This document shows positions 1 through 64,000 of a stretch of 64,000 nucleotides of DNA, one piece after another; the first letter of the stretch is position 1, and each line of letters starts with the position of its first letter. This DNA comes from Accumulibacter sp. (GTDB lineage: Bacteria > Pseudomonadota > Gammaproteobacteria > Burkholderiales > Rhodocyclaceae). A program made the position numbers and the translations under genes. The stretch spans positions 1 through 64,000 of the forward strand of contig NZ_JAMTDQ010000057.1 of assembly GCF_023806635.1 (NCBI RefSeq), in the 5' to 3' direction. The notes under the pieces are model-generated. The model did no database searches, had not been told where the DNA came from, and worked only from the letters and a program-made list of their open reading frames with translations.

Positions 1-216
1 CCCACCCCGCCGTTCGCCCAGATGGCCCTCGTTCCACACAAAACGGAGTAAACCCTCTTCGATCCGACTCTCCCTCTGTTCCGCCAGTTTGCGGAACACT
101 TCCCCGAGGTGGCGACGCAGCTGCTCATACAGCGTACGCCGTCGGCACTTCGGGATGAACACTACGTGATATTTGCACTCCCACTTCGAGTGGCTTAGGC
201 TTTCAGACTCGTCCAT
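1..216 (-). mobile_element. tnpA: IS200-type transposase (TnpA, Y1_Tnp), partial
   Basis: An open frame starts with ATG at 216 and runs to the window edge (72 codons). The protein begins MDESESLSHSKWECKYHVVF, typical of IS200-family Y1 transposases, followed by IPKCRRRTLY and a stretch ending in SRIEEG. IS200 proteins normally continue with a Gly-His-Leu-x-x-Asp-His-Val-His motif here. Instead this copy reads LLRFVWNEGHLGE, so the catalytic HUH motif is either lost or outside the window. The element appears to have landed in a vapC-like toxin gene (371-468). Family assignment is firm; activity is doubtful. Confidence 0.8.
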
Positions 217-299
217 CGGGATTCTCCATAGTCGTGTGCTTGGCGGCTCACGGCTTGAAGTTTCCTGATGGACTCCCTGAAATGTCAAACTTCTCCAGT

Positions 300-318
300 C
301 CCCCGGCAGAGCCGGGGG
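300..318. repeat. Subterminal hairpin of the IS200-like element
   Basis: A perfect 8-bp stem, CCCCCGGC / GCCGGGGG, with loop AGA lies about 85 bp upstream of the tnpA start. IS200/IS605 elements have imperfect subterminal palindromes at their ends that the Y1 transposase recognises. The position fits the left end of the element. The exact IS end, before the vapC fragment resumes at 371, is not resolved. Confidence 0.55.
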
Positions 319-370
319 ATTACCCGTTTTTGGTTCAGGTTTTATGCCGTCCGAGTGCGGAGGCCCTGGG

Positions 371-468
371 CGGCGCCGGAGGATCTCAAAGCAGCACTGG
401 CGCTTGTCGGAGTCTTCGTCCAACGAGTAAACGACAATATTGGTATCAGCGAAGAACCTTGCGGTCAT
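371..468 (-). pseudogene. PIN-domain toxin (VapC-like), N-terminal fragment cut by IS200
   Basis: From the ATG at 468 the frame reads MTARFFADTNIVVYSLDEDS, a typical PIN start with the acidic residue in FADTN. It is followed by a Lys-Arg-Gln-Cys-Cys-Phe-Glu-Ile-Leu-Arg-Arg stretch. Similarity stops at 371, where IS200-associated sequence begins. The start overlaps the antitoxin gene by 23 bp, as is usual in vapBC pairs. A second broken copy is at 10,692-10,816. Confidence 0.7.
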
Positions 469-610
469 AGCACTCGTCCCGATGGTATTGTCCCGACCAA
501 GCGCACGCGTGCTTCACAAATTCCGCCCAATCTGCCGCCTCGTCGCCCTCGGCGGACTCAGCCGTCCGGTGTTTGGACTTCAGGTAACCCACAAAGTCGA
601 GCACTTCACG
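371..610. repeat. 240-bp exact repeat, copy 1
   Basis: Bases 371-610 match 10,719-10,958 with no difference found by eye. The repeat spans the C-terminal two thirds of the small antitoxin and the start of the PIN toxin. Copy 1 adjoins IS200 sequence on the left; copy 2 adjoins a GGTGACAG-bounded element on the right. Confidence 0.85.
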
Positions 611-667
611 CAACTCAGCTTCGGGAAGGCTACGCACTTGCTCGAAAACCAGTTCTGCCACGCTGTT
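446..667 (-). CDS. Small putative antitoxin paired with a PIN toxin
   Basis: This 73-residue protein begins MNSVAELVFEQVRSLPEAEL and continues REVLDFVGYLKSKHR, an amphipathic helix pattern seen in DUF2281-like antitoxins that precede PIN toxins. An upstream in-frame ATG at 691 gives an 81-residue form; the start at 667 is preferred because it matches the family start. It ends inside the first codons of the downstream toxin fragment. The toxin is broken, so this antitoxin is probably orphaned. Assignment rests on size, helix pattern and neighbour. Confidence 0.6.
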   Translation of the reverse strand, partial: NSVAELVFEQVRSLPEAELREVLDFVGYLKSKHRTAESAEGDEAADWAEFVKHACAWSGQYHRDECYDRKVLR

Positions 668-736
668 CATGTGACCTACCTCGCCATGCACTTTTCTTGA
701 GTTTAACCACTTCCGTCGGGTTCTTCAGCCCACCAG

Positions 737-820
737 CCTGGAGCATGCCGAGTTTTTGGCGGCGGAGTTGACGAAATCTCTGACGGAACATTGTACGCCG
801 GTGGCGATGACGAAGCCTTT
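737..820 (-). pseudogene. GDP-mannose 4,6-dehydratase fragment
   Basis: The minus strand reads [20 protein letters not shown], matching [20 protein letters not shown] in the intact gmd at 19,841-20,965. Only about 25 residues are recognisable, and similarity ends in a frameshift around 737. Nothing of the N-terminal Rossmann fold remains. Confidence 0.7.
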
Positions 821-913
821 GCGCTGGATTGCCGCCAGCAGAGGCGGCATCCTGCAAAGCCCGGATTTCTCCAACGAAGGTCTCCAAGTGATCGACGCTG
901 GAACATACGGGCC

Positions 914-937
914 CGTATATGAAATACCTTCCAGCAC
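914..937. repeat. Degenerate GGTGACAG-type element end
   Basis: The text CCGTATATGAAATACCTTCC matches the left-end consensus GACAGTATATGAAATTCCTTCC of the element family, except that the GGTGACA part has decayed to GGGCCC. It lies 100 bp beyond the gmd fragment. Confidence 0.45.
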
Positions 938-963
938 AGAGCCCACTCACCAACCTCAGCTGG

Positions 964-1069
964 CCTCGGTCATGGCGCGAGGCTGCGCGGTCAGCAATTG
1001 GGGCGGCGCCAGAAAGCCCTCATTCCCGCGCAAGCGCGAACGCACTGTGGATAACCCGTTTCCATACCG
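964..1069. repeat. 106-bp repeat D, copy 1
   Basis: Starts CCTCGGTCATGGCGCGAGG and ends near CCGTTTCCATACCG. It is about 80% identical to 4,273-4,380. No recognisable protein is encoded. The rest of 820-1,210 shows no gene I can name. Confidence 0.6.
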
Positions 1070-1210
1070 TCATGCCTCAGTGTCACCCTCGTCAGCCAGG
1101 AATGCACACACTCGCGGTCGTTACCGGCAGACTACACCGGCGCGCCCCGCTTCTACGGCGGCGAACTTGACGAAAACTGGACGACGAACTGCCGACTGCT
1201 GTGTAATAAA

Positions 1211-1515
1211 GGTGACAGTATTTGGAATTCATTCCAGAGACCAGCCCGCTCACCAAGCGCTTCGAGCGGAGTCTGCGAATGGATCACCCGGGTCTGGCAC
1301 GCCTCGTCGCCGAAGACGCGCCTGACCGCTTCCATGGCTACCGGCGCCTGCGCGGTCGCCGTCGCCCCGTGGCGAGAGGGTTGGTAAACAGGGTCCGGCC
1401 CAGCGCTTTGCCGAGGTCGTCGGTGTTGGGCTTGAATGCCAGTCCCCGGACGGGAACATGGCGTCCGTTGAGTCGCCGAAGCAGGCTCTCCGGGCAACAA
1501 CAGCATACTCTCACC
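1211..1515. mobile_element. GGTGACAG-bounded element U1 (305 bp) with UDP-glucose dehydrogenase remnant
   Basis: Left end GGTGACAGTATTTGGAATTC; right end CATACTCTCACC, a decayed inverted copy. On the minus strand it holds pieces of the UDP-glucose 6-dehydrogenase C-terminal domain: a degenerate LAFKPNTDD region, VAMEAVRRVFGDEA and TPLEALGERAGLWNEF, split by a frameshift. It belongs to the 305-bp class with U5, U6, U9 and U10. Confidence 0.75.
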
Positions 1516-1590
1516 GCTTATCGAGGTGTTCGGGCGCCCAAGCATCCAGTTGCTCCACCGTCGCCGCCACAAGCCGTCGGTGCGCCCACT

Positions 1591-1991
1591 CCGGCAGCGG
1601 CCCGAGACGGTGCTCGAACTGGCGTCTACTACGGCCCTGCTCCGGTCCGTGCCTTGCAGGCCGGCAATTGCCCGCCGTCCTCCCGGCGTCTGCCAGCGCG
1701 CGCTCGCGGGCACGCTACCGCCATGCCCGAATGCGCTGGCATCCAGCAGACTGGTCGTCCTTCGTTCCGTGCACAGCGACCGTGACGGGTCGCGGTTCGC
1801 TTCGAAAGGGCTCGCAGCGCGCGGCCCTTGCGGGGAACCGCCGTTCGCGCCCGAATGGCCGGTCGCGCCTGGTCAACGCCAAGCCACACGGCGAGCGCAC
1901 CGACGTGCGACTGCCCCGGGATGATCCCAGTGCCCGGTCCGGTGGCGTGTGAATTGCTTCACGGTTGCCGCAGCCCTGCACTGCCAAAAAA
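1591..1991. repeat. 401-bp repeat C, copy 1
   Basis: Starts CCGGCAGCGGCCCGAGACGG and ends at the A run before U2. It is nearly identical to 8,069-8,469 and 11,302-11,702, each exactly 401 bp. Several frames are open for 80-90 codons on both strands, but none resembles a known family. In all three copies it directly abuts a 275-bp element on its right. Confidence 0.8.
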
Positions 1992-2266
1992 GGGGACGGT
2001 ATATGAATTCATTTCAGAGACCAGCACTCTCCGGTCGGTTCGAGCGCAGTCTGCGGGTGCCTCACGCGGATCGCCACTGCCTTCATGGCGACCGATTCGT
2101 ACGCGGTCGACCCGCAGTGCGAAGGGGTCGGCGAGCAGCCTCCGGCTCAGCACTTCAGGCCGGTCGCCGGTGTTCGGCTTGAACGCCAACGTCCAGGCGG
2201 CAACATGGCGTCTCTCGAGGTTGCCAAAGCATCGTCCGTTCCACGGACGAAAAGCATACAGTCACC
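1992..2266. mobile_element. GGTGACAG-bounded element U2 (275 bp) with UDP-glucose dehydrogenase remnant
   Basis: Left end GGGGACGGTATATGAATTC; right end AGCATACAGTCACC. The minus strand encodes AFKPNTGDRPEVLSRRLLAD, recognisable as the LAFKPNTDDxREAPSRxLL signature of UDP-glucose/GDP-mannose dehydrogenases, with frameshifts after it. The 275-bp class (U2, U7, U11) differs in sequence from the 305-bp class and may come from a separate capture or an older divergence. Confidence 0.75.
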
Positions 2267-2385
2267 GTTGCCACGCAGCACTTGCGGATCCTGGCCGTGC
2301 GGCTCGATGATCAGTCGCACTTGATGGCCATGGCACCGTCCTCGTTGTGAGGACAGAGCACGGGACTACCCTCGCCGGGCCCGCT
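2267..2385. repeat. 119-bp extension of the large composite repeat, copy 1
   Basis: Repeated at 8,745-8,863 almost without change. It extends the duplicated composite U-C-U block to about 1,175 bp. No gene recognised. Confidence 0.7.
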
Positions 2386-2430
2386 GGATGCACCCATGTC
2401 ACGATCATCGCCAATCTGGAAACCATGGTT

Positions 2431-2766
2431 CTACTCGAGTGCGGCCAGCGCCAGCTCGGGTGCCTTGTCCAACACTTTGAACAATGCCTTTGCCGCACCT
2501 GCCGGGGAGCGTTTGCCTTGTTCCCAATTGCGGATGGTCTCGACAGAGACATCAATACGTCGCGCAAACTCGACCTGGCTGAGACCAAGGCGCGTTCTGA
2601 CCCTGCGTGCGTACCGGGCCGCATCCAGCCGGGCTTCGGATTCATCCGCCGCGCGCTGTGCAGCGATGCTCTCTTCAGTCGTGGCGTCCACACGTGCCGG
2701 GTCGATACGCCCAAGTGTCGGCCCATCCGCAGCGGCGGCATCAATCGTCACTCGAACCATTTCCAT
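2431..2766 (-). CDS. XRE-type HTH antitoxin (BrnA-like position)
   Basis: This 111-residue protein (start MEMVRVTIDA at 2,766) has a C-terminal helix-turn-helix: RTRLGLSQVEFARRIDVS, then VETIRNWEQGKRSP, roughly residues 55-90. That is the XRE/Cro pattern of antitoxins that follow BrnT-type toxins. The gene overlaps the end of the toxin reading frame by 26 bp, suggesting translational coupling, with toxin first and antitoxin second. It probably binds its own promoter. The coding frame looks intact although the toxin is broken. Confidence 0.8.
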   Translation of the reverse strand: MEMVRVTIDAAAADGPTLGRIDPARVDATTEESIAAQRAADESEARLDAARYARRVRTRLGLSQVEFARRIDVSVETIRNWEQGKRSPAGAAKALFKVLDKAPELALAALE

Positions 2767-3020
2767 AGTACCGAACCTCACGCTGGTTGGCCTCGCGCGC
2801 CGAAATGATGCGCATGGCGTCATGACGAGGGGTGTAAACCACTACAAAAATCGCTGCTCGATCGCACCGATCACCCGATGGCGTTTCTCGCCATGGCTGT
2901 ATCTGGTATCGGCCTGCACCATTCGATCGGGATCAAAGAACACCTGCGCCGCGTAGGCAAAATCAAGACCGCGCTCTCTGAAGCACAAGTCGCTCGTTGC
3001 TTCATCCCACTCAGCGACAA
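2741..3020 (-). pseudogene. BrnT-family toxin, truncated start and frameshift
   Basis: The minus strand reads LVAEWDEATSDLCFRERGLD, then AYAAQVFFDPDRMVQADTRY and SHGEKRHRVIGAIEQRF, the BrnT pattern of EWDxxK, FDDP and a GExR-like turn. At a run of five T's near 2,850 the frame is lost. The C-terminal part continues in another frame as VVVYTPRHDAMRIISAREAN, matching the BrnT ending RIISARxA. The 5' end has no start codon because an element end (3,021) replaces it. BrnT is a ribonuclease toxin; this copy should be dead unless the frameshift is a sequencing error. Confidence 0.75.
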
Positions 3021-3045
3021 GGGGGACAGTATGGGAAATACCTCC
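3021..3045. repeat. Isolated GGGGACAG-type element end
   Basis: GGGGGACAGTATGGGAAATA matches the left-end consensus GGKGACAGTATATGAAATN. It sits exactly where the brnT start codon should be. No matching inverted end is seen nearby; 3,046-3,233 has no gene I can identify. Confidence 0.6.
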
Positions 3046-3233
3046 CGAAGAGGAGTCAGCCTGAAAAGAACCAGCAGATCTATGGTGGATAAGAGTCGTT
3101 ACCGAAGCATCGTACCGTCCAGGGAACAAAAGCCTAGCGCAACCGTTTCTCGGTCCACCGCTGGTACTGCGCAAGCCTCTGTCCGCCTGCTGACGTGACT
3201 GCGCCAGGGATCGGCTGGTCGCAAAGAATGTCT

Positions 3234-3671
3234 TCAGGCGTCCGGTAACCAGCCCTCATTGAGGACTTCTTCTTCCATCGCCCACGGACAGGCCTCGGGA
3301 AAGCAATCAAGGCCGCTTTCCCCAACCGCTTGCGCAACAGCCTTCGCCCACACCATCTCAAGCCATCGAGTTTCCTGGAGCTTGGGGGTGAGGCTTGGGG
3401 CGTCACTCAGTCCATAGGCAATCTCCTTGCGCTGCGCGAGGATGGTCTTTTCCCAACTGGCTCCCCGCCGCTCCGGCTGATACCGCCACTTGAGCAGATG
3501 AGCCATGAGAACCGACATCCGGCTCGCCAGTTCGCGCTGTTCGCTCTTGCCCACGTCTTCGATTTCCTCCGCGAGGTGGTCGCGGTCGAGCAGCTCCAAC
3601 CGCCCAGCACGAAGAAGGCTGGCCTGCTCGTTTGCCCATGCCACGATATCGGTTTCGTACCTGGTGGTCAT
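3234..3671 (-). CDS. DUF29 family protein
   Basis: This 145-residue protein starts MTTRYETDIVAWANEQASLL, followed by AEEIEDVGKSEQRELASRMS and HLLKWRYQPERR, the conserved DUF29 pattern. The family is common in cyanobacteria and proteobacteria, helical and often next to mobile or TA genes; its function is unknown. An earlier in-frame ATG at 3,695 exists but falls beside element U3, so 3,671 is preferred. The frame is intact. A dead paralogue lies at 13,070-13,402. Confidence 0.8.
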   Translation of the reverse strand: MTTRYETDIVAWANEQASLLRAGRLELLDRDHLAEEIEDVGKSEQRELASRMSVLMAHLLKWRYQPERRGASWEKTILAQRKEIAYGLSDAPSLTPKLQETRWLEMVWAKAVAQAVGESGLDCFPEACPWAMEEEVLNEGWLPDA

Positions 3672-3699
3672 ATCGACCTCCCAATGAAGTGCCAATGAA

Positions 3700-3845
3700 G
3701 GTGACAGTATATGAATTCATTCCAGAGACCAACCCGTTCACCAGGCGCTTCGATCGGAGTCTGCGGATGGCCAACCTGGACTAGGCACGCCTCGTCGCCG
3801 AACACGCGTTGGGCCGCTTTCCTGGCGACGAGCACGTGCGGAAAA
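3700..3845. mobile_element. GGTGACAG element U3, left part only
   Basis: Left end GGTGACAGTATATGAATTC, followed by the same UDP-glucose dehydrogenase tail as the 305-bp elements. After about 145 bp it is cut by another element end at 3,848. A TAG in the remnant shows it is not coding. Confidence 0.7.
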
Positions 3846-3847
3846 AC

Positions 3848-4042
3848 GGGGACAGTATAGGAAATGCCCTCGCTGGATTCGTCTCAAGGGTGCGAGTGAT
3901 TTGGCCCTGTTGACAGCGGTTGGAAAATCGACACAGCAGCAGCGGACAGCGGCCTGCATGTAGTGCGCCAACAAAAAGGGCGCACCGGGTCATTCACTTC
4001 GATCCCGGGCCCTCGCCCAAGTGCAGGGCAACCCGACTGATC
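3848..4042. repeat. GGGGACAG-headed repeat B, copy 1
   Basis: Begins GGGGACAGTATAGGAAATG and is about 88% identical to 6,004-6,178. It includes the last codons of a DUF3368-type toxin on the minus strand plus about 130 bp of unrecognised sequence up to the terminal motif. Repeat B shares only the terminal motif, not the interior, with the U elements. Confidence 0.65.
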
Positions 4043-4050
4043 GTAACCAA

Positions 4051-4261
4051 TCACCCCCCTACCGAGACGGCGGGCAAAGGCGGCATCGGTAGTCCCTGGC
4101 GGCCGGCCTGAAGGGCGGCGGTGAGGTAATCCCAAGCGGACGCCTTCCTTGCGCGACAAGTGTCGATGATGCTGGCGAGCAGCGCAAACGCTCGAGTTCC
4201 TTGCTCGCTGCGGGTACCGAAGCTCAGGCGACGAGCGATGCAAGAATAGTTTACTGTCACC
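4051..4261 (-). mobile_element. IS66-family transposase, C-terminal fragment
   Basis: The minus strand reads RRLSFGTRSEQGTRAFALLA, then DTCRARKASAWDYLTAALQA and ends PMPPLPAVSVGG. This is the usual C-terminus of IS66 TnpC (FGTRSExG, a TCR step, DYLTxA, PPxLLP). All catalytic residues are missing. Its upstream boundary is GGTGACAGTAAACTATTCTT, the same terminus that begins the right ends of the U elements, yet the interior is unrelated to them. Confidence 0.7.
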
Positions 4262-4272
4262 GTTTCTCCAGA

Positions 4273-4380
4273 CCTCGGTCATGGCGCGAGGTGTCGGGGG
4301 TTGTGAAGGATTGGGGCGGCGCCAGGAAGCCCTCATTCCCGCGCAAGCGCCAACGCACTTCGTGACCCGTTTCCGTACCG
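4273..4380. repeat. 108-bp repeat D, copy 2
   Basis: Partner of 964-1,069. Both copies lie beside fragments of sugar-nucleotide genes and beside a GGTGACAG-type end. No coding content recognised. Confidence 0.6.
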
Positions 4381-4441
4381 CCGTGTCTGCAGACGCGCCA
4401 AGCCGTTTCCCTGGCGACGGGGTCGAACGCGGTCGCCCCTC

Positions 4442-4490
4442 GTGGCGCCCAGGAGGGTTTCCACTTCGGTGGGGCGCAAGTAGCGGGGGT
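4442..4490 (-). pseudogene. Tiny GDP-mannose dehydratase fragment
   Basis: The minus strand encodes [15 protein letters not shown], the same motif as [15 protein letters not shown] in the intact gmd. Only 16 codons survive. It is joined downstream of an fcl start and a CCCTCTCCC-type repeat, so the piece is out of its normal order. Confidence 0.65.
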
Positions 4491-4515
4491 GTCGACCTGG
4501 ACGATGCATGACTGG

Positions 4516-4552
4516 CCCTCTCCCCCGGCCCCTCTCCCAGAGGGCGAGGGGG
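4516..4552. repeat. Dispersed CCCTCTCCC palindromic repeat
   Basis: CCCTCTCCCCCGGCCCCTCT followed by CCCAGAGGGCGAGGGGGA forms an imperfect hairpin. This pattern is a common dispersed intergenic repeat in proteobacteria. Here it interrupts the fcl fragment. Confidence 0.7.
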
Positions 4553-4553
4553 A

Positions 4554-4631
4554 ATTCTGGAGGCGTCGCATCAGCGCGGAACCGACCAGACCCCGATGGC
4601 CGGCGACGTAGATCTTGGCGTGTGTATCCAT
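4554..4631 (-). pseudogene. GDP-L-fucose synthase N-terminal fragment
   Basis: From the ATG at 4,631 the frame reads [20 protein letters not shown], then MRRLQ: the start and NAD-binding GxxGxxG motif of Fcl/WcaG (compare [14 protein letters not shown] in the intact gene at 19,828). It stops at the CCCTCTCCC repeat. It lies 10 bp downstream of the vapC gene at 4,641. Confidence 0.75.
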
Positions 4632-4640
4632 GGATGTAGG

Positions 4641-5075
4641 TCAGCGACCTGCAAGCGGGTTGACGTGTTTCAATCCCGGGAAACGTCGGAAATCGTTGTC
4701 CGCGGAATAGATGCTGTAACCCTGCTCCAGGGCCAATGCGGCGATATGTGCATCGGTGGTCAAGTTGCCCGACATGCCGGTCTGGACCAGCAAATTTCGC
4801 AGGACTGCCCAATGCCCGGCACCCGGCCCTACCAACCTGACGGCAGGCTGATCAAGCCATTCGTCGATATAGGCAATGGCGGATTCCGGCGACATGGGTT
4901 TTGCGAACACCCTGGGGTTCGTGCAAATGCGCAGGAATGCCAGCAGCACGACCAGCGGAATACCGACCACCGCCGCGCCCGAGAGGGTCTCTTCCCACCA
5001 GGCCCTCGCCTGCTTGTGCTGGGGCAGGTCGCTGTTGACCGCATAGATCAACAGGTTGGCGTCCACCAGTATCAC
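4641..5075 (-). CDS. vapC: VapC-type PIN-domain ribonuclease toxin
   Basis: This 144-residue PIN protein starts MILVDANLLIYAVNSDLPQH, with the first acidic residue in LVDAN, a central Glu in the WWEETL region, and TTDAHIAALALEQGYSIYSA then DNDFRRFPGL carrying the late acidic residues. All usual PIN acidic positions seem present, so it should be an active Mg-dependent RNase. It overlaps vapB by 4 bp (5,072-5,075), implying coupled translation and autoregulation by the complex. The pair sits between a dead gmd and a dead fcl fragment. Confidence 0.9.
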   Translation of the reverse strand: MILVDANLLIYAVNSDLPQHKQARAWWEETLSGAAVVGIPLVVLLAFLRICTNPRVFAKPMSPESAIAYIDEWLDQPAVRLVGPGAGHWAVLRNLLVQTGMSGNLTTDAHIAALALEQGYSIYSADNDFRRFPGLKHVNPLAGR

Positions 5076-5341
5076 TTGCGCTGCTCCAGCTTGGCACGGA
5101 TCGCGTCATCCTCAAGGCCATCTGCCAGTTGCAGCGCCTTGACCAGATCGATAGCCGCCGAAGGGGCCCCGAGGGAAACCGGCTTGAGGCGATAGGGCTT
5201 GAGACGCGGGGTGATTGGGCCCTGCAAACCCGCCAGCAAGGCTTCGTTAACCACTTGCTTGAAGGGCTTGCCCGCTTCTATGGCACGCCGCTTGAGTTCG
5301 TTGGCCAGACCATCTTCAATCGTCAAGGTTGTGCGCATCAC
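5072..5341 (-). CDS. vapB: VapB-type ribbon-helix-helix antitoxin
   Basis: This 89-residue protein starts MRTTLTIEDGLANELKRRAI (preceded by a second Met). A short beta strand and two helices at residues 1-45 form the ribbon-helix-helix DNA-binding fold, with a C-terminal tail that would wrap the toxin. It is upstream of and overlaps vapC. The frame is intact, so this is one of only two clearly complete vapBC pairs in the accessory region. Confidence 0.85.
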   Translation of the reverse strand: MMRTTLTIEDGLANELKRRAIEAGKPFKQVVNEALLAGLQGPITPRLKPYRLKPVSLGAPSAAIDLVKALQLADGLEDDAIRAKLEQRK

Positions 5342-5389
5342 TATGCCTCATCAATAGCATCAAGACATCATATCACAAGGGGGCGCCGC

Positions 5390-6003
5390 CTACTCGTCGT
5401 AATCCATGGCCTTGTAGCCGTGCTTCTTGACGAGTTCGTCCCGTTCGGCGGACTTGAGGTCTTCCCGCACCATCTCGGCCACCAACTCGTCGAAGGTGGT
5501 CTTCGGCACCCAGCCCAGCTTGGCCTTGGCCTTGGCGGGGTCGCCCAGCAGGGTTTCCACTTCGGCGGGGCGGAAGCATCTCGGGTCGACGGCGACGATG
5601 GGTAGGGGCTGGGTTGCCGGCGGTTGCCGGCTCCGCTTTGCCTTCTCGCAATGACGGCTTGCGGGGTTTCTGGGGTGGCCGCGCTTTTCGCAATGACGGC
5701 TTGCTGGGTTGCTGCGGTGGCTTCGCCGCCTCGCAATGACGAATTGACCCAATAGCCTTTTTCCCCTCAACGCCCTGGCCTTCCCAGCGGATTTGCATGC
5801 CCAGTTCCTGGGCGGCGGCGTTGACGAAGTCCCGCACGCTGTATTGCACGCCGGTGGCGATGACGAAGTCTTCCGGCCGGTCCTGTTGCAGCATGAGCCA
5901 CTGCATCTCCACGTAGTCCTTGGCGTGGCCCCAGTCCCGCTTGGCGTCCATATTGCCGAAGTAGAGGCAGTCTTGCAGGCCGAGTTTGATGCGACAGAAT
6001 AAA
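5390..6003 (-). pseudogene. gmd: GDP-mannose 4,6-dehydratase C-terminal half, interrupted by repeats
   Basis: Starting at an element end (6,004), the minus strand reads [20 protein letters not shown], then [20 protein letters not shown] and [20 protein letters not shown]. After GKKAIGSI it is interrupted by about 130 bp of GTCATTGCGAG-type repeats, then resumes in another frame as [17 protein letters not shown] and ends GYKAMDYDE at 5,390. The N-terminal NADP-binding half is missing. It is less than 80% identical to the intact gmd at 19,841, so it is probably from a different parent gene. Confidence 0.85.
5645..5747. repeat. Three GTCATTGCGAG-type repeats inside dead gmd
   Basis: TCGCAATGACGGCTTG-type units occur at 5,645, 5,688 and 5,730, separated by about 42 bp. 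They are the minus-strand form of the CGTCATTGCGAG dispersed repeat known from many bacteria. Their insertion splits the gmd remnant and shifts its frame. Confidence 0.7.
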
Positions 6004-6178
6004 GGGGACAGTATATGAAATACCCTCGCTGGATTCGTCTCAAGGGGGCGAGTGATTCTGCCCTGTTGAAAGCGGTTGGGAAATCGATACAGCAGCAGCG
6101 GACAGCGGCCTGCGTGCAGTGCGCCAACAAAAGGGGCTCCGGGGTCCTCGCCCAAGTGCAGGGCAACCCGACTGATCA
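6004..6178. repeat. GGGGACAG-headed repeat B, copy 2
   Basis: Begins GGGGACAGTATATGAAATAC and continues nearly as 3,848-4,042 up to CGACTGATC. It truncates the gmd remnant on its left and merges with the end of a DUF3368 toxin fragment on its right. Confidence 0.65.
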
Positions 6179-6344
6179 GCCCGGCATTGTAGTGGATGCC
6201 TTGTTGTCGCAGCGCTTGCGCGGCTTCATGGAATGACTGGATCAGGCCAGCCGACTTGGCTTTGGCAAGCACACCGAGCGTGCCTGTCACGTTAAGCCCA
6301 AGATACTCGGCGATGCGGCGGCCCTGGCGCTCGTCGATGGTCAC
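6147..6344 (-). pseudogene. DUF3368 (PIN-like toxin) C-terminal fragment
   Basis: The minus strand reads [20 protein letters not shown], then [15 protein letters not shown] and [14 protein letters not shown]: the conserved C-terminal half of DUF3368 proteins, PIN-like predicted toxins of TA pairs. The N-terminal half, including the first acidic residues, is missing and is replaced by a short spacer and element U4. No partner antitoxin is seen. Confidence 0.75.
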
Positions 6345-6363
6345 TCTGAATAGAGGGAATAGA

Positions 6364-6404
6364 GGTGACAGTATATGAAATTCATTCCAGAGACCGGGAA
6401 TAGA
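6364..6404. mobile_element. Truncated element U4 in tandem with U5
   Basis: GGTGACAGTATATGAAATTC plus CATTCCAGAGACCGGG gives only the first 36 bases of a U element, followed at once by a second left end at 6,405. Head-to-tail placement of two left ends shows that an element was inserted into, or recombined at, the start of another. Confidence 0.7.
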
Positions 6405-6709
6405 GGTGACAGTATATGAAATTCCTTCCAGAGACCGACCCGCTCAGCAAGCGCTTCGAGCGGAGTCTGCGGATGGATTACCTGGCTCAGGCGCGCCTCG
6501 TCGTCAAAGACGCGCCGGGCCACTTCCATGGCGACCAGCCCGCGCGAGGTCGCCGTCGCTTCGTGGCGAAGAGGTTGGTAAGCAGCGTCCGGCCCGGCGT
6601 TTTGCCGAGGTCGTCGGTATTCGGCTTGCATGCCAGCCCACGGACGGCAACATGGCGTCCGTTGAGTCGCCGAAGCATGCCCTCCGTGCAAGAACGGCAT
6701 ACCGTCACC
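6405..6709. mobile_element. GGTGACAG-bounded element U5 (305 bp)
   Basis: Left end GGTGACAGTATATGAAATTC; right end GGCATACCGTCACC. The minus strand gives RLNGRHVAVRGLACKPNTDD, LLTNLFAT, then in another frame LVAMEVARRVFDDEARL and [16 protein letters not shown]. Joined together these match the C-terminal domain of UDP-glucose 6-dehydrogenase. The frameshift sits at the same place as in U1, U6, U9 and U10. Confidence 0.8.
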
Positions 6710-7050
6710 GCTTCCCCGAAGCCGCGCGACAGCTCGACGGACTTCGGCAGGCGCAACACGCTTCTCTATCCGGATGATGCGGCCGACCGTGTTGGACTCT
6801 GCAGCCAGTTCACGGTCGCTGCTGGCGAACTGACGCGGCGTTCGAGCGGGTCAGGCCTGGAGGACAGGTCGGGCTTGTCCCGGTACGAGGCGCGTCAGGA
6901 CACCGGTGCCAAGTGGCTCTTTGACAACCTCGGCTGCAGTCGTTGCCGATGCGTGCGTCGCAACTTCTGATTCTCGTACCGAGTCCATGGAGCGTGCGGC
7001 AGGCAGGCCATCCTGCCTGGTCAGCCGCAGTCAGGGTGCGATCAGCGGCC
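6710..7050. other. No recognisable gene
   Basis: Between U5 and the vapC pseudogene, several 60-100 codon frames are open on both strands, but none has family-like motifs. A stretch near 6,740-6,800 (minus, NTVGRIIRIEKRVLRLPKS) has a plausible protein texture and may be a remnant of another small gene. Confidence 0.4.
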
Positions 7051-7443
7051 TCAACGGAGCAGATGCCCGGCGAGTTCGGCATCCAGGGGAAACCTGTCAT
7101 CCATGGAAATGAGTGTCGCTTCGTGCGTCAGTGCCGTCGCGACAATCAGTCGATCCTGCGGGTCGCGATGATGTTCGGCAAGCTGAACGGCAAGGCGGGC
7201 AACGCGTGGGGTGATCGGCAGCAGCCGGATGCCCGAACCATCGAGCGCTTTCTCGAACCACTCCTCTTCTGCACAGGGCAGGCCGATTCGGCCATGGTGT
7301 GCCGACCAGGCGACTTCGAAGCAGGAAATGGCCGAAACACCGACCGGCTCAGCACTTTCGATACGCTCGGTCTACGCCGATTGGAGGCGCATTTGATCCT
7401 CATCGATCCACCAAAGCCAGATGTGCGTGTCGAGAACGATCAT
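7051..7443 (-). pseudogene. vapC: VapC-type PIN toxin with in-frame amber stop
   Basis: The frame from 7,443 reads MIVLDTHIWLWWIDEDQMRL QSA, then TAG at codon 25, then continues open for about 105 codons: TERIESAEPVGVSAISCFEV, WFEKALDGSGIRLLPITPRV, EHHRDPQDRLIVATALTHEA and MDDRFPLDAELAGHLL. This is the LDTHxxLWW class of PIN toxins, with the HRDPxDR motif present. One nonsense change (TAG near 7,373) is the only defect seen. The ATG overlaps the antitoxin stop (ATGA). Confidence 0.85.
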
Positions 7444-7658
7444 CCAGGCAGCTCCCAGTCGCTTTCGGGAACGCTACCGAGAATATCGCCATGGATTTGA
7501 ACTCGGCCGGCAATGTGCGGGTGGGGACTCCGACCGACCGCAACCGCTTCATCGGCGGCGAGGACAATGATTTCGACGCGGCGGTTATTGAAGGCATCGG
7601 GCAGTTCAATCAGCACATGCCGATCCTTGACCTGCTCAAACAGTCGTTCCACTTGCAT
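7440..7658 (-). CDS. Antitoxin paired with LDTHIWLWW-type VapC
   Basis: This 72-residue protein starts MQVERLFEQVKDRHVLIELP with a GGAG ribosome site about 8 bases upstream; a longer frame begins at 7,685 but reaches the border of element U6. The stretch RHVLIELPDAFNNRRVEIIV resembles the small beta-rich antitoxins that precede this toxin class. It is intact, but its toxin carries a stop codon, so it may be an orphan. Confidence 0.7.
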   Translation of the reverse strand: MQVERLFEQVKDRHVLIELPDAFNNRRVEIIVLAADEAVAVGRSPHPHIAGRVQIHGDILGSVPESDWELPG

Positions 7659-7688
7659 GTGATGCTCTCCAAACTCCACCGACATAGA

Positions 7689-7993
7689 GGTGACAGTACA
7701 TGGAATTCATTCCAGAGACCAACCCGCTCACCAAGCGCTTCGAGCGGAGTCTGCGAATGGATCACCTGGGTCTGGCACGCCTCGTCGCCGAAGACGCGCC
7801 GGGCCGCTTCCAGGGCGACCGGCGCCTGCGCGGTCGCCGTCGCCCCGTGGCGAGAAGGTTGGTAAACAGTGTCCGGCCCGGCGCTTTGCCGAGGTCGTCG
7901 GTGTTCGGCTTGAATGCCAGCCCCCGGACGGCAACATGGCGTCCGTTGAGTCGTCGCAGCAGGCCCTCCAGGCAACAACAGCATACCCTTACC
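7689..7993. mobile_element. GGTGACAG-bounded element U6 (305 bp)
   Basis: Left end GGTGACAGTACATGGAATTC; right end CATACCCTTACCG is decayed. Same interior as U1 with about 95% identity: LVNLF region, then VALEAARRVFGDEA and TPLEALGERVGLWNEF on the minus strand. It starts the second copy of the 1.17-kb composite block. Confidence 0.75.
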
Positions 7994-8068
7994 GCTTATC
8001 GAGGTTTTCGGGCGCCCAAGCATCCAGTTGCTCCACCGTCGCCGCCACAAGCCGTCGGTGTGCCTACT

Positions 8069-8469
8069 CCGGCAGCGGCCCGAGACGGTGCTCGAACTGG
8101 CGTCTACTGCGGCCCTGCTCCGGTCCGTGCCTTGCAGGCCGGCGATTGCCCGCCGTCCTTCCGGCGTCTGCCAGCGCGCGCTCGCGGGCACGCTACCGCC
8201 ATGCCCGAATGCGCTGGCATCCAGCAGACTGGTCGTCCTTCGTTCCGTGCACAGCGACCGTGACGGGTCGCGGTTCGCTTCGAAAGGGCTCGCAGCGCGC
8301 GGCCCTTGCGGGGAACCGCCGTTCGCGCCCGAATGGCCGGTCGCGCCTGGTCAACGCCAAGCCACACGGCGAGCGCACCGACGTGCGACTGCCCCGGGAT
8401 GATCCCAGTGCCCGGTCCGGTGGCGTGTGAATTGCTTCACGGTTGCCGCAGCCCTGCACTGCCAAAAAA
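8069..8469. repeat. 401-bp repeat C, copy 2
   Basis: Near-identical to 1,591-1,991 and 11,302-11,702. It lies between U6 and U7. Confidence 0.8.
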
Positions 8470-8744
8470 GGGGACGGTATATGTATTCATTTCAGAGACC
8501 AGCACTCTCCGGTCGGTTCGAGCGCAGTCTGCGGACGCCTCACGCGGATCGCCACTGCCTCCATGGCGACCGATTCGCACGCGGTCGCCCCGCAGTGCGG
8601 AGGGGTCGGCGAGCAGCCTCCGGCTCGGCACTTCAGGCCGGTCGCCGGTGTTCGGCTCGAACGCCAACGTCCAGGCGGCAACATGGCGTCCCTCGAGGTT
8701 GCCAAAGCATCGTCCGTTCCACGGACGAAAAGCATACAGTCACC
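8470..8744. mobile_element. GGTGACAG-bounded element U7 (275 bp)
   Basis: Left end GGGGACGGTATATGTATTC; right end AGCATACAGTCACC. Minus-strand remnant AFEPNTGDRPEVPSRRLLAD, a decayed LAFKPNTDD motif. Same class as U2 and U11. Confidence 0.75.
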
Positions 8745-8863
8745 GTTGCCACGCAGCACTTGCGGATCCTGGCCGTGCGGCTCGATGATCAGTCGCACTT
8801 GATGGCCATGGCACCGTCCTCGTTGTGAGGACAGAGCACGGGATTACCCTCGCCGGGCCCGCT
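8745..8863. repeat. 119-bp extension of the composite repeat, copy 2
   Basis: Same as 2,267-2,385 with one or two changes. It ends at CGGGCCCGCTG, where U8 follows within 10 bp. Confidence 0.7.
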
Positions 8864-8873
8864 GTGTAATAAA

Positions 8874-9142
8874 GGTGACAGTATATGAATTCATTCGACA
8901 GACCAACCCGTTCACCAAGCGCTTCGAGCGGAGTCCGCGGATGGCCAACCTGGATCAGAAACGCCTCGTCGCCGAAGACGCGTTGGGCCGCTTCCGTGGC
9001 GAAAAGGTTGGTAAGCAGCGTCCGGCCCGGCGCCTTGCACAGGTCGTCCGTGTTCGGCTTGAACGCGTGTCCCCAGACGGCAACATGGCGCCCGTTGAGT
9101 CGCCGAAGCATGCCTGCCACGCAAGAATAGTATACTGTCACC
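8874..9142. mobile_element. GGTGACAG-bounded element U8 (269 bp), frame-restored
   Basis: Left end GGTGACAGTATATGAATTC; right end GTATACTGTCACC, the best-preserved inverted pair in the window. Compared with the 305-bp class it lacks 36 bp, and this removes the frameshift. The minus strand is therefore open through LRRLNGRHVAVWGHAFKPNT, DDLCKAPGRTLLTNLFATEA, AQRVFGDEAF and TPLEALGERVGLSNEF, a clear UDP-glucose dehydrogenase C-terminal domain of about 85 residues. Confidence 0.85.
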
Positions 9143-9263
9143 GTTTCTCGCAGTCAGCCAGGTGCGCTTCGTCGATGCTCCCTTCTTCGCGTACAGCCAC
9201 CCGTCGCGCCGCCGCATGCGCCAGACCACGCCGGCTTCGCTTTCGCGAAGGTCGTCCGTGACG

Positions 9264-10307
9264 TCAGTGATCCTTGAAGACCTCTTCCAGCGTCGTGGCG
9301 TCCAGGATGTTCTCGGCCCATTGCTCCAGTTCTTCGACGGTGGCGGCGTTCAGCCGAGCCAGTGTCTCCGCGCTGGGCGGGCCGAAGCGGCGCGTGAGTT
9401 GGCGTTCGAGGAGCGCAGACTCCCCTTGCCGAATGCCTTGCTGCATTCCTTGCCGAATGCCTTGCTGCATTCCTTGCCGCATGCCTTGCTGCATGCCTTG
9501 CTGCATTCCTTGCTGCATGCCTTGCTGCATGCCTTTCTCAATGCCGATACGTTCTACCGAGGTGATGTAGGGCATGGCTCGGTTCCTCTCCAGTTGTTCG
9601 ATGTCTTGCCAGAGTTGATTCTGCAGCTCTTTGGGCACTTGCATCATCCAGTCGATGACGCTGAACAGGTCAATGATGCGTTGCTTGTCCCAGTTGCGTT
9701 CGTAGAGCAGTTTGGCCAGCCGCCATTTTGCAGCAAGCCTTTGCCCGTCGTCGCCCTTGGTTTGCTGGGTTAGCAGGTGAGCGGCAGTAACCAGGGCGAA
9801 AGGGTTGGGGTCGACCAGCAGCGCCTGGGCTTGCGGCTGGTAGTCGAGCAGCTTTGCCGCGGGAAAATCGAGGTAGTGCCGGCAACCGAAGAGTTCATAT
9901 CCATAGCTTTGCGGCTTCCAGCGTGGACGGTCGTCGGCAAGAACGGCGAGGCTGGCGATGGGGCGTCGGTATTTGTCGTAGAGACGGTAGTTGTACGTAA
10001 AGAGACGCTCGGCGAAGTCGCCGGCTGGGTCGCCCTGCACTTCGACGTGGACGTACACCCAGTGTTCGCCGCCGTCGTGGGTGGCGACCTGGACGAGTTT
10101 GTCGAGGAGCCGCTTGCCGAGTTCGGCATCTCTGACGATCTGGGCGAGTTCCTGATCAAGGAAGGTGTAGCCGCGGTTCCAGTCGATCTGCCGATGCGCG
10201 TCTGGAAAGTAGAACGCGATGAACTCGGGAAAGTAGCGCGTGACGGCGTCTTTCCAGGGAGTGTCGTAGTCGTCGTTGGCGACGGCGGGCTCGAGGGGCG
10301 GGTTCAT
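9264..10307 (-). CDS. Rpn-family PD-(D/E)XK nuclease / putative transposase, copy 1
   Basis: This 347-residue protein starts MNPPLEPAVANDDYDTPWKD. The core at residues 15-230 has the PD-(D/E)XK features of the Rpn (recombination-promoting nuclease, YhgA-like) family, including VYVHVEVQGD with the E-x-Q catalytic pair. A low-complexity linker of nine MQQG-type units follows. The last 60 residues (ALLERQLTRRFG to LEEVFKDH) form a DUF4351 domain. Rpn proteins are linked to recA-independent recombination and phage defence. It is nearly identical to the gene at 13,407-14,390 and a paralogue of 12,054-13,022. Degenerate GGTGACAG-type ends lie on both sides. Confidence 0.85.
   Translation of the reverse strand: MNPPLEPAVANDDYDTPWKDAVTRYFPEFIAFYFPDAHRQIDWNRGYTFLDQELAQIVRDAELGKRLLDKLVQVATHDGGEHWVYVHVEVQGDPAGDFAERLFTYNYRLYDKYRRPIASLAVLADDRPRWKPQSYGYELFGCRHYLDFPAAKLLDYQPQAQALLVDPNPFALVTAAHLLTQQTKGDDGQRLAAKWRLAKLLYERNWDKQRIIDLFSVIDWMMQVPKELQNQLWQDIEQLERNRAMPYITSVERIGIEKGMQQGMQQGMQQGMQQGMRQGMQQGIRQGMQQGIRQGESALLERQLTRRFGPPSAETLARLNAATVEELEQWAENILDATTLEEVFKDH
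9424..9537. repeat. In-frame 12-bp VNTR in rpn copy 1
   Basis: Nine tandem 12-bp units encode MQQG with MRQG and IRQG variants. The sister gene at 13,407-14,390 has four units at the same place. The linker separates the nuclease core from DUF4351. Confidence 0.85.
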
Positions 10308-10316
10308 CGTGCGGAA

Positions 10317-10340
10317 AGGGGGGAGAGGATATGCATTTCC
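10317..10340. repeat. Degenerate element end upstream of rpn copy 1
   Basis: GGGGGGAGAGGATATGCATTTCC resembles GGGGACAGTATATGAATTTCC. An equivalent GGGGGGACAGGATATGAACTTCC lies upstream of the third rpn gene at about 14,400. Confidence 0.5.
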
Positions 10341-10352
10341 TCTGAGAATAGA

Positions 10353-10657
10353 GGTGACAGTATATGCAATTCATTCCAGAGACCAACCCGCTCACCAAGC
10401 GCTTCGAGCGGAGTCTGCGGATGGATCACCTGGATCAGGCGCACCTCGTCGCCGAAGACGCGCCGGGCCGCTGCCGTGGCGACCAGCGCGTGCGCGGCCG
10501 CCGTCGCCCCATGGCGAAAAGGTTGGTAAGCAGCGTCCGGCCCGGCGCTTTGAACAGGTCGTCGGTGTTCGGGTTGAACGCTAGTCCCCGGACGACAACA
10601 TGGCGTATGTTGAGTCGCCGAAGCATGCCCTCCACGCAAGAATAGTTTGCTGTCACC
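10353..10657. mobile_element. GGTGACAG-bounded element U9 (305 bp)
   Basis: Left end GGTGACAGTATATGCAATTC; right end TAGTTTGCTGTCACC. Minus strand: LRRLNIRHVVVRGLAFNPNT, DDLFKAPGRTLLTNLFA, then in a second frame RHGATAAAHALVATAAARRV and TPLEALGERVGLWNEL. It is about 98% identical to U10, and the next 33 bp after both elements are identical too. Confidence 0.85.
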
Positions 10658-10691
10658 GTTTCTCGGCGTGGTGGGGAGTGAACGGTTACCG

Positions 10692-10816
10692 GTGATGACC
10701 TGGACGCTGATCACCGGCCGGCGCCGGAGGATCTCAAAGCAGCACTGGCGCTTGTCGGAGTCTTCGTCCAACGAGTAAACGACAATATTGGTATCAGCGA
10801 AGAACCTTGCGGTCAT
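10692..10816 (-). pseudogene. PIN toxin N-terminal fragment, second copy
   Basis: Same start as the fragment at 371-468 (MTARFFADTNIVVYSLDEDS), continuing a little further to RRRPVISVQVI before similarity is lost at the sequence following U9. Missing the C-terminal two thirds. Confidence 0.7.
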
Positions 10817-10958
10817 AGCACTCGTCCCGATGGTATTGTCCCGACCAAGCGCACGCGTGCTTCACAAATTCCGCCCAATCTGCCGCCTCGTCGCCCTCGG
10901 CGGACTCAGCCGTCCGGTGTTTGGACTTCAGGTAACCCACAAAGTCGAGCACTTCACG
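10719..10958. repeat. 240-bp exact repeat, copy 2
   Basis: Identical by eye to 371-610. It ends at CACTTCACG, immediately followed by the AATAGA that precedes U10. Confidence 0.85.
10794..10958 (-). pseudogene. Antitoxin fragment, second copy
   Basis: The C-terminal 54 codons of the antitoxin at 446-667 (REVLDFVGYLKSKHR onward) with the N-terminus replaced by U10. It cannot be expressed from its own start. Confidence 0.7.
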
Positions 10959-10964
10959 AATAGA

Positions 10965-11269
10965 GGTGACAGTATATGAAATTCATTCCAGAGACCAACG
11001 CGCTCACCAAGCGCTTCGAGCGGAGTCTGCGGATGGATCACCGGGATCAGGCGCACCTCGTCGCCGAAGACGCGCCGGGCCGCTGCCGTGGCGACCAGCG
11101 CGTGCGCGGCCGCCGTCGCCCCATGGCGAAAAGGTTGGTAAGCAGCGTCCGGCCCGGCGCTTTGAACAGGTCGTCGGTGTTCGGGTTGAACGCTAGTCCC
11201 CGGACGACAACATGGCGTATGTTGAGTCGCCGAAGCATGCCCTCCACGCAAGAATAGTTTGCTGTCACC
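10965..11269. mobile_element. GGTGACAG-bounded element U10 (305 bp)
   Basis: Left end GGTGACAGTATATGAAATTC; right end TAGTTTGCTGTCACC. Differs from U9 at only a few bases. It truncates the antitoxin fragment on its left. The 33-bp right flank is the same as that of U9, so one was copied together with its flank. Confidence 0.85.
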
Positions 11270-11301
11270 GTTTCTCGGCGTGGTGGGGAGTGAACGGTTA
11301 C

Positions 11302-11702
11302 CCGGCAGCGGCCCGAGACGGTGCTCGAACTGGCGTCTACTACGGCTCTGCTCCGGTCCGTGCCTTGCAGGCCGGCGATTGCCTGCCGTCCTCCCGGCGT
11401 CTGCCAGCGCGCGCTCGCGGGCACGCTACCGCCATGCCCGAATGCGCTGGCATCCAGCAGACTGGTCGTCCTTCGTTCCGTGCACAGCGACCGTGACGGG
11501 TCGCGGTTCGCTTCGAAAGGGCTCGCAGCGCGCGGCCCTTGCGGGGAACCGCCGTTCGCGCCCGAATGGCCGGTCGCGCCTGGTCAACGCCAAGCCACAC
11601 GGCGAGCGCACCGACGTGCGACTGCCCCGGGATGATCCCAGTGCCCGGTCCGGTGGCGTGTGAATTGCTTCACGGTTGCCGCAGCCCTGCACTGCCAAAA
11701 AA
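11302..11702. repeat. 401-bp repeat C, copy 3
   Basis: Third copy of repeat C, here joined to the U9/U10-type right flank instead of the 75-bp spacer seen in copies 1 and 2. Confidence 0.8.
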
Positions 11703-11977
11703 GGGGACGGTATATGAATTCATTTCAGAGACCCGCACTCTCCGATCGGTTCGAGCGCAGTCTGCGGGTGCCTCACGCGAATCGCCACTGCCTCCAAGGC
11801 GACCGATTGGCACGCGGTCGCCCCGCAGTGCGAAGGGGTCGGCGAGCAGCCTCCAGCTCGGCACTTCAGGCCGGTCGCCGGTGTTGGGCTTGAACGCCAA
11901 CGTCCAGGCGGCAACATGGCGTCTATCGAGGTTGCCAAAGCATCGTCCGTTCCCCGGACGAAAGGTATACCGTCACC
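11703..11977. mobile_element. GGTGACAG-bounded element U11 (275 bp)
   Basis: Left end GGGGACGGTATATGAATTC; right end GGTATACCGTCACC. Minus remnants AFKPNTGDRPEVPSWRLLAD and, in another frame, VALEAVAIRVRHPQTALEPI. It ends 76 bp from the stop of the second rpn gene. Confidence 0.75.
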
Positions 11978-12053
11978 GTTTCTCGAAGTCTTGACGTGGC
12001 CCTGCGACGTCGCAGCACGATGGGGTGTGCTGGATGGGGTGTGCTGCTTCTTG

Positions 12054-13022
12054 CTACTGCGGGCGCTGATCGAAGACTTCGTCCAGGGACTCGGCATCGA
12101 GCACCTTGATCGCCCATTCTTCCAGTTGATCGACATCGGCGGTGCTCAGCCGAACCTGGACCGCATCGGGGAGCGCGCCAAAGCGACGCGCGAGCAGGCG
12201 TTTAAGGAGGGCAGCCTCACCTTCCTGCCGGCCTTCCTGCCGGCCTTCCTGGCGGCCTCTCTCGACTCCGAAGCGTTCTGCAGAAGTGACGTAAGGCATG
12301 ATGACCCTCCTTTCCAGTGTGTAGACTTCCTGCAGCAGTCGTTGCTCCAGATCTGTCGGCAGCCGCATCAGCCAGTCGATGACCGCGAACAGATCGATGA
12401 TGCGCTGCCTGTCCCAATTGCGCTCGTAGAGCAGCTTGGCCAGCCGCCATTTTGCCGCATAGCGCTGTTCCGGGTCACCCTTGGTGCGCCGGGTAAGAAG
12501 GTGAGCAGCGGTGACCAGTGCGAAGGGGTTGGAGTCTTCAAGCAGGGGCTCGCTCTGGTTGGCGTAGTCGAGGAGCTTGACCACGGGAAAGCGGATGCCG
12601 ACCTCGCAGCCGAACAGTTGATAGCCAAACCCGTCCGGCTTCCAGTTTTCGCGTTCGTCGGCCAGCACGGCCAGACTGGCAACCGGACGACGGTAGCGGT
12701 CGTAGAGGCGGTAGTTGTAGGTGAACAGGCGCTCTGGAAAGTCGGCATCCTGCTGGCCCTGGACTTCGACGTGGATGTAGACCCATTGCTCACCTCCGGC
12801 GCGCGTCGCGACCTGCACCAGACAGTCAACCAGACGCTTGCCCAGTTGGGCGTCCTGCACCACCTGGGCGAGTTCCTGTTCGAGGAAAGTGTGCGGCAGT
12901 TGCCAGTCGATCTCGGCGTGGGCACGGGGGAAGTAGAAGGCCATGAACTCCGGGAAGTAGCGTGTCAGGGCTTCTTTCCACGGGGTGTCGTAGTCATCGC
13001 TGGGGAGAGTCGGCTCTTCCAT
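12054..13022 (-). CDS. Rpn-family PD-(D/E)XK nuclease / putative transposase, copy 2
   Basis: This 322-residue protein starts MEEPTLPSDDYDTPWKEALT. It has the same architecture as its neighbours: nuclease core with VYIHVEVQGQ, a short linker (three RQEG units instead of MQQG), and a C-terminal DUF4351 (ALLKRLLARRFGALPDAVQV). It is about 65-70% identical to the other two copies, so it diverged long before they duplicated. The linker has the same repeat phase but a different sequence, suggesting independent expansion. Confidence 0.85.
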   Translation of the reverse strand: MEEPTLPSDDYDTPWKEALTRYFPEFMAFYFPRAHAEIDWQLPHTFLEQELAQVVQDAQLGKRLVDCLVQVATRAGGEQWVYIHVEVQGQQDADFPERLFTYNYRLYDRYRRPVASLAVLADERENWKPDGFGYQLFGCEVGIRFPVVKLLDYANQSEPLLEDSNPFALVTAAHLLTRRTKGDPEQRYAAKWRLAKLLYERNWDRQRIIDLFAVIDWLMRLPTDLEQRLLQEVYTLERRVIMPYVTSAERFGVERGRQEGRQEGRQEGEAALLKRLLARRFGALPDAVQVRLSTADVDQLEEWAIKVLDAESLDEVFDQRPQ

Positions 13023-13069
13023 GGGTCAGAGACAGGCGTGGCGAAGGTGATCGAGGTCGGTTCGCCAGC

Positions 13070-13402
13070 CGGCTGACTCACTCATGCGCCTCGTTCGCCC
13101 GAGGAATCCGGCTCCTACGGGAGGCTGGCGTGGCTCGGTGGCCCTTGGACCATCTCCTGGCGCGGCGCGAGGAGGGTCTTTTCCCGACTGGCTTCCCGCC
13201 GTTCCGGCAGGGGTCGCCACTTGAGCAAATGGACCAGAAGAACCGACATCCGGCTGGCAGGTGCGCGCTGTTCGCTCTTGCCCACGTCTTCGATTTCCTC
13301 CGTGAGGTGGTCGCTGTCGAGCGGTTCGAACCGTCAGGCACGAAGAAGGCTGGCCTACTCGTTTGCCCATGCCACGACATCGGTTTCGTACTTGGTGGTC
13401 AA
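13070..13402 (-). pseudogene. DUF29 family protein, degraded
   Basis: The minus strand reads TTKYETDVVAWANE, a TAG, ASLLRA, a TGA, then DSDHLTEEIEDVGKSEQRAP and SRMSVLLVHLLKW, matching the intact DUF29 protein at 3,234-3,671. The start codon has become TTG, and the C-terminal third is unrecognisable. It lies between two rpn genes. Confidence 0.8.
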
Positions 13403-13406
13403 ATGC

Positions 13407-14390
13407 TCACTGATCCTTGAAGACCTCTTCCAGCGTCGTGGCGCCCAGGATGTTCTCGGCCCATTGCTCCAGTTCTTCGACGGTGGCGGCCTGCAGCCGG
13501 GCCCGTGTCTCCGCGCTCGGCGGGCCGAAGCGGCGGCTGAGTTGGCGTTCGAGGAGCGCAGACTCCCCTTGCCGAATGCCTTGCTGCATGCCTTGCTCCA
13601 TGCCTTGCTGCATGCCTTTCTCAATGCCGATACGTTCTACCGAGGTGATGTAGGGCATGGCTCGGTTCCTCTCCAGTTGTTCGATGTCTTGCCAGAGTTG
13701 ATTCTGCAGCTCTTTGGGCACTTGCATCATCCAGTCGATGACGCTGAACAGGTCAATGATGCGTTGCTTGTCCCAGTTGCGTTCGTAGAGCAGTTTGGCC
13801 AGCCGCCATTTTGCAGCAAGCCTTTGCCCGTCGTCGCCCTTGGTTTGCTGGGTTAGCAGGTGAGCGGCAGTAACCAGGGCGAAAGGGTTGGGGTCGACCA
13901 GCAGGGCTTCGGCTTGCGGCTGGTAGTCGAGCAGCTTTACCGTGGGAAATTCGAGGTAGTGCCGGCAACCGAAGAGTTCATATCCATAGGTTTGCGGCTT
14001 CCAGTGTGGACGGTCGTCAGCAAGAACGGCGAGGCTGGCGATGGGGCGCCGGTATCTGTCGTAGAGACGGTAGTTGTAGGTGAAGAGGCGTTCGGCGAAG
14101 TCACCCTCCTGGCCACCTTGCACTTCGATGTGCACGTACACCCAGTGTTCGCCGCCGTCGTGGGTGGCGACCTGGACGAGTTTGTCGAGGAGCCGCTTGC
14201 CGAGTTCGGCATCTCTGACGATCTGGGCGAGTTCCTGATCAAGGAAGGTGTAGCCGCGGTTCCAGTCGATCTGCCGATGCGCGTCTGGAAAGTAGAACGC
14301 GATGAACTCGGGAAAGTAGCGCGTGACGGCGCCTTTCCAGGGAGTGTCGTAGTCGTCGTTGCCGACGGCGGTCTCGAGGGGCGGGTTCAT
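13407..14390 (-). CDS. Rpn-family PD-(D/E)XK nuclease / putative transposase, copy 3
   Basis: This 327-residue protein starts MNPPLETAVGNDDYDTPWKG. It is near-identical to copy 1 (9,264-10,307) at DNA level, except for fewer linker repeats (MQQG, MEQG, MQQG, IRQG) and scattered changes around the catalytic region (VYVHIEVQGGQ). The DUF4351 end is LEEVFKDQ. The upstream flank, including the degenerate element end near 14,400, is also shared with copy 1, so the duplicated unit was larger than the gene. Confidence 0.85.
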   Translation of the reverse strand: MNPPLETAVGNDDYDTPWKGAVTRYFPEFIAFYFPDAHRQIDWNRGYTFLDQELAQIVRDAELGKRLLDKLVQVATHDGGEHWVYVHIEVQGGQEGDFAERLFTYNYRLYDRYRRPIASLAVLADDRPHWKPQTYGYELFGCRHYLEFPTVKLLDYQPQAEALLVDPNPFALVTAAHLLTQQTKGDDGQRLAAKWRLAKLLYERNWDKQRIIDLFSVIDWMMQVPKELQNQLWQDIEQLERNRAMPYITSVERIGIEKGMQQGMEQGMQQGIRQGESALLERQLSRRFGPPSAETRARLQAATVEELEQWAENILGATTLEEVFKDQ

Positions 14391-14629
14391 CGTGCGGAAA
14401 GGGGGGACAGGATATGAACTTCCTCAAGAGAAGAGCACCTTGACGGCGCCCGCCGCCTGCTTGCCGTCCTTGTGCGTCATCGTGGGGCACCCGGAGGGCG
14501 AGAGCTTCAAATAAAGGTGACAGTATATGAAATACCTTTGGTGAGTTGCCGGTGCCGGAACGTGTCCCGCTGCTGCCTGACGATCTCACTGTCGCGCGCG
14601 GTGACGCAGGCATGGCCGCGCGCCACGGA
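14391..14629. other. Junction of small fragments with two element ends
   Basis: Contains GGGGGGACAGGATATGAACTTCC near 14,400 and GGTGACAGTATATGAAATAC at 14,516. Between them the minus strand reads GCPTMTHKDGKQAAGAVKVL with a stop, probably the last codons of an unidentified gene. No complete gene is present. Confidence 0.45.
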
Positions 14630-15045
14630 TCAGAGTCGTTCCAGATTCACGATGCAGGCGGCGAAATCCCGGAAGTCATTCAGGTTCCGCTGACAAATGC
14701 TGTGCACGATGTGCCAGTCAATGGCGTCGTAATTGTGGAGGCGATGCTGCGGAATCCGACCGCCTTCTTCATGCGGATGGCCAGGAGCGGGCTGATTAGG
14801 CCAAGGCTTGCGAGAGCTTCAAAGCTTTGCCCCATGGTGCTTGGCGCGGGGACGTCGCGGCTGGCGATCAAGTGGGCCGCCAGATCGACGAAGACTTGCA
14901 CGGCGCGGGTCAGATTCAGCGTGATGATGTCCTGGGCGTCAACATCACGCTCCAGGCTTGCCGCATCAAGCGGGCATTTCTCCTTCACCCTGAGCAGAAA
15001 GCGGCGGAGGGACTCGAGCTTCTGCTCGACTACCTGCCGATCCAT
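14630..15045 (-). pseudogene. hepT: HepT-family toxin with frameshift at its active-site motif
   Basis: The frame from 15,045 reads MDRQVVEQKLESLRRFLLRV, then DIITLNLTRAVQVFVDLAAH and FEALASLGLISPLLAIRMKK, the HEPN/DUF86 fold. At FRSIA the frame is lost by one base. Continuing in the next frame gives HNYDAIDWHIVHSICQRNLN and stops at 14,630. The family's catalytic Rx4-6HxY motif would be R-S-I-A-(V)-H-N-Y, so the missing base lies inside it. The start overlaps mntA by 16 bp. Confidence 0.85.
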
Positions 15046-15419
15046 GCCCGCCTCCGTTCGGCCAATATGCGGCTACGATAGGGCCCGAAATCCGCCTCAT
15101 CGAACAGGTGCCGGCGCAACAGGTCGGCGTAGCGTTCATCGCTTCCCAGGATGCGGCGCCCATGCGCAAGGATTTGGCCGAGCAGCGGCTCGCCGGTGCG
15201 AGTCAGGTCAATCAGATCGACCGGCCGGCCGACATGCTCCGCAAGATCGGCGATCAACGCCATCCTGGCATCGGCGCTCAACGGCCTGTCATCCGCCACC
15301 GCCAGGTCGAGGTCGCTGTCCGGTCGAGCCGCACCCCCTGCCAGTGAGCCAAACAGTACCGCCAGCTTGACATGAGGGTGGCGGCGCAGCACCGAGCCAA
15401 TCAATTCGGTCGTGGTCAT
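15030..15419 (-). CDS. mntA: MntA-type nucleotidyltransferase antitoxin
   Basis: This 129-residue protein starts MTTTELIGSVLRRHPHVKLA (a longer frame reaches 15,569 but runs into repeat sequence). It has the minimal nucleotidyltransferase signature GSLAGGAARPDSDLDLAV (GSx10DxD, around residues 24-41). In this TA class MntA AMPylates a Tyr of HepT to silence it. It is intact and upstream of the broken hepT. Confidence 0.85.
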   Translation of the reverse strand: MTTTELIGSVLRRHPHVKLAVLFGSLAGGAARPDSDLDLAVADDRPLSADARMALIADLAEHVGRPVDLIDLTRTGEPLLGQILAHGRRILGSDERYADLLRRHLFDEADFGPYRSRILAERRRAWIGR

Positions 15420-15917
15420 CTGCGACAAGGGGACTGCATGCTCGATTCTCCTGAGAACACCATCAAACACGGCACTTCGAAAGTCGATCAGGGGGCACGG
15501 CATGGGAACTGTGTCCCTCAACAGGGGCAACGGGCGAAGCTGGATCGATTGCGGCAACCTTGCCTGCATGCCCCGGCAATACCGTGACAGGATACCGAAT
15601 GGGCCACGTGACGAGCCGGGTCGTTACCTTCTCGGGCCGGTCGACATGGCGTCAAACCTGTCCATGTCCAGCCGGCGCGCGCCACCACGGCGACCAGCGC
15701 GTGTCCGGAGTCGTCAAACGGGGAACCGAAGAACCGGGTGCGCGCCTGGATGTGCTGGGGGCCAGGCGACGACAGCTTCCTGCGCCGTAGCCCGCAGGCA
15801 CGCTACCGCCATGCCCGGATGCTCGAGAGCATTCAGCACGCTTTGCCTTTCATCCGGCCGGGAGCGGTCGCCTGCGACTCCTGTCCCGACGTCGCGGAAC
15901 GGCAACCGGCCACCAGG
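15420..15917. other. Degraded repeat sequence, no gene recognised
   Basis: Holds an element-like motif (CCGTGACAGGATACC, 15,591-15,605), an inverted pair GGGGACTGCATGC (15,428) / GGGAACTGTGTCCC (15,504), and a stretch near 15,800-15,830 resembling part of repeat C (GGCACGCTACCGCCATGCCC). No open frame has family features. Confidence 0.5.
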
Positions 15918-16256
15918 TCAGCGGCACTCCTCGTGAACGCCCAGTTCGGCACGCATGGCGTCGATCTCGGCCTTCACGGCCAGGTACTCCTGCTCCTTGC
16001 GCGCCAGGTAGTTGCGCGTGAGCTGCAGCTTGGCACTGATGCCTTCCGGCGTCAGCAGGTAGGCATACTTCGACTTGTCCTCGGCGCGCAGGAAATTGCC
16101 GGCCTTGATGTGGCCCTTGTCCAGCAGCGCCCTGAGCAGATAGTTGACCTTGCCGAGGCTGACCCCGAGTCGTTCGGCAAGCTGTCGCTGGCTGATCGCC
16201 GGCTCGGCGTCGACGATCTTGAGGATGCGCAGCTGAGCCTGTTCCGCCGGAGTCAT
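15918..16256 (-). CDS. MarR-type EPS-associated transcriptional regulator
   Basis: This 112-residue protein starts MTPAEQAQLRILKIVDAEPA. A winged helix-turn-helix at residues 8-75 contains ISQRQLAERLGVSLGKVNYL and LRALLDKGHIKAGNF, followed by a C-terminal helix (YLARKEQEYLAVKAEIDAMR) likely for dimerisation. This matches the small MarR-like regulator repeatedly found at the edge of exopolysaccharide clusters. The gmd-fcl operon begins about 2.5 kb away, supporting that role. The 275 bp upstream of it has no gene. Confidence 0.8.
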   Translation of the reverse strand: MTPAEQAQLRILKIVDAEPAISQRQLAERLGVSLGKVNYLLRALLDKGHIKAGNFLRAEDKSKYAYLLTPEGISAKLQLTRNYLARKEQEYLAVKAEIDAMRAELGVHEECR

Positions 16257-16531
16257 GTTCGCCGTTCAATGGGTGAACGCGAATGATAAGGCCATCACGA
16301 GGGCTGGACAAGATCCACCGTGCCCGCGGAGAACTCGCTGTGGCGGTTTCAGTGCCACTGCGGGTCGGCGCCCGCCCCGCACGCGCCACCACGGGGGCCA
16401 CCCGTCTTCGAGCTTCCGGGTTCGTGGATCGGGATGCCATCCGCTGTTGAAGACGCGGTACGGGGCGCTGCTGGTTGTCGGGTCGGACTGTCCGCGATCG
16501 AAGTCCTGCTCGCCGGTTGGCAGCCGATCTT

Positions 16532-16930
16532 CTAGGGAAGCATGCTTTCATCAATCTGACCGGCAAGGGTGATGAGCCGCTTGTCGACGGTCAGCAGTCG
16601 GCAGCCGTGCCGACGCGCCAGAATGACGTAGAGCAGGTCGTAGACCGGGTGGCTGTAGCGGATGGCGGCCGACAAGGCCTCGGTGGCGAGCGCGTCGTCC
16701 GCTTCGAAAGCGTCCACCAGGCCGACGGCCTCGCTATAGCGAGCCAAGGCCGTGTCTTTCCCCAAATCGCCGCAACGGACGTATTTCCAGAGCGTATTCG
16801 CAACTTCAGCATGAAACAGAGAGGGCGCGATGACCAGTCGGCCTTGTCCAAGTTTTTCGATCAGGGCCGGCGCAAGATCAGTCCGCAAGATGATGTGGGC
16901 AGCGGCGGAAGCATCCAGGACGATGCGCAT
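16532..16930 (-). CDS. vapC: PIN-domain toxin (VapC/FitB-like)
   Basis: This 132-residue PIN protein starts MRIVLDASAAAHIILRTDLA, with acidic residues at LDASA, in LFHAEVANTLWKY, in HPVYDLLYVILARR and near TVDKRL. These are the four expected positions, so it should be an active RNase toxin. It is placed 3 bp downstream of its antitoxin. The pair is complete and lies at the right edge of the accessory region. Confidence 0.88.
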   Translation of the reverse strand: MRIVLDASAAAHIILRTDLAPALIEKLGQGRLVIAPSLFHAEVANTLWKYVRCGDLGKDTALARYSEAVGLVDAFEADDALATEALSAAIRYSHPVYDLLYVILARRHGCRLLTVDKRLITLAGQIDESMLP

Positions 16931-16933
16931 CGA

Positions 16934-17179
16934 CTAACGGTCGCGGTCTTCGCGAAGCATTCGTTCAGGCGGGACGGAAAGCGCCCGGATACCGGCGGTC
17001 GCGATGTCGAGGCTGATTTCTTCCAGAATCTGTTGCCGGCGCCCACTGACGGTGCTCTCCGTTGCCCTGCGAAGCGCGATCAGCGCCTCCTGCGCCAAAC
17101 TCCGGTGCGACTGTTCAGCGCGAAAAGCCAGCGCTTCGTACAGGTCTTCTGGCAGATTGCGAATTTGCAGGGAGGGCAT
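16934..17179 (-). CDS. vapB: FitA/VapB-like ribbon-helix-helix antitoxin
   Basis: This 81-residue protein starts MPSLQIRNLPEDLYEALAFR, a ribbon-helix-helix start as in FitA (strand LQIRNLP, then helix DLYEALAFRAEQSHRSLAQE). The C-terminal LREDR region would contact the toxin. Transcription probably starts from the TATAAT element 30 bp upstream, repressed by the toxin-antitoxin complex. Confidence 0.85.
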   Translation of the reverse strand: MPSLQIRNLPEDLYEALAFRAEQSHRSLAQEALIALRRATESTVSGRRQQILEEISLDIATAGIRALSVPPERMLREDRDR

Positions 17180-17208
17180 GATCAGGGTCCGCGAATGAAC
17201 GACGTTTC

Positions 17209-17214
17209 ATTATA
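17209..17214 (-). promoter_or_regulatory. Candidate -10 box of the vapBC pair
   Basis: A perfect TATAAT on the minus strand lies 30 bp before the antitoxin start, inside the AT-rich near-palindrome TTCATTATAATGCATGCATC, which could be the TA operator. No good -35 box is seen. Confidence 0.5.
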
Positions 17215-17267
17215 ATGCATGCATCGTCATGAAGACTTCTTTCTTCAGGCTGCTCCAACGGTCAAGA

Positions 17268-17307
17268 GGGAGCAGTATCTGTATCGTCTGAAAAGTATCC
17301 TGTCACC
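17268..17307. mobile_element. Minimal 40-bp element: two ends back to back
   Basis: GGGAGCAGTATCTGTATC is followed after a few bases by AAAAGTATCCTGTCACC and the usual right flank GTTTCC. Both termini are present with almost no interior. This is the last member of the family before the core genome starts, 45 bp from the stop of the metallo-beta-lactamase gene. Confidence 0.6.
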
Positions 17308-17352
17308 GTTTCCCCGGGCCACCGGCCCGGCTGGCGACGCCGGCGCGGGCGA

Positions 17353-18804
17353 TCACGGCACCAGCACCTCGATGCCGGGATGTCGCTCGCGGATCGCCGC
17401 CGCCAGCGTCCGCTTGGCGAGATCTTCGCCATGCACCAGGCGCACCTGCCGCGGCGGCCGGCGCATGCGACCGATGAAGTTGAGGAGATCCTTCTGGTCG
17501 GCGTGCGCGGAGTAGCCACCAAGCGTGTGCACCGCGGCCCGGATCGGGTAGCGCTGGCCATCGAGATCGACATGGCCGCCCTTCGGGCCGTAGCGCTGGA
17601 TGTCGCGGCCCGGCGTCCCCGCCGCCTGGTAGCCGGTGAAGAGGATGTCGTGGCGCGGATCACCGAGCATCGCCTTGAGGTAGTTGACGATGCGCCCGCC
17701 GCTGCACATGCCGCTGGCGGCGATGACGACCACCGGCCGGGCGGTCCGGGCCAGGTACTCGACCGCACGCAGGTGGGTGGCATGGTCGTCGATGGTGGTC
17801 AGTTGCTCGAAGTCGAGCGGATGGCGGCCGGCGGCGAGCTTGCGCCGGGCTTCGGCGTCCCAGTGCTGGCGCAGTTGCATGTAGCCATTGGTGAAGTCGG
17901 CGGCGAGCGGCGAATCGACGATGATGTCGAGGTCCTCCCAGCGGACGCCGGGCGCGGCGGCGCGCTGGCGATTGCGGTGGATGATCTCCTCGAGTTCGTA
18001 GAGCAGTTCCTGCGTGCGACCGATGCTGAAGGCCGGGATGAGCAGTGCCCCCCTGTTGCCGAAGGCGTGTTCGCAGACCGCCTGCAGCCGCTGCCGGCGG
18101 TCGCGGCGGCTGTCGTGGCAGCGATCGCCGTAGGTGCTCTCGAGGACGACGACGTCGGCCGCGTAGGGCGACTGCGGCGCCGGCAGCAGGGGCGTGTGCG
18201 GCGCGCCGAGGTCGCCGGAGAAGACGATCCGCTGCCGCTCTCTGCCCTGTCGCAGATCGCATTCGACGTACGCCGAGCCGAGGATGTGGCCGGCCGGCGA
18301 GAGCTTGATGCGCAGTTCGACCTCGCCGTCGATGACGGTCTGCCACTCCTTGTACGGCAAGGCGACGATCTGCCTGCGGATCTGCTCGAGAAAGCGATCG
18401 GCGAGCGCGCGCTCGCGCGTGAAGCCGACCTTGACGGCATCCTCGAGAACCAGCGGCAACAGCTTCGCCGACGCTTCGCTGCAGATGATCGGCCCGCGAT
18501 AGCCGGCGGCGAGGAGGTGCGGCAGGCGCCCGACATGGTCGATGTGGACGTGCGTGACGACGAGGGCGCGCACCCGGCCGACCGGGAAGTTGACCGCGAG
18601 GCGCTCGGCACTGGCGCCCTCGCGCGAGGTCTCGGCACCCTGGAAGAGACCGCAGTCGATCAGCAGCGACTGCCCGTCGGCGAGACTGAGCTGGTGGCAC
18701 GAGCCGGTGACGCCATCGACCGCGCCGTGGTGGCTGATGCGCCAGGCGGGCTTCGACTCCTGCCCGGCGGCCAGCAGCGGTTCAGCGTTGCAGGAAGTCG
18801 GCAT
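17353..18804 (-). CDS. Beta-CASP metallo-beta-lactamase RNase-like protein
   Basis: This protein of about 483 residues has the zinc motif HVHIDH at residues 85-90, a later [17 protein letters not shown] segment, FSGDLG, and a C-terminal [14 protein letters not shown]. This is the metallo-beta-lactamase/beta-CASP/RMMBL order of CPSF73-like RNases. An ATG at 18,804 inside the end of fcl gives a 23-bp overlap; no better start is seen, but a non-ATG start nearer to [13 protein letters not shown] (the usual family start) is possible. It is last in the RfaH-gmd-fcl operon. Role probably RNA processing; link to EPS unknown. Confidence 0.8.
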
Positions 18805-19828
18805 AGGCCTGTCGCAGGCCCTCTTCGAGCCCGATCCCGGCACGGCAGCCGAGCGCGTGCAGCCGCGAGACGTCGAGCAGCTTGCGCGGGGTGCCGTCGG
18901 GCTTGCTCGGGTCGAATTCGATGCGGCCGCCGTAACCGACGACCTGCGCCACCGTTTGCGCGAGTTCCCGGATGCTGAGATCCTCACCGGTACCGACGTT
19001 GATGTGCGACAGCATCGGCTGCGTGTGGGCGTCGTAGATCGCCTTGTCGAGGTTCATCACATGCACGCTGGCGGCCGCCATGTCATCCACGTGCAGGAAC
19101 TCGCGCTTCGGCGTACCGGTTCCCCAGAGCGTCAGGCACGGCGCGAGGCCGGCATTGCTGGTGCCGTTCAGCTGCTGCCGCAGCTCCTCGGGGATCGGCC
19201 CGTTGCGCGCCTCGTCGCGCGCGATTCCCGGCCAGTCGTGTGCCGCCGCGAGCTTGGCGAGGTGCAGCTTGCGGATCATCGCCGGGATGACGTGACTGTT
19301 CTGCAGGTCATAGTGGTCGCCGGGACCGTACAGGTTGGTCGGCATGACGCTGCGGTAGTCGGTCCCGTACTGCCGGTTGTAGCTCTCGCAGAGCTTGATG
19401 CCGGCGATCTTGGCGACGGCGTAGGCTTCGTTGGTCGGCTCGAGGGTGCCGGTGAGCAGCGCGTCCTCGGCCATCGGCTGCGCCGCGAGCTTCGGATAGA
19501 TGCAGCTGCTGCCGAGGAAGAGCAGCCGGCGGACACCGGCACGCCACGCCTGGTGGATGATGTTGGCCTCGATCATCAGGTTCTGGTAGATGAACTCGGC
19601 CGGGTAGGTATTGTTGGCGTGGATGCCGCCGACCCTGGCGGCAGCGAGATACACCTGCTCCGGCTTCTCGCTGGCGAAGAACTGGCGCACCGCGGCCTGG
19701 TCGGTGAGGTCGAGTTCGGCGTGGCTGCGGGTGATCAGGTGCGGCTGCCCCTGGCCCTGCAGGATGCGGACGATCGCCGAGCCGACCATGCCGCGGTGGC
19801 CGGCGACGTAGATGCGGGGTTCAGTCAT
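18782..19828 (-). CDS. fcl: GDP-L-fucose synthase
   Basis: This 348-residue protein starts [20 protein letters not shown], with the NADP-binding GxxGxxG in [20 protein letters not shown] and [20 protein letters not shown] contain the catalytic Ser and the YxxxK pair. It epimerises and reduces GDP-4-keto-6-deoxymannose to GDP-fucose, using the product of the adjacent gmd 12 bp upstream. The length is slightly above the usual 320. Intact; a dead N-terminal piece of a relative is at 4,554. Confidence 0.93.
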
Positions 19829-19840
19829 CGTCGTCGCCCG

Positions 19841-20965
19841 TCATTCGTGGTGGTCGAAGGTCTGGAATCCGGCGAGCTTGACCATCGCATCGCGCCGCGC
19901 CGAGCTGTAGTCGGCGAGGACCATTTCCCGCACCAGTTGCTGCACGCTGGTGGTCGGCGTCCAGCCGAGTTTCTCGCGCGCCCGCGTCGGATCGCCGAGC
20001 AGCGTTTCGACTTCGGTCGGCCGGAAATAGCGCGGGTCCACACGGACGATCACGTCGCCCGGCTTGACCTTGGCCCGCGTCCCCTCGACCCGGCTGACGA
20101 TGCCCACCTCGTCGACGCCCTCGCCTTCGAAGCGGACGCCGATGCCGAGTTCGGCGGCGGCGAACTCGACGAACTGGCGGACGCTGTACTGCACGCCGGT
20201 GGCGATGACGAAGTCCTCGGGATGATCCTGCTGCAGCATCAGCCACTGCATCTCGACATAGTCGCGGGCGTGGCCCCAGTCACGCAGGGCACTCAGGTTG
20301 CCGAGGTACAGGCAGTCCTGCAGGGCGAGCGCGATGCGCGCGACGGCACGGGTGATCTTGCGCGTGACGAAGGTTTCGCCGCGCACCGGGCTTTCATGAT
20401 TGAACAGGATGCCGTTGCAGGCATAGATGCCATAGGCTTCGCGGTAGTTGACGGTGATCCAGTAGGCGTAGAGCTTGGCGACCGCGTACGGACTGCGCGG
20501 ATAGAATGGCGTCGTCTCCTTCTGCGGTATTTCCTGGACGAGGCCGTAGAGTTCCGAGGTGCTCGCCTGGTAGAAGCGGGTCTTCTTCTCGAGGCCGAGG
20601 ATGCGGATCGCCTCGAGCAGGCGCAGGGCGCCGATGCCGTCGGCGTTGGCCGTGTACTCGGGTTCCTCGAAGCTGACGGCGACATGGCTTTGCGCCGCCA
20701 GGTTGTAGATCTCGTCCGGCTGCACCTGCTGGATGATGCGGATCAGGCTCGTCGAGTCGGTCAGGTCGCCGTGATGGAGGATGAAGCGGCGGTCCTGCTC
20801 GTGCGGATCCTGGTACAGGTGGTCGATGCGGTCGGTGTTGAACAGCGAGCTGCGGCGCTTGATGCCGTGAACCTCGTAGCCCTTGGCGAGCAACAGCTCG
20901 GCGAGGTAGGCGCCATCCTGGCCGGTGACGCCGGTGATCAGGGCAATCTTCTTCTGCACGGTCAT
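19841..20965 (-). CDS. gmd: GDP-mannose 4,6-dehydratase
   Basis: This 374-residue protein starts [20 protein letters not shown] (an upstream Met at 21,013 is in frame but less family-like). It has the TGxxGQDG NADP motif, the catalytic [15 protein letters not shown] segment, and the conserved [19 protein letters not shown] and [16 protein letters not shown]. It converts GDP-mannose to GDP-4-keto-6-deoxymannose for Fcl. It follows the RfaH-like gene by 84 bp. Other forms of gmd lie dead at 737, 4,442 and 5,390. Confidence 0.94.
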
Positions 20966-21049
20966 GCCGGTTCTTCTCCTCAAGTTCGGGTTGGAGTCTG
21001 TCAGGGCGCCCATTCTGCCGTCGCCCGATGATTGCGGCGCGGGACTATA

Positions 21050-21568
21050 TCACGCCAGGGTGAGGTGGGCTGCCGGCACCGCCACCGGCTTCTCGCGCCC
21101 GAGCAGGCTGAGCATGACGGTGACGCGCTCGGCGGCCACCGTCGACACGATGCCCGACATGCCCTTCAGTGGCCCGTCGGCGATGTCGACCGTGTCGCCG
21201 GCACGAAACGGCGTGTGCCCGGCCGCGACGGCGCCCGCCTGCTTCTCGACGAGCGAACGAAGCGCCTCGACGATGGCTTCGTCGAGGGTCGCCGGCTGGT
21301 TGCCGAAGGTGACCAGCCCGCTCACCCCGGGCGTGCTGCGTATCGGCGCGATGCTCTGGCCGGTGCGGCCACAGCGCAGGAAGCAGTAGCGCGGGAACAT
21401 CACCTGCTGCTGCGGCTTCCAGCCGTCCTTCGCCTTCTCCCAGCGCGTCAGCAACGGCAGGAAGACGTCGTAGCCCTGCTCCTCGAGCTTGCGCAGCGCG
21501 AAGGCCTCGCGCCTCGGCTTGCAGAAGCAGACGTACCAGGGATTGTCGGAAGGTGCAGTGAGTGACAA
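21050..21568 (-). CDS. rfaH: RfaH/NusG-like transcription antiterminator
   Basis: This 172-residue protein starts MSLTAPSDNPWYVCFCKPRR. The NusG N-terminal domain (residues 8-110: WYVCFCKPRREAFALRKLEE, FPRYCFLRC) is followed by a KOW motif near residue 125 (GDTVDIADGPLKGMSGIVST). Such specialised NusG paralogues ride RNA polymerase through long polysaccharide operons. Its position as the first gene before gmd-fcl fits this. I found no clear ops-like element upstream. Confidence 0.85.
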   Translation of the reverse strand: MSLTAPSDNPWYVCFCKPRREAFALRKLEEQGYDVFLPLLTRWEKAKDGWKPQQQVMFPRYCFLRCGRTGQSIAPIRSTPGVSGLVTFGNQPATLDEAIVEALRSLVEKQAGAVAAGHTPFRAGDTVDIADGPLKGMSGIVSTVAAERVTVMLSLLGREKPVAVPAAHLTLA

Positions 21569-21781
21569 GCGTCGTGGGCCGGCAGGGCCGTCTGCCGCCG
21601 GACGGGGCAGAACAGCGTGGAAAAGGAGTCGGACGGGAGGACGAAGTATCCCCGCAAGTGGCGCCGCCGGTCAATTCGGCTGCCGCTGCAGCGGCCTGAA
21701 ACATTTGCTAACGGCAGGCGAGCGCAACGAGCGGACGGCAATGCGGCGGAATCGGCCGCGGGCTGGCTATACTAGCGGCCG

Positions 21782-23230
21782 ATGAGCCCCCTGCCCTGCC
21801 ACCAGCCGGCGAGCGTCGCCCGCTCTGCCGCCGCCGCCCGGCACCGCCTCCTCGTCGCCGGCCTGCTCGCGCTCCTCAGCGCCGAGTTGTCGGCGTTCGA
21901 TCTCGGCGATCCCTTCGCCACCCGCGAGATCACGCCGGAGCGGCCGGCACTGCGCATCGACGGCCGCGTCCTGCCGTGCCAGCTGCCGGCGGCGGATGCG
22001 CCGTACGGCATCGTCGAGGCGGTCGACCTGGCGCTGTGCCGCAACCCGGCGACGCGTGAGGTGTGGTCCGCGGCGCGCGTGCAGGCGGCCGACGTCGGCT
22101 TGGCGCAGGCCGAGTTCCTGCCGACGCTCGACGGCCGCGCCACCGCCAGCCGCATCCGGGTCGACTCGCGCAGCAGCAGCCAGCGCAACGCCTCACTGAC
22201 CCTGTCGTGGCTGCTCTTCGACTTCGGCGCCCGCTCGGCCAATCTCGAGGTGGCGCGGCAACTGATGCGCGCCGCCACCTCGACGCTCGACGCCAGCGTG
22301 CAGACGGTCTTCCTCAACGCCATGCAGGCCTACTACAACGCACAGGCGGCGCGGGCGGCGGTCAGCGCGGCGATCGAGTCGGAAAAGGCCAGCCGCGAGA
22401 GCCTGAACGCAGCCGAGGTCCGCTATCGCGTCGGCACCGGCACGCCGGCCGACCGGCTGCAGGCACAAACGGCGTGGTCGCAGGCGACGCTGACCCGCAT
22501 CCGCGCCGAAGGCGTGCGCGAGAACAGCCTCGGGCGTCTGGCCAACGTCATGGGACTCGACGCCAACCAGCCGCTGCGCCTCGACGATCCGCCGTCGGCG
22601 AGACCGGACGAGCGTTTCAGCGACGACGTCGCGGCGCTGATCGGCGAAGCGCGCCTGCGGCGGCCTGACCTGCAGGCGGCGGAAGCGGAATACCGTGCCA
22701 GCGTGGCCGGCATCGACTACGCGCGGGCGAGCGGCCTGCCGACTCTGTCGCTCGCCGCCGGCCCGGCCTGGGAGAGCGTCGGCGGCGTCTCGGCGAATGC
22801 CGGCTCGATCGGCCTGACGCTCAACCTGCCGCTGTTCTCGGGCTTCACCACGACCTACAACGTGCGCGCCGCGCAGGCGCGCAGCGACGTCGCCGCCGCG
22901 CGCCGCGACAACGTCCGCCAGCAGGTGGCGCTGGAGGTATGGGAGTCCTGGCAGAGCCTGAATACGGCGACGCAGACGCTGCGCACGACCGCCGACCTGC
23001 TGGCCAGCGCCGAACATTCGGAGCGCGTCGCCCTCGGCCGCTACAAGGCCGGCGTCGGCAACATCCTCGATGTGCTCAACGCGCAGAGCGCGCTCGCCAA
23101 CGCCCGCCTGCAGCGGGTGCAGGCGGCACTCGACTGGCATGTCTCGCGCGCGACGCTGGCCCGCGCCCTCGGCATCCTCGACGGCCAGTTGCTGTCATCG
23201 AAACCCGGCCGGCAGGAAGAAACACGATGA
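21782..23230 (+). CDS. TolC-family outer membrane efflux protein
   Basis: This 482-residue protein has an N-terminal signal (RHRLLVAGLLALLSAELSA, about residues 21-39) and two outer-membrane efflux repeats of long helices: PYGIVEAVDLALCRNPATRE near 75-95 and the duplicated GVGNILDVLNAQSALANARL near 425-445. It forms the channel for the MacAB-type pump encoded by the next three genes; its stop overlaps the adaptor start (ATGA). It is the RTX/type-I-like TolC group. Confidence 0.9.
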   Translation: MSPLPCHQPASVARSAAAARHRLLVAGLLALLSAELSAFDLGDPFATREITPERPALRIDGRVLPCQLPAADAPYGIVEAVDLALCRNPATREVWSAARVQAADVGLAQAEFLPTLDGRATASRIRVDSRSSSQRNASLTLSWLLFDFGARSANLEVARQLMRAATSTLDASVQTVFLNAMQAYYNAQAARAAVSAAIESEKASRESLNAAEVRYRVGTGTPADRLQAQTAWSQATLTRIRAEGVRENSLGRLANVMGLDANQPLRLDDPPSARPDERFSDDVAALIGEARLRRPDLQAAEAEYRASVAGIDYARASGLPTLSLAAGPAWESVGGVSANAGSIGLTLNLPLFSGFTTTYNVRAAQARSDVAAARRDNVRQQVALEVWESWQSLNTATQTLRTTADLLASAEHSERVALGRYKAGVGNILDVLNAQSALANARLQRVQAALDWHVSRATLARALGILDGQLLSSKPGRQEETR

Positions 23231-24420
23231 AGATGTCCGCCCGCAAACCCCTGCTGCTGCTCGTCATCGCCGCCGCGCTGGCCGCCGGCGCTTTCTGGTG
23301 GTACCGCCTGAGCGGCAGCGAGTCGCTCGAACAGCGCTACAAGCTGCAGGCCATCGAACGTGGTGACATCACGCAGACGGTCTCGGCCAACGGCACGCTG
23401 AATCCGATCGTGCTGGTCAATGTCGGCACACAGGTCTCCGGCACCGTCACCAGGCTCTACGTCGACTTCAACGACCAAGTCGAGAAGGGCCAGCCGCTGC
23501 TCGAACTCGACGACCGCCTGCTCGCCGCGCAGGCCCGCCAGTCGGCGGCGAACGTGCTCAATGTCGCTGCCGCGGTGGACCTGGCGCGGGCCAACGAGGC
23601 CCGCATGCAGGAACTCTTCAAGCAGGAGTACGTTTCGCGGCAGGAACTCGAGCAGGCGATCCAGGCGCGCCGCTCGAGCGAGGCACAACTGGCGCAGGCG
23701 AGGGCGGCGGCCGACAAGGACGAGGTCAACCTGCGCTATACGACGATCCGCTCGCCGGTTTCGGGCGTCGTCGTCGATCGCGTCGTCGACCTCGGGCAGA
23801 CGGTCGCCGCCAGCCTGCAGACGCCGACGCTGATCAAGATCGCGCAGGACCTTTCGGAGATGCGCATCGACTCGAGCTTCGCCGAGGCCGACATCGGCAA
23901 GATTCGCGAGGGACAGAAGGTGCGCTTCACCGTCGACGCGTTTCCCAATCGCAGCTTCCAGGGCGAAGTACAGCAGATCCGGCTCAACCCGACGACGCAG
24001 CAGAATGTCGTCACCTACAACGTGCGCGTCTCGCTGTCGAACCCGGACCACATCCTGCTGCCAGGGATGACCGCCTACGTCAGCATCGGCGTCGCCAGCC
24101 GGCACGACGTCCTGCTGGTGCCGAACGCGGCGCTGCGCTTCCGGCCGGCCGACGGCAGCGGCGCCCGCCCGGCGGCGGCGGCCAGTGGCCAGCGGCCGGC
24201 CGGCGATGGCCCCGGGCGCAAGCGCGATGCCGCCAGCGGCACCGTCTACCGCATCGAGCAGGGCGAACTGAAGCCGGTCAGCGTGCAGCTCGGGATCACC
24301 GACAACCGCAACACCGAGGTCGTCGGCGGCGAGCTGAAGGCCGGCGACAGCGTGGTCGTCGGCGAGAACGTCGCGACCCCGGGTGGCAAGCCGAGCAGCG
24401 TCGGGATGCGGCTGTTCTGA
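23227..24420 (+). CDS. MacA-like periplasmic adaptor (HlyD family)
   Basis: This 397-residue protein starts MKMSARKPLLLLVIAAALAA with one N-terminal membrane anchor. It then has a barrel-sandwich domain (VSANGTLNPIVLVNVGTQVS), a coiled-coil hairpin (about residues 100-165) and the second lipoyl half (IRSPVSGVVVDRVVDLGQTV). It bridges the TolC channel and the MacB transporter. The start at 23,227 is favoured over long upstream frames because it overlaps the previous stop and has a signal anchor. A Gly/Ala/Arg-rich insert is seen at about residues 310-340. Confidence 0.9.
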   Translation: MKMSARKPLLLLVIAAALAAGAFWWYRLSGSESLEQRYKLQAIERGDITQTVSANGTLNPIVLVNVGTQVSGTVTRLYVDFNDQVEKGQPLLELDDRLLAAQARQSAANVLNVAAAVDLARANEARMQELFKQEYVSRQELEQAIQARRSSEAQLAQARAAADKDEVNLRYTTIRSPVSGVVVDRVVDLGQTVAASLQTPTLIKIAQDLSEMRIDSSFAEADIGKIREGQKVRFTVDAFPNRSFQGEVQQIRLNPTTQQNVVTYNVRVSLSNPDHILLPGMTAYVSIGVASRHDVLLVPNAALRFRPADGSGARPAAAASGQRPAGDGPGRKRDAASGTVYRIEQGELKPVSVQLGITDNRNTEVVGGELKAGDSVVVGENVATPGGKPSSVGMRLF

Positions 24421-25117
24421 TGTCCGCGGCGGTCATCCGGACGCTCGGCCTGGGCAAGACCTACCAGACCGCGGCCGGTTCGTTCCCGGCTTTGCAGGGG
24501 GTCGACCTGAGCATCGGCAACGGCGAGTTCGTCGCCATCATGGGGCCTTCCGGATCGGGCAAGTCGACCTTCATGAACCTGCTCGGCTGCCTCGACACAC
24601 CGAGCAGTGGCGACTACTTCCTCGTCGGGCGCAACGTCGCGCACCTCGGCAGGGATGAACTCGCCGCCCTGCGCAACCGCTGCATCGGCTTCGTCTTCCA
24701 GGGCTTCAACCTGTTGCCGCGCATGAGCCTCGAGGACAACGTCGCGCTGCCGCTGGTCTACGCCGGCTGCCGGCGCGACGAACGGCGGCAGCGGGCGCGG
24801 CGCGAACTGGCGCGGGTCGGCCTCGCCGGCTACGAGGGCGCGCGGCCGAACCAGATTTCCGGCGGCCAGCAGCAGCGGGTGGCGATCGCCCGCGCGCTGG
24901 TGAATGCGCCGCAACTGATCCTCGCCGACGAGCCGACGGGCAACCTCGACAGCCACACCAGCGCCGAGATCATGGGCCTCTTCACCGACCTCAACCGACA
25001 GGGGATCAGCATCGTCCTCGTCACCCACGAAGCCGACATCGCCGCCTGCGCCGCGCGCCAGGTGCGTTTTCGCGACGGTCTGCTGGTCAGCGACGAGCCG
25101 ACCAGCCGGGAGACGCC

Positions 25118-25124
<7 letters not shown>
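24420..25124 (+). CDS. MacB-type ABC transporter ATPase
   Basis: This 234-residue protein has Walker A GPSGSGKST at residues 42-50, signature NQISGGQQQRVAIARAL, Walker B LILADEPTGNLD and the switch THEADIAAC. It is the LolD/MacB-like group. Its ATG shares one base with the adaptor stop, and it ends 7 bp inside the permease gene. In E. coli MacB the ATPase and permease are one chain; here they are separate. Confidence 0.92.
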
Positions 25125-26338
<1,214 letters not shown>

Positions 26339-26398
26339 CCGCAGCGGGCGCGACGCAGGCTACAATCCGTCCGTCCCCATCACCGCGAGTCCGATCCG

Positions 26399-26920
26399 AT
26401 GCCCATCTACCTCCTCGGCAGCCGCCGCCCGCAGCTCGACCCGCAAAGCTGGGTCGCCCCCAACGCGATCGTCATCGGCGACGTCCGGCTGGCGCGGAAC
26501 GCATCGATCTGGTGGAACGCGACGGTGCGCGGCGACAACGATCCGATCCGCATCGGCGAGGACAGCAACATCCAGGACCAGTGCGTGCTGCACACCGACG
26601 AAGGCGTGCCGCTGACGATCGGCCGCGAGGTCACCGTCGGCCACCTGGTGATGCTGCATGGCTGCACGATCGGCGATGGGTCGCTGATCGGCATCGGCTC
26701 GGTGCTGCTCAACCGGGCGGTGATCGGCCAGGGCTGCATCGTCGGCGCCAACACGCTGATTCCCGAAGGCAAGGCCTTTCCCGACCATTCGCTGATCGTC
26801 GGTTCGCCGGGCAAGGTGGTACGCCAGCTCGACGCCGACCAGGTCGCCCGCATCCGCCTCAGCGCGGCGCATTACGTGGACAACTGGCAGCGCTACCAGC
26901 GCGAGCTGCAGGCCATCTGA
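26399..26920 (+). CDS. Gamma-carbonic-anhydrase-like hexapeptide protein
   Basis: This 173-residue protein starts MPIYLLGSRRPQLDPQSWVA. It is a left-handed beta-helix with repeated hexapeptides (IGDVRLARNASIWWNATVRG, VTVGHLVMLHGCTIGDGSLI). The metal-binding histidines are in VLHTDEG and GHLVMLHG. This is the YrdA/PaaY group; carbonic anhydrase activity is uncertain in many members. A separate unit from the transporter, 60 bp downstream. Confidence 0.88.
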   Translation: MPIYLLGSRRPQLDPQSWVAPNAIVIGDVRLARNASIWWNATVRGDNDPIRIGEDSNIQDQCVLHTDEGVPLTIGREVTVGHLVMLHGCTIGDGSLIGIGSVLLNRAVIGQGCIVGANTLIPEGKAFPDHSLIVGSPGKVVRQLDADQVARIRLSAAHYVDNWQRYQRELQAI

Positions 26921-26971
26921 GCCGCCCGGCAACGGCGCCGCCCGGAGGCGGCGAGCAGCGGGCGGAGGTCC

Positions 26972-26998
26972 TTTTGCTGCACTGCAAAAACTTTTTTT
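26972..26998 (+). terminator. Possible rho-independent terminator
   Basis: TTTTGC / GCAAAA stem with a 6-base loop followed by a run of seven T's. Short stem, so weak; it lies 52 bp after the gamma-CA-like gene. Confidence 0.4.
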
Positions 26999-27003
26999 CG
27001 ATT

Positions 27004-27017
27004 CTGATCTGAATCAA
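27004..27017 (+). promoter_or_regulatory. FNR-like box upstream of nap operon
   Basis: CTGATCTGAATCAA matches the FNR/ANR consensus TTGATnnnnATCAA at 9 of 10 fixed positions. It is 116 bp before the napD start, a fitting place for anaerobic activation of nitrate reductase. Confidence 0.6.
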
Positions 27018-27132
27018 AAAAAAGCCTTCGCGGCCGATTTAGAGTGTGCGCCTGAAGCACGATCGGGCGGCCGGCTGCGGCAGCTTTTCGCATGCCGCCC
27101 GGACTGCTGCCAACCCGGAGCGACCCGCCCAG

Positions 27133-27381
27133 ATGAACATCTCCAGCGTGCTGGTGCACGCTCTCCCGCACGCGCTGCCCGAGGTGCAGGCGGCACTGTC
27201 GGCACTCGCCGGCGTCGAGGTGCACGCCGTGACCGACGAGGGTCGCCTCATCGTCACCATCGAAAGCGATTCGCTGCAGGGCAGCAGCGAACTCTTCACC
27301 CAGATCAACCAGCAGCCGGGAGTGCTCTCGGCGTCCATGGTCTATCACCAGTTCGAACCCGACACCGATAAGGAAGCCTGA
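27133..27381 (+). CDS. napD: NapD chaperone
   Basis: This 82-residue protein starts [20 protein letters not shown]. It is the ferredoxin-like NapD fold with the usual [18 protein letters not shown] and a C-terminal VYHQFEPD. NapD binds the twin-arginine signal of NapA and holds it in the cytoplasm until the Mo cofactor is loaded. First gene of napDAGHB, with napA 1 bp downstream. Confidence 0.9.
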
Positions 27382-27382
27382 A

Positions 27383-29911
27383 ATGAAACTGACCCTGACC
27401 CGTCGTGACTTCATCAAGAGCCAGGCGGTTGCCGCCGCCGCCAGCGTCGCCGGCATCAGTGTTCCCGGCCTGGCACAGGCGGCCGCGGCGAAGAAGGATG
27501 ACGGCGTGCGCTGGGACAAGGGCGCCTGCCGCTACTGCGGCACCGGCTGCGGCGTTCTCGTCGGCACCCGGGACGGCCGCATCGTCGCCACGCAGGGCGA
27601 CCCGGATGCGCCGGTCAACAAGGGGCTGAACTGCATCAAGGGTTACTTCCTGTCGAAGGTCCAGTATGGCAGGGACCGCCTGACGACACCGCTGCTGCGC
27701 ATGAAGGACGGCAGGTTCGACAAGAACGGCGAGTTCACGCCGATCTCCTGGGAGCAGGCCTTCGACATCATGGCCGAGAAGTGCAAGGCGGCAATGAAGA
27801 AGGGCGGCCCGCGCAACATCGCCATGTTCGGCTCCGGCCAATGGACGATCTGGGAGGGCTACGCGGCCGCCAAGCTGATGAAGGCCGGCCTGCTGAGCAA
27901 CAACATCGATCCCAACGCGCGCCACTGCATGGCTTCGGCGGTCGCCGGCTTCATGCGCACCTTCGGCATCGACGAACCGATGGGCTGCTACGACGACATC
28001 GAGCATGCCGACGCGTTCGTCCTCTGGGGTTCGAACATGGCCGAGATGCACCCGATCCTCTGGTCGCGCGTCACCGACCGGCGGCTGACCGGCAAGGATG
28101 TCAAGATCCACGTTCTCTCGACCTTCGGCCATCGCTCGACCGAACTCGCCGACAACGAGCTGATCTTCAAGCCGCAGAGCGACCTCGCGATCCTCAACTA
28201 CATCTGCAACCACATCATCCAGACCAACGCGGTCAACCAGGACTTCGTCGCCCGCAACGTCAACTTCAAGAAGGGCGTCACCGACATCGGCTACGGCCTG
28301 CGGCCGAACCACCCGCTCGAGAAGGTGGCGATGAACAACGGCTATCCCGGCGACGACGGCAAGCCGAAGGGCAACCCGAACAATGCCAGCCCGATGAGCT
28401 TCGACGAGTTCAAGGCCTTCGTCGCCGAGTACACGCTCGACCGGGCGCACGAGATCTCCGGTGTGCCGAAGGACAAGCTGGAGGCGCTGGCCAGGGCCTA
28501 CGCCGATCCGAAGGTCAAGGTCACCTCGTTCTGGACCATGGGCTTCAACCAGCACACGCGCGGCACCTGGGTCAACAATATGGTCTACAACGTGCACCTG
28601 CTGGTCGGCAAGATTTCCGAACCCGGCAACAGCCCGTTCTCGCTCACCGGCCAGCCGTCGGCCTGCGGCACCGCGCGCGAGGTCGGCACCTTCGCACATC
28701 GCCTGCCGGCCGACATGGTGGTGACCAATCCGAAGCACCGTGAAGCATCCGAGAAGGTCTGGAAGCTGCCGGCGGGAACGCTCCCCGACTGGATCGGCGC
28801 CCACGCCGTCGCGCAGAGCCGCCTGCTGAAGGATGGCAAGATCAACTTCTACTGGACGACGACGACCAACAACATGCAGGCCGGGCCGAACGTCAACGAC
28901 GAGATCTTCCCCGGCTGGCGCAATCCCGACAACTTCATCGTCGTCTCCGACGCCTACCCGACGGTGTCGGCGATGTCGGCCGACCTGATCCTGCCGTCGG
29001 CGATGTGGATGGAGAAGGAAGGCGCCTATGGCAACGCCGAGCGCCGCACGCAGTTCTGGCGGCAGCAGGTCAAGGCTCCCGGACAGGCACGCTCGGACCT
29101 CTGGCAGTACATCGAGTTCGCGAAGCGTTTCACGACCGACGAGGTGTGGCCGGCTGCCCTGCTCGAGAAGAATCCGGAATACAAGGGCAAGACGCTGTAC
29201 CAGGTGCTGTTCGCCAATGGCCAGGCCGACAGGTTCCCGCTCAGCCAGACCTACAAGGGCTTCGACAACGACGAGTCGAAGGCGCTCGGCTTCTATGTGC
29301 AGAAGGGACTGTTCGAGGAGTACGCCGCCTTTGGTCGCGGTCATGCGCACGACCTTGCCGCCTTCGACGTCTACCACCAGGCGCGCGGCCTGCGCTGGCC
29401 GGTGGTCGACAACAAGGAGACGCTGTGGCGCTTCCGCGAGGGCTACGATCCCTATGTCAAGAAGGGTGAAGGCGTCAGGTTCTACGGCCATCCCGACGGC
29501 AAGGCGGTGATCTTCGCCCTGCCCTACCAGCCGGCGGCCGAGATGCCCGACAAGGATTACGACCTCTGGCTGTGCACCGGCCGCGTCCTCGAACACTGGC
29601 ACACCGGTTCGATGACCCGCCGCATCCCCGAGCTGTACAAGGCGATGCCGGACGCCTGGCTGTACATGCATCCCGATGATGCGAAGAAGCGCAACCTGCA
29701 GCGCGGCGACATCGTCAAGCTGAGCACGCGGCGCGGCGAGATCCAGGTGCGCGTCGAGACACGCGGGCGCAACAAGCCGCCGGTCGGCCTGGTCTTCGTG
29801 CCGTTCTTCGACGAGCACCGGCTGGTCAACAAGCTGACGCTCGATGCCACCTGCCCGATCTCCAAGGAAACCGACTTCAAGAAGTGTGCGTGCAAGGTGG
29901 TCAAGGCCTGA
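27383..29911 (+). CDS. napA: Periplasmic nitrate reductase catalytic subunit
   Basis: This 842-residue protein starts [20 protein letters not shown], a twin-arginine signal (RRDFIK). A [4Fe-4S] site is formed by Cys49, Cys52, Cys56 and Cys84. The Mo-ligand Cys182 is in [13 protein letters not shown]. The molybdopterin domains follow ([12 protein letters not shown], ending [15 protein letters not shown]). It reduces nitrate to nitrite in the periplasm with electrons from NapB. Length and motifs are normal. Confidence 0.96.
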
Positions 29912-30044
29912 GCGGCTGCAGGCCACGGCGGCGCGAGCGGAACGATCAGGGAGTGCCGGGGCGGGCGGAGCAGTGCCCGCCCAGCGGCTGCCCGGGTTCC
30001 GTGCAGCGCCCGCGGCGGCCGTCATGCACAGGTACCGCATAGCC

Positions 30045-31022
30045 ATGTCCAGGACCTCCGATCAGTCCCGCCAGCGCGGGGCAGGCACATCCGGCAGCAG
30101 CGGCACGCGGTCGCCGGCCCGCCGCCAGTTCGTCTTCGATACGGCGCGGCTGCTCTGCGGCGTCGGCATCCTCGGTCTCGGCCTCGCCGGCTATCAGCGA
30201 AACGCCCTGGCGCGACCGCCGCTGGCGATCCGTCCGCCGGGCGCCGGCGACGAAGAGGACTTCCTTGGTGCCTGCATCCGCTGCGGCATGTGCGTGCGCG
30301 ACTGTCCCTACGGCATTCTCGCGCTGGCGAAACCGGAGTCGCCCGTCGCCACCGGTACGCCCCATTTCACCGCGCGCAGCGGGCCGTGCGAGATGTGCGA
30401 GGACATTCCGTGCGTCAGGGCGTGTCCGACCGGTGCCCTCGACCATTCGCTGACCGACATCAACCAGTCGCGCATGGGGCTCGCGATCCTCTCCGACCAG
30501 GAGACCTGCCTCAATTTCCTCGGCCTGCGCTGCGACGTCTGCTACCGCGTCTGCCCGGTCATCGACAAGGCAATCACGCTCGAGCTGCGGCCGAACACGC
30601 GCACCGGGCGGCACACGATGTTCATCCCGACGGTGCATTCCGAGCACTGCACGGGCTGCGGCAAGTGCGAGAACGCCTGCGTCACCGAGGAGGCATCGAT
30701 CAGGGTGCTGCCGGCGCCACTGATCAAGGGATCGCTCGGCGAACACTACCGCCTCGGCTGGGAGGAGAAAAGGAAGGCAGGTGGCCACTCGCTGGTCGAG
30801 GAGCGCGGCATCGTCGACCTGCCCGACCGCCTGCCGGAAGGAATGAGGCTCGAGGGACACTTCGATCCGGGCAGCGAACGACTGCCCGCGGGGATGCCGG
30901 GAAGCGGCGATGCGCAGCGCGTTCCCAGCCTGCCGCCAGGCCTCGGTGCTGCGAACGGCGGCGCCACTGCGGCAGCCGGCGGTGCCGGTGGCAAGGCGCT
31001 GCCGGCGGAGGCCGGGCGATGA
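30045..31022 (+). CDS. napG: NapG ferredoxin-type quinol dehydrogenase subunit
   Basis: This 325-residue protein starts MSRTSDQSRQRGAGTSGSSG, then a twin-arginine-like signal (ARRQFVFDTARLLCGVGILG). Four 4Fe-4S motifs follow: CIRCGMCVRDCPYG, CEMCEDIPCVRACP, CDVCYRVCP and CTGCGKCENAC. With NapH it passes electrons from quinol towards NapB. It has a long Ala/Gly-rich C-terminal tail (after residue 270) not usual in NapG. It is 133 bp after napA and overlaps napH by 4 bp. Confidence 0.92.
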   Translation: MSRTSDQSRQRGAGTSGSSGTRSPARRQFVFDTARLLCGVGILGLGLAGYQRNALARPPLAIRPPGAGDEEDFLGACIRCGMCVRDCPYGILALAKPESPVATGTPHFTARSGPCEMCEDIPCVRACPTGALDHSLTDINQSRMGLAILSDQETCLNFLGLRCDVCYRVCPVIDKAITLELRPNTRTGRHTMFIPTVHSEHCTGCGKCENACVTEEASIRVLPAPLIKGSLGEHYRLGWEEKRKAGGHSLVEERGIVDLPDRLPEGMRLEGHFDPGSERLPAGMPGSGDAQRVPSLPPGLGAANGGATAAAGGAGGKALPAEAGR

Positions 31023-31921
31023 ACAGCCGTCGCGCCGGTGCCGAAGCGGTGTCCGAAAAGGGATGGCTGGCAGCGCACCGATGGCTGCTGGCGCGGCGTT
31101 TCTGCCAGCTCGCGATCCTCGCCCTCTTCCTGCTCGGTCCACTGGCCGGAATCTGGATCGTCAAGGGCAATCTCGCCTACAGCCTGAGCCTCGACACGCT
31201 GCCGCTGACCGACCCCTACGTCCTGCTGCAGTCGCTGCTCACCGGCCACCGGCCGGAAAGACTCGGGCTGATCGGCGCGGCGATCGTCCTCGTCTTCTAC
31301 CTTGTCGTCGGTGGCCGCGTGTACTGCTCGTGGGTCTGCCCGCTGAACCCCGTCACCGACCTCGCCGGCTGGCTGCGCGACCGCCTCGGCATCCGCGGCA
31401 GCGCGCACGTCGCGCGCGCTACCCGCTACTGGATCCTGGCGATGACGCTGCTGCTCGCGGCGCTTGGCGGCGGCATCGCCTGGGAGCTGGTCAATCCGGT
31501 GTCGATGCTGCAGCGCGGCCTGATCTTCGGTCTCGGTGCCGCCTGGATGCTGACGCTGGCGGTCTTCGTCTTCGACCTCTTCGTCATGAGCCGCGGCTGG
31601 TGCGGCCACCTCTGCCCGGTCGGCGCCTTCTACAGCCTACTCGGCCGGTGGAGTCCACTGCGCGTGACGGCAGCGAAGCGCGCCGCGTGCAATGACTGCA
31701 TGGACTGTTTCGAGGTCTGCCCGGAACCGCAGGTCATCCGCCCGGCGCTGAAGGGCGCCGGCCAGGGAATCGGACCGGTGATCCTTGCCGCCAACTGCAC
31801 CAATTGCGGGCGCTGCATCGATGTCTGCTCGAAGGACGTCTTCGCTTTCGGGCTGCGCTTCAACAATCACCCCGACGACGGCGCGCAGCCGGCAGCGCCG
31901 TCGCCGACCGCCACAACCTGA
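31019..31921 (+). CDS. napH: NapH membrane quinol dehydrogenase
   Basis: This 300-residue membrane protein has four predicted helices (FCQLAILALFLLGPLAGIWI, LIGAAIVLVFYLVVGG, ILAMTLLLAALGGGIAW, WMLTLAVFVFDLFVM), the cytoplasmic CxxxCP motifs (CSWVCP and CGHLCP) and two C-terminal 4Fe-4S motifs (CNDCMDCFEVCP, CTNCGRCIDVCS). Together with NapG it oxidises quinol. With napC absent from this operon, NapGH is probably the only membrane input here. Confidence 0.93.
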   Translation: MNSRRAGAEAVSEKGWLAAHRWLLARRFCQLAILALFLLGPLAGIWIVKGNLAYSLSLDTLPLTDPYVLLQSLLTGHRPERLGLIGAAIVLVFYLVVGGRVYCSWVCPLNPVTDLAGWLRDRLGIRGSAHVARATRYWILAMTLLLAALGGGIAWELVNPVSMLQRGLIFGLGAAWMLTLAVFVFDLFVMSRGWCGHLCPVGAFYSLLGRWSPLRVTAAKRAACNDCMDCFEVCPEPQVIRPALKGAGQGIGPVILAANCTNCGRCIDVCSKDVFAFGLRFNNHPDDGAQPAAPSPTATT

Positions 31922-32008
31922 AAGCCGGGGAATCACCGCCAACAGAGCGCGCATGCCAATCCGTCGCAATGCCTGCAACCATCCCTTGAAGTGGAGGAAA
32001 CGCCAACC

Positions 32009-32476
32009 ATGAACCAGTCACTGAAACTCATCCTGGCGATCGCCGCGAGCTCCCTGGCAGCGCTGGCGTTTGCTGCCGACGGCGCGAGTTCGATGCGCGG
32101 CGCCGATGTGGCCGCCCCGGACCAGGCGCCGGAGGTGAAGACCTACGTCGGCAAGCGGCCCGGCACCGAAGCACCGGTGGCACGGACCTTCAGCACGCAG
32201 CCGCCGGTCATTCCGCATGCCGTCGAGAACTTCGACGAGATCAACCTCGAGGGCAACCAGTGCATGGACTGCCACTCGGCCGCGACCTACCGGAAGAAGA
32301 ACGCGCCGAAGATCGGCGACAGCCACTTCGTCGACCGTGACGGCCGGAAGCACGCCGAAGCCACCGGTGGTCGCTACAACTGCGTGCAGTGCCACGTGCC
32401 GCAGGTCGACGCACCGCCGCTGGTCGACAACACCTTCAAGGGTGACGCCGTCAAGAAGGTGGTCAAGAAGAACTGA
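32009..32476 (+). CDS. napB: NapB diheme cytochrome c
   Basis: This 155-residue protein starts MNQSLKLILAIAASSLAALA with a cleavable signal ending FAADG. It has two CxxCH heme motifs (CMDCH and CVQCH) about 40 residues apart and the conserved HAVENFDEINLEGNQ. It delivers electrons to NapA. A strong GGAGG site lies before the ATG; a longer in-frame start at 31,991 is unlikely. Confidence 0.94.
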   Translation: MNQSLKLILAIAASSLAALAFAADGASSMRGADVAAPDQAPEVKTYVGKRPGTEAPVARTFSTQPPVIPHAVENFDEINLEGNQCMDCHSAATYRKKNAPKIGDSHFVDRDGRKHAEATGGRYNCVQCHVPQVDAPPLVDNTFKGDAVKKVVKKN

Positions 32477-32567
32477 TGTCGTCTGACCGGCGGGGCTGGC
32501 TTGCAGCGCTTCCGAAATTGCGGTCGCCGCCGGTGACGGCCCCGCCCAGGGGGCGATTGGCCGCGTG

Positions 32568-35414
32568 TCAGGCTTCGAGGTCGTGCTCGCCGCAAAGCGG
32601 CAGCATGGCCCGGCGGCAGGCGTCGCGCAGCCGCACCGCCGCCGCCCAGTCGTCACCTTGCGGCAGCAGAAGCGGCCCGAGCTCGAAGGCGATCGGGCCA
32701 CGCCTCGGCATCCACGTGCGGTCGCGCAGGCTGCTGCGCGTCCCGCGCAGGCCACCGACCAGCGCCGGTACGCCGGCGCGCACGGCGGCGATGAAGGCAC
32801 CCATGCGAAAGGGCTTGAGTCCGGACTCGCGCGAGAAGGTGCCTTCGGGAAAGACGAGCACCTTCTGGCCGCGCGCCAGCGCGGCGATGATCCCGTCGAC
32901 ATCCTCGACGCTCCGCACCGCATCGAAGCGCTCGACGAAGAGCGTTCCAAGCGCGCGCAGGAAGGCGTGGACCAGTGGCTGGCCGACGAACTCGCGCTTG
33001 GCGACGAAGCCGTAGGCGGCGGCCGGCGGCAGCGCGGCAAAGAGGACGAGCGAGTCGAGATAGCTGCAGTGGTTGACCAGCAGCAGGTGCGGCCCGGCCG
33101 GCAGCGAATCGGCGGCGACCGCCGACACCGGCATGCCGGCGAGGCGCAGGAAGATGCGCGCGGCATGATGGACGATGCGCCGGCCGGCTGACGGCGAGCG
33201 CAGTGCGATCACCATTGCCATCACCGGCAGCCCGAGCAGCAGGAAGACCGTCCAGCACCAGGCACCGTAGGCTCGCCTGGCGAATCGCCGCCCGCCGTCG
33301 GCCGCGCGTGCCTGCCCGGCGGCGAGGGCCAGGCGCAGGAGCTGCCGCCGGGAACTGGCGCCGGCGACGCCGAGCAGGCCACGTTCGAAGGCTTCGCGCG
33401 AGGCGTTGCGGCGGATCTTGCCACTCGACGTCTTGAGCACCGAGTTCGGCGGCGCCAGCACGACTTCGTCGGCCGGCAGGCCGATCGCGGTCACCGCCGC
33501 CTCGTTGATCATCTGCCGCAGTTCCTCGCGTCGCTGCGGATCCTCCTCGCGCGTCTCGGCGACGACGACCAGGCGTTCGCTGGCGTTGACGGGGTCGTTG
33601 CTGGCGAACACCGCGACGCAGCCGCGGCGCACTCCGGGCAGGTTGCCGACCGCCTGCTCGAGTTCGTAGGGATAGAGGTTGCGACCGCCACGGATGATCA
33701 GGTCCTTGACCCGCCCGGTGAGGTAGATCTCGCCCTCGACGGTGTACGCGAAGTCGCCGGAGTCGAGCCAGCCGTCACGGAAGAGCGCCTGCGTCGCTGC
33801 CGGATTGCGGTGGTAGCCGGCGGTCGCCGACGGGCCGCGGAACTGCAGCCCACCGACCTGCCGGTCGGGCAGTTCGCCGCCGTCGTCGCCGACGATGCGA
33901 ATCTCGTGCCGCGGCAAAGGGCGACCGCAGGCGGGCACGCGCAGGACGTCGCTGGCATCGGCAGCCGCCGGCACGGCGAGCTTGCGCTGCAAGAGCGCGG
34001 CGCGCTCGATGAGGTCGATGCGCGGCCCGCGCCCGAGCGGCGGGAAGGCGAGACCGACCGAACACTCGGCGAGGCCATAGACCGGCGTGATCGCCGTTCG
34101 CCGCAGTCCGCAGGGGGCGAAACGATCGGCAAAGGCCTGCAGCGTCGCCGGGCTCACCGGCTCGGCGCCGTTCAGCGCCAGCCGCCACGAGCCGAGATCG
34201 AGTCCGGCGAGGTCGGCGTCGGCGAGCTTGCGCGCACACAGGTCGTAGGCGAAGTTGGGCGCCGGCGACAGCGTGCCGCGATGCTGCGAGATCATCTGCA
34301 GCCAGCGCACCGGTCGCGAGAGGAAGGCGAGCGGCGACATCAGGGCGAGCAGCATGCCGAAGTAGAGCGAGCCGAACCAGGCGCCGATGAGGCCCATATC
34401 GTGATAGAGCGGCAGCCACGAGACGAAGACGTCGTCACTGGTCACGGCGACGGCCTCGCCCATCGCCCGCAGGTTGGCGAGCAGGTTGGCGTGGCTGAGA
34501 ACGACACCCTTCGGGTCGCCGGTACTGCCCGAGGTGTACTGCAGGAAGGCGGTGTCGCTCGCCGCCGGCCGATGGAGCAGCGGCATCGCCACCGCCGACA
34601 GTTCGTCGGGCGTCAGCACTTCGCTCAGCGTCGGTGCCTGGGCGCGCAGCAGGGCGGCGACGCCCTTCGCCTGCGGCACGGTGATGATGAACACGGCTTC
34701 GGCATTCGCCAGGATGCGCGCATGCCGCTGCAGGTGGTCCTCGATCTGCGCCAGGCGCGCCGGCGGGTAGATCGGCACCGGGATGCCGCCGGCGAGCATG
34801 ACGCCGAAGAAGCAGGACAGGTAGTCGCGGCCGGTCGGCAGCATCAGCGCCACCGCCTGGCGCGGCTGCAGACCGCGAGACACCAGCGCGGTGGCGACGC
34901 GGCGCGCCTCGGCGAGCAGTTCGCCATAGGAGAGCGGCTGGCAGTGTGGCTCGCCGGTGGCGGCATCGATGTCGCCGTACAGCAGCACGTGGCACCGCCC
35001 GGGCTGCCGCTCGGCGTGCCACTCGAGGACCTCGACCAGCGTCGCGGCCCGCTCGGGAAGACTGATCGGTCCGCCGGCGGCAACCCGGTCCACGCCGGCC
35101 GCCGGCAGCGTCGCGGCGCCGGCGCGGTCCAGCAAGCGCAGCAGATCGGCGGTCGTTTCGGCTTCGCTGAGGGCGGTCTCGGGCAGCGAGCGGCCGAATT
35201 CGCTGCCGACGCGCAGGAGGAGTTCGACGCGCGCCAGGCTGTCGAGCCCGAGATCGCGTTCGAGGTGGCTGTGCAGGCCGACGCGGCCGGCGCGGCCGGG
35301 GCGCGTCTCTTCGACCAGCAGGCTGACGACGCGCAGCAGGCGCGCCGCCGTGTCGGCTGCCACCCCGTCGACCGGCCCGGTCGCCGCGGCCTCGTCGTGC
35401 CGGTGCGTGCTCAT
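32568..35414 (-). CDS. Carrier-protein / AMP-ligase / acyltransferase fusion
   Basis: A 948-residue three-part protein. Residues 20-100 form an acyl-carrier domain with Ser59 in LGLDSLARVEL. Residues about 105-650 form an AMP-binding acyl ligase (FLQYTSGSTGDPKGVVLSH, then YLTGRVKDLIIRGGRNLYPY). Residues about 740-948 form a PlsC acyltransferase with NHCSYLDS and FPEGTFSRESG. It likely activates a fatty acid onto its own carrier arm and transfers it to a lysophospholipid. The order is the reverse of E. coli Aas. It begins 9 bp after napF. Confidence 0.85.
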   Translation of the reverse strand: MSTHRHDEAAATGPVDGVAADTAARLLRVVSLLVEETRPGRAGRVGLHSHLERDLGLDSLARVELLLRVGSEFGRSLPETALSEAETTADLLRLLDRAGAATLPAAGVDRVAAGGPISLPERAATLVEVLEWHAERQPGRCHVLLYGDIDAATGEPHCQPLSYGELLAEARRVATALVSRGLQPRQAVALMLPTGRDYLSCFFGVMLAGGIPVPIYPPARLAQIEDHLQRHARILANAEAVFIITVPQAKGVAALLRAQAPTLSEVLTPDELSAVAMPLLHRPAASDTAFLQYTSGSTGDPKGVVLSHANLLANLRAMGEAVAVTSDDVFVSWLPLYHDMGLIGAWFGSLYFGMLLALMSPLAFLSRPVRWLQMISQHRGTLSPAPNFAYDLCARKLADADLAGLDLGSWRLALNGAEPVSPATLQAFADRFAPCGLRRTAITPVYGLAECSVGLAFPPLGRGPRIDLIERAALLQRKLAVPAAADASDVLRVPACGRPLPRHEIRIVGDDGGELPDRQVGGLQFRGPSATAGYHRNPAATQALFRDGWLDSGDFAYTVEGEIYLTGRVKDLIIRGGRNLYPYELEQAVGNLPGVRRGCVAVFASNDPVNASERLVVVAETREEDPQRREELRQMINEAAVTAIGLPADEVVLAPPNSVLKTSSGKIRRNASREAFERGLLGVAGASSRRQLLRLALAAGQARAADGGRRFARRAYGAWCWTVFLLLGLPVMAMVIALRSPSAGRRIVHHAARIFLRLAGMPVSAVAADSLPAGPHLLLVNHCSYLDSLVLFAALPPAAAYGFVAKREFVGQPLVHAFLRALGTLFVERFDAVRSVEDVDGIIAALARGQKVLVFPEGTFSRESGLKPFRMGAFIAAVRAGVPALVGGLRGTRSSLRDRTWMPRRGPIAFELGPLLLPQGDDWAAAVRLRDACRRAMLPLCGEHDLEA

Positions 35415-35423
35415 CGCAGCGGC

Positions 35424-35924
35424 TCAGCCGACATCGCCACCCTCGGCAACGGCGATCGCCCGCGCCGGACAGGGGGCGACGCAGGCGCCGCAGCCGGTGC
35501 AGCGCGCGGCGTCGAGCAGCGGCTGCGCAGCGCCGCCCCTGTGCGGCAGGAAGCGGATCGCCGCCGCCTGGCAGAGATCGCCGCAGATGCGGCATTCGAC
35601 CCGCTGTCGCGCGAGGCACGCATCGCCGATCGCCGCCCGCAGCGACCACGGCGACTGGCCGTCCTGCCGCCGCAATGCGCCGCTCCGGCAGGCGGCCACG
35701 CAGGCGCCGCAGAAGCCGCACTCGCCGCGCGCGAAGTCGAGTGTCGGGTAACCGGCGTCGCCGGCAACGATGACGCGCGTCGGACAGGCGGCGGCACAGT
35801 CGCCGCAACGGCTGCACAGCTGCGCGAAGTCCGCCTCGACAAGCGCCCACGGCGGACGCAGCGGCCGCACGCGGGCGGCGAAACGGCCGCGCAGGAAGCT
35901 GCGGCGGCTGAGCGCGTCGCCCAT
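35424..35924 (-). CDS. napF: NapF ferredoxin-type protein
   Basis: This 166-residue protein starts MGDALSRRSFLRGRFAARVR, a short RR-containing start typical of NapF, followed by Cys motifs CSRCGDCAAACP, CGFCGACVAAC, CRICGDLC and CTGCGACVAPCP. NapF is a cytoplasmic iron-sulfur protein that helps mature NapA. It is separated from napDAGHB, on the opposite strand, and packed 2 bp after rnr. Confidence 0.88.
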   Translation of the reverse strand: MGDALSRRSFLRGRFAARVRPLRPPWALVEADFAQLCSRCGDCAAACPTRVIVAGDAGYPTLDFARGECGFCGACVAACRSGALRRQDGQSPWSLRAAIGDACLARQRVECRICGDLCQAAAIRFLPHRGGAAQPLLDAARCTGCGACVAPCPARAIAVAEGGDVG

Positions 35925-35926
35925 CT

Positions 35927-38155
35927 TCAGGCCGTGCCGCCCGGGCGGCCTTCGCGTTTCGCGGCGGCAGCCGGCGCAGCGGCCGGCGATGGGTCGGCGA
36001 GGACGAAGTCGATGCGCCCGGTTTCGAGATCGGCACGCACCAGCCGCACGACCAGGCGGTCGCCCAGGCGATGGCGCCTGCCACTGCGTTCGCCCAGCAT
36101 CTGGTGACGCGTCGCATCGAACTGGAAGTACTCGTCACCCAGTTCCGAAACATGCACCAGGCCCTCGACGTAGACCTCGTCGAGGGCGACGAAGATGCCA
36201 AAGGGAACGACGGCGGCGATCGTTCCGGCGAAGGTCTCGCCGATCCGCTCCCGCATGTAGTAACACTTCAGCCAGTTGCCGACGTCGCGGGTCGCCTCGT
36301 CGGCCCGGCGCTCGGTCAGCGAGCAGTGCACGCCGATCTCCTGCCATTTCCCCGGCGTGTATGTTCCGCCGGCGAGCGCCGCCTTGATCGAGCGATGCAC
36401 CAACAGATCGGGGTAGCGACGGATCGGCGAGGTGAAATGGGTGTAGTGCTCGTAGGCGAGGCCGAAATGGCCGACGTTGTCCGGGCTGTAGACTGCCTGG
36501 CGCAGCGAGCGCAGCATCACCGTCTGCAGCAGCTGCACGTCGGGCCGGCCCTGGATGCCCGCCAGCAGGTCGGCGTAATCGCGTGCCGACGGTTCGTCGC
36601 CGCCGCCGAGCGCAAGGCCGAACTCGGCGAGGAAGCGGCGCAGGGCGTCCAGCTTCTCGGCGGTCGGGCCTTCGTGAATCCGGTACAGGCAGGCCTGCTT
36701 GCGCACCTGCAGGAAGTTCGAGGCGCAGACGTTGGCGGCGAGCATGCACTCCTCGATCAGCCGATGCGCATCGTTGCGGAAGACCGGGACGATGCTCTCG
36801 ATCTTGCCCTGGTCGTTGAACAGCATCATCGTCTCGATGGTCTCGAAATCGATCGCACCACGTTTGCCGCGCGCCTCGACGAGCACCCGATAGAGCCCGT
36901 AGAGCGCCTGCAGATGGGGCAGCAGGCAGCGATGCCGTTCATCCGCGGGTTCGCTCGCCCGCGACAGCCAGCTCCACACTTGGTCGTAGGTGAGTCGCGC
37001 GTGCGAACGGAAGACGGCTTCGACGAAACGGTAGCCGCTGATCCCGCCGGCGTCATCGATCGTCATGTCACACACCATCGCCAGGCGGTCGACCTCGGGA
37101 TTCAGCGAGCACAGGCCGTTCGACAGCTTCTCCGGCAACATCGGAATCACCCGCCGCGGGAAGTAAACCGAGTTGCCGCGCTCGCGGGCGTCGCGATCGA
37201 GCGCCGACGCAGGCTGCACGTAGTGGCTGACGTCGGCGATCGCCACCACCAGTCGCCAGCCATGCTCCTGCCGCTCGGCGAACACGGCGTCATCGAAATC
37301 CTTCGCCGTCTCGCCGTCGATCGTCACCAGCGGTACCGCGCGCAGGTCGACGCGCCCCTGCCAGGAATGCGGCGCCACCATTTCGGGCAGGCTGGCCGCC
37401 TCGGCCAGCACCGCCGGCGAGAACTCGAAAGGCAGCGCGTGCTTGCGCAGCGCGATCTCGATCTCCATCCCCGGATCGGCGTAGTTGCCGAGCACTTCGA
37501 CGATCCGCCCCAGCGGCTTGGTATGGCGATCGGGCTGCTCGATGATCTCGACCGTCACCACGGCTCCGGCACGCACGTCGTGCACATCTTCCGGCGCAAC
37601 CAGGATGTCCTGGTTGATCCGCCGGTCCTCGGGCACCACCAGCGTGATGCCATGCTCGACGAGGACGCGACCGACGACGCGGCTGTTGGCGCGCTCGAGC
37701 ACCTCGACGATGACCGCCTCGCGGCGCCCGCGGCGGTCGAGGCCGACGACACGCGCCAGCGCCCGGTCGCGATGCAGCACCTTCGACATCTGCCGCGCTT
37801 CGAGCGACAGATGCTCGCTGCCATCATCGGGAACGAGGAAGCCGTAACCGTCGGGATGCCCCTCGACCCGGCCGGCAATCAGACTGGCGCGCTGCGGCAG
37901 CAGGTAGCATTCCCGGCGGTTGCGCAGCAGCTGTCCTTCCCGCTCCATCGCCCGCAGGCGACGCTGGAAGGCTGCGGACTCTTCGTCCCGGATGTCGAGC
38001 AGTTCCTGCAGCGCCTCGCAGGCGACCGGCCTGCCCTGTTCGGCCAGCACCTGCAGAATGTACTCACGCGACGGCAGTGGTTGCTCGTAGCGCTTCTGCT
38101 CACGCTCGAGCTGCGGATCGCGGCGGCGTATCGCCGACAGGCTGGTCATTGACAT
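35927..38155 (-). CDS. rnr: Ribonuclease R
   Basis: This 742-residue protein has an N-terminal winged-helix region (LPSREYILQVLAEQGRPVAC), cold-shock domains (about residues 80-230), the RNB catalytic domain with TIDGETAKDFDDAVFAERQE (catalytic Asp cluster, about residues 285-305), and a C-terminal S1 domain (GTIAAVVPFGIFVALDEVYV). It is a processive 3'-5' exonuclease for structured RNA. First gene of a packed rnr-napF-acyl-ligase cluster. Confidence 0.95.
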   Translation of the reverse strand: MSMTSLSAIRRRDPQLEREQKRYEQPLPSREYILQVLAEQGRPVACEALQELLDIRDEESAAFQRRLRAMEREGQLLRNRRECYLLPQRASLIAGRVEGHPDGYGFLVPDDGSEHLSLEARQMSKVLHRDRALARVVGLDRRGRREAVIVEVLERANSRVVGRVLVEHGITLVVPEDRRINQDILVAPEDVHDVRAGAVVTVEIIEQPDRHTKPLGRIVEVLGNYADPGMEIEIALRKHALPFEFSPAVLAEAASLPEMVAPHSWQGRVDLRAVPLVTIDGETAKDFDDAVFAERQEHGWRLVVAIADVSHYVQPASALDRDARERGNSVYFPRRVIPMLPEKLSNGLCSLNPEVDRLAMVCDMTIDDAGGISGYRFVEAVFRSHARLTYDQVWSWLSRASEPADERHRCLLPHLQALYGLYRVLVEARGKRGAIDFETIETMMLFNDQGKIESIVPVFRNDAHRLIEECMLAANVCASNFLQVRKQACLYRIHEGPTAEKLDALRRFLAEFGLALGGGDEPSARDYADLLAGIQGRPDVQLLQTVMLRSLRQAVYSPDNVGHFGLAYEHYTHFTSPIRRYPDLLVHRSIKAALAGGTYTPGKWQEIGVHCSLTERRADEATRDVGNWLKCYYMRERIGETFAGTIAAVVPFGIFVALDEVYVEGLVHVSELGDEYFQFDATRHQMLGERSGRRHRLGDRLVVRLVRADLETGRIDFVLADPSPAAAPAAAAKREGRPGGTA

Positions 38156-38194
38156 CTGCTGATGTTCCTATAGAATTCGGCCTTCGCTGGAAAT

Positions 38195-38281
38195 GCCCAG
38201 GTGGCGAAATTGGTAGACGCGCTAGGTTCAGGTCCTAGTGGTGGCAACACCGTGGAGGTTCGATTCCTCTCTTGGGCACCA
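38195..38281 (+). tRNA. tRNA-Leu (anticodon CAG)
   Basis: An 87-nt cloverleaf: acceptor GCCCAGG pairing with CTTGGGC; anticodon stem CTAGG/CCTAG with loop TTCAGGT giving CAG; a long variable arm (TGGTGGCAACACCG) typical of class II tRNA-Leu; GGTTCGATTCC in the T arm; encoded CCA end. Confidence 0.97.
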
Positions 38282-38310
38282 GCCGCAACAACGCAAGCCC
38301 GGCGATTCGA

Positions 38311-38345
38311 AAGCCCCGTGAAAGCCCACTTTCTTCGGGGCTTTT
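38311..38345 (+). terminator. Rho-independent terminator after tRNA-Leu
   Basis: AAGCCCCG / CGGGGCTT, an 8-bp stem, with a following T run, 30 bp after the tRNA. The right arm CGGGGCTTTTCCGTTTC is tandemly repeated just downstream (38,357-38,379), without a second left arm. The rest up to 38,651 has no gene. Confidence 0.75.
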
Positions 38346-38651
38346 CCGTTTCTGTCGCGGGGCTTTTCCGTTTCTCTTGCGGTACGTTCCCGTTTCTGTC
38401 GTCGGCCCATCGACCGGCATACCCGCCGCCATCGGCTCCCCGCATCAGCCTCCCATTCTACGCCAGGACGGCCCGTGTGCCGCGGCAATCCGTTCGCCGG
38501 GACGCGCCCGATCGCGCAACAGGAAAGAATTTTTTTCGAACCACTAGCCAACACAAGGCAAAGTATGGATACTACGCTGCCGGCAGCTCGCCAGCAGGTC
38601 ACTGCTGAAAAATGAGAATCAGTTCAGGCTCAGATACCGATAGGAATCCAC

Positions 38652-40205
38652 ATGACCATAAAACCGGAGTTGATAGACAAGCTGCGCGCCAGGCGCGACA
38701 AGCTCATTGACCATGTCAGCCCCGAGAAGCTGGAAGCCCTGCACGCGAAAGGACTGCTGTCAGCCCGCGAACGGCTTCTGACCCTCTTCGACGAGGGCAC
38801 CTTCCAGGAACTCGGGCTCTATGCATCACACGCCGCGACCTCCTTCGGCCTTGCCGGGCGCACGCTGCCGGCCGATGGCGTCATCGCCGGCAACGGCTAC
38901 TTCGGAACGTTGCAGATCGCGGCGTTCAGCCAGGACTTCAATGTCGTCGCCGGCACGCTGGGCAAGATGCAGGCACGCAAGATCACGCGCATCATGCGCC
39001 ACGCGCTGAAGACCGGGGTGCCGCTGGTCGCCTTCAAGGACTCCGGTGGCGCCCGCATCCAGGAAGGCGTCGATGCCCTCTCGGGCTACGGCGACGTCTT
39101 CTACACCAATGTCCTGCTCTCCGGCGTCGTGCCGCAGATCGCGGTGATCTGCGGCCCATGCGCCGGCGGCGCGGCGTACTCGCCGGCGCTGATGGACTTC
39201 GTCATCATGACGCGGCACAACGCGCACATGTTCCTCACCGGTCCGGAAGTCATCAAGGCGGTGACCGGCCGCGCGACGACGATGGCCGAGGTCGGTGGCG
39301 CCGAGATGCATTCGACGGTGAGCGGCAACGCGCACTTCGTCGCCGAGGACGACCGGCACGCGATCACGCTGGTGAAGCAGATCCTCTCCTACCTGCCAGC
39401 GAACAACACCGAGGATCCGCCGCACAACCTCTCGATGCCGATCGAGGAACTCGAGGATCCCGGCATCAACGACTGCATCCCGGACAGCCCCTCCGAGCCG
39501 CTCGACATGTATTCGATCATTCGCCGCCTGGTGGATGGCGGCGAGCTCCTGGAGGTACACGCGGGCTTCGCGCGCAACGTGATCGTCGGCTTCGCACGCA
39601 TCAGCGGCGTCGTCATCGGCCTCGTCGCCAACCAGCCGATGGTGATGGCCGGCGCCCTCGATCTCAACGCCGCCGACAAGGTGGCGCGCTTCGTCCGCAC
39701 CTGCAACATCTTCAACGTGCCGGTGGTCACCCTCGTCGACGTACCGGGCTTCCTGCCCGGAGTCGAGCAGGAACGCGGCGGCATCATCCGCCACGGCGCC
39801 AAGATGCTCTCGGCCTACGGCTCCTGCACCTCGCCGAAGATCACCGTCATCCTGCGCAAGGCCTACGGCGGCTCGTACCTGGCGATGTGCGCCCAGGAGA
39901 TGGGCGCCGACATGGTCTATGCCTGGCCGACGGCCGAGATCGCCGTCATGGGCGCCGAAGCGGCGGTCAAGATCCTCTATCGCAAGGAGCTCGAGCAGGC
40001 CGAAGACCGCCAGGCGAGGGCCGCCGAACTGGCGCAGGAGTACCGCGACGAGTTCGCCTCACCCTACGTCTCGGCGAGCAACTTCTACATCACCGACGTC
40101 ATCGAGCCGCAGGACACGCGCTGGATGGTTGCCCTCGCGCTGCGCAAGACGCTGGACAAGCGCGAGATGCGGCCGGCCAAGAAGCACGGCAACATTCCCA
40201 TGTAA
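38652..40205 (+). CDS. mmdA: Carboxyltransferase subunit of methylmalonyl-CoA-type decarboxylase
   Basis: This 517-residue protein starts MTIKPELIDKLRARRDKLID. It has two crotonase-like carboxyltransferase halves, with CoA-binding motifs FKDSGGARIQEGVDALSGYG and AVICGPCAGGAAYSPALMDF in the first and NIFNVPVVTLVDVPGFLPGV in the second. It belongs to the acyl-CoA carboxylase beta/MmdA family. With the OadG-like, biotin and OadB-like genes downstream it forms a decarboxylase, probably (S)-methylmalonyl-CoA to propionyl-CoA. A propionyl-CoA carboxylase role is less likely given the partners. Confidence 0.88.
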   Translation: MTIKPELIDKLRARRDKLIDHVSPEKLEALHAKGLLSARERLLTLFDEGTFQELGLYASHAATSFGLAGRTLPADGVIAGNGYFGTLQIAAFSQDFNVVAGTLGKMQARKITRIMRHALKTGVPLVAFKDSGGARIQEGVDALSGYGDVFYTNVLLSGVVPQIAVICGPCAGGAAYSPALMDFVIMTRHNAHMFLTGPEVIKAVTGRATTMAEVGGAEMHSTVSGNAHFVAEDDRHAITLVKQILSYLPANNTEDPPHNLSMPIEELEDPGINDCIPDSPSEPLDMYSIIRRLVDGGELLEVHAGFARNVIVGFARISGVVIGLVANQPMVMAGALDLNAADKVARFVRTCNIFNVPVVTLVDVPGFLPGVEQERGGIIRHGAKMLSAYGSCTSPKITVILRKAYGGSYLAMCAQEMGADMVYAWPTAEIAVMGAEAAVKILYRKELEQAEDRQARAAELAQEYRDEFASPYVSASNFYITDVIEPQDTRWMVALALRKTLDKREMRPAKKHGNIPM

Positions 40206-40229
40206 CCGGCGAGCAAAGGAACCCGCATC

Positions 40230-40562
40230 ATGCTGACTGCCGCAATCCTCAAGTCCCTGCAGGTCTACGGCATCGCCATCGTCATCTCGATGATCGTCGC
40301 CGTGATCATCAAGCTGATGGTGGTGCTGACGGCGCGCGCCGAGAAATCGAGACCGGTCGAGATGCCTGTCGGTACGGTCTGCCCGATCGGCCCCGGCGTC
40401 CCCGACGAGGATGTCGCCGCCCTCTCGGCAGCGATCTTTGCTGCCATGGGCCCGCACCGCATCCTGCACATCGCCCCCGCGAGCCATGGCTGGTCGAGCG
40501 AAGGACGCGCCGCCCAACATCATTCACACCTGCCGGGGCCTGCGGGCCGCGGCGGCAGATAA
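40230..40562 (+). CDS. OadG/MmdD-like small membrane subunit
   Basis: This 110-residue protein starts MLTAAILKSLQVYGIAIVIS with one N-terminal membrane helix (to about residue 33), then a hydrophilic tail with HILHIAPASHGWSSEGRAAQHHSH, shown here only as the His-rich end. OadG-type subunits anchor the carboxyltransferase to the membrane pump and can bind zinc. Placed between mmdA and the biotin carrier, it fits the mmdADCB order. Confidence 0.75.
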   Translation: MLTAAILKSLQVYGIAIVISMIVAVIIKLMVVLTARAEKSRPVEMPVGTVCPIGPGVPDEDVAALSAAIFAAMGPHRILHIAPASHGWSSEGRAAQHHSHLPGPAGRGGR

Positions 40563-40575
40563 CAGGAGCAAGAAC

Positions 40576-40977
40576 ATGCCCAGGAAATTCAAGGTCACGG
40601 TCAACGGACGCGAGTACGACGTGACCGTACTCGAACTCACGGCCGGATCGTCGGCGGCATCGGCTGCCGCGGCGCCGGCTGCCGCGGCGCCGGTGGCAGC
40701 GGCGGGTAGCGCCAGCATCGCGGCGCCGGCTGCGGCGGCAGCGCCGGCGGCAGCAGCAGCCGGTGCCGGCGACGAGGTCGCCGGCATGGGCGGCGTCGTC
40801 GTCGAGGTCAACGTCAAGGTCGGCCAGACGGTGGCCAGCGGGGATCAGTTGTTGGTGCTCGAAGCGATGAAGATGAAGACGCCGGTCATCGCCAGCCGCG
40901 GCGGCCAGGTGACGCGCGTCCTCGTCGCGCCCGGCGACGCGGTCGAGGGGGGGCAGCCGCTGCTGACGATCGGCTGA
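40576..40977 (+). CDS. mmdC: Biotin carboxyl carrier subunit
   Basis: This 133-residue protein has an N-terminal strand region (PRKFKVTVNGREYDVTVLEL), an Ala/Pro-rich flexible linker (residues 26-65), and a biotinyl domain with EAMKMK where Lys99 carries biotin. A GGAG site precedes the ATG. It swings the carboxyl group from the carboxyltransferase to the membrane decarboxylase. Confidence 0.9.
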   Translation: MPRKFKVTVNGREYDVTVLELTAGSSAASAAAAPAAAAPVAAAGSASIAAPAAAAAPAAAAAGAGDEVAGMGGVVVEVNVKVGQTVASGDQLLVLEAMKMKTPVIASRGGQVTRVLVAPGDAVEGGQPLLTIG

Positions 40978-41074
40978 ACCGGCTGCGCAACAGGCAGGAA
41001 GCGCTTTCCTGCCGCCTGCAATTCGCTGCGCCGGCCGGCTGTGACATCGGCGCCCGGCGTGAGGACTGACGCGT

Positions 41075-42283
41075 ATGGAAGGCATCAACTTTCTCGATCT
41101 GTTCCAGGGGATCGCCACGCTGGCGGCCTCCGAACCGAAGATCATGTTCGGGCGCATCTTCCTGATGCTGCTCGGTTTCCTGCTCATCTACCTGGGCTCG
41201 AAGAATGTCCTCGAACCGCTGCTGATGATCCCGATGGGACTCGGCATGTCGTCGGTCAACGCTGGTGTCATGTTCCTCGACGCCAAGCGCATGGGCACGC
41301 TGTTCGTCGATCCGCTGATGTCGGACCCGATCGACCTGATGAACATCATGCAGATCGACTGGCTGCAGCCGATCTACACGCTGACCTTCAGCAACGGCCT
41401 GATCGCGTGTCTGGTGTTCATGGGAATCGGCGTCCTGCTCGACGTCGGCTACGTCATGGCGCGGCCGTTCCAGAGCATGATCATCGCCCTCTTCGCCGAA
41501 CTGGGGACGATCGCTGTCTTCCCGATTGCCGTCGGCCTCGGCCTGAATGAGGGCCAGGCGGCAGCGGTGGCGACGATCGGCGGTGCCGACGGGCCGATGG
41601 TGCTGTTCACCTCGCTCGTGCTGGCCAAGGATCTGTTCGTCCCGATCACCGTCGTCGGCTACCTCTACCTCGGGCTCACCTATGGTGCCTATCCGTACCT
41701 GATCAAGTGGCTGGTGCCCGAGCACATCCGCGGCATCAACATGGTCGAGGATCGCGGACCAAAGATCAGCCGCGCGCAGAAGCTGACCTTTGCCGTCGTC
41801 GCCTGCACGCTGCTCTGCCTGCTGTTTCCGGTGGCGGCGCCGCTGTTCTTCTCGCTCTTCCTCGGCGTCGCGGTACGCGAGAGCGGCATCGACGCGTTTA
41901 CCAAGCTGCTGAGCGAGGTGTTCCTCTATGCCGCGACCTTCTTCCTCGGCCTGACGCTCGGCGTCCTCTGCGAGGCGAACACGCTGCTCGAGCCGACCGT
42001 CCTCAAGCTGCTGCTGCTCGGCATGCTGGCGCTGACGATCTCGGCCCTCGGCGGCCTGCTCGGCGGCTACATCCTCTACTACTGGTCGGGCGGCAAGTTC
42101 AACCCGATCATCGGCATCGCCGGCGTCAGTTGCGTACCGACGACGGCGAAGATCGTGCAGAAGGTGGCCAGTGCGGCCAACGCCCGCGCGATCGTCATGC
42201 CGCAGGCGCTCGGCGCCAACATCAGCGGCGTCATCACGACGGCGATCATCGCCGCCACCTACGTCGCCCTGCTGCGGCAGTAG
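41075..42283 (+). CDS. mmdB: Sodium-translocating decarboxylase beta subunit
   Basis: This 402-residue integral membrane protein has about nine helices (LLGFLLIYLGSKNVLEPLLM at 35-54). It has the family motifs GIGVLLDVGYVMARPF and ATIGGADGPMVLFTSLVLAK, the latter carrying the conserved Asp for Na+, and GKFNPIIGIAGVSCVPTTAK. It decarboxylates carboxybiotin and pumps Na+. This is the OadB/MmdB/GcdB family. Confidence 0.93.
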   Translation: MEGINFLDLFQGIATLAASEPKIMFGRIFLMLLGFLLIYLGSKNVLEPLLMIPMGLGMSSVNAGVMFLDAKRMGTLFVDPLMSDPIDLMNIMQIDWLQPIYTLTFSNGLIACLVFMGIGVLLDVGYVMARPFQSMIIALFAELGTIAVFPIAVGLGLNEGQAAAVATIGGADGPMVLFTSLVLAKDLFVPITVVGYLYLGLTYGAYPYLIKWLVPEHIRGINMVEDRGPKISRAQKLTFAVVACTLLCLLFPVAAPLFFSLFLGVAVRESGIDAFTKLLSEVFLYAATFFLGLTLGVLCEANTLLEPTVLKLLLLGMLALTISALGGLLGGYILYYWSGGKFNPIIGIAGVSCVPTTAKIVQKVASAANARAIVMPQALGANISGVITTAIIAATYVALLRQ

Positions 42284-42353
42284 GACCTCCTCTCAGCGAA
42301 GCGGGCGGTTCCGACAACCGGCTGGCCGCCTGTAGTGCCCGCGGCAGCCGGTC

Positions 42354-42370
42354 GCCTGCCGCGGGCAGGC
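42354..42370. terminator. GC-rich palindrome between converging genes
   Basis: GCCTGCCGCGGGCAGGC is a perfect 7-bp stem with a 3-base loop between mmdB (+) and phaR (-). No T run follows, so it may act only as a pause or Rho-assisted end. Confidence 0.35.
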
Positions 42371-42409
42371 GTGACGCGCGCCCCGAGCGAGCGACCGTGA
42401 AGTCCGCGC

Positions 42410-42988
42410 CTAGGTGTCTACATCGCTTTCGCGGCGGCTTTCTGCCTCAGGCTGGAAACCGGGCAGCGGCAGCCCGGTGAACAGGGTGCGCGTCTGCGTC
42501 TTCAGCTGATCCTGCATCTGGTGCAGCATCTTGCGGCTCTGCTCCATATAGGTCGCCATCATGGTCTGCATCGCCGGACCCTGGAAGTTCATGAACTGCG
42601 ACCACATGTCGGCGTGCACCTGGCTGTTGCTTTCGCCGTAGAGCTGCTGCGACTGCTCCTGCAGCTTCTTCTGGAAGTCGACGAAGGACTTGATGTTCGT
42701 TTCCAGGTACTTGCCGAGGACGCCCTGCATCGCGTGCCCATAGAAACGGATCATCTGCGCCAGCAGGTCGGTGGTGAAAAGCGGGATGCCGGCAGCCTCC
42801 TCCTCGAGAATGATCTGCAGCAGGATGCTGCGCGTGATGTCCTCGCTGGTCTTGGCATCCAGGACATTGAAGCTCTCGCGCGCGAGGACAAGGTCCTTGA
42901 CATCACTGAGGGTGATGTAGGCGCTCGTCCGGGTGTCGTAGAGACGACGGTTCGGGTATTTCTTGATCAGTCGCGGCTGCTCGGGCAT
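42410..42988 (-). CDS. phaR: Polyhydroxyalkanoate synthesis repressor PhaR
   Basis: This 192-residue protein starts MPEQPRLIKKYPNRRLYDTR. It has the PHB accumulation regulator DNA-binding domain (residues 5-65, KKYPNRRLYDT and YITLSDVKDLV) followed by two PHB_acc repeats (about 70-150). It represses phasin and PHA genes and is released by PHA granules. It lies downstream of phaB on the same strand, behind a terminator. Confidence 0.94.
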   Translation of the reverse strand: MPEQPRLIKKYPNRRLYDTRTSAYITLSDVKDLVLARESFNVLDAKTSEDITRSILLQIILEEEAAGIPLFTTDLLAQMIRFYGHAMQGVLGKYLETNIKSFVDFQKKLQEQSQQLYGESNSQVHADMWSQFMNFQGPAMQTMMATYMEQSRKMLHQMQDQLKTQTRTLFTGLPLPGFQPEAESRRESDVDT

Positions 42989-43195
42989 GGCGACCCTTCC
43001 TCCTTCTCGAGATGACTCGGCGGACGCTCGCCGGCGCCCAGGCCGTGATGGTCGCCCAAACAGGCCGGACCTGTGCTGTCATCCGCCTCGGACACGCTCG
43101 GTGATCGACGAGCCAGGCTCGCGATCTCCTGCCATCCGGGCCAACGAGCGAGCATCACGGCTGTTTGGTGCGGTGCAGCACCATTATACGCCAGC

Positions 43196-43225
43196 AAAAA
43201 AAAACAGGCCCCTTCTGGAGCCTGT
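43196..43225 (-). terminator. Rho-independent terminator of phaB
   Basis: On the minus strand, ACAGGC / GCCTGT with a 10-base loop is followed by nine T's, 30 bp after the phaB stop. It separates phaB from phaR. Confidence 0.8.
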
Positions 43226-43254
43226 CTGGACCGAACGGCAGAAAAAAGTTTCTC

Positions 43255-43998
43255 TTACTGGTAGTAGAGACCGCCGCAGATGTTCATCGTCGAACCGGTC
43301 ATGAAGCCGGCGATGTCGGACGCGAGGTAGACACAGGCGCCACCGATCTCCTCCGGCTTCGCCAGGCGCTTCATCGGCACCGTGTCGATGATGCCCTGCA
43401 GGATCTCCGGCTTGATCGCCATGACCATCTGCGTCGCGACGTAGCCCGGAGTGATCGCGTTCACAGTCACGCCCTTCGCCGCCACCTCGGCGGCCAGCGC
43501 CTTGGTGAAACCAATGACGCCGGCCTTGGCCGCCGAGTAGTTGGTCTGGCCAGCCTGGCCGCGCAGACCGTTCACCGAGGAGATGTTGATGATGCGGCCC
43601 CAGCCCCGCTCCGCCATCTTGCCCGAGACCTGCTTGGTCATGTTGAACAGGCTGCCAAGGTTGGTCGAAATCACCGCATTCCACTGCGCAGGCTCCATGC
43701 GGGCGAACATCTTGTCACGCGTGATGCCGGCGTTGTTGACCAGGATGTCGATCGGCCCGGCCTTGGCTTCAGCCTCGGCGACGAGCGCGACGCAGGAATC
43801 GTAATCGGAAACATCACCGGCGACACAGATGAAATCGCTGAAACCGGCTTCGGCCATCGCCTTGGTCCACTCTTCCGGCTTGTCGAACTCCGGATGATAG
43901 GCGGCAACCACCTTGTGGCCGGCCTTCGCCAGTTCCTGACAGATGGCGGTACCGATCCCCCCCATGGCACCCGTAACCAATGCAACACGTTGCGTCAT
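43255..43998 (-). CDS. phaB: Acetoacetyl-CoA reductase PhaB
   Basis: This 247-residue short-chain dehydrogenase starts MTQRVALVTGAMGGIGTAIC, with TGxxxGIG at 9-16, NNAG in ILVNNAGITRDKMF, catalytic Ser in NISSVNG and YxxxK in TNYSAAKAGVIGF. SVNGLRGQAGQTNYSAAKAG is characteristic of PhaB and not FabG. It makes (R)-3-hydroxybutyryl-CoA for PHA synthesis. No phaA or phaC is adjacent. Confidence 0.93.
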   Translation of the reverse strand: MTQRVALVTGAMGGIGTAICQELAKAGHKVVAAYHPEFDKPEEWTKAMAEAGFSDFICVAGDVSDYDSCVALVAEAEAKAGPIDILVNNAGITRDKMFARMEPAQWNAVISTNLGSLFNMTKQVSGKMAERGWGRIINISSVNGLRGQAGQTNYSAAKAGVIGFTKALAAEVAAKGVTVNAITPGYVATQMVMAIKPEILQGIIDTVPMKRLAKPEEIGGACVYLASDIAGFMTGSTMNICGGLYYQ

Positions 43999-44184
43999 CG
44001 ATGTTTCCTTTCCTGTTGAAGGTTGAACGCTCTTATCTTGACCAAGTAAGGCCGTCGGCGATTCTGCATTGCAGCATCGGTGCTGTCAACGCCGGCAGGC
44101 AAAGTTTTCGCCTCTGCGTCGCCGCGCTGCGCGGTCACGTCGCGGCCGCATGTCGAGCGAAGGTTCGGCGCCTATAATCCCGGC

Positions 44185-44397
44185 ATGCACATCGTCGCCC
44201 TCGCCTGGCTTTACGTGACCGTGCTGATGGCCCTGACCGAAAGCAATGTCGTCGCCGGCATCCTCACACTGCTGTTCTACGGCATCCTGCCGCTCGCCCT
44301 CCTGCTCTGGCTTTTCGGCGGGCCGGGGCGCCGGCGCCGGGCAGCCCGCAAGGCGGCGCAGGCGACGGCTGGCGATCAGCCGGACCCGTCACCCTGA
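44185..44397 (+). CDS. Small inner-membrane protein, unknown function
   Basis: This 70-residue protein starts MHIVALAWLYVTVLMALTES, with two membrane helices (residues 3-18 and about 22-46: GILTLLFYGILPLALLLWLF) and a basic Arg/Lys-rich tail. Such proteins are conserved in betaproteobacteria without known role. A longer frame starts at 44,080 but lacks hydrophobic continuity. Confidence 0.65.
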   Translation: MHIVALAWLYVTVLMALTESNVVAGILTLLFYGILPLALLLWLFGGPGRRRRAARKAAQATAGDQPDPSP

Positions 44398-44505
44398 CCG
44401 CCCCTGCGCCCCCCAGGCCGATGCATGGAGCCGTGCCTTCGCCCGCCGGTCGCCGTCGGCAGTTGGTGCCCCGGGAGGTTGCCAGGGAATCGCTGCGATG
44501 AGGAA

Positions 44506-45357
44506 TCAAACACCGCTGCCCTCCGGCGACGCGACCGACGGGCGCTCGCAGGCAAGCCAGATCAGCGACGCCATGCGGCCGGTCACGCCGTCACGCCGAT
44601 AGGAGAAGAAGAGGTCCTGCTGCCGCAGTGTGCAGTGCTCGCCGCCGTGAACCGATCCGACGCCGAGCCGCGACAACCGCTGCTGCGCCAGCAGGTAGAG
44701 ATCGGCCAGCCAGCCGCCGCTACGCCCGCTGCCCGACTGCCGCGGGCGACACGCGCCTGGCGCACCGTCGGCTGCCGTACCGTCACCGTTCGCCAGCCTA
44801 CTGAAGGCACGCACCGCGTCCGCATCGGTGGCGATGAAGGCCTGCCGCACCTCGTCGCCGACCTCGAAAGCCTGCGCACCGATCGCCGGCCCGAGGTAGG
44901 CCATGAGACTGGTGGCGGGAACCCCCATCGCCGCCACCGTCCGCTCCAGGATGCCGGCCTGCAGACCCCGCCAGCCCGCATGCGCGGCAGCGACGACGCT
45001 GCCGGCACGATCACAGAGCAGGACCGGCAGGCAGTCGGCGGTCAACACGACGCAGACGACGCCGGGCTCGCGGGCAAACGACGCATCGGCGACTGCGGGC
45101 GCGGCGGCGCCAATCGCCAGCGCGGCGTCGACCACCGTCGTTCCGTGCACCTGCTGCAACCAGCAAGGCGGGGCCGGCAGCCGCTGCGCGAGCCGCCGCC
45201 GATTGGCGACCACCGCCAGTGGATCGTCGCCGACGTGATCGGCGAGATTGAGGCTGCCGTAGGGCGGCAGGCTGACACCGTCGTGGCGCGTCGTCAGCAG
45301 GCTGCGTACCGGCGCCGGCGACGGCCAGTCGGGAAGGATCCAGCCGGCGCGGCTCAT
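44506..45357 (-). CDS. pgeF: Peptidoglycan editing factor / purine nucleoside phosphorylase PgeF
   Basis: This 283-residue protein starts MSRAGWILPDWPSPAPVRSL. It is the YfiH/DUF152 fold with catalytic zinc ligands in VLTADCLPVLLCD and AAHAGWRGLQAGI, and LQQVHGTTVV. Long called polyphenol oxidase/laccase, the family now has shown activity on purine nucleosides and in removing misplaced L-Ser from muropeptides. It lies 54 bp downstream of rluD on the same strand. Confidence 0.9.
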   Translation of the reverse strand: MSRAGWILPDWPSPAPVRSLLTTRHDGVSLPPYGSLNLADHVGDDPLAVVANRRRLAQRLPAPPCWLQQVHGTTVVDAALAIGAAAPAVADASFAREPGVVCVVLTADCLPVLLCDRAGSVVAAAHAGWRGLQAGILERTVAAMGVPATSLMAYLGPAIGAQAFEVGDEVRQAFIATDADAVRAFSRLANGDGTAADGAPGACRPRQSGSGRSGGWLADLYLLAQQRLSRLGVGSVHGGEHCTLRQQDLFFSYRRDGVTGRMASLIWLACERPSVASPEGSGV

Positions 45358-45411
45358 CGCCGGCCGCCACCGGCAGCGGGCAGCGGCAAGCGGTCGCCGG
45401 CAATGGCAACC

Positions 45412-46542
45412 CTATGGCGCGAGCAGATCCTCATCCTCGACCTCGTCGTCATCGTCCGCAAGGATCGCGGCGGCGGCTTCCTGCCAGGTCTCTTCATCGC
45501 CGTCATCGACATGCGGTTCGCCGACGTCAGCCTCATCAGCGGCCAGCGCCGCCTGCCGCCGCAGATCCTCGAGCAACTCCGCCATGTCCGCCGGCAGGTC
45601 CGATCGCCAGTGCATCGCTCCGCCGCTCAACGGATGCCGCAGCGCCAGACGACAGGCATGCAGCGCCTGCCGGGAAAATGGCGGGCCTTTGGGCAGCCGG
45701 CTGACACCGCTGCCATAGGTCGGGTCACCGACCAGCGGATGCCCGGCGGCCGTCATGTGCACGCGGATCTGATGCGTGCGTCCGCTCTCCAGCGCACATT
45801 CGATCAGCGAGCAGTCGACGAAGCGCTCGAGCACCCGGTAGTGCGTACGCGCCGCCTTGCCCGTGCTGACGACCGCCATCCGTGTGCGCTGCGTGGGATG
45901 ACGACCGATGGGTGCATCAACCGTACCGGACGACTCGACGCGCCCGCGTGCCAGCGCCTGATAGTGCCGCCGCACGCTGCGCGCCTGCAACTGCCGAACG
46001 AGATCGGTCTGCGCTTCGAGCGTCCTGGCGACGACCATCAAGCCGCTGGTGTCCTTGTCGAGGCGATGGACGATGCCCGCCCGCGGCAGACGGCCGAGTT
46101 CTGGCCAGCGATGCAGCAGCGCATTGAGCAGGGTTCCGCTCCAGTTGCCGCTACCCGGATGCACCACCAGGCCTGCCTGCTTGTCGATCACCAACAGGCT
46201 CTCGTCCTCGTGGACCACCTGCAGGGGGATGTCCTCGGGCGTGGACGATTCGGCGCGTTCGTCCGCTGCCTCTGCCAGTTCGATCGTTTCGCCAGCCCAG
46301 AGCCGCTGCCGTGGTTCGAGAACGGTCGTGCCACCGATCGCCACCCTCCCGGCGCGTATCCACCCCTGCAAGCGACTGCGCGAATGCTGCGCCAGCAGCC
46401 GCGCCAGAATCTGATCGAGCCGCTGGCCGCCGAACTCGGCCGGGACGTTCAGGGCTGTCCGGGGGTTTGCGCTATAATCGCCCGGCCCCTCGCGCGGCTC
46501 CGGCGCTCCGGCAGCGGCCTTCTTCTTCTCTGGGTTCTTCAT
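45412..46542 (-). CDS. rluD: 23S rRNA pseudouridine synthase RluD
   Basis: About 376 residues: an S4 domain (FGGQRLDQILARLLAQHSRS) and the catalytic GIVHRLDKDTSGLMVVAR with the nucleophilic Asp. It modifies U1911/1915/1917 of helix 69. The C-terminus has an acidic extension (DEADVGEPHVDDGDEE onwards) longer than in E. coli RluD. ATG at 46,542 or 46,545 would put its start against the divergent bamD start at 46,544, across the bamD -10 box; a start nearer the S4 domain with a non-ATG codon is possible. Confidence 0.88.
   Translation of the reverse strand: MKNPEKKKAAAGAPEPREGPGDYSANPRTALNVPAEFGGQRLDQILARLLAQHSRSRLQGWIRAGRVAIGGTTVLEPRQRLWAGETIELAEAADERAESSTPEDIPLQVVHEDESLLVIDKQAGLVVHPGSGNWSGTLLNALLHRWPELGRLPRAGIVHRLDKDTSGLMVVARTLEAQTDLVRQLQARSVRRHYQALARGRVESSGTVDAPIGRHPTQRTRMAVVSTGKAARTHYRVLERFVDCSLIECALESGRTHQIRVHMTAAGHPLVGDPTYGSGVSRLPKGPPFSRQALHACRLALRHPLSGGAMHWRSDLPADMAELLEDLRRQAALAADEADVGEPHVDDGDEETWQEAAAAILADDDDEVEDEDLLAP
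46473..46478 (+). promoter_or_regulatory. Candidate -10 box for bamD
   Basis: A perfect TATAAT, 66 bp before the bamD ATG, following TTTGCGC (extended -10-like spacing). No strong -35. It lies within the N-terminal codons of rluD as annotated. Confidence 0.45.
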
Positions 46543-46543
46543 C

Positions 46544-47338
46544 ATGCGTAGTTTAGCGATTATCGCATCCCTCTTTCTCGCTTCGTTGCTTGCCGGCTGC
46601 GGACTCTTTCCGGAAAGCAAGGACGAAACGATCGGCTGGTCAGCCAACAAGCTCTACGCCGAAGCCAAGGAGGCACTCAACGAGGGCGCCTATGCACGGG
46701 CGGTCAAGTACTTCGAGAAACTTGAATCACGCTATCCCTATGGCCGCTACGCACAGCAGGCGCAGATCGACATCGCCTATGCCTACTGGAAGGACCAGGA
46801 ACCGGCATCGGCGATCGCCGCCTGTGACCGTTTCATCAAGCTGCATCCAAACCATCCGAACGTCGACTACGTCTACTACCTGAAGGGTCTGATCAACTTC
46901 AACGAAGACCTCGGCATCCTCGGCATCGTCAGCAACCAGGACATGACCGAACGCGACCCGAAGGGCGCACGCGAGTCCTTCGACGCGTTCCGCGAGTTGG
47001 TGACCCGCTTCCCGGACAGCAAGTACACGCCCGACGCGATCCTGCGCATGAAGTACCTGGTCAATGCCCTTGCCTCGCTCGAGCTGCATGTCGCGCGCTA
47101 CTACATGAAGCGCGCCGCCTATCTCGCCGCCGCCAACCGCGCCCAGTATGCGGTACTCAACTACCCCAACGCACCCGCCACCGAAGAGGCGCTGTTCATC
47201 ATGGTCAAGGCCTACGATGCCCTTGGCCTGACCGATCTGCGTGACGACGCCGAGCGCATCATGCGCCGCAACTTCCCGAACAGCGTCTACTACGTGCGCG
47301 GCCTCGAGCGCAAGGAGCCGTGGTGGAAACTCTGGTAG
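46544..47338 (+). CDS. bamD: Outer membrane assembly lipoprotein BamD
   Basis: This 264-residue protein starts MRSLAIIASLFLASLLAGCG with lipobox LLAGC (Cys19). Five TPR-like repeats follow (LYAEAKEALNEGAYARAVKY through PATEEALFIMVKAYDALGLT). It is an essential partner of BamA in inserting beta-barrel proteins. Divergent from rluD, as in many betaproteobacteria. Confidence 0.94.
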   Translation: MRSLAIIASLFLASLLAGCGLFPESKDETIGWSANKLYAEAKEALNEGAYARAVKYFEKLESRYPYGRYAQQAQIDIAYAYWKDQEPASAIAACDRFIKLHPNHPNVDYVYYLKGLINFNEDLGILGIVSNQDMTERDPKGARESFDAFRELVTRFPDSKYTPDAILRMKYLVNALASLELHVARYYMKRAAYLAAANRAQYAVLNYPNAPATEEALFIMVKAYDALGLTDLRDDAERIMRRNFPNSVYYVRGLERKEPWWKLW

Positions 47339-47363
47339 CAGGCAAACGGACGCCGGAGATCGT

Positions 47364-49781
47364 TCAGCCCGACTGCTTGATCGCCAGCACCGCCTGATTG
47401 CGCAGGGTTCGCAGCAGCGAGAGTTCCTGTCCGGAAATGAGAATCTCCCCCGCCAGCGCCCGATCGGCGTAGATCATCGCCACCGGGCTGCGCTTGATGC
47501 ACAGAGGCAGGACGACGAAGGTCTCGGCCGCCACCGCCTTGCGAAACCAGTCCGGGATGCGCGCCGCGATCTTCGGGTGGTTGGTGTCGCTGATCAGGAT
47601 GTCGACGCCATTGACCAGCGCGGCATGGAAGATGTCGGGCGAGAAGACGAGGGAGAAGCGAAAGCGCTTTGCCACCTCCAGCGCATCGGGACCGAAACCA
47701 AAGCGACCGAGCATCGAATTGCTGCGCTGGTCCCGCACGCAAAGGATCACCCGCCGGAAACCCATGGCGCGGTACATCGTCTCGAGGGTGATGCGCAGGA
47801 CGTCGTTGAGCCGGAAATCGCTGACCAACGCGTTGCTCACGTCCTGGATGCCGGCAAGCAGGGTCGCTGTCCTCGCACCGCCGTCGTTGCTGCCGGCGAT
47901 GCCGGCAACCACCGCCTCCGCCGCATCGAGAGCCCGGTCGGCCACTGGCGGCACGGCGGCAAGCTCGGGCAGGGCGCTGTCGCCCAGTCCGTCGTCAGCC
48001 GGCGGCGGAGCGACCAGGCTGGCCTGCGACGCGCCCCAGGCCTTGAGTTGGCGACCGACGCGCGTCTGTTGCAGGTTCAGGCGAATGCTGCGCGCGAACT
48101 CCGCCACCTGTTCGAGCGACCGGTCGACGGCCTGCCGCAGGTCCTGCTCGTCGACCGCCATGGCTTCGGCGAAGCGGCCGGCGATGCGCCGCAGTTCCTT
48201 CGGCTGCTGCTCGCTGGTGTTCTCTGCAATCACCCCGCACAACTCGTTCGACAGCGCTGCCAGGACACGGAAGCGGTCTTCGGTGCCGAGAGGACGACGG
48301 ACCGTGCCTGCCGGGAGGCGCCGCATGCTGTTGACGATCTGGCGCGGGAAACCCCAGGTCTGGGCGATGGCCATTCCGAGATCGGCGAAGGAGATGCCGA
48401 GCACCTGCTGCGCCGCAGCGTCTTCGGCGCAGTTCCGCTGCAGCAGGACACGCCGGATCTCGGCGCTCTCTTCCGGAAAGTAATACTGGCTCAGCAGGCG
48501 CCCGAGATTGTGGAACATCGCGCAGATGAAAGCCTCCTCGCTCTCGGAGCGGCCGGCAACCTTGCTGCCGATGTCACGCGCCAGAACACCGGCGAGGTTG
48601 GCGCGCAGGAACTCGTCCTTGAGCTGGTCGGCATTCTCCTTGTTCTGCAGGTGATCGAGAAGCAGCACGGTGATCGCCATGCTGCGTACGGCATCGAGTC
48701 CAAGAACGACGACGGCGCGCGAGACGGTGCTGATGTTGCCGCCACCCGCCTGCTGGTAGTACGCGGAGTTGACCATGCGCAGGATCTTGTTGGTCAGCGA
48801 GAAGTCTTTCAGGATCGTGTTGGCAAGCTGCGACACGCTCTGGTTCTCGGCGGCGGTGATCCTGTTGATCGCACTCACCGATTCCGAGAGCGCAGGAAAG
48901 TCGCTCTTGTGCCGCATCCGCCGCAACAGGAAGTCGATCGTGCTCTGGCGCGCGTCGTTTGCTTCGCCAATGGGCGATGGATGCAGATGCTCGTCGAGCG
49001 CCTCGCGCATCTGCGCGGCGGACTCGTAGCGATTGGCCGGATCGCGTTCGAGAGCGCGGTGCACCAGATGCACGAGGCGCTCGTCGAGCAGGCCGGCGGT
49101 CTCCGTGGGCAAGCGGATGTCCTCGCTGACGAGCCGCCGCATCACCTGCTGCACGTCACTGCCGGCCAGTGCGCGGCGGCCGACGAGCAACTCGTAGAGG
49201 ACCAGGCCAGCGGCGAAGATGTCCGAGCGCTCGCTGCTTCGGCGCTCGGCGATGTACTCCGGCGCCATGTACGCCGGCGTCCCCGTCAGTTGGCCGCCGT
49301 CGGTCGACCGCGCCTCGGCGCGCGCCGCAATGCCGAAATCCATCACCCGCGCCACAGCATCGTCGTCGATCAGGATGTTGCTCGGCTTCAGGTCGCGATG
49401 AATGATGCCGGCCGCGTGGGCGTGCGCCACCGCATCGAGGATCGCCAGCATGATCGGCAGCGCGCGCGCCGGCGGCAAGGCACCGGTGATCTGCAGGTGC
49501 TCGGCGAGGTTCCTGCCCGGGACGAGCTGGAAGACCAGATACAGATCGCCCTGCTCTTCCGCCGCCTCGAAGATCGGCACGATGTTCGGATGGCGCAACT
49601 GGCTGACCATCCGCGCCTCGGCCAGCAACTGGCTGTTCTGCTGCGCATCCGGACGGGCAAAATGCAGCGTCTTGATCGCCACCTGCCGCTGCAGGTGGGG
49701 GTCGCGCGCCAGATAGACGACGCTCTGCGCACCGCGGCCGAGTTCGCGAATGATCTCGAAACGCCCGACTTTCCTGCTCAA
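47364..49781 (-). CDS. Ser/Thr protein kinase with HDOD and GAF domains
   Basis: This 805-residue protein has a Hanks-type kinase (residues 8-265: GRGAQS at 15-20, Lys37, HRDLKPSN at 128-135, DFG at 148-150, then TPAYMAPEYIAE), all active residues present. Residues about 285-500 form an HDOD domain (FPALSESVSAINRITAAENQ, SAYYQQAGGGNISTVSRAVV), and residues about 640-800 a GAF-like domain (DVSNALVSDFRLNDVLRITL). There is no membrane helix. It probably links a ligand or redox cue to phosphorylation. It overlaps rmuC by 4 bp. Confidence 0.88.
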   Translation of the reverse strand: MSRKVGRFEIIRELGRGAQSVVYLARDPHLQRQVAIKTLHFARPDAQQNSQLLAEARMVSQLRHPNIVPIFEAAEEQGDLYLVFQLVPGRNLAEHLQITGALPPARALPIMLAILDAVAHAHAAGIIHRDLKPSNILIDDDAVARVMDFGIAARAEARSTDGGQLTGTPAYMAPEYIAERRSSERSDIFAAGLVLYELLVGRRALAGSDVQQVMRRLVSEDIRLPTETAGLLDERLVHLVHRALERDPANRYESAAQMREALDEHLHPSPIGEANDARQSTIDFLLRRMRHKSDFPALSESVSAINRITAAENQSVSQLANTILKDFSLTNKILRMVNSAYYQQAGGGNISTVSRAVVVLGLDAVRSMAITVLLLDHLQNKENADQLKDEFLRANLAGVLARDIGSKVAGRSESEEAFICAMFHNLGRLLSQYYFPEESAEIRRVLLQRNCAEDAAAQQVLGISFADLGMAIAQTWGFPRQIVNSMRRLPAGTVRRPLGTEDRFRVLAALSNELCGVIAENTSEQQPKELRRIAGRFAEAMAVDEQDLRQAVDRSLEQVAEFARSIRLNLQQTRVGRQLKAWGASQASLVAPPPADDGLGDSALPELAAVPPVADRALDAAEAVVAGIAGSNDGGARTATLLAGIQDVSNALVSDFRLNDVLRITLETMYRAMGFRRVILCVRDQRSNSMLGRFGFGPDALEVAKRFRFSLVFSPDIFHAALVNGVDILISDTNHPKIAARIPDWFRKAVAAETFVVLPLCIKRSPVAMIYADRALAGEILISGQELSLLRTLRNQAVLAIKQSG

Positions 49782-51121
49782 GCGCCTCCCTCCGGTGGAT
49801 CGTCATCCGTCACCTGCGCGAGATCACCGAGCCGCTGCTGCGCCTCGCCGGCTGGCAGCGCCTCGACATCCTTCAGCTTGCGCTCGATCTGCCGTGTCCG
49901 CACGCCGGCCGACTCGATGCTCCTGCTCGCCTGCTCGAGCTTGCGGCGGGTCGCCTCGAGAACCTCGCCAAATCGGCCGAACTCGGTCTTCACCGCACCA
50001 AGGACCGCCCACACCTCCGACGAACGACGTTCGATCGCCAACGTGCGGAAGCCCATCTGCAGGCTGTTGAGCAGCGCCGCCAGCGTGGTCGGTCCGGCGA
50101 CGCAGACGCGCAGTTCCCGCTGCAGTGCGTCGGCCAGACCGGGACGCCGCAGGACCTCGGCGTAGAGACCTTCGGTCGGCAGGTAGAGAATGGCGAAGTC
50201 GGTGGTATGCGGTGGCTCGACGTATTTCTCGCGAATCTTGCGCGCTTCGTCCCGCAAGCGGCCCTCGATCGCCCGCATCGCCAGCTCGAGCGCCGCCGCG
50301 TCGCTCCGCTCCTGCGCATCGACCAGGCGCTGGTAGTCCTCGAGCGGAAACTTGGCATCGATCGGCAGCCATACCGGCCGCTGCTCGTCGGCTCCCGGCA
50401 GACGGATGGCGAATTCGACGCGATCGTTGCAGTTGGGTCGCGTAGCCACGTTGCGTGCATACTGGTCGGCGGTCAGCAGCTGGTCGAGGAGCGCATCGAG
50501 CTGCACCTCGCCCCAGGTGCCACGCGCCTTGACGTTGCTCAGGACGCGCTTCAGATCACCGACGCCGGTAGCCAGTGCCTGCATCTCGCCGAGCCCGCGG
50601 TGCACCTGCTCGAGTCGGTCGCTGACCAGCCGGAACGAGTCTCCCAGTCGCTGCTCGAGCGTGGCGTGCAGCTTTTCGTCCACCGTCTGGCGGATTTCCT
50701 CCAGCTTGCGCGCGTTGTCGCCCTGTAGCAGCGACAGGCGTGCCTCGAGTGCCAGGCGCAGGCTTTCGAAGCGCAGTTCGTTGCTGTTGGTCAACCGCGA
50801 CAGCTGCTGCGCGAAGGATTCGAGCTGCTGCGCCTGCAGTTCGCCGAGCCGCCCGAGTTCGCCGGCAAGCGCCTGCGACAGTCGGCCGAGCGCCAGCGCC
50901 TGCTCCTCGCGATCGCCACGCGCAGCCGCCACGGCCTCCTGCCGTCCGCGCGCGAGTTCATCGCGCAGTTCACGCTCGAGCTGCGCGATCGAGCGCTGCA
51001 TGTCATGCAGGCCGGCATCGAGTGTCTGCCGGGCGTGCGCGGCACGGGCGAGGACGACGATCTGCAGTACGAGAAGCGCTATGCCGATGGCCAGGAGGAT
51101 CTGCGGGATGCCGTCGATCAT
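49778..51121 (-). CDS. rmuC: DNA recombination protein RmuC
   Basis: This 447-residue protein starts MIDGIPQILLAIGIALLVLQ, one N-terminal membrane helix, then a coiled coil (about residues 30-180) and the RmuC nuclease-like domain (KARGTWGEVQLDALLDQLLT, LPIDAKFPLEDYQRLVDAQE, DFAILYLPTEGLYAEVLRRP). It limits inversions at short inverted repeats. Given the repeat-rich left arm, its presence is notable, but it is a core gene. Confidence 0.92.
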   Translation of the reverse strand: MIDGIPQILLAIGIALLVLQIVVLARAAHARQTLDAGLHDMQRSIAQLERELRDELARGRQEAVAAARGDREEQALALGRLSQALAGELGRLGELQAQQLESFAQQLSRLTNSNELRFESLRLALEARLSLLQGDNARKLEEIRQTVDEKLHATLEQRLGDSFRLVSDRLEQVHRGLGEMQALATGVGDLKRVLSNVKARGTWGEVQLDALLDQLLTADQYARNVATRPNCNDRVEFAIRLPGADEQRPVWLPIDAKFPLEDYQRLVDAQERSDAAALELAMRAIEGRLRDEARKIREKYVEPPHTTDFAILYLPTEGLYAEVLRRPGLADALQRELRVCVAGPTTLAALLNSLQMGFRTLAIERRSSEVWAVLGAVKTEFGRFGEVLEATRRKLEQASRSIESAGVRTRQIERKLKDVEALPAGEAQQRLGDLAQVTDDDPPEGGA

Positions 51122-51148
51122 CTGCGGGTCGGACGCGGAGCGCCGCGC

Positions 51149-54100
51149 CTACTTGAGCGACAACGCGACCCGGCTCTCGCGCGCCTGGGCAGCGGCATCG
51201 GCCTTGCCGTCCGATGCGACGAGCTTCACCGGCAACAGGAACAGCCGCTCGGCCGGCACCTCGCGCGCCAGCAGGCCATCGAATACGGCCTTCGCGCGGC
51301 GGTCGGCGAGATCACGCAGTTCCTCTTCGTCGGCCACGGTATTGGCCAGGATCAGCTTCTCCATCTCGTCGACCGGCAATCCCTTGACCATGCCGACGAG
51401 GTTGCGTGGCTTGGGAAACTTCTCGGCTCGATAGACGCGTTCAAGGAGCGCCGGATACTCCCTGGCGTCGACCTCGACGCTGTCCAGCGAACCGCTTTCA
51501 ATGCCCTTCTTCGTCAGTTCCTCGCGCTTGAGCGCACGCACCTTGCTCTGCAGGCGATGACGCTTCAGTCCCTCGGGGTCGCTCTGCAGATCGGCGCGAC
51601 CCTCGATCTCGAGCCTCAGGGCTGGCCGGTCGATCAGGGCCTTGGCGAGCGTGTCGAGGCGCTTCTCCGCCTCGGCCGTCAACCTTGCCTCGCCGACTGC
51701 GAAGTCGATCGTCGATAGCTCCTCGCCACCGCCAAAAACCGATCCAAGCAGTGCGAAGGGCGACGTGACCGCCTTCAGCAGGACGTTGACGATCACCCGC
51801 ACGATGAGGCCGCCGATGCTGAACTCGGGATCGTCGAGCGAGCCCGAGATCGGCAGGTTGATGTCGATCTCGCCGTTGCGGTTCTTCAGCAGTGCGACCG
51901 CGAGCGTCACCGGCAGCTTGGTCGCATCCGGACTGGCGACCGGCTCGCCGAAGGTGAGCTGATCGAGAAATATCCTGTTCTCGGCCGTGAGCTGCCGGTT
52001 CTCGATCCTGTACTTGACGAACAGCGACATCTTGCCCTTCTCGATCGCGTAGCCGGCATACTTGCCCGAGTAGGGGGAGAGCGAGGTCATCTCGATCCCC
52101 TTGACTTCCGCCTGCAGATCGAGGCGAGGGGTTGGCGACAACGGGTTGAGCTGACCGCTGACGGTCAACGGCGCGATGTTGTCGTAACTGCCGCGGAGGT
52201 CGACCTTCGCCGCAGTGTCAGGCGCCGACGACAGGCCGCTGATCGTGCCACCGATCTTCCTCAGATGAGCCGAGTAACTGGGCTTGATGAAGTTGTCGCT
52301 GAAGCGGACATCCCCGCCCTGCAGCGTGATCCTGGCGATGCTGATCGGCATTCGCGGGCCCGCTGCCCCACCGACCGGCGCCACCGCCTTGCCCTCGCTG
52401 GCGACCACCGGCGGCGCTGCTGGCAGCGCCGCCGGCTGCGCTTTCCCGTCCTGGCGAACGATCTGCAGCAGGTTCAGCTTGCCCTCGCGGCTGACGATCA
52501 CGCGGGCAAAGAAATCACTCAGCGCCACTTCGCCGACCGCCAGCGAAGCGGGCTGCAGGCGCAGGTCGATCCTGCCGAGGTGGAGCGACTTCCACTTCAT
52601 GAAGTCGGCCGAGTTGATCTTGTCGACGGCCTGGAAGTCACCGATCGTCACCTCGCCGCTGAAGCCACCGCCGAGCGCCGCCGGGTCGAGTCCGCCGCTG
52701 CCGCTCTGGCGAAGCTGCAGCACGCCGTCGGCGCTCACCAGGCCGCGCGTGAGCTCGGCGTTGAGGTGCTCGGTGACGTACGGTTGCAGCGGCAGGAGTT
52801 CAAGCGTCCTCACGGCAAGCTTGAGGTCGGCGTCGAGCGGCAGCGCGCGGACGCTGCCGGTCAGTTCGACCTCACCCTTGCGATTGAGCCGGAAACTGGT
52901 CTTCAGCCTGGCGGTGCTGCCGGCCACCGTGGACAGATTCTCGCCGTCGAAACGCAGGCCCTCGATCGCGTGCGTGACCGGCGGCGACACGGCGGCGTCC
53001 TCGAAACGCAGGCCGATCTCCTCGGCGTGGTTCCTGGCGACGGTGATCTCCCAGGCACCGCCCGGATCCTTGCGGGCAGCCGTGACCGTGCGCAGGAGGG
53101 GCGGCTGCACGAAATCGATGCTGCCGTTGGCGGCGCGACGCAGCAGCAACTGCGTGCCACGCGACGTCAGCTGATCGATGAGGACCCGCCGTTTGGCGAG
53201 ATCGAGCTGCCCGCCGGTCACCGACAGGGCGCCGCCCTTGATCCAGGGTTCTCCCTGAAAACGCATCGCGAGCTCGAACTTCGCCGGCGAAGCACCCTTG
53301 CCGTCGAGATTTCTGATGGCGACATCAAGGCCTTCGATTCTGGCATTGAAGGGCTTGCCGTGCGATTCGTCGAGCCAGTGCAACGCGCCGCCGCTGACCC
53401 TGCCTTCACCAAGCGACCAGCTCACCGGCACCGCCGGCTGCTCCACCGCGGTCACGCCTGCCGCTGCCGGCGGCGAACGCGCGGCAAGTTCCTGGCTGAA
53501 GAAGTCGATCCAGTTGATCGTCCCTTGCGGGCTGACGCGCGCATGGATCTCGGGTGCGTCCAGCGACACCCGTTCGATGGCGAAGACGCGCTGCAGCGGA
53601 TCGATCCTGGCCAGCGCCACGTGCAGTTGCTGCAACGACAGCAGGGGAGCGCCGGCGGTGTCCTTGACGACGAGATCCCTCAGCGTGGCACTTCCCGACA
53701 GGCTTAGCGACGGATGATCATCCTCGCCGCGCCGAAAAACGAGCTTCAGCTCGCCGTCGACGAAGCCTGAAACGAGCTGGATCGGCAGACGCAACGGCAG
53801 ATAGTCGAGATAGGGAGCGATGTGCACCGCGCGCAGATCGACCGCCAACTCGCTCTCCTGCGCCGCCGAGAAGGGCTTGCTGCGGCCCTGGATCGCCACC
53901 GGCGCACCGTTGAGTGAAGCCGAGAATGCCGGCTCGACGAAAATCTCGACCGAATTCGGCAGACTGGAAACGAAGGGCAAGGTCAAGTTGACTTCGCTGA
54001 GCTGCTGCTTCTCGCCGACCATCCGGTCGTCGAAGTCCACCTTGCCGCCAGTGATCTGGATGTTGTTCACGGAAAAGCGCGGCGTTGGCTCGGTCGACGG

Positions 54101-54529
54101 CGGCCGGGCCATGAACTCGTCGATCAGGTCGGAGACGTTGAACCGCCCATCGGGCAGCCGCACGAGCGACAACTCGGGGCCAACCAGCTTCAGTTCGCTG
54201 ATCACCGGCCCAAGACGAAAGAGCGAACTCCCCTCGAGATTGACGAACAACTGCTCGAAACCGGCCACCTTGTCGCCGCCCCCCTTTTCCTGGATCGCCA
54301 GCCCGTCGACTTGCAGGGACAAGGTGTACGGGTTTATCCTCAGACCCTCGATGCTCACCGGCCGGTGCAGTGCCGCGGCGAGTTGATCCACCAGCAGCCA
54401 CTTGACCAGCGGCGGCATGACGAGGAAACCCAGGACACCGATGAGCAGCAGGGCAAGCGCAATCCGCAGCCCGTATTTCTTCATTCGCAGGGAGGCGGTC
54501 GCGGTGCTGGGAGAGGTGTCTTCGGTCAT
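51149..54529 (-). CDS. DUF748 (AsmA-like) large envelope protein
   Basis: About 1,126 residues starting MTEDTSPSTATASLRMKKYG, with one N-terminal helix (LRIALALLLIGVLGFLVMPP), several beta-rich DUF748/AsmA-like segments (RFSVNNIQITGGKVDFDDRM; MPISIARITLQGGDVRFSDN), and near the C-terminus an OmpA-like fold (FAVGEARLTAEAEKRLDTLA). AsmA-like proteins are proposed lipid bridges between membranes. A start at 54,598 is possible; 54,484 also. Confidence 0.85.
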   Translation of the reverse strand: MTEDTSPSTATASLRMKKYGLRIALALLLIGVLGFLVMPPLVKWLLVDQLAAALHRPVSIEGLRINPYTLSLQVDGLAIQEKGGGDKVAGFEQLFVNLEGSSLFRLGPVISELKLVGPELSLVRLPDGRFNVSDLIDEFMARPPSTEPTPRFSVNNIQITGGKVDFDDRMVGEKQQLSEVNLTLPFVSSLPNSVEIFVEPAFSASLNGAPVAIQGRSKPFSAAQESELAVDLRAVHIAPYLDYLPLRLPIQLVSGFVDGELKLVFRRGEDDHPSLSLSGSATLRDLVVKDTAGAPLLSLQQLHVALARIDPLQRVFAIERVSLDAPEIHARVSPQGTINWIDFFSQELAARSPPAAAGVTAVEQPAVPVSWSLGEGRVSGGALHWLDESHGKPFNARIEGLDVAIRNLDGKGASPAKFELAMRFQGEPWIKGGALSVTGGQLDLAKRRVLIDQLTSRGTQLLLRRAANGSIDFVQPPLLRTVTAARKDPGGAWEITVARNHAEEIGLRFEDAAVSPPVTHAIEGLRFDGENLSTVAGSTARLKTSFRLNRKGEVELTGSVRALPLDADLKLAVRTLELLPLQPYVTEHLNAELTRGLVSADGVLQLRQSGSGGLDPAALGGGFSGEVTIGDFQAVDKINSADFMKWKSLHLGRIDLRLQPASLAVGEVALSDFFARVIVSREGKLNLLQIVRQDGKAQPAALPAAPPVVASEGKAVAPVGGAAGPRMPISIARITLQGGDVRFSDNFIKPSYSAHLRKIGGTISGLSSAPDTAAKVDLRGSYDNIAPLTVSGQLNPLSPTPRLDLQAEVKGIEMTSLSPYSGKYAGYAIEKGKMSLFVKYRIENRQLTAENRIFLDQLTFGEPVASPDATKLPVTLAVALLKNRNGEIDINLPISGSLDDPEFSIGGLIVRVIVNVLLKAVTSPFALLGSVFGGGEELSTIDFAVGEARLTAEAEKRLDTLAKALIDRPALRLEIEGRADLQSDPEGLKRHRLQSKVRALKREELTKKGIESGSLDSVEVDAREYPALLERVYRAEKFPKPRNLVGMVKGLPVDEMEKLILANTVADEEELRDLADRRAKAVFDGLLAREVPAERLFLLPVKLVASDGKADAAAQARESRVALSLK

Positions 54530-54625
54530 CACGGCAGCCCCTGGGCTGGCTGGGGAAAGCGCCAATTTAGCACGAAGCGGCCACTGCCGCGCCGCCATGG
54601 CGTCCTCGCCGGGCGGGCGGCCGGG

Positions 54626-55036
54626 ATGAGCACCATGTCACGTCCCAGCGTCCTCATCGTCGACGACAACGATCTGATGCGCAGCCTCTTGCGCAGCATG
54701 CTGCGCAACAGCGAGTACGAGGTCATCGGCGAGGCACGCAACGGCGTCGCGGCACTTGAACTCACCGAGCGCCTGCGGCCGAAGATCGTCTGCATGGACG
54801 TGGTGATGCCGGAGATGAATGGCCTCGAAGCGCTGCAGGCAATCAAGACGCGACACCCCGAAACCATCGTCATCATGCTCGCCGGCAGTCCGAGCGTCGA
54901 CCATGTCCGCTCATCGATCGAGAACGGAGCCAGCGGCTTCGTCGTCAAGCCCTTCAATGCCGGCAAGGTGCTCGACACCGTCGATCGCGCGTGGCGCGCG
55001 GCGCGGCAGGCCACCAGCAGCGAGCCCGCCGCCTGA
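54626..55036 (+). CDS. Single-domain response regulator (CheY-like)
   Basis: This 136-residue receiver domain has the acidic pair Asp13-Asp14 (LIVDDNDLMRSLLRSML), phospho-acceptor Asp58 (CMDVVMPEMNG) and the conserved Lys in GFVVKPFNAGKVL. No output domain. The partner kinase is not adjacent. The switch segment reads IVIMLAGSPS, where most receivers have Thr/Ser at the Ala position. Confidence 0.88.
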   Translation: MSTMSRPSVLIVDDNDLMRSLLRSMLRNSEYEVIGEARNGVAALELTERLRPKIVCMDVVMPEMNGLEALQAIKTRHPETIVIMLAGSPSVDHVRSSIENGASGFVVKPFNAGKVLDTVDRAWRAARQATSSEPAA

Positions 55037-55198
55037 GAGGTGGCGAACGGGTCGCGTCCGCTCGCGGGTGGAAGCGAGTGGGCGACCCGCAGCACGGGAC
55101 GGCCGCGCGACCGATCGATTCACACCCGGCGCATCAAGCCCGACAGGGACGTCGCGGAAAGGCTCGTCCGATGCGGACGTTCGGCAGGCTGCGAATCC

Positions 55199-55960
55199 TC
55201 AGAAAACGTTCTTCCACTCGCGCAGCGCGGCGAAGACCGCCACTGCGTCGGCCGCAGCAGCTCCGTGACGCTGCGCCGCAGCCACGACCTCCGGCTCGGA
55301 GCAGCGCAGGAAGGGGTTGCTGGCCTTCTCGCAGGCGATCGTCGATGGCACCGTCGCCTGCCCACTGGCACGCGCCGCGGCGACCTCCGCCGCGCGAACC
55401 TGCAGGCAGCGATTGCCCGGCTCGACCGCGAGCGCAAAGCGAAGGTTGGCCTGAGTGTACTCGTGCGCGCAGTAGACGACGGTCTCGTCCGGCAATGCCG
55501 CGAGGCACGCCAGCGATGCCGCCATCTGTACCGCCGTTCCCTCGAAAAGCCGACCACAGCCACCGGCGAACAGTGTGTCGCCACAGAACAGGCAGCCTGC
55601 GCCATAATAGGCGAGGTGACCCAGCGTATGCCCGGGCACCGCGAGGACGACGAAGCTGCTGTCACAGCCGGCTGGGTGGATCGTCTCACCACCGCGCAAC
55701 GGCCGGCTGATGCCGCCGATCGCTTCTGCTGCCGGCCCGAATACCTCGGCACGATGATGTGCCAGCAGCTCGGCAACCCCACCCTGGTGGTCGGCATGGT
55801 GGTGCGTGACGAGGATGCTGGCGAGAGTCAGCCGCTCGCGCTCGAGGACCTCGAGCACCGGGCGTGCATCGCCCGGATCGACCACCGTTGCCGCAGCGCC
55901 TTTGCGCAGCAACCAGATGTAGTTATCCTTGAAAGCCGGGATGCGGATGACGTCAAACAT
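55199..55960 (-). CDS. gloB: Hydroxyacylglutathione hydrolase (glyoxalase II)
   Basis: This 253-residue protein starts MFDVIRIPAFKDNYIWLLRK. It is a metallo-beta-lactamase fold with THHHADHQGG (THxHxDH), VPGHTLGHLAYYG, LFCGDTLFAGGCGRLFEGT and YCAHEYTQANLRFA. It hydrolyses S-D-lactoylglutathione. Divergent from the methyltransferase gene, as in many betaproteobacteria. Confidence 0.94.
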   Translation of the reverse strand: MFDVIRIPAFKDNYIWLLRKGAAATVVDPGDARPVLEVLERERLTLASILVTHHHADHQGGVAELLAHHRAEVFGPAAEAIGGISRPLRGGETIHPAGCDSSFVVLAVPGHTLGHLAYYGAGCLFCGDTLFAGGCGRLFEGTAVQMAASLACLAALPDETVVYCAHEYTQANLRFALAVEPGNRCLQVRAAEVAAARASGQATVPSTIACEKASNPFLRCSEPEVVAAAQRHGAAAADAVAVFAALREWKNVF

Positions 55961-55987
55961 CGCTGAATTTTGGAAGAACTGCAGAAA

Positions 55988-56710
55988 ATGTCAATTCCTG
56001 TTTTCGGCGACTGGCTGCAAAGCCCGCAAGGGCGCTACGTCATGGCCTGGGAACGGGCCAGCATCGATGCCGCGGTGGCCGATCTCTTCGGCTACAACGC
56101 CATCCAGATCGGCTTGCCGGAGGTCCGGTTGCTGGCGCAGAACCGTATCCCGTTGCGCCAGGTAGCCGGCGAATCGGGCCTGGTGGACGTCCTTTGCGAC
56201 CTGCGGCATCTGCCATTCGCGGCGCACAGCATCGACCTGGTGGTCATGGCGCATGTCCTCGAGTTCCATGACGACCCACACCAGATCCTGCGGGAGGTCG
56301 AGCGGATCCTGATTCCGGAGGGCGAGGCGATCATCACCGGCTTCAACCCATTCTCGACCTGGGGCCTGCGGCGCAAGCTGCCGAACTGTCCGGCCGGGTT
56401 TCCCTGGAATGGCGACTACCTCTCACCCGGGCGCCTGCGCGACTGGCTGCAGCTGCTGGGATTCGAGGTCGAGCGCGGCAGCTTCGGCTGTTACGCACCG
56501 CCCTGCTCGAGCGAGCGCTGGCTGCGCCGCTGGCAGTTCATCGAAGCTGCCGGCAATCGCTGGTGGGGCTTTGCCGGTGGCGTCTATCTGCTGCGTGCGG
56601 TCAAGCGCGTGCATGGCATGCGGCTGATCCTGCCCAGCTGGAAGCGGCAGCGAGCAGCGCCGAAGGCACTGTCGGCAGTGAGCAAGAAGGAGGCGAACGG
56701 GCATGAGTGA
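55988..56710 (+). CDS. Class I SAM-dependent methyltransferase
   Basis: About 240 residues starting [20 protein letters not shown] (an earlier Met at 55,970 is in frame). The methyltransferase-11 core has [20 protein letters not shown] and [20 protein letters not shown], but the usual glycine loop is weak. The gloB/methyltransferase/rnhA/dnaQ neighbourhood is conserved in related bacteria. Substrate unknown. It overlaps rnhA by 8 bp. Confidence 0.85.
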
Positions 56711-57164
56711 GGAGGCCATCGTGACGATCTACGCCGACGGCGGCTGCCGCGGCAACCCTGGACCGGGCGGCTGGGGCGTCGTGCTGCAAAGCGGCGAGCA
56801 CGCGAAGGAACTTTGGGGCGGCGAAGCGGCAACGACCAACAACCGCATGGAGCTGACGGCTGCGATTCGTGCACTCGAGGCTCTGCGCCGACCGGCGACC
56901 GTGCATCTGCACAGCGATTCACAGTACCTGCAGAAAGGCATCACCGAGTGGATCCGCAACTGGCAGCGCAACGGCTGGCGCACCGCTGACCGGCAGCCAG
57001 TAAAGAATGCCGACCTTTGGCAGCGGCTCGCGGAGCTGGCGGGGCAGCACCAGGTCAAGTGGTGCTGGGTCCGCGGACATGCGGGAAACGCCGGCAATGA
57101 ACGTGCCGACGCGCTGGCGAATCGCGGCATGGATGAGTTGCGGCAGAGCCGCGCTCTCCGCTAG
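56703..57164 (+). CDS. rnhA: Ribonuclease HI
   Basis: This 153-residue protein has catalytic residues Asp12 ([17 protein letters not shown]), Glu in [10 protein letters not shown], Asp in [13 protein letters not shown] and Asp in [13 protein letters not shown]. The start overlaps the methyltransferase. It removes RNA from RNA-DNA hybrids. Confidence 0.95.
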
Positions 57165-57187
57165 GACGCGGAGCGGGACGAGCAGCG

Positions 57188-57907
57188 ATGCGAACGATCT
57201 TCCTGGATACCGAAACGACCGGCCTCGAGCACAAGCTGGGGCATCGCATCATCGAAATCGGCGGCGTCGAGATGCGCAACCGCCGCCTGACGCAAAAGCA
57301 CTTCCACGTCTACGTGAACCCCGACCGCGAAATCGACGCCGGCGCGTTGTCGGTACACGGCATCAGTCGCGATTTCCTTCTCGACAAGCCCCGCTTCGCC
57401 GACATCGCCGGCGATTTCCTCGACTTCATTCGCGGTGCCGAACTGGTCATCCACAACGCCGCTTTCGACCTCGGCTTCCTCAACGCGGAACTCGCCCTGA
57501 TCGACATGGCGCCGGTCGAGACCGTCTGCCATGGTGTCTGCGACACCTTGCGCATGGCGAAGGATCTGCACCCGGGCAAGAAGAACAACCTGAACGCCCT
57601 CTGCGAACGCTATGCGGTGGACAACTCACGGCGAACACTGCACGGAGCCCTGCTCGACGCAGAGATCCTCGCCGAGGTCTATCTGGCGATGACTCGTGGG
57701 CAGGAGAGCCTGATCATCGATCTGGCCGACGAGCCGCCGCAGCGGGGCGAGACCGGTCACTGTCCGGCCGCCGTCGCTGCAGCGCGCGCGCAACTGATCC
57801 GGCGCGCCAGCCCGGAAGAACTCGCCGAACACGAGAAGCTGCTGGCAGCGATCGAGCAGGCGAGCAAGGGCAAGTGCCTGTGGCTGCATCGCGAGTCGGC
57901 CGCCTGA
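57188..57907 (+). CDS. dnaQ: DNA polymerase III epsilon subunit
   Basis: This 239-residue protein starts MRTIFLDTETTGLEHKLGHR. The exonuclease motifs are DxE in FLDTETTG (Asp7, Glu9), HNAAFDLGFL and HGALLDAEILAEVYL (DEDDh class). It is the replicative proofreading subunit. It follows rnhA by 23 bp. Confidence 0.95.
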   Translation: MRTIFLDTETTGLEHKLGHRIIEIGGVEMRNRRLTQKHFHVYVNPDREIDAGALSVHGISRDFLLDKPRFADIAGDFLDFIRGAELVIHNAAFDLGFLNAELALIDMAPVETVCHGVCDTLRMAKDLHPGKKNNLNALCERYAVDNSRRTLHGALLDAEILAEVYLAMTRGQESLIIDLADEPPQRGETGHCPAAVAAARAQLIRRASPEELAEHEKLLAAIEQASKGKCLWLHRESAA

Positions 57908-59181
57908 GGCGACCCGCCCGGTTGCTGGCGGCATTCGCCGCCAGCCTCGGGATTCTGGTTGGCCTCGTCCTCGCCGCCGCCGAACGGACGGGCAGCGACG
58001 CCCCGGCGCCATCGCTGCAGCCCTGGATCGACGCCACACCGAGCGGCGGCATCCTGCAGCTGCCGGCCGGGACCTACTCCGGACCGGTCCTGATCAGCCG
58101 CCCGCTCCTCATCGACGGTCGCGGAGAAATCACCATCGACGGCGGCGGCAAGGGAACGGTGGTGACGGTGCGCGCCAGCGGCGTCGTCCTCCGCCGGCTG
58201 CATCTCAGGAACTCCGGCGACTCGCATGACCGCATCGACTCCGCCGTGCTGATCGAGGGCGGGCAGCACAACGTGATCGAGGACAACCGGATCGATGAAG
58301 TGCTGTTCGGCATCACCCTGCAACGGGCCAACGACAACCGCATCGCCGGCAACCACATCCGCTCGCTGCCTCTGGCGCCGGCGGATCGCGGCGACGGTAT
58401 CCGGCTCTGGTACAGCATGGGCAACCGCATCGAGCGCAACGAGCTGCACGGCGTTCGCGACATCACGGTCAGCAACTCGCTGCGCAACCGCTTCGTCGGC
58501 AACAGCGTCCGCGACAGCCGCCGTGCAATGAACCTGCTCTTCGCCCACCGGACACTGATCGAGGCCAACCATCTGCGCGACAACTCCTCCGGCATCACGG
58601 CGCTCAACTCGGATGGGCTCATCATCCGCCGCAACCACATCCTGCACGCCATCGACGCCAGCGGCGCCGGCGTCGCGCTCAAGGAAAGCGGCACGACACT
58701 GCTGCACGACAACGAGATCATCCATTGCGCGGTCGGCATCCTGTCGGACTCGCCGCGGCACGCGATCAATCGCATGGCGGTGATCGACAATCGCATCGCG
58801 CACAACATCACCGGCATCAGCTTCCATGGCGAACGCGGCGGTCACCTCGTCCTGCGCAACCGCTTCGAGCACAACCTCTGGTCGGCTCTCGTCGGCGCCG
58901 GCGATGGCGACGACGCAAATGTGTGGTGGGGGAACTACTGGGACGGCTACCAGGGCTTCGACCTCGACGACGATGGCATCGGCGATACGCCGCACGAGCT
59001 GTGGGCACACGCCGACCGGATCTGGATGGAGACGCCGATGGCGACCTTCTTCCGCAACTCGCCGGTGCTGGAAATGCTCGATTTTCTCGAGCGTCTCGCG
59101 CCCTTCGCACCGCCGACCCTGCTGCTGCGCGACTCCGAGCCACTTGTCCGGCAACCGGTCGGGGGCAGTGGGCGATCATGA
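57874..59181 (+). CDS. NosD-like periplasmic parallel beta-helix protein
   Basis: About 435 residues from a GTG at 57,874, overlapping dnaQ; a TTG at 57,922 is an alternative. A signal (RLLAAFAASLGILVGLVLAA) is followed by many CASH/beta-helix repeats (NVIEDNRIDEVLFGITLQRA, NDNRIAGNHIRSLP, NRIERNELHGVRDITVSNSL) and the WWGNYWDGYQGFDLDDDGIG motif of NosD. NosD with NosF/NosY matures nitrous oxide reductase. No nosZ, nosF or nosY is nearby, so the link to N2O reduction is uncertain. Confidence 0.82.
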   Translation: MPVAASRVGRLRRPARLLAAFAASLGILVGLVLAAAERTGSDAPAPSLQPWIDATPSGGILQLPAGTYSGPVLISRPLLIDGRGEITIDGGGKGTVVTVRASGVVLRRLHLRNSGDSHDRIDSAVLIEGGQHNVIEDNRIDEVLFGITLQRANDNRIAGNHIRSLPLAPADRGDGIRLWYSMGNRIERNELHGVRDITVSNSLRNRFVGNSVRDSRRAMNLLFAHRTLIEANHLRDNSSGITALNSDGLIIRRNHILHAIDASGAGVALKESGTTLLHDNEIIHCAVGILSDSPRHAINRMAVIDNRIAHNITGISFHGERGGHLVLRNRFEHNLWSALVGAGDGDDANVWWGNYWDGYQGFDLDDDGIGDTPHELWAHADRIWMETPMATFFRNSPVLEMLDFLERLAPFAPPTLLLRDSEPLVRQPVGGSGRS

Positions 59182-59218
59182 CGGCGCAGCCGGACCTGGC
59201 CGATTTCCTCACCACCCC

Positions 59219-59608
59219 TCAGCTCTCGCCGGGCGTCTCCGATGGGCGCCGGGGCCGCCGCATGTGCCGCCGGGGTGGCCGCGAATCGGGCGCGCGCGGC
59301 TCGCCGGGCACGTCGCCCGCAGCTTCCGGCCGCGGCCCCGGCTGCCTTGCTTCCTGCCTTGGTACCGGCGGTTTCGCTGCCGGCTTGCGTTGCTCGGGCC
59401 GACGACCGGGACCGTGCGCCCCCTGCCGCTTGTCGGGCTGCCGCTCGCCGGGCCGGTCGGAGTTGCGATCGGACTCACGGTTTCCCGGCGCAAGCGTGAT
59501 CTCGATCTCGATGATCTCGTCCCACTGCTCGTCGGTGCGGTCGCGTTCGGCTATGGCGAGCAACTCGCGCAGCCGCCGCCGCGGATCCTGGGGGGGGGAA
59601 TCGTTCAT
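59219..59608 (-). CDS. Hypothetical protein, charged and disordered C-terminus
   Basis: About 129 residues starting MNDSPPQDPRRRLRELLAIA. The N-terminal 50 residues (ERDRTDEQWDEIIEIEITLA) look like a real folded segment; the rest is Pro/Arg-rich and probably disordered. A plus-strand frame starting MTAQPDLADF at 59,178 competes but loses character after 20 residues. Function unknown. Confidence 0.55.
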   Translation of the reverse strand: MNDSPPQDPRRRLRELLAIAERDRTDEQWDEIIEIEITLAPGNRESDRNSDRPGERQPDKRQGAHGPGRRPEQRKPAAKPPVPRQEARQPGPRPEAAGDVPGEPRAPDSRPPRRHMRRPRRPSETPGES

Positions 59609-59770
59609 GCCGACATTATGACTCACACTGCAGTCGTCGTTCAACAGGCATGAACGATCCAGCCGCGCGCAGCAGGCCGCTCGCGGCCCGGGTTCTCCGG
59701 CGTGGCGAGGCTTCAGGGGAGAGAGGGTGCGACGAGTCCGCTGCCGGACGAGTCCAGCGGCGGTCGATGA

Positions 59771-60055
59771 TCAGTGGTCAGCGCGCAGGCTGGCGGCAAA
59801 GGTGCTGTGGAGGACTTCGGGAAACTGGAAGCGGGCGAGGGTACGCTGGATGTCGTCCTGGTTGACGCCGCTGCTGCTGTCCTGGAAGCGGATTCCGAGC
59901 GGACGGCCGTTGGCGGCCAGGGTGGCAAAGGCGAAACGCCAGCGTTGAGCCTCCGCCAGCCGCTCGCGCAACTCGTCCTCGTTGCTGATCTGCACGCCAG
60001 CCTGCTTGAGTGAATCGAGAAACTGGTCGAAGGACTCGTTGCTCAGGCTACCCAT
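59771..60055 (-). CDS. Hypothetical protein
   Basis: This 94-residue protein starts MGSLSNESFDQFLDSLKQAG. Helical, with normal composition (LRERLAEAQRWRFAFATLAA). No family recognised. The 229 bp from here to the rlhA-like gene hold no further feature. Confidence 0.6.
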   Translation of the reverse strand: MGSLSNESFDQFLDSLKQAGVQISNEDELRERLAEAQRWRFAFATLAANGRPLGIRFQDSSSGVNQDDIQRTLARFQFPEVLHSTFAASLRADH

Positions 60056-60284
60056 GTCGTTCTCCTCTCCGAGTGTTGGCGGTCACTGTGCCGCGCATGC
60101 GCCGACTAACGCCCGCCGCGGATAGCGGTTGACAGGAAGATTCAAGCTTCCGGCAAGGAGGTGCGCAGCCGTCACAGCCCCGGCGACTGGCTGCCTCGCG
60201 GCGCGCTGCCCGATGCCCCTGACGAAGCCGAACGCCGCCGGCCGGAGCGTATAGAATGCCAGCGTTGCCCATTCAAGCCCGCAC

Positions 60285-62177
60285 ATGCAGAAGACCCGCC
60301 AGCATCTCGAACTCCTCGCGCCGGCGAAGAATGCCGATTTCGGCATCGAGGCCATCATCCACGGCGCCGATGCCGTCTACATTGGCGGCCCGACGTTCGG
60401 CGCCCGTGCCCGCGCCGGCAATTCGGTTGCCGACATCGGCCGCCTCGTCGAGCATGCGCACCGCTACAACGCACAGGTACTGGTTGCGCTCAACACGCTG
60501 CTGCGGGATGACGAGCTCGAAGCGGCGCGGCGGCTGGCGTGGCAGCTCCACGACGTCGGCGCCGACGCGCTGATCGTCCAGGACATGGGTCTGCTCGAGC
60601 TCGACCTGCCGCCGATCGAACTGCACGCCAGCACGCAGACCAACGTCCGCTCGCCCGACAAGGCCCGATTCCTCGCCGCCGTCGGCTTCTCGCAGATCGT
60701 CCTCGCGCGCGAACTGGCGCTCGACCAGATCAGCGCCATCGCCCGCGAGACCGACGCCATTCTCGAGTTCTTCGTGCACGGCGCCCTCTGCGTCAGCTAC
60801 AGCGGCCAGTGCAACCTGAGCTACGCGCAGACCGGGCGCAGCGCCAACCGCGGCGATTGTTCGCAGTCCTGCCGCCTGCCCTATACGCTGACCGCCCCGG
60901 ACGGGCAGGTGATCGCCGCCGACCGGCACCTGCTGTCGCTGAAGGACAACGACCAGAGCCGCAACCTGCGGGCGCTGGTGGACGCCGGCGTCAGCTCGTT
61001 CAAGATCGAGGGGCGCCTCAAGGATCTGGCCTACGTCAAGAACATCACCGCCCACTACCGCCAGTTGCTCGACGAGATCATCGCCGAGCGGCCGGGCTAT
61101 CGGCGCTGTTCGTCGGGCGAGAGCAGCTTCCTCTTCGTTCCGCAACCGGAAAAGACCTTCAACCGGGGCGCCACCGATTACTTCGTCCGAGGCCGCCAGG
61201 CCGACATCGGCGCCTTCGCGACGCCGAAGTTCGTCGGTGACGAGATCGGCACGGTCACCCGCGTCGGCAGCGATCACTTCGACCTCGACTGCCCGCAGGC
61301 GGTGCACAACGGTGACGGGATCGCCTGGTTCGACGCCGCTGGTGATCTGCACGGCTTGCAGATCAACCGCGTCGAAAGGAACGGCAGCGGCTGCCGGCTG
61401 TTTCCACAGCTCGCTGCCGGCGAACTGGCGACCGTGCTGCAGACCGGCACCCGCATCCATCGCAACCGCGACCAGGAGTTCGCCCGCTGCCTGGCGAGGA
61501 AATCGGCAACCCGTCGCATCGCCGTCGATCTGGTGCTGAGAGAGGATGCGCATGGCCTGGTGCTGGCGATCAGCGACGAGCGCGGCGTGAGGGCGCAGGC
61601 GACGCTGGCGCAGCCGCGACAGCCCGCGCGCGACGGCGAGCGGGCGCGGGCAGCGATGCGCGACGGCCTCGGCCGCCTTGGCGGGACGATCTACAGCCCA
61701 CGCAGCATCGACATCGCCCTGGCAACCGACTGGTTCCTGCCGACAGCCACCGTCAACCAGTTGCGTCGCGATGCGCTCGCCGCGCTCGACGCCGCCCGCC
61801 GCGCCGCCTACGAGCGGCCCGCGCGCAGAGCGGCGGCGGTTCCGCCGGCGCTCTTCCCCGAGCGCTCGCTCGACTACCTGGCGGGCGTCAGCAACCGCAG
61901 CGCGCGCGCCTTCTACGCCCGGCATGGCGTGGAGGTCATGGAAACGGCCTACGAGTGCGGCCAGCAGAGGGGCGAGGTGTCGCTGATGATCACCAAACAC
62001 TGCCTGCGCTACAGCTTCAACCTCTGCCCCAGGCAGGTAAAGGGAATCCGCGCCGAGCCGATGCTCCTCATCAACGGCAGCGAACGTCTGACGCTGCGCT
62101 TCGACTGCAAGCCCTGCGAGATGCACGTCATTGGCCGGCTGGGCAGGCAGCGCGCGCTGCGACTGGCGACGCAGTAG
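60285..62177 (+). CDS. rlhA: U32 peptidase-family protein, RlhA-type
   Basis: This 630-residue protein starts MQKTRQHLELLAPAKNADFG. It has the U32 domain (residues 8-300) with EFFVHGALCVSYSGQCNLSY and RGDCSQSCRLPY carrying the Fe-S cysteines, and a C-terminal domain with TKHCLRYSFNLCPRQVKGIR. The length and second Cys group match RlhA, which hydroxylates C2501 of 23S rRNA, better than the shorter YegQ/TrhP. No peptidase activity is expected. Confidence 0.88.
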   Translation: MQKTRQHLELLAPAKNADFGIEAIIHGADAVYIGGPTFGARARAGNSVADIGRLVEHAHRYNAQVLVALNTLLRDDELEAARRLAWQLHDVGADALIVQDMGLLELDLPPIELHASTQTNVRSPDKARFLAAVGFSQIVLARELALDQISAIARETDAILEFFVHGALCVSYSGQCNLSYAQTGRSANRGDCSQSCRLPYTLTAPDGQVIAADRHLLSLKDNDQSRNLRALVDAGVSSFKIEGRLKDLAYVKNITAHYRQLLDEIIAERPGYRRCSSGESSFLFVPQPEKTFNRGATDYFVRGRQADIGAFATPKFVGDEIGTVTRVGSDHFDLDCPQAVHNGDGIAWFDAAGDLHGLQINRVERNGSGCRLFPQLAAGELATVLQTGTRIHRNRDQEFARCLARKSATRRIAVDLVLREDAHGLVLAISDERGVRAQATLAQPRQPARDGERARAAMRDGLGRLGGTIYSPRSIDIALATDWFLPTATVNQLRRDALAALDAARRAAYERPARRAAAVPPALFPERSLDYLAGVSNRSARAFYARHGVEVMETAYECGQQRGEVSLMITKHCLRYSFNLCPRQVKGIRAEPMLLINGSERLTLRFDCKPCEMHVIGRLGRQRALRLATQ

Positions 62178-62195
62178 CGGCTTTCGCCGACGGCG

Positions 62196-64000
62196 ATGAG
62201 TGACCAGCTCCGCGAGGACGCTACGAGCGCGGCACCGCCGGTGGCCGACGCCGACGCGCCGGCCGGACGCAACCGCCGGCGCAACCTCGCCAAGGGCCGA
62301 CAGGCCGATGCCGCGGCGTCCGCCGAGGTGCGCCGGTGCATTGGCGAGGCAGGCCCCGAGGGCTACCGGCGTGACCTGCTGATCGAGTTCCTGCACCGCT
62401 TGCAGGATGCCCACGGCGCGCTGCGCGCGCGTCACCTGGTGGCGCTCGCGCAGGCGATGCGGCTGCCGATGGCCGAGATCCATGAGGTCGCCAGCTTCTA
62501 CCACCACTTCGACATCGTCGCCGACGACGCGCCGCTGCCCGGGTTGACGCTGCGCGTCTGCACCGGCCTCAGTTGCTCGCTTGCCGGTGCCGGCGACCTG
62601 CTGGCGGATATGCAGAGGCAACTCGCAGCGGCCGGCGCAAGGCTGCTCGCCGCCCCCTGCATCGGTCGCTGCGAGCAGGCGCCGGCGGTGCTGCTCGGCC
62701 AGCACGCCGTACCGCAGGCGACGCCGGCCGCCCTGCTGCAGGTGATTTCGCGGCCAGCGACGGAGGCGTCGTCGCCGGCCGCGAACCGCCCGCTGCCGCG
62801 AGCGGTCGCCGCCTTCGACCCGGCGGCGCTCGCCGGGCACGCGGTGACGCCGGTACCGGGACAGGATCCGACACGGGTGCCGCACGCCGACTACGCGACC
62901 TACCGCGCGACCGGCGGCTATGCGCTGGCGGCCGCGCTCGCCAGCGGCACCCTGCCGGCGGCGCGGGTGCTGCAGGCGATGAACGATTCCGGTCTGCGTG
63001 GCCTCGGCGGCGCCGGCTTCCCGGCCGGCCGCAAGTGGCAACTGGTGCGCGACCAGCCAGCGCCGCGCCTGCTGGCGGTCAACATCGACGAGGGCGAGCC
63101 GGGCACCTTCAAGGACCGTACCTGGCTCGAGCGCGATCCGCACCGCTTTCTCGAGGGAGTCCTGATCGCCGCGCAGGTCGTCGGCATCGCCGCCGTCTAT
63201 GTCTACTTGCGCGACGAGTACCACGAGGCGCGCGCCCTGCTCGCCGCGGCGCTGGCGGACCTCGTCGCCGCAGCGCCCTGCCCCCTGCCGACGATCGAAC
63301 TGCGCCGCGGCGCCGGCGCATACATCTGTGGCGAGGAGTCGGCGATGATCGAAAGCCTCGAGGGCCGCCGTGGCGAGCCACGTCTGCGCCCGCCGTACGT
63401 CGCGCAGCGCGGGCTGTTCGGTGCGCCGACGCTGGCGCACAACTTCGAGACGCTTTACTGGGTGCGCGACATCGTCGAACGTGGGCCATCCTGGTTTGCC
63501 GGCTTCGGCCGCCACGGCCGCCACGGCCTGCGCAGCTTCAGCGTCAGCGGCCGCGTCCGGCAACCCGGCGTCAAGCTGGCGCCGGCGGGAATCACGCTGC
63601 GTGAACTGGTGGACGAATACTGCGGCGGCATGGCCGACGGCCACACCCTCTACGCCTACCTGCCGGGCGGTGCCGCTGGCGGCATCCTGCCGGCACGGCT
63701 CGCCGACCTGCCGCTCGATTTCGATACCCTGCAGCCCTACGGCAGTTTCATCGGCTCGGCGGGTGTCATCGTGCTCGGCCAGCACGACCGCGCACGCGAT
63801 GCCGCACTGGCGATGATGCGCTTCTTCGCCGCCGAGAGCTGCGGTCAGTGCACCCCCTGCCGCGTCGGCACGGCACGCGCGGCAACGCTGATGGCAGCCG
63901 CCGACTGGGAGCACGCGCTGCTCGACGACCTGGCGCAAGTGATGGCGGACGCGTCGATCTGCGGCCTCGGGCAGGCGGCGCCGAACGTCCTGCGCAGCGT
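62196..64000 (+). CDS. NuoE-NuoF fusion, NAD-linked dehydrogenase flavoprotein subunit (partial)
   Basis: At least 601 residues, running off the window. N-terminal NuoE/thioredoxin-like [2Fe-2S] domain (about residues 45-200) with CTGLSC and CIGRC. Then a NuoF domain: GLGGAGFPAGRKWQLV (FMN), DEGEPGTFKDRTWLERDPHR, GAGAYICGEESAMIESLEG (NAD) and ESCGQCTPCRVGT (4Fe-4S). This arrangement fits FdsB of NAD-dependent formate dehydrogenase or HoxF of NAD-reducing hydrogenase. The next genes (outside) decide. Confidence 0.85.
   Translation, partial: MSDQLREDATSAAPPVADADAPAGRNRRRNLAKGRQADAAASAEVRRCIGEAGPEGYRRDLLIEFLHRLQDAHGALRARHLVALAQAMRLPMAEIHEVASFYHHFDIVADDAPLPGLTLRVCTGLSCSLAGAGDLLADMQRQLAAAGARLLAAPCIGRCEQAPAVLLGQHAVPQATPAALLQVISRPATEASSPAANRPLPRAVAAFDPAALAGHAVTPVPGQDPTRVPHADYATYRATGGYALAAALASGTLPAARVLQAMNDSGLRGLGGAGFPAGRKWQLVRDQPAPRLLAVNIDEGEPGTFKDRTWLERDPHRFLEGVLIAAQVVGIAAVYVYLRDEYHEARALLAAALADLVAAAPCPLPTIELRRGAGAYICGEESAMIESLEGRRGEPRLRPPYVAQRGLFGAPTLAHNFETLYWVRDIVERGPSWFAGFGRHGRHGLRSFSVSGRVRQPGVKLAPAGITLRELVDEYCGGMADGHTLYAYLPGGAAGGILPARLADLPLDFDTLQPYGSFIGSAGVIVLGQHDRARDAALAMMRFFAAESCGQCTPCRVGTARAATLMAAADWEHALLDDLAQVMADASICGLGQAAPNVLRS

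Follow-up and report, generated by a model that had tools for sequence, protein, structure and literature searches.

RAYT-type transposases are best known for moving tiny palindromes, and the transposases of known MITEs are mostly of the DDE type. Hypervariable toxin-antitoxin gene arrays consist of one-way modules, which stay at a fixed place and vary in order between species. The TIRYTs, TIR-associated tyrosine transposases related to the RAYTs and with the TIR consensus GGGGWSAS, are presented in the accessible parts of two papers (PMC3733652; PMC6006769), where a link is drawn between the TIRYT/TIRtron elements (Di Nocera et al. 2013, PMC3733652) and subclass 2.1 of Quentin et al. 2018 (PMC6006769). 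In the same parts, a C-terminal HTH domain is said to be present in the subclass 2.1 TIRYTs (PMC6006769), and 'A. phosphatis', here taken as Accumulibacter phosphatis, is listed with two TIRYTs and no TIR repeats reported (PMC3733652).

The locus described here is located on contig C57 of a Candidatus Accumulibacter genome, of which positions 1 to 64,000 form the window (the whole stretch of DNA that was analysed, 64,000 nucleotides). A broken ugd piece is present in about ten copies in one scrambled locus. Nine complete units are found at 1211-11977 (five of 305 bp, three of 275 bp and one of 269 bp), along with remnants, and all copies lie on the + strand. The lengths given in the original prediction were re-measured and are correct for all nine. 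The features of the array and its surroundings are:

1205..11985, +, whole unit array, with outer edges from the left end of U1 to the right end of U11
1206..2386, +, segment with two units and spacer A, duplicated at 7684-8864 (96.8%)
1211..1515, +, U1, 305 bp
1681..1985, +, spacer A, three copies (the others from 8161 and from 11392)
1992..2266, +, U2, 275 bp
3700..3840, +, truncated unit with the left end kept, adjoining a DUF29 gene
3848..4268, +, left-end motif, then a different inside, then a detached unit right end
4240-4268, +, the detached unit right end
6364..6404, +, nested partial left end, directly before U5
6405..6709, +, U5, 305 bp
7689..7993, +, U6, 305 bp
8470..8744, +, U7, 275 bp
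8874..9142, +, U8, 269 bp, with perfect 12-bp inverted ends
9264..10307, -, rpn-like gene with a DUF4351 domain
10353..10657, +, U9, 305 bp
10965..11269, +, U10, 305 bp, copy of U9
11703..11977, +, U11, 275 bp
13407..14390, -, second rpn-like gene copy

The array is a mosaic of gmd, ugd and toxin-antitoxin fragments, set among toxin-antitoxin and rpn-like genes, with a conserved block alongside. The inside of the 3848..4268 segment is putatively of the DUF3368 type, and one piece of it recurs at 5997-6177; at the site of the truncated unit (3700-3840) a unit-type piece is also present in the sister genome G015. Further copies of the rpn-like gene are found at 12054-13022 and 13407-14390, and two paralogues of the gene at 9264..10307 match the Rpn model TIGR01784 below the cut-off. 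A left-end motif (one mismatch) is located at 14403, 13 bp beyond the start codon of the rpn-like gene at 13407..14390. The left end includes TATACT when read on the minus strand, and several copies of this end lie some tens of bases upstream of start codons. At the gathering threshold, the only Rfam match in the window is one tRNA.

The units carry inverted ends of a GGKGACRGTATA-like sequence, as originally described, and their 12-base end pairs match at 7 to 12 of 12 positions (U6 is the worst, with 7, and U8 is perfect). Judged by the letters of the GGKGACRGTATA-like ends, the GTAG/GTGG foot typical of REP/REPIN is absent from them. The exact GGKGACAGTATA occurs in 32 copies in the 4.47-Mb genome, and the reversed pattern in none. 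Unit-free left ends are found at 3022, 3848, 6004, 6364, 14403 and 14516 (at most one mismatch in 11 bases), and bare TIRs, unlike the units, occur across many contigs. Of the motif pairs no more than 500 bp apart, 17 face inward and 2 outward; with contigs C57 and G023:C165 set aside, the numbers are 16 and 2 (binomial about 0.0013, calculated by hand). Where the present genome has a 66-bp TIR pair (C4:30424-30489), G003, G015, G023 and G025 carry 2.4-3.5 kb between the same flanks, and comparison with these four revealed no clean insertion. The TIR on C43 lies within a stretch absent from G015, the left border of which is ill-defined. The left end was also considered as a promoter and rejected, with 1 promoter-like site in 1000-14700 by consensus scan versus a mean of 2.4 in shuffles.

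The unit ends match those of an autonomous element, a check that had been suggested together with the prediction: the genome also has a transposase gene with an open frame, flanked by these inverted ends (C24:8501-9276). It is bounded by GGTGACAGTATAC and GGGGACAGTATAC, and GGGGWSAS-type inverted repeats are found on both sides (GGGGACAG on one, and on the other GGTGACAG, a variant that departs from the consensus by one base). The 254-aa ORF, as called, scores 82 bits with NF047646 (cut-off 80) and matches PF01797; its translation contains both HVH and YVENNP, in keeping with a single-strand (Y1 HUH) transposase related to RAYT. The further TIR copies, single or paired, that characterize a TIRYT are also present (32 exact, control 0). 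A C-terminal HTH domain was not found in the 254-aa protein (Pfam at E 0.001 gave Y1_Tnp only), and membership in subclass 2.1 is therefore not claimed.

Among 31 near-full-length transposase relatives (31 of 41 loci, the 10 short matches being left out), GGKGACAG is found upstream in 24, inverted downstream in 15, and on both sides in 12, versus 1, 0 and 0 for the reversed-motif control. The corresponding values for the 12-mer with at most one mismatch are 19, 13 and 11, with 0, 0 and 0 in the reversed control. Across 28 Accumulibacter genomes the number of motifs tracks the presence of the transposase: exact motifs number 7-39 in the six genomes with a C24-type transposase (76-100% identity) and 0-4 in the other 22. 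G015 and G025 contain unit-type sequence with no close transposase copy, and part of the history therefore lies outside what is seen. By their sequence, the unit ends are to be classed as TIRYT terminal repeats, a described type and hence not new. The motif belongs to the TIRYT/TIRtron TIRs (GGGGWSAS), and one of the outcomes that the original prediction had named as refuting it, membership of the motif in a described family, has come true. A printed counterpart of the end motif is given in the accessible parts of PMC6006769 and PMC3733652; a literature text search on the motif letters gave no bacterial element in the titles among the matches listed.

Translated from the minus strand, the units give a C-terminal piece of UGD (UDP-glucose dehydrogenase), which confirms the UDP-glucose 6-dehydrogenase pieces predicted there. 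The UGD-like stretches of the five 305-bp units are split over two different frames, whereas in U8 a single frame of 89 codons is open end to end and UGD throughout. The domain can be called dead, as it was originally, because the piece is a fragment in all nine units and the 305-bp units have frame breaks in addition, but the frame of U8 is unbroken. The cargo comprises about 233 nt (nt about 931-1163 in the G025 ORF as sliced) of ugd2, the second UDP-glucose 6-dehydrogenase paralogue, which is intact in sister species. In the alignment of one unit, U6, with ugd2, the similarity extends up to the left end. In the tree, a branch with support of 100 sets the units apart from all 7 ugd sequences, and they group with ugd2 of G025 with support of 94. 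The units form one clade with a single shared ancestor, and their cargo is derived from ugd2, which provides the source of the host gene fragment that had been proposed as captured. In the ugd2 remnants of G015, G025 and G019, nt 944-955 onward are joined to nt 707 and before. The remnants of G015 and G025 bear the left end, and a right end was not found by motif scan on any of the three. G017 has an intact ugd2; the 17 kb read there contain no unit, and the exact motif is missing from its whole genome.

In their own genome, the units match contig C57 only, apart from 62 bp matched within ugd1 on C24; scoring covered 40 of 116 and 40 of 46 of the first-look candidates. Eight sister genomes were searched in depth, with 40 candidates scored in each. 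Unit-type sequence turned up in seven of them, always confined to one contig when three matches of 25-60 bp on other contigs are set aside, and in the eighth, G017, only ugd2 itself matches. A search of 200 relatives with U10 (3 candidates scored per genome) gave matches in 72, of at least 250 bp only in G003, G021 and G025, all of the same genus; the plasmid search with U10 gave one record, from Burkholderia, with 20% of the query covered.

In G015, in G025 and at two places in G019, the sequences that flank the array (955-1204 and 11986 onward) lie next to each other with a gap of about 21 bp, and a two-sided empty site, with about 21 bp lost, is thus found for the whole array only. One-sided empty sites are seen for U1, U5 and U11; a clean two-sided site for a single unit was not found among the relatives compared, and no target duplication was seen at the units. 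The left junction of U5, with the nested left end, interrupts a sequence that runs unbroken in G021, G023 and G025. At the U1 and U5 sites there are relatives lacking any left end, and something carrying a left end therefore did insert there. Of the MITE-like nature originally proposed, the transposase-element ends and the captured gene fragment inside hold, but dispersed mobility is not supported: copies at independent sites are not seen, either in the own genome (C57 only) or in the relatives (one contig in 7 of 8).

Several unit copies arose by larger segmental duplications, as seen for 1206..2386 and for U9 and U10, which lie inside a 345-bp duplication of 99.1% identity. Spacer A also adjoins units in G025 and the ugd2 remnant of G019. 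In eight genomes, our own included, the modules of the array differ in order and keep one orientation.

The units are TIR-bounded, MITE-like segments with captured gene DNA, multiplied locally. We lean towards the reading that a ugd2 piece framed by TIRYT ends was multiplied in the same locus mainly via direct-repeat recombination, the units and left ends sharing a single direction. Most likely, a ugd2 copy in this sugar-nucleotide/toxin-antitoxin locus was truncated at its 3' end by one TIR, and a second, inverted TIR would have landed about 233 nt upstream, so that a dead gene piece became framed by two element ends; this order of arrival rests on three genomes, where the 707/944 deletion could have erased an earlier right end. 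The framed piece would then have been amplified within the locus by recombination between direct repeats, with or without help of the transposase, which may or may not itself have ever moved a unit. The same recombination would reorder the toxin-antitoxin and rpn-like modules. As to the framing, the same gene piece could also have been enclosed in one step inside a moving element.

The nine complete units have 7 different contexts on the left and 6 on the right, with the junctions lying no more than a few bases from the same end. They could also be true non-autonomous MITE-like elements, moved whole by a TIRYT with local strand-biased insertion, the duplications being secondary. Both-ended units in G000, G003, G021 and G025 and a transposase with matching ends in the same genome agree with this possibility, and the one-way orientation would fit strand-specific insertion, as in IS608. 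We nevertheless hold it to be rather unlikely, since unit-type sequence is confined to one contig per genome while bare TIRs occupy many, and no single unit has a two-sided empty site. Moreover, at two left sites (DUF29 and the vapB-like gene) the left-end motif is already present without a unit in a relative, which fits an exchange at the motif and not an insertion.

The 1206-2386 = 7684-8864 duplication, the 345-bp U9/U10 duplicate and the gmd/ugd/toxin-antitoxin mosaic are also what would be left by a decaying ugd2 with chance TIR insertions, copied passively by slippage and segmental duplication, the ends playing no role. This is improbable, as the copies in unlike flanks break off close to the element ends and not at random points, and the ends sit at the same ugd2 bases in several species. 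An integron-like cassette array, with the left end as recombination site for one-way toxin-antitoxin/rpn-like modules, would explain the order that varies between the 8 genomes at constant orientation, and the genome has an integron integrase gene on another contig, C33. However, the motif is the terminal sequence of a different transposase family and the exact GGKGACAGTAT is absent from the 20 kb of C33 read, which makes such an array highly improbable; crude scans gave no attC candidates on C57, and likewise none on the integrase contig C33, so that they weigh neither for nor against it.

In a broader and speculative form, for which we see only a limited chance, TIRYT ends might build new composites by framing the DNA between inverted copies. 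The ugd2 piece would have been packaged a single time, ahead of the separation of several Accumulibacter species, and then amplified, with the one-way ends serving as a hub that shuffles toxin-antitoxin/rpn-like modules at a single site on the chromosome. A gene-packaging repeat between such ends would be a natural test of how bacterial non-autonomous elements start, with possible birth stages still legible in sister species, and would also inform how toxin-antitoxin arrays get reordered. If direct-repeat recombination alone was at work, the locus is still a clear case of solo transposon ends driving local genome plasticity.

In comparison with known systems, the present system resembles the TIRYT/TIRtron elements, as portrayed in the accessible part of PMC3733652, in having a Y1 transposase between long GGGGWSAS inverted repeats and extra TIRs that are single, paired or clustered; it differs in that a TIR pair here encloses a host gene fragment, in about ten copies. 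The 32 exact motif copies likewise set the present genome apart from the 'A. phosphatis' report in that part of the paper. With REPINs/BIMEs, as far as outlined in the accessible parts of PMC3116915 and PMC2817692, the units share two inverted, Y1-transposase-related ends in a proposed mobile unit, but they lack a GTAG-tagged palindrome, contain about 230 bp of gene DNA and are undispersed. The 70-300 bp size class and the inverted ends are those of bacterial MITEs (accessible part of PMC3733652), from which the units differ by their restriction to one locus, the Y1 transposase and the fact that no target duplication was seen. With hypervariable toxin-antitoxin arrays the locus shares one-way modules that stay at a fixed place and change order between species, except that here they are punctuated by TIRYT ends and a repeated ugd2 fragment. 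Thus, the type of end is already known, and the packaging and multiplication of a gene fragment between such ends is what is unusual.

The array at window positions 1211–11977 (plus strand) consists of nine complete units, i.e. segments with inverted ends that carry a fragment of ugd2, together with remnants. The window covers bases 1–64000 of contig C57 (99,531 bp) in a genome of 4.47 Mb. The complete units have the lengths given for them in the original prediction (305, 275 and 269 bp). Unit matches in the own genome (first-look candidates scored: 40/116 and 40/46) are confined to this contig, except for 62 bp in ugd1 on contig C24. Segment 7684–8864 is a copy of 1206–2386 (96.8%) and 10958–11302 is a copy of 10346–10690 (99.1%); the units have multiplied locally. 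The reading of the unit as something that moves by itself is only putative. At the contig start (53–335) lies an IS200-type transposase remnant, 97% identical to a stretch in the sister genome G025.

The terminal motif GGKGACAGTATA is present in 32 exact copies genome-wide (reversed control, 0). It had been proposed to compare the unit ends with those of autonomous elements, and on C24 a pair of such ends in inverted order (GGTGACAGTATAC at 8501 and GGGGACAGTATAC at 9276) flanks the open reading frame of a Y1 transposase, which matches NF047646 (82 bits, cut-off 80) and also PF01797. Among the 28 genus genomes counted, six hold a C24-type transposase at 76–100% identity, and these have 32 (own genome, G000), 24 (G027), 39 (G023), 35 (G021), 18 (G003) and 7 (G013) exact copies of the motif. 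The other 22 have 0–4 copies each (none in 17 of the 22), and the reversed motif gave two matches over the 28 genomes, both in G010. No exact copy is found in G007, where a partial transposase match reaches 50%. At genus transposase loci of 27–42% identity, the motif stands on both sides solely at L189, and one stray copy is seen at L175.

Exact motif pairs not more than 500 bp apart in the six motif-rich genomes are oriented inward (17), outward (2) or in the same direction (12). The 19 segments compared that are bounded by this terminal inverted repeat (TIR), unit U9 included, are mostly alike in their ends and in little else; one, on G021:C40, resembles a decayed transposase. A second family bounded by TIRs, ~310 bp long and 84–91% alike, occurs in G000, G021 and G023; in the first two genomes it adjoins a ugd1 gene or part of one:

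G000 C24:17566–17875 (loci L056/L057), second ~310-bp family
L102:7102–7411, second ~310-bp family
L226, second ~310-bp family

In the TIR-motif-rich locus L102 (G021:C15:40000–54000), ugd1 is present as one complete piece and three partial ones. At G000:C4:30424–30489 an inverted TIR pair spans 66 bp, and 2.4–3.5 kb lie between the same flanks in G003, G015, G023 and G025. TIR motifs that are nested, or follow each other head to tail at distances of some tens of bases, are observed at window 6364–6405, at G000 C24:14536–14565 and at L141.

The minus strand of the units encodes a C-terminal piece of UDP-glucose 6-dehydrogenase (UGD). In the five 305-bp units the UGD halves are split over two frames. 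U8, likewise a fragment, has no frame break: one open frame of 89 codons gives UGD sequence over its whole length. The genus has two ugd types: ugd1, located at C24:17881 onward in the own genome, and ugd2, full-length in G025, G017, G023, G027 and G051, which the units resemble more closely. The predicted ugd origin of the interior is borne out by an alignment of a single unit (U6) with ugd2, in which similarity runs on past the WKEF codons up to the left end, and by a tree (16 unit-type sequences, 7 ugd sequences) in which a branch with support 100 splits the units from the ugd genes and the units group with the G025 ugd2 (support 94; partly low within the unit clade). The interior is captured gene DNA.

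Remnants of ugd2 are also found in sister genomes. Nucleotides 944–1160 (G025) or 944–1136 (G019) are joined to 595–707, and in G015 nucleotides 955–1159 adjoin 624–707, with 117–468 further on. The left end stands at the start of the remnant copies in G025 and G015; scanning for the motif revealed no right end in the remnants of G025, G019 and G015. G025 additionally retains one unit with both ends.

The block from C57:17346 onward is common to the own genome, G015, G025 and G021. The adjoining array holds rpn-like genes (DUF4351), DUF29, BrnT, HTH and PIN proteins, gmd fragments and the ugd2 units; the DUF3368 and vap labels on further modules are putative, by reading of the sequence. Over eight genomes, the own included, module order varies and orientation is constant (ugd2 and the epimerase were entered in coding sense, their minus sign being the units' orientation). 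The search of related genomes (eight, 40 candidates scored each) found unit-type sequence, complete or as left-end pieces, in 7/8 sisters, but it is not dispersed, lying on one contig each. The G015 assembly is a single contig, with its two unit-type sequences within 2 kb. Three short matches (25–60 bp) lie on other contigs, G021:C20, G003:C170 and G023:C65. In the eighth sister, G017, the search matched ugd2 alone; ugd2 stands there with its neighbours, and neither a unit (17 kb inspected) nor an exact motif (whole genome) is present. Matches of at least 250 bp were seen in this genus only (200 relatives, three candidates scored per genome). Inside an rpn-like gene (window 9424–9543) there are 12-bp tandem repeats of the CCTTGCTGCATG type, and the three rpn-like copies are unequal (347, 322 and 327 aa). 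Elsewhere in the genome, at L231 (G000:C33:3427–4371), lies a full-length gene for an integron integrase (491 bits), with no exact GGKGACAGTAT in the 20 kb around it.

The nine complete units have seven distinct left and six distinct right contexts, every one beginning or ending at the same end to within a few bases; this variety is due in part to duplication (the 96.8% and 99.1% copies). As to empty sites, the outer flanks of the whole array (left of U1, right of U11) adjoin in G015, G025 and two places of G019, ~21 bp apart, and the left junction of U5, with a nested left end, interrupts a sequence contiguous in G021, G023 and G025. The DUF29 and vapB-like sites differ: in a relative a left-end motif is already there, followed by other sequence, a state that fits an exchange at the motif.

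Relatives of the C24 transposase at 87–95% identity are from Candidatus Accumulibacter, and the host is accordingly assigned to Accumulibacter. The same ends are also found on relatives from other phyla. In 31 near-full-length loci kept from 41 (10 short matches left out), GGKGACAG occurs upstream in 24 (at most 300 bp away, or inside by no more than 60 bp), inverted downstream in 15 and on both sides in 12; the reversed pattern gave 1, 0 and 0. When at most one mismatch was allowed in the 12-mer, the counts were 19, 13 and 11 (reversed control 0, 0 and 0). Repeats related to Y1 transposase ends are described in PMC3733652, PMC6006769, PMC2817692 and PMC3116915. According to PMC3733652, 'A. 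phosphatis', taken as Accumulibacter phosphatis, has two TIR-associated tyrosine transposases (TIRYTs) and zero TIR repeats. TIRYT, a relative of RAYT, is the published name for such transposases, with the TIR consensus GGGGWSAS (PMC3733652, PMC6006769). The unit ends belong to this already known transposase family.
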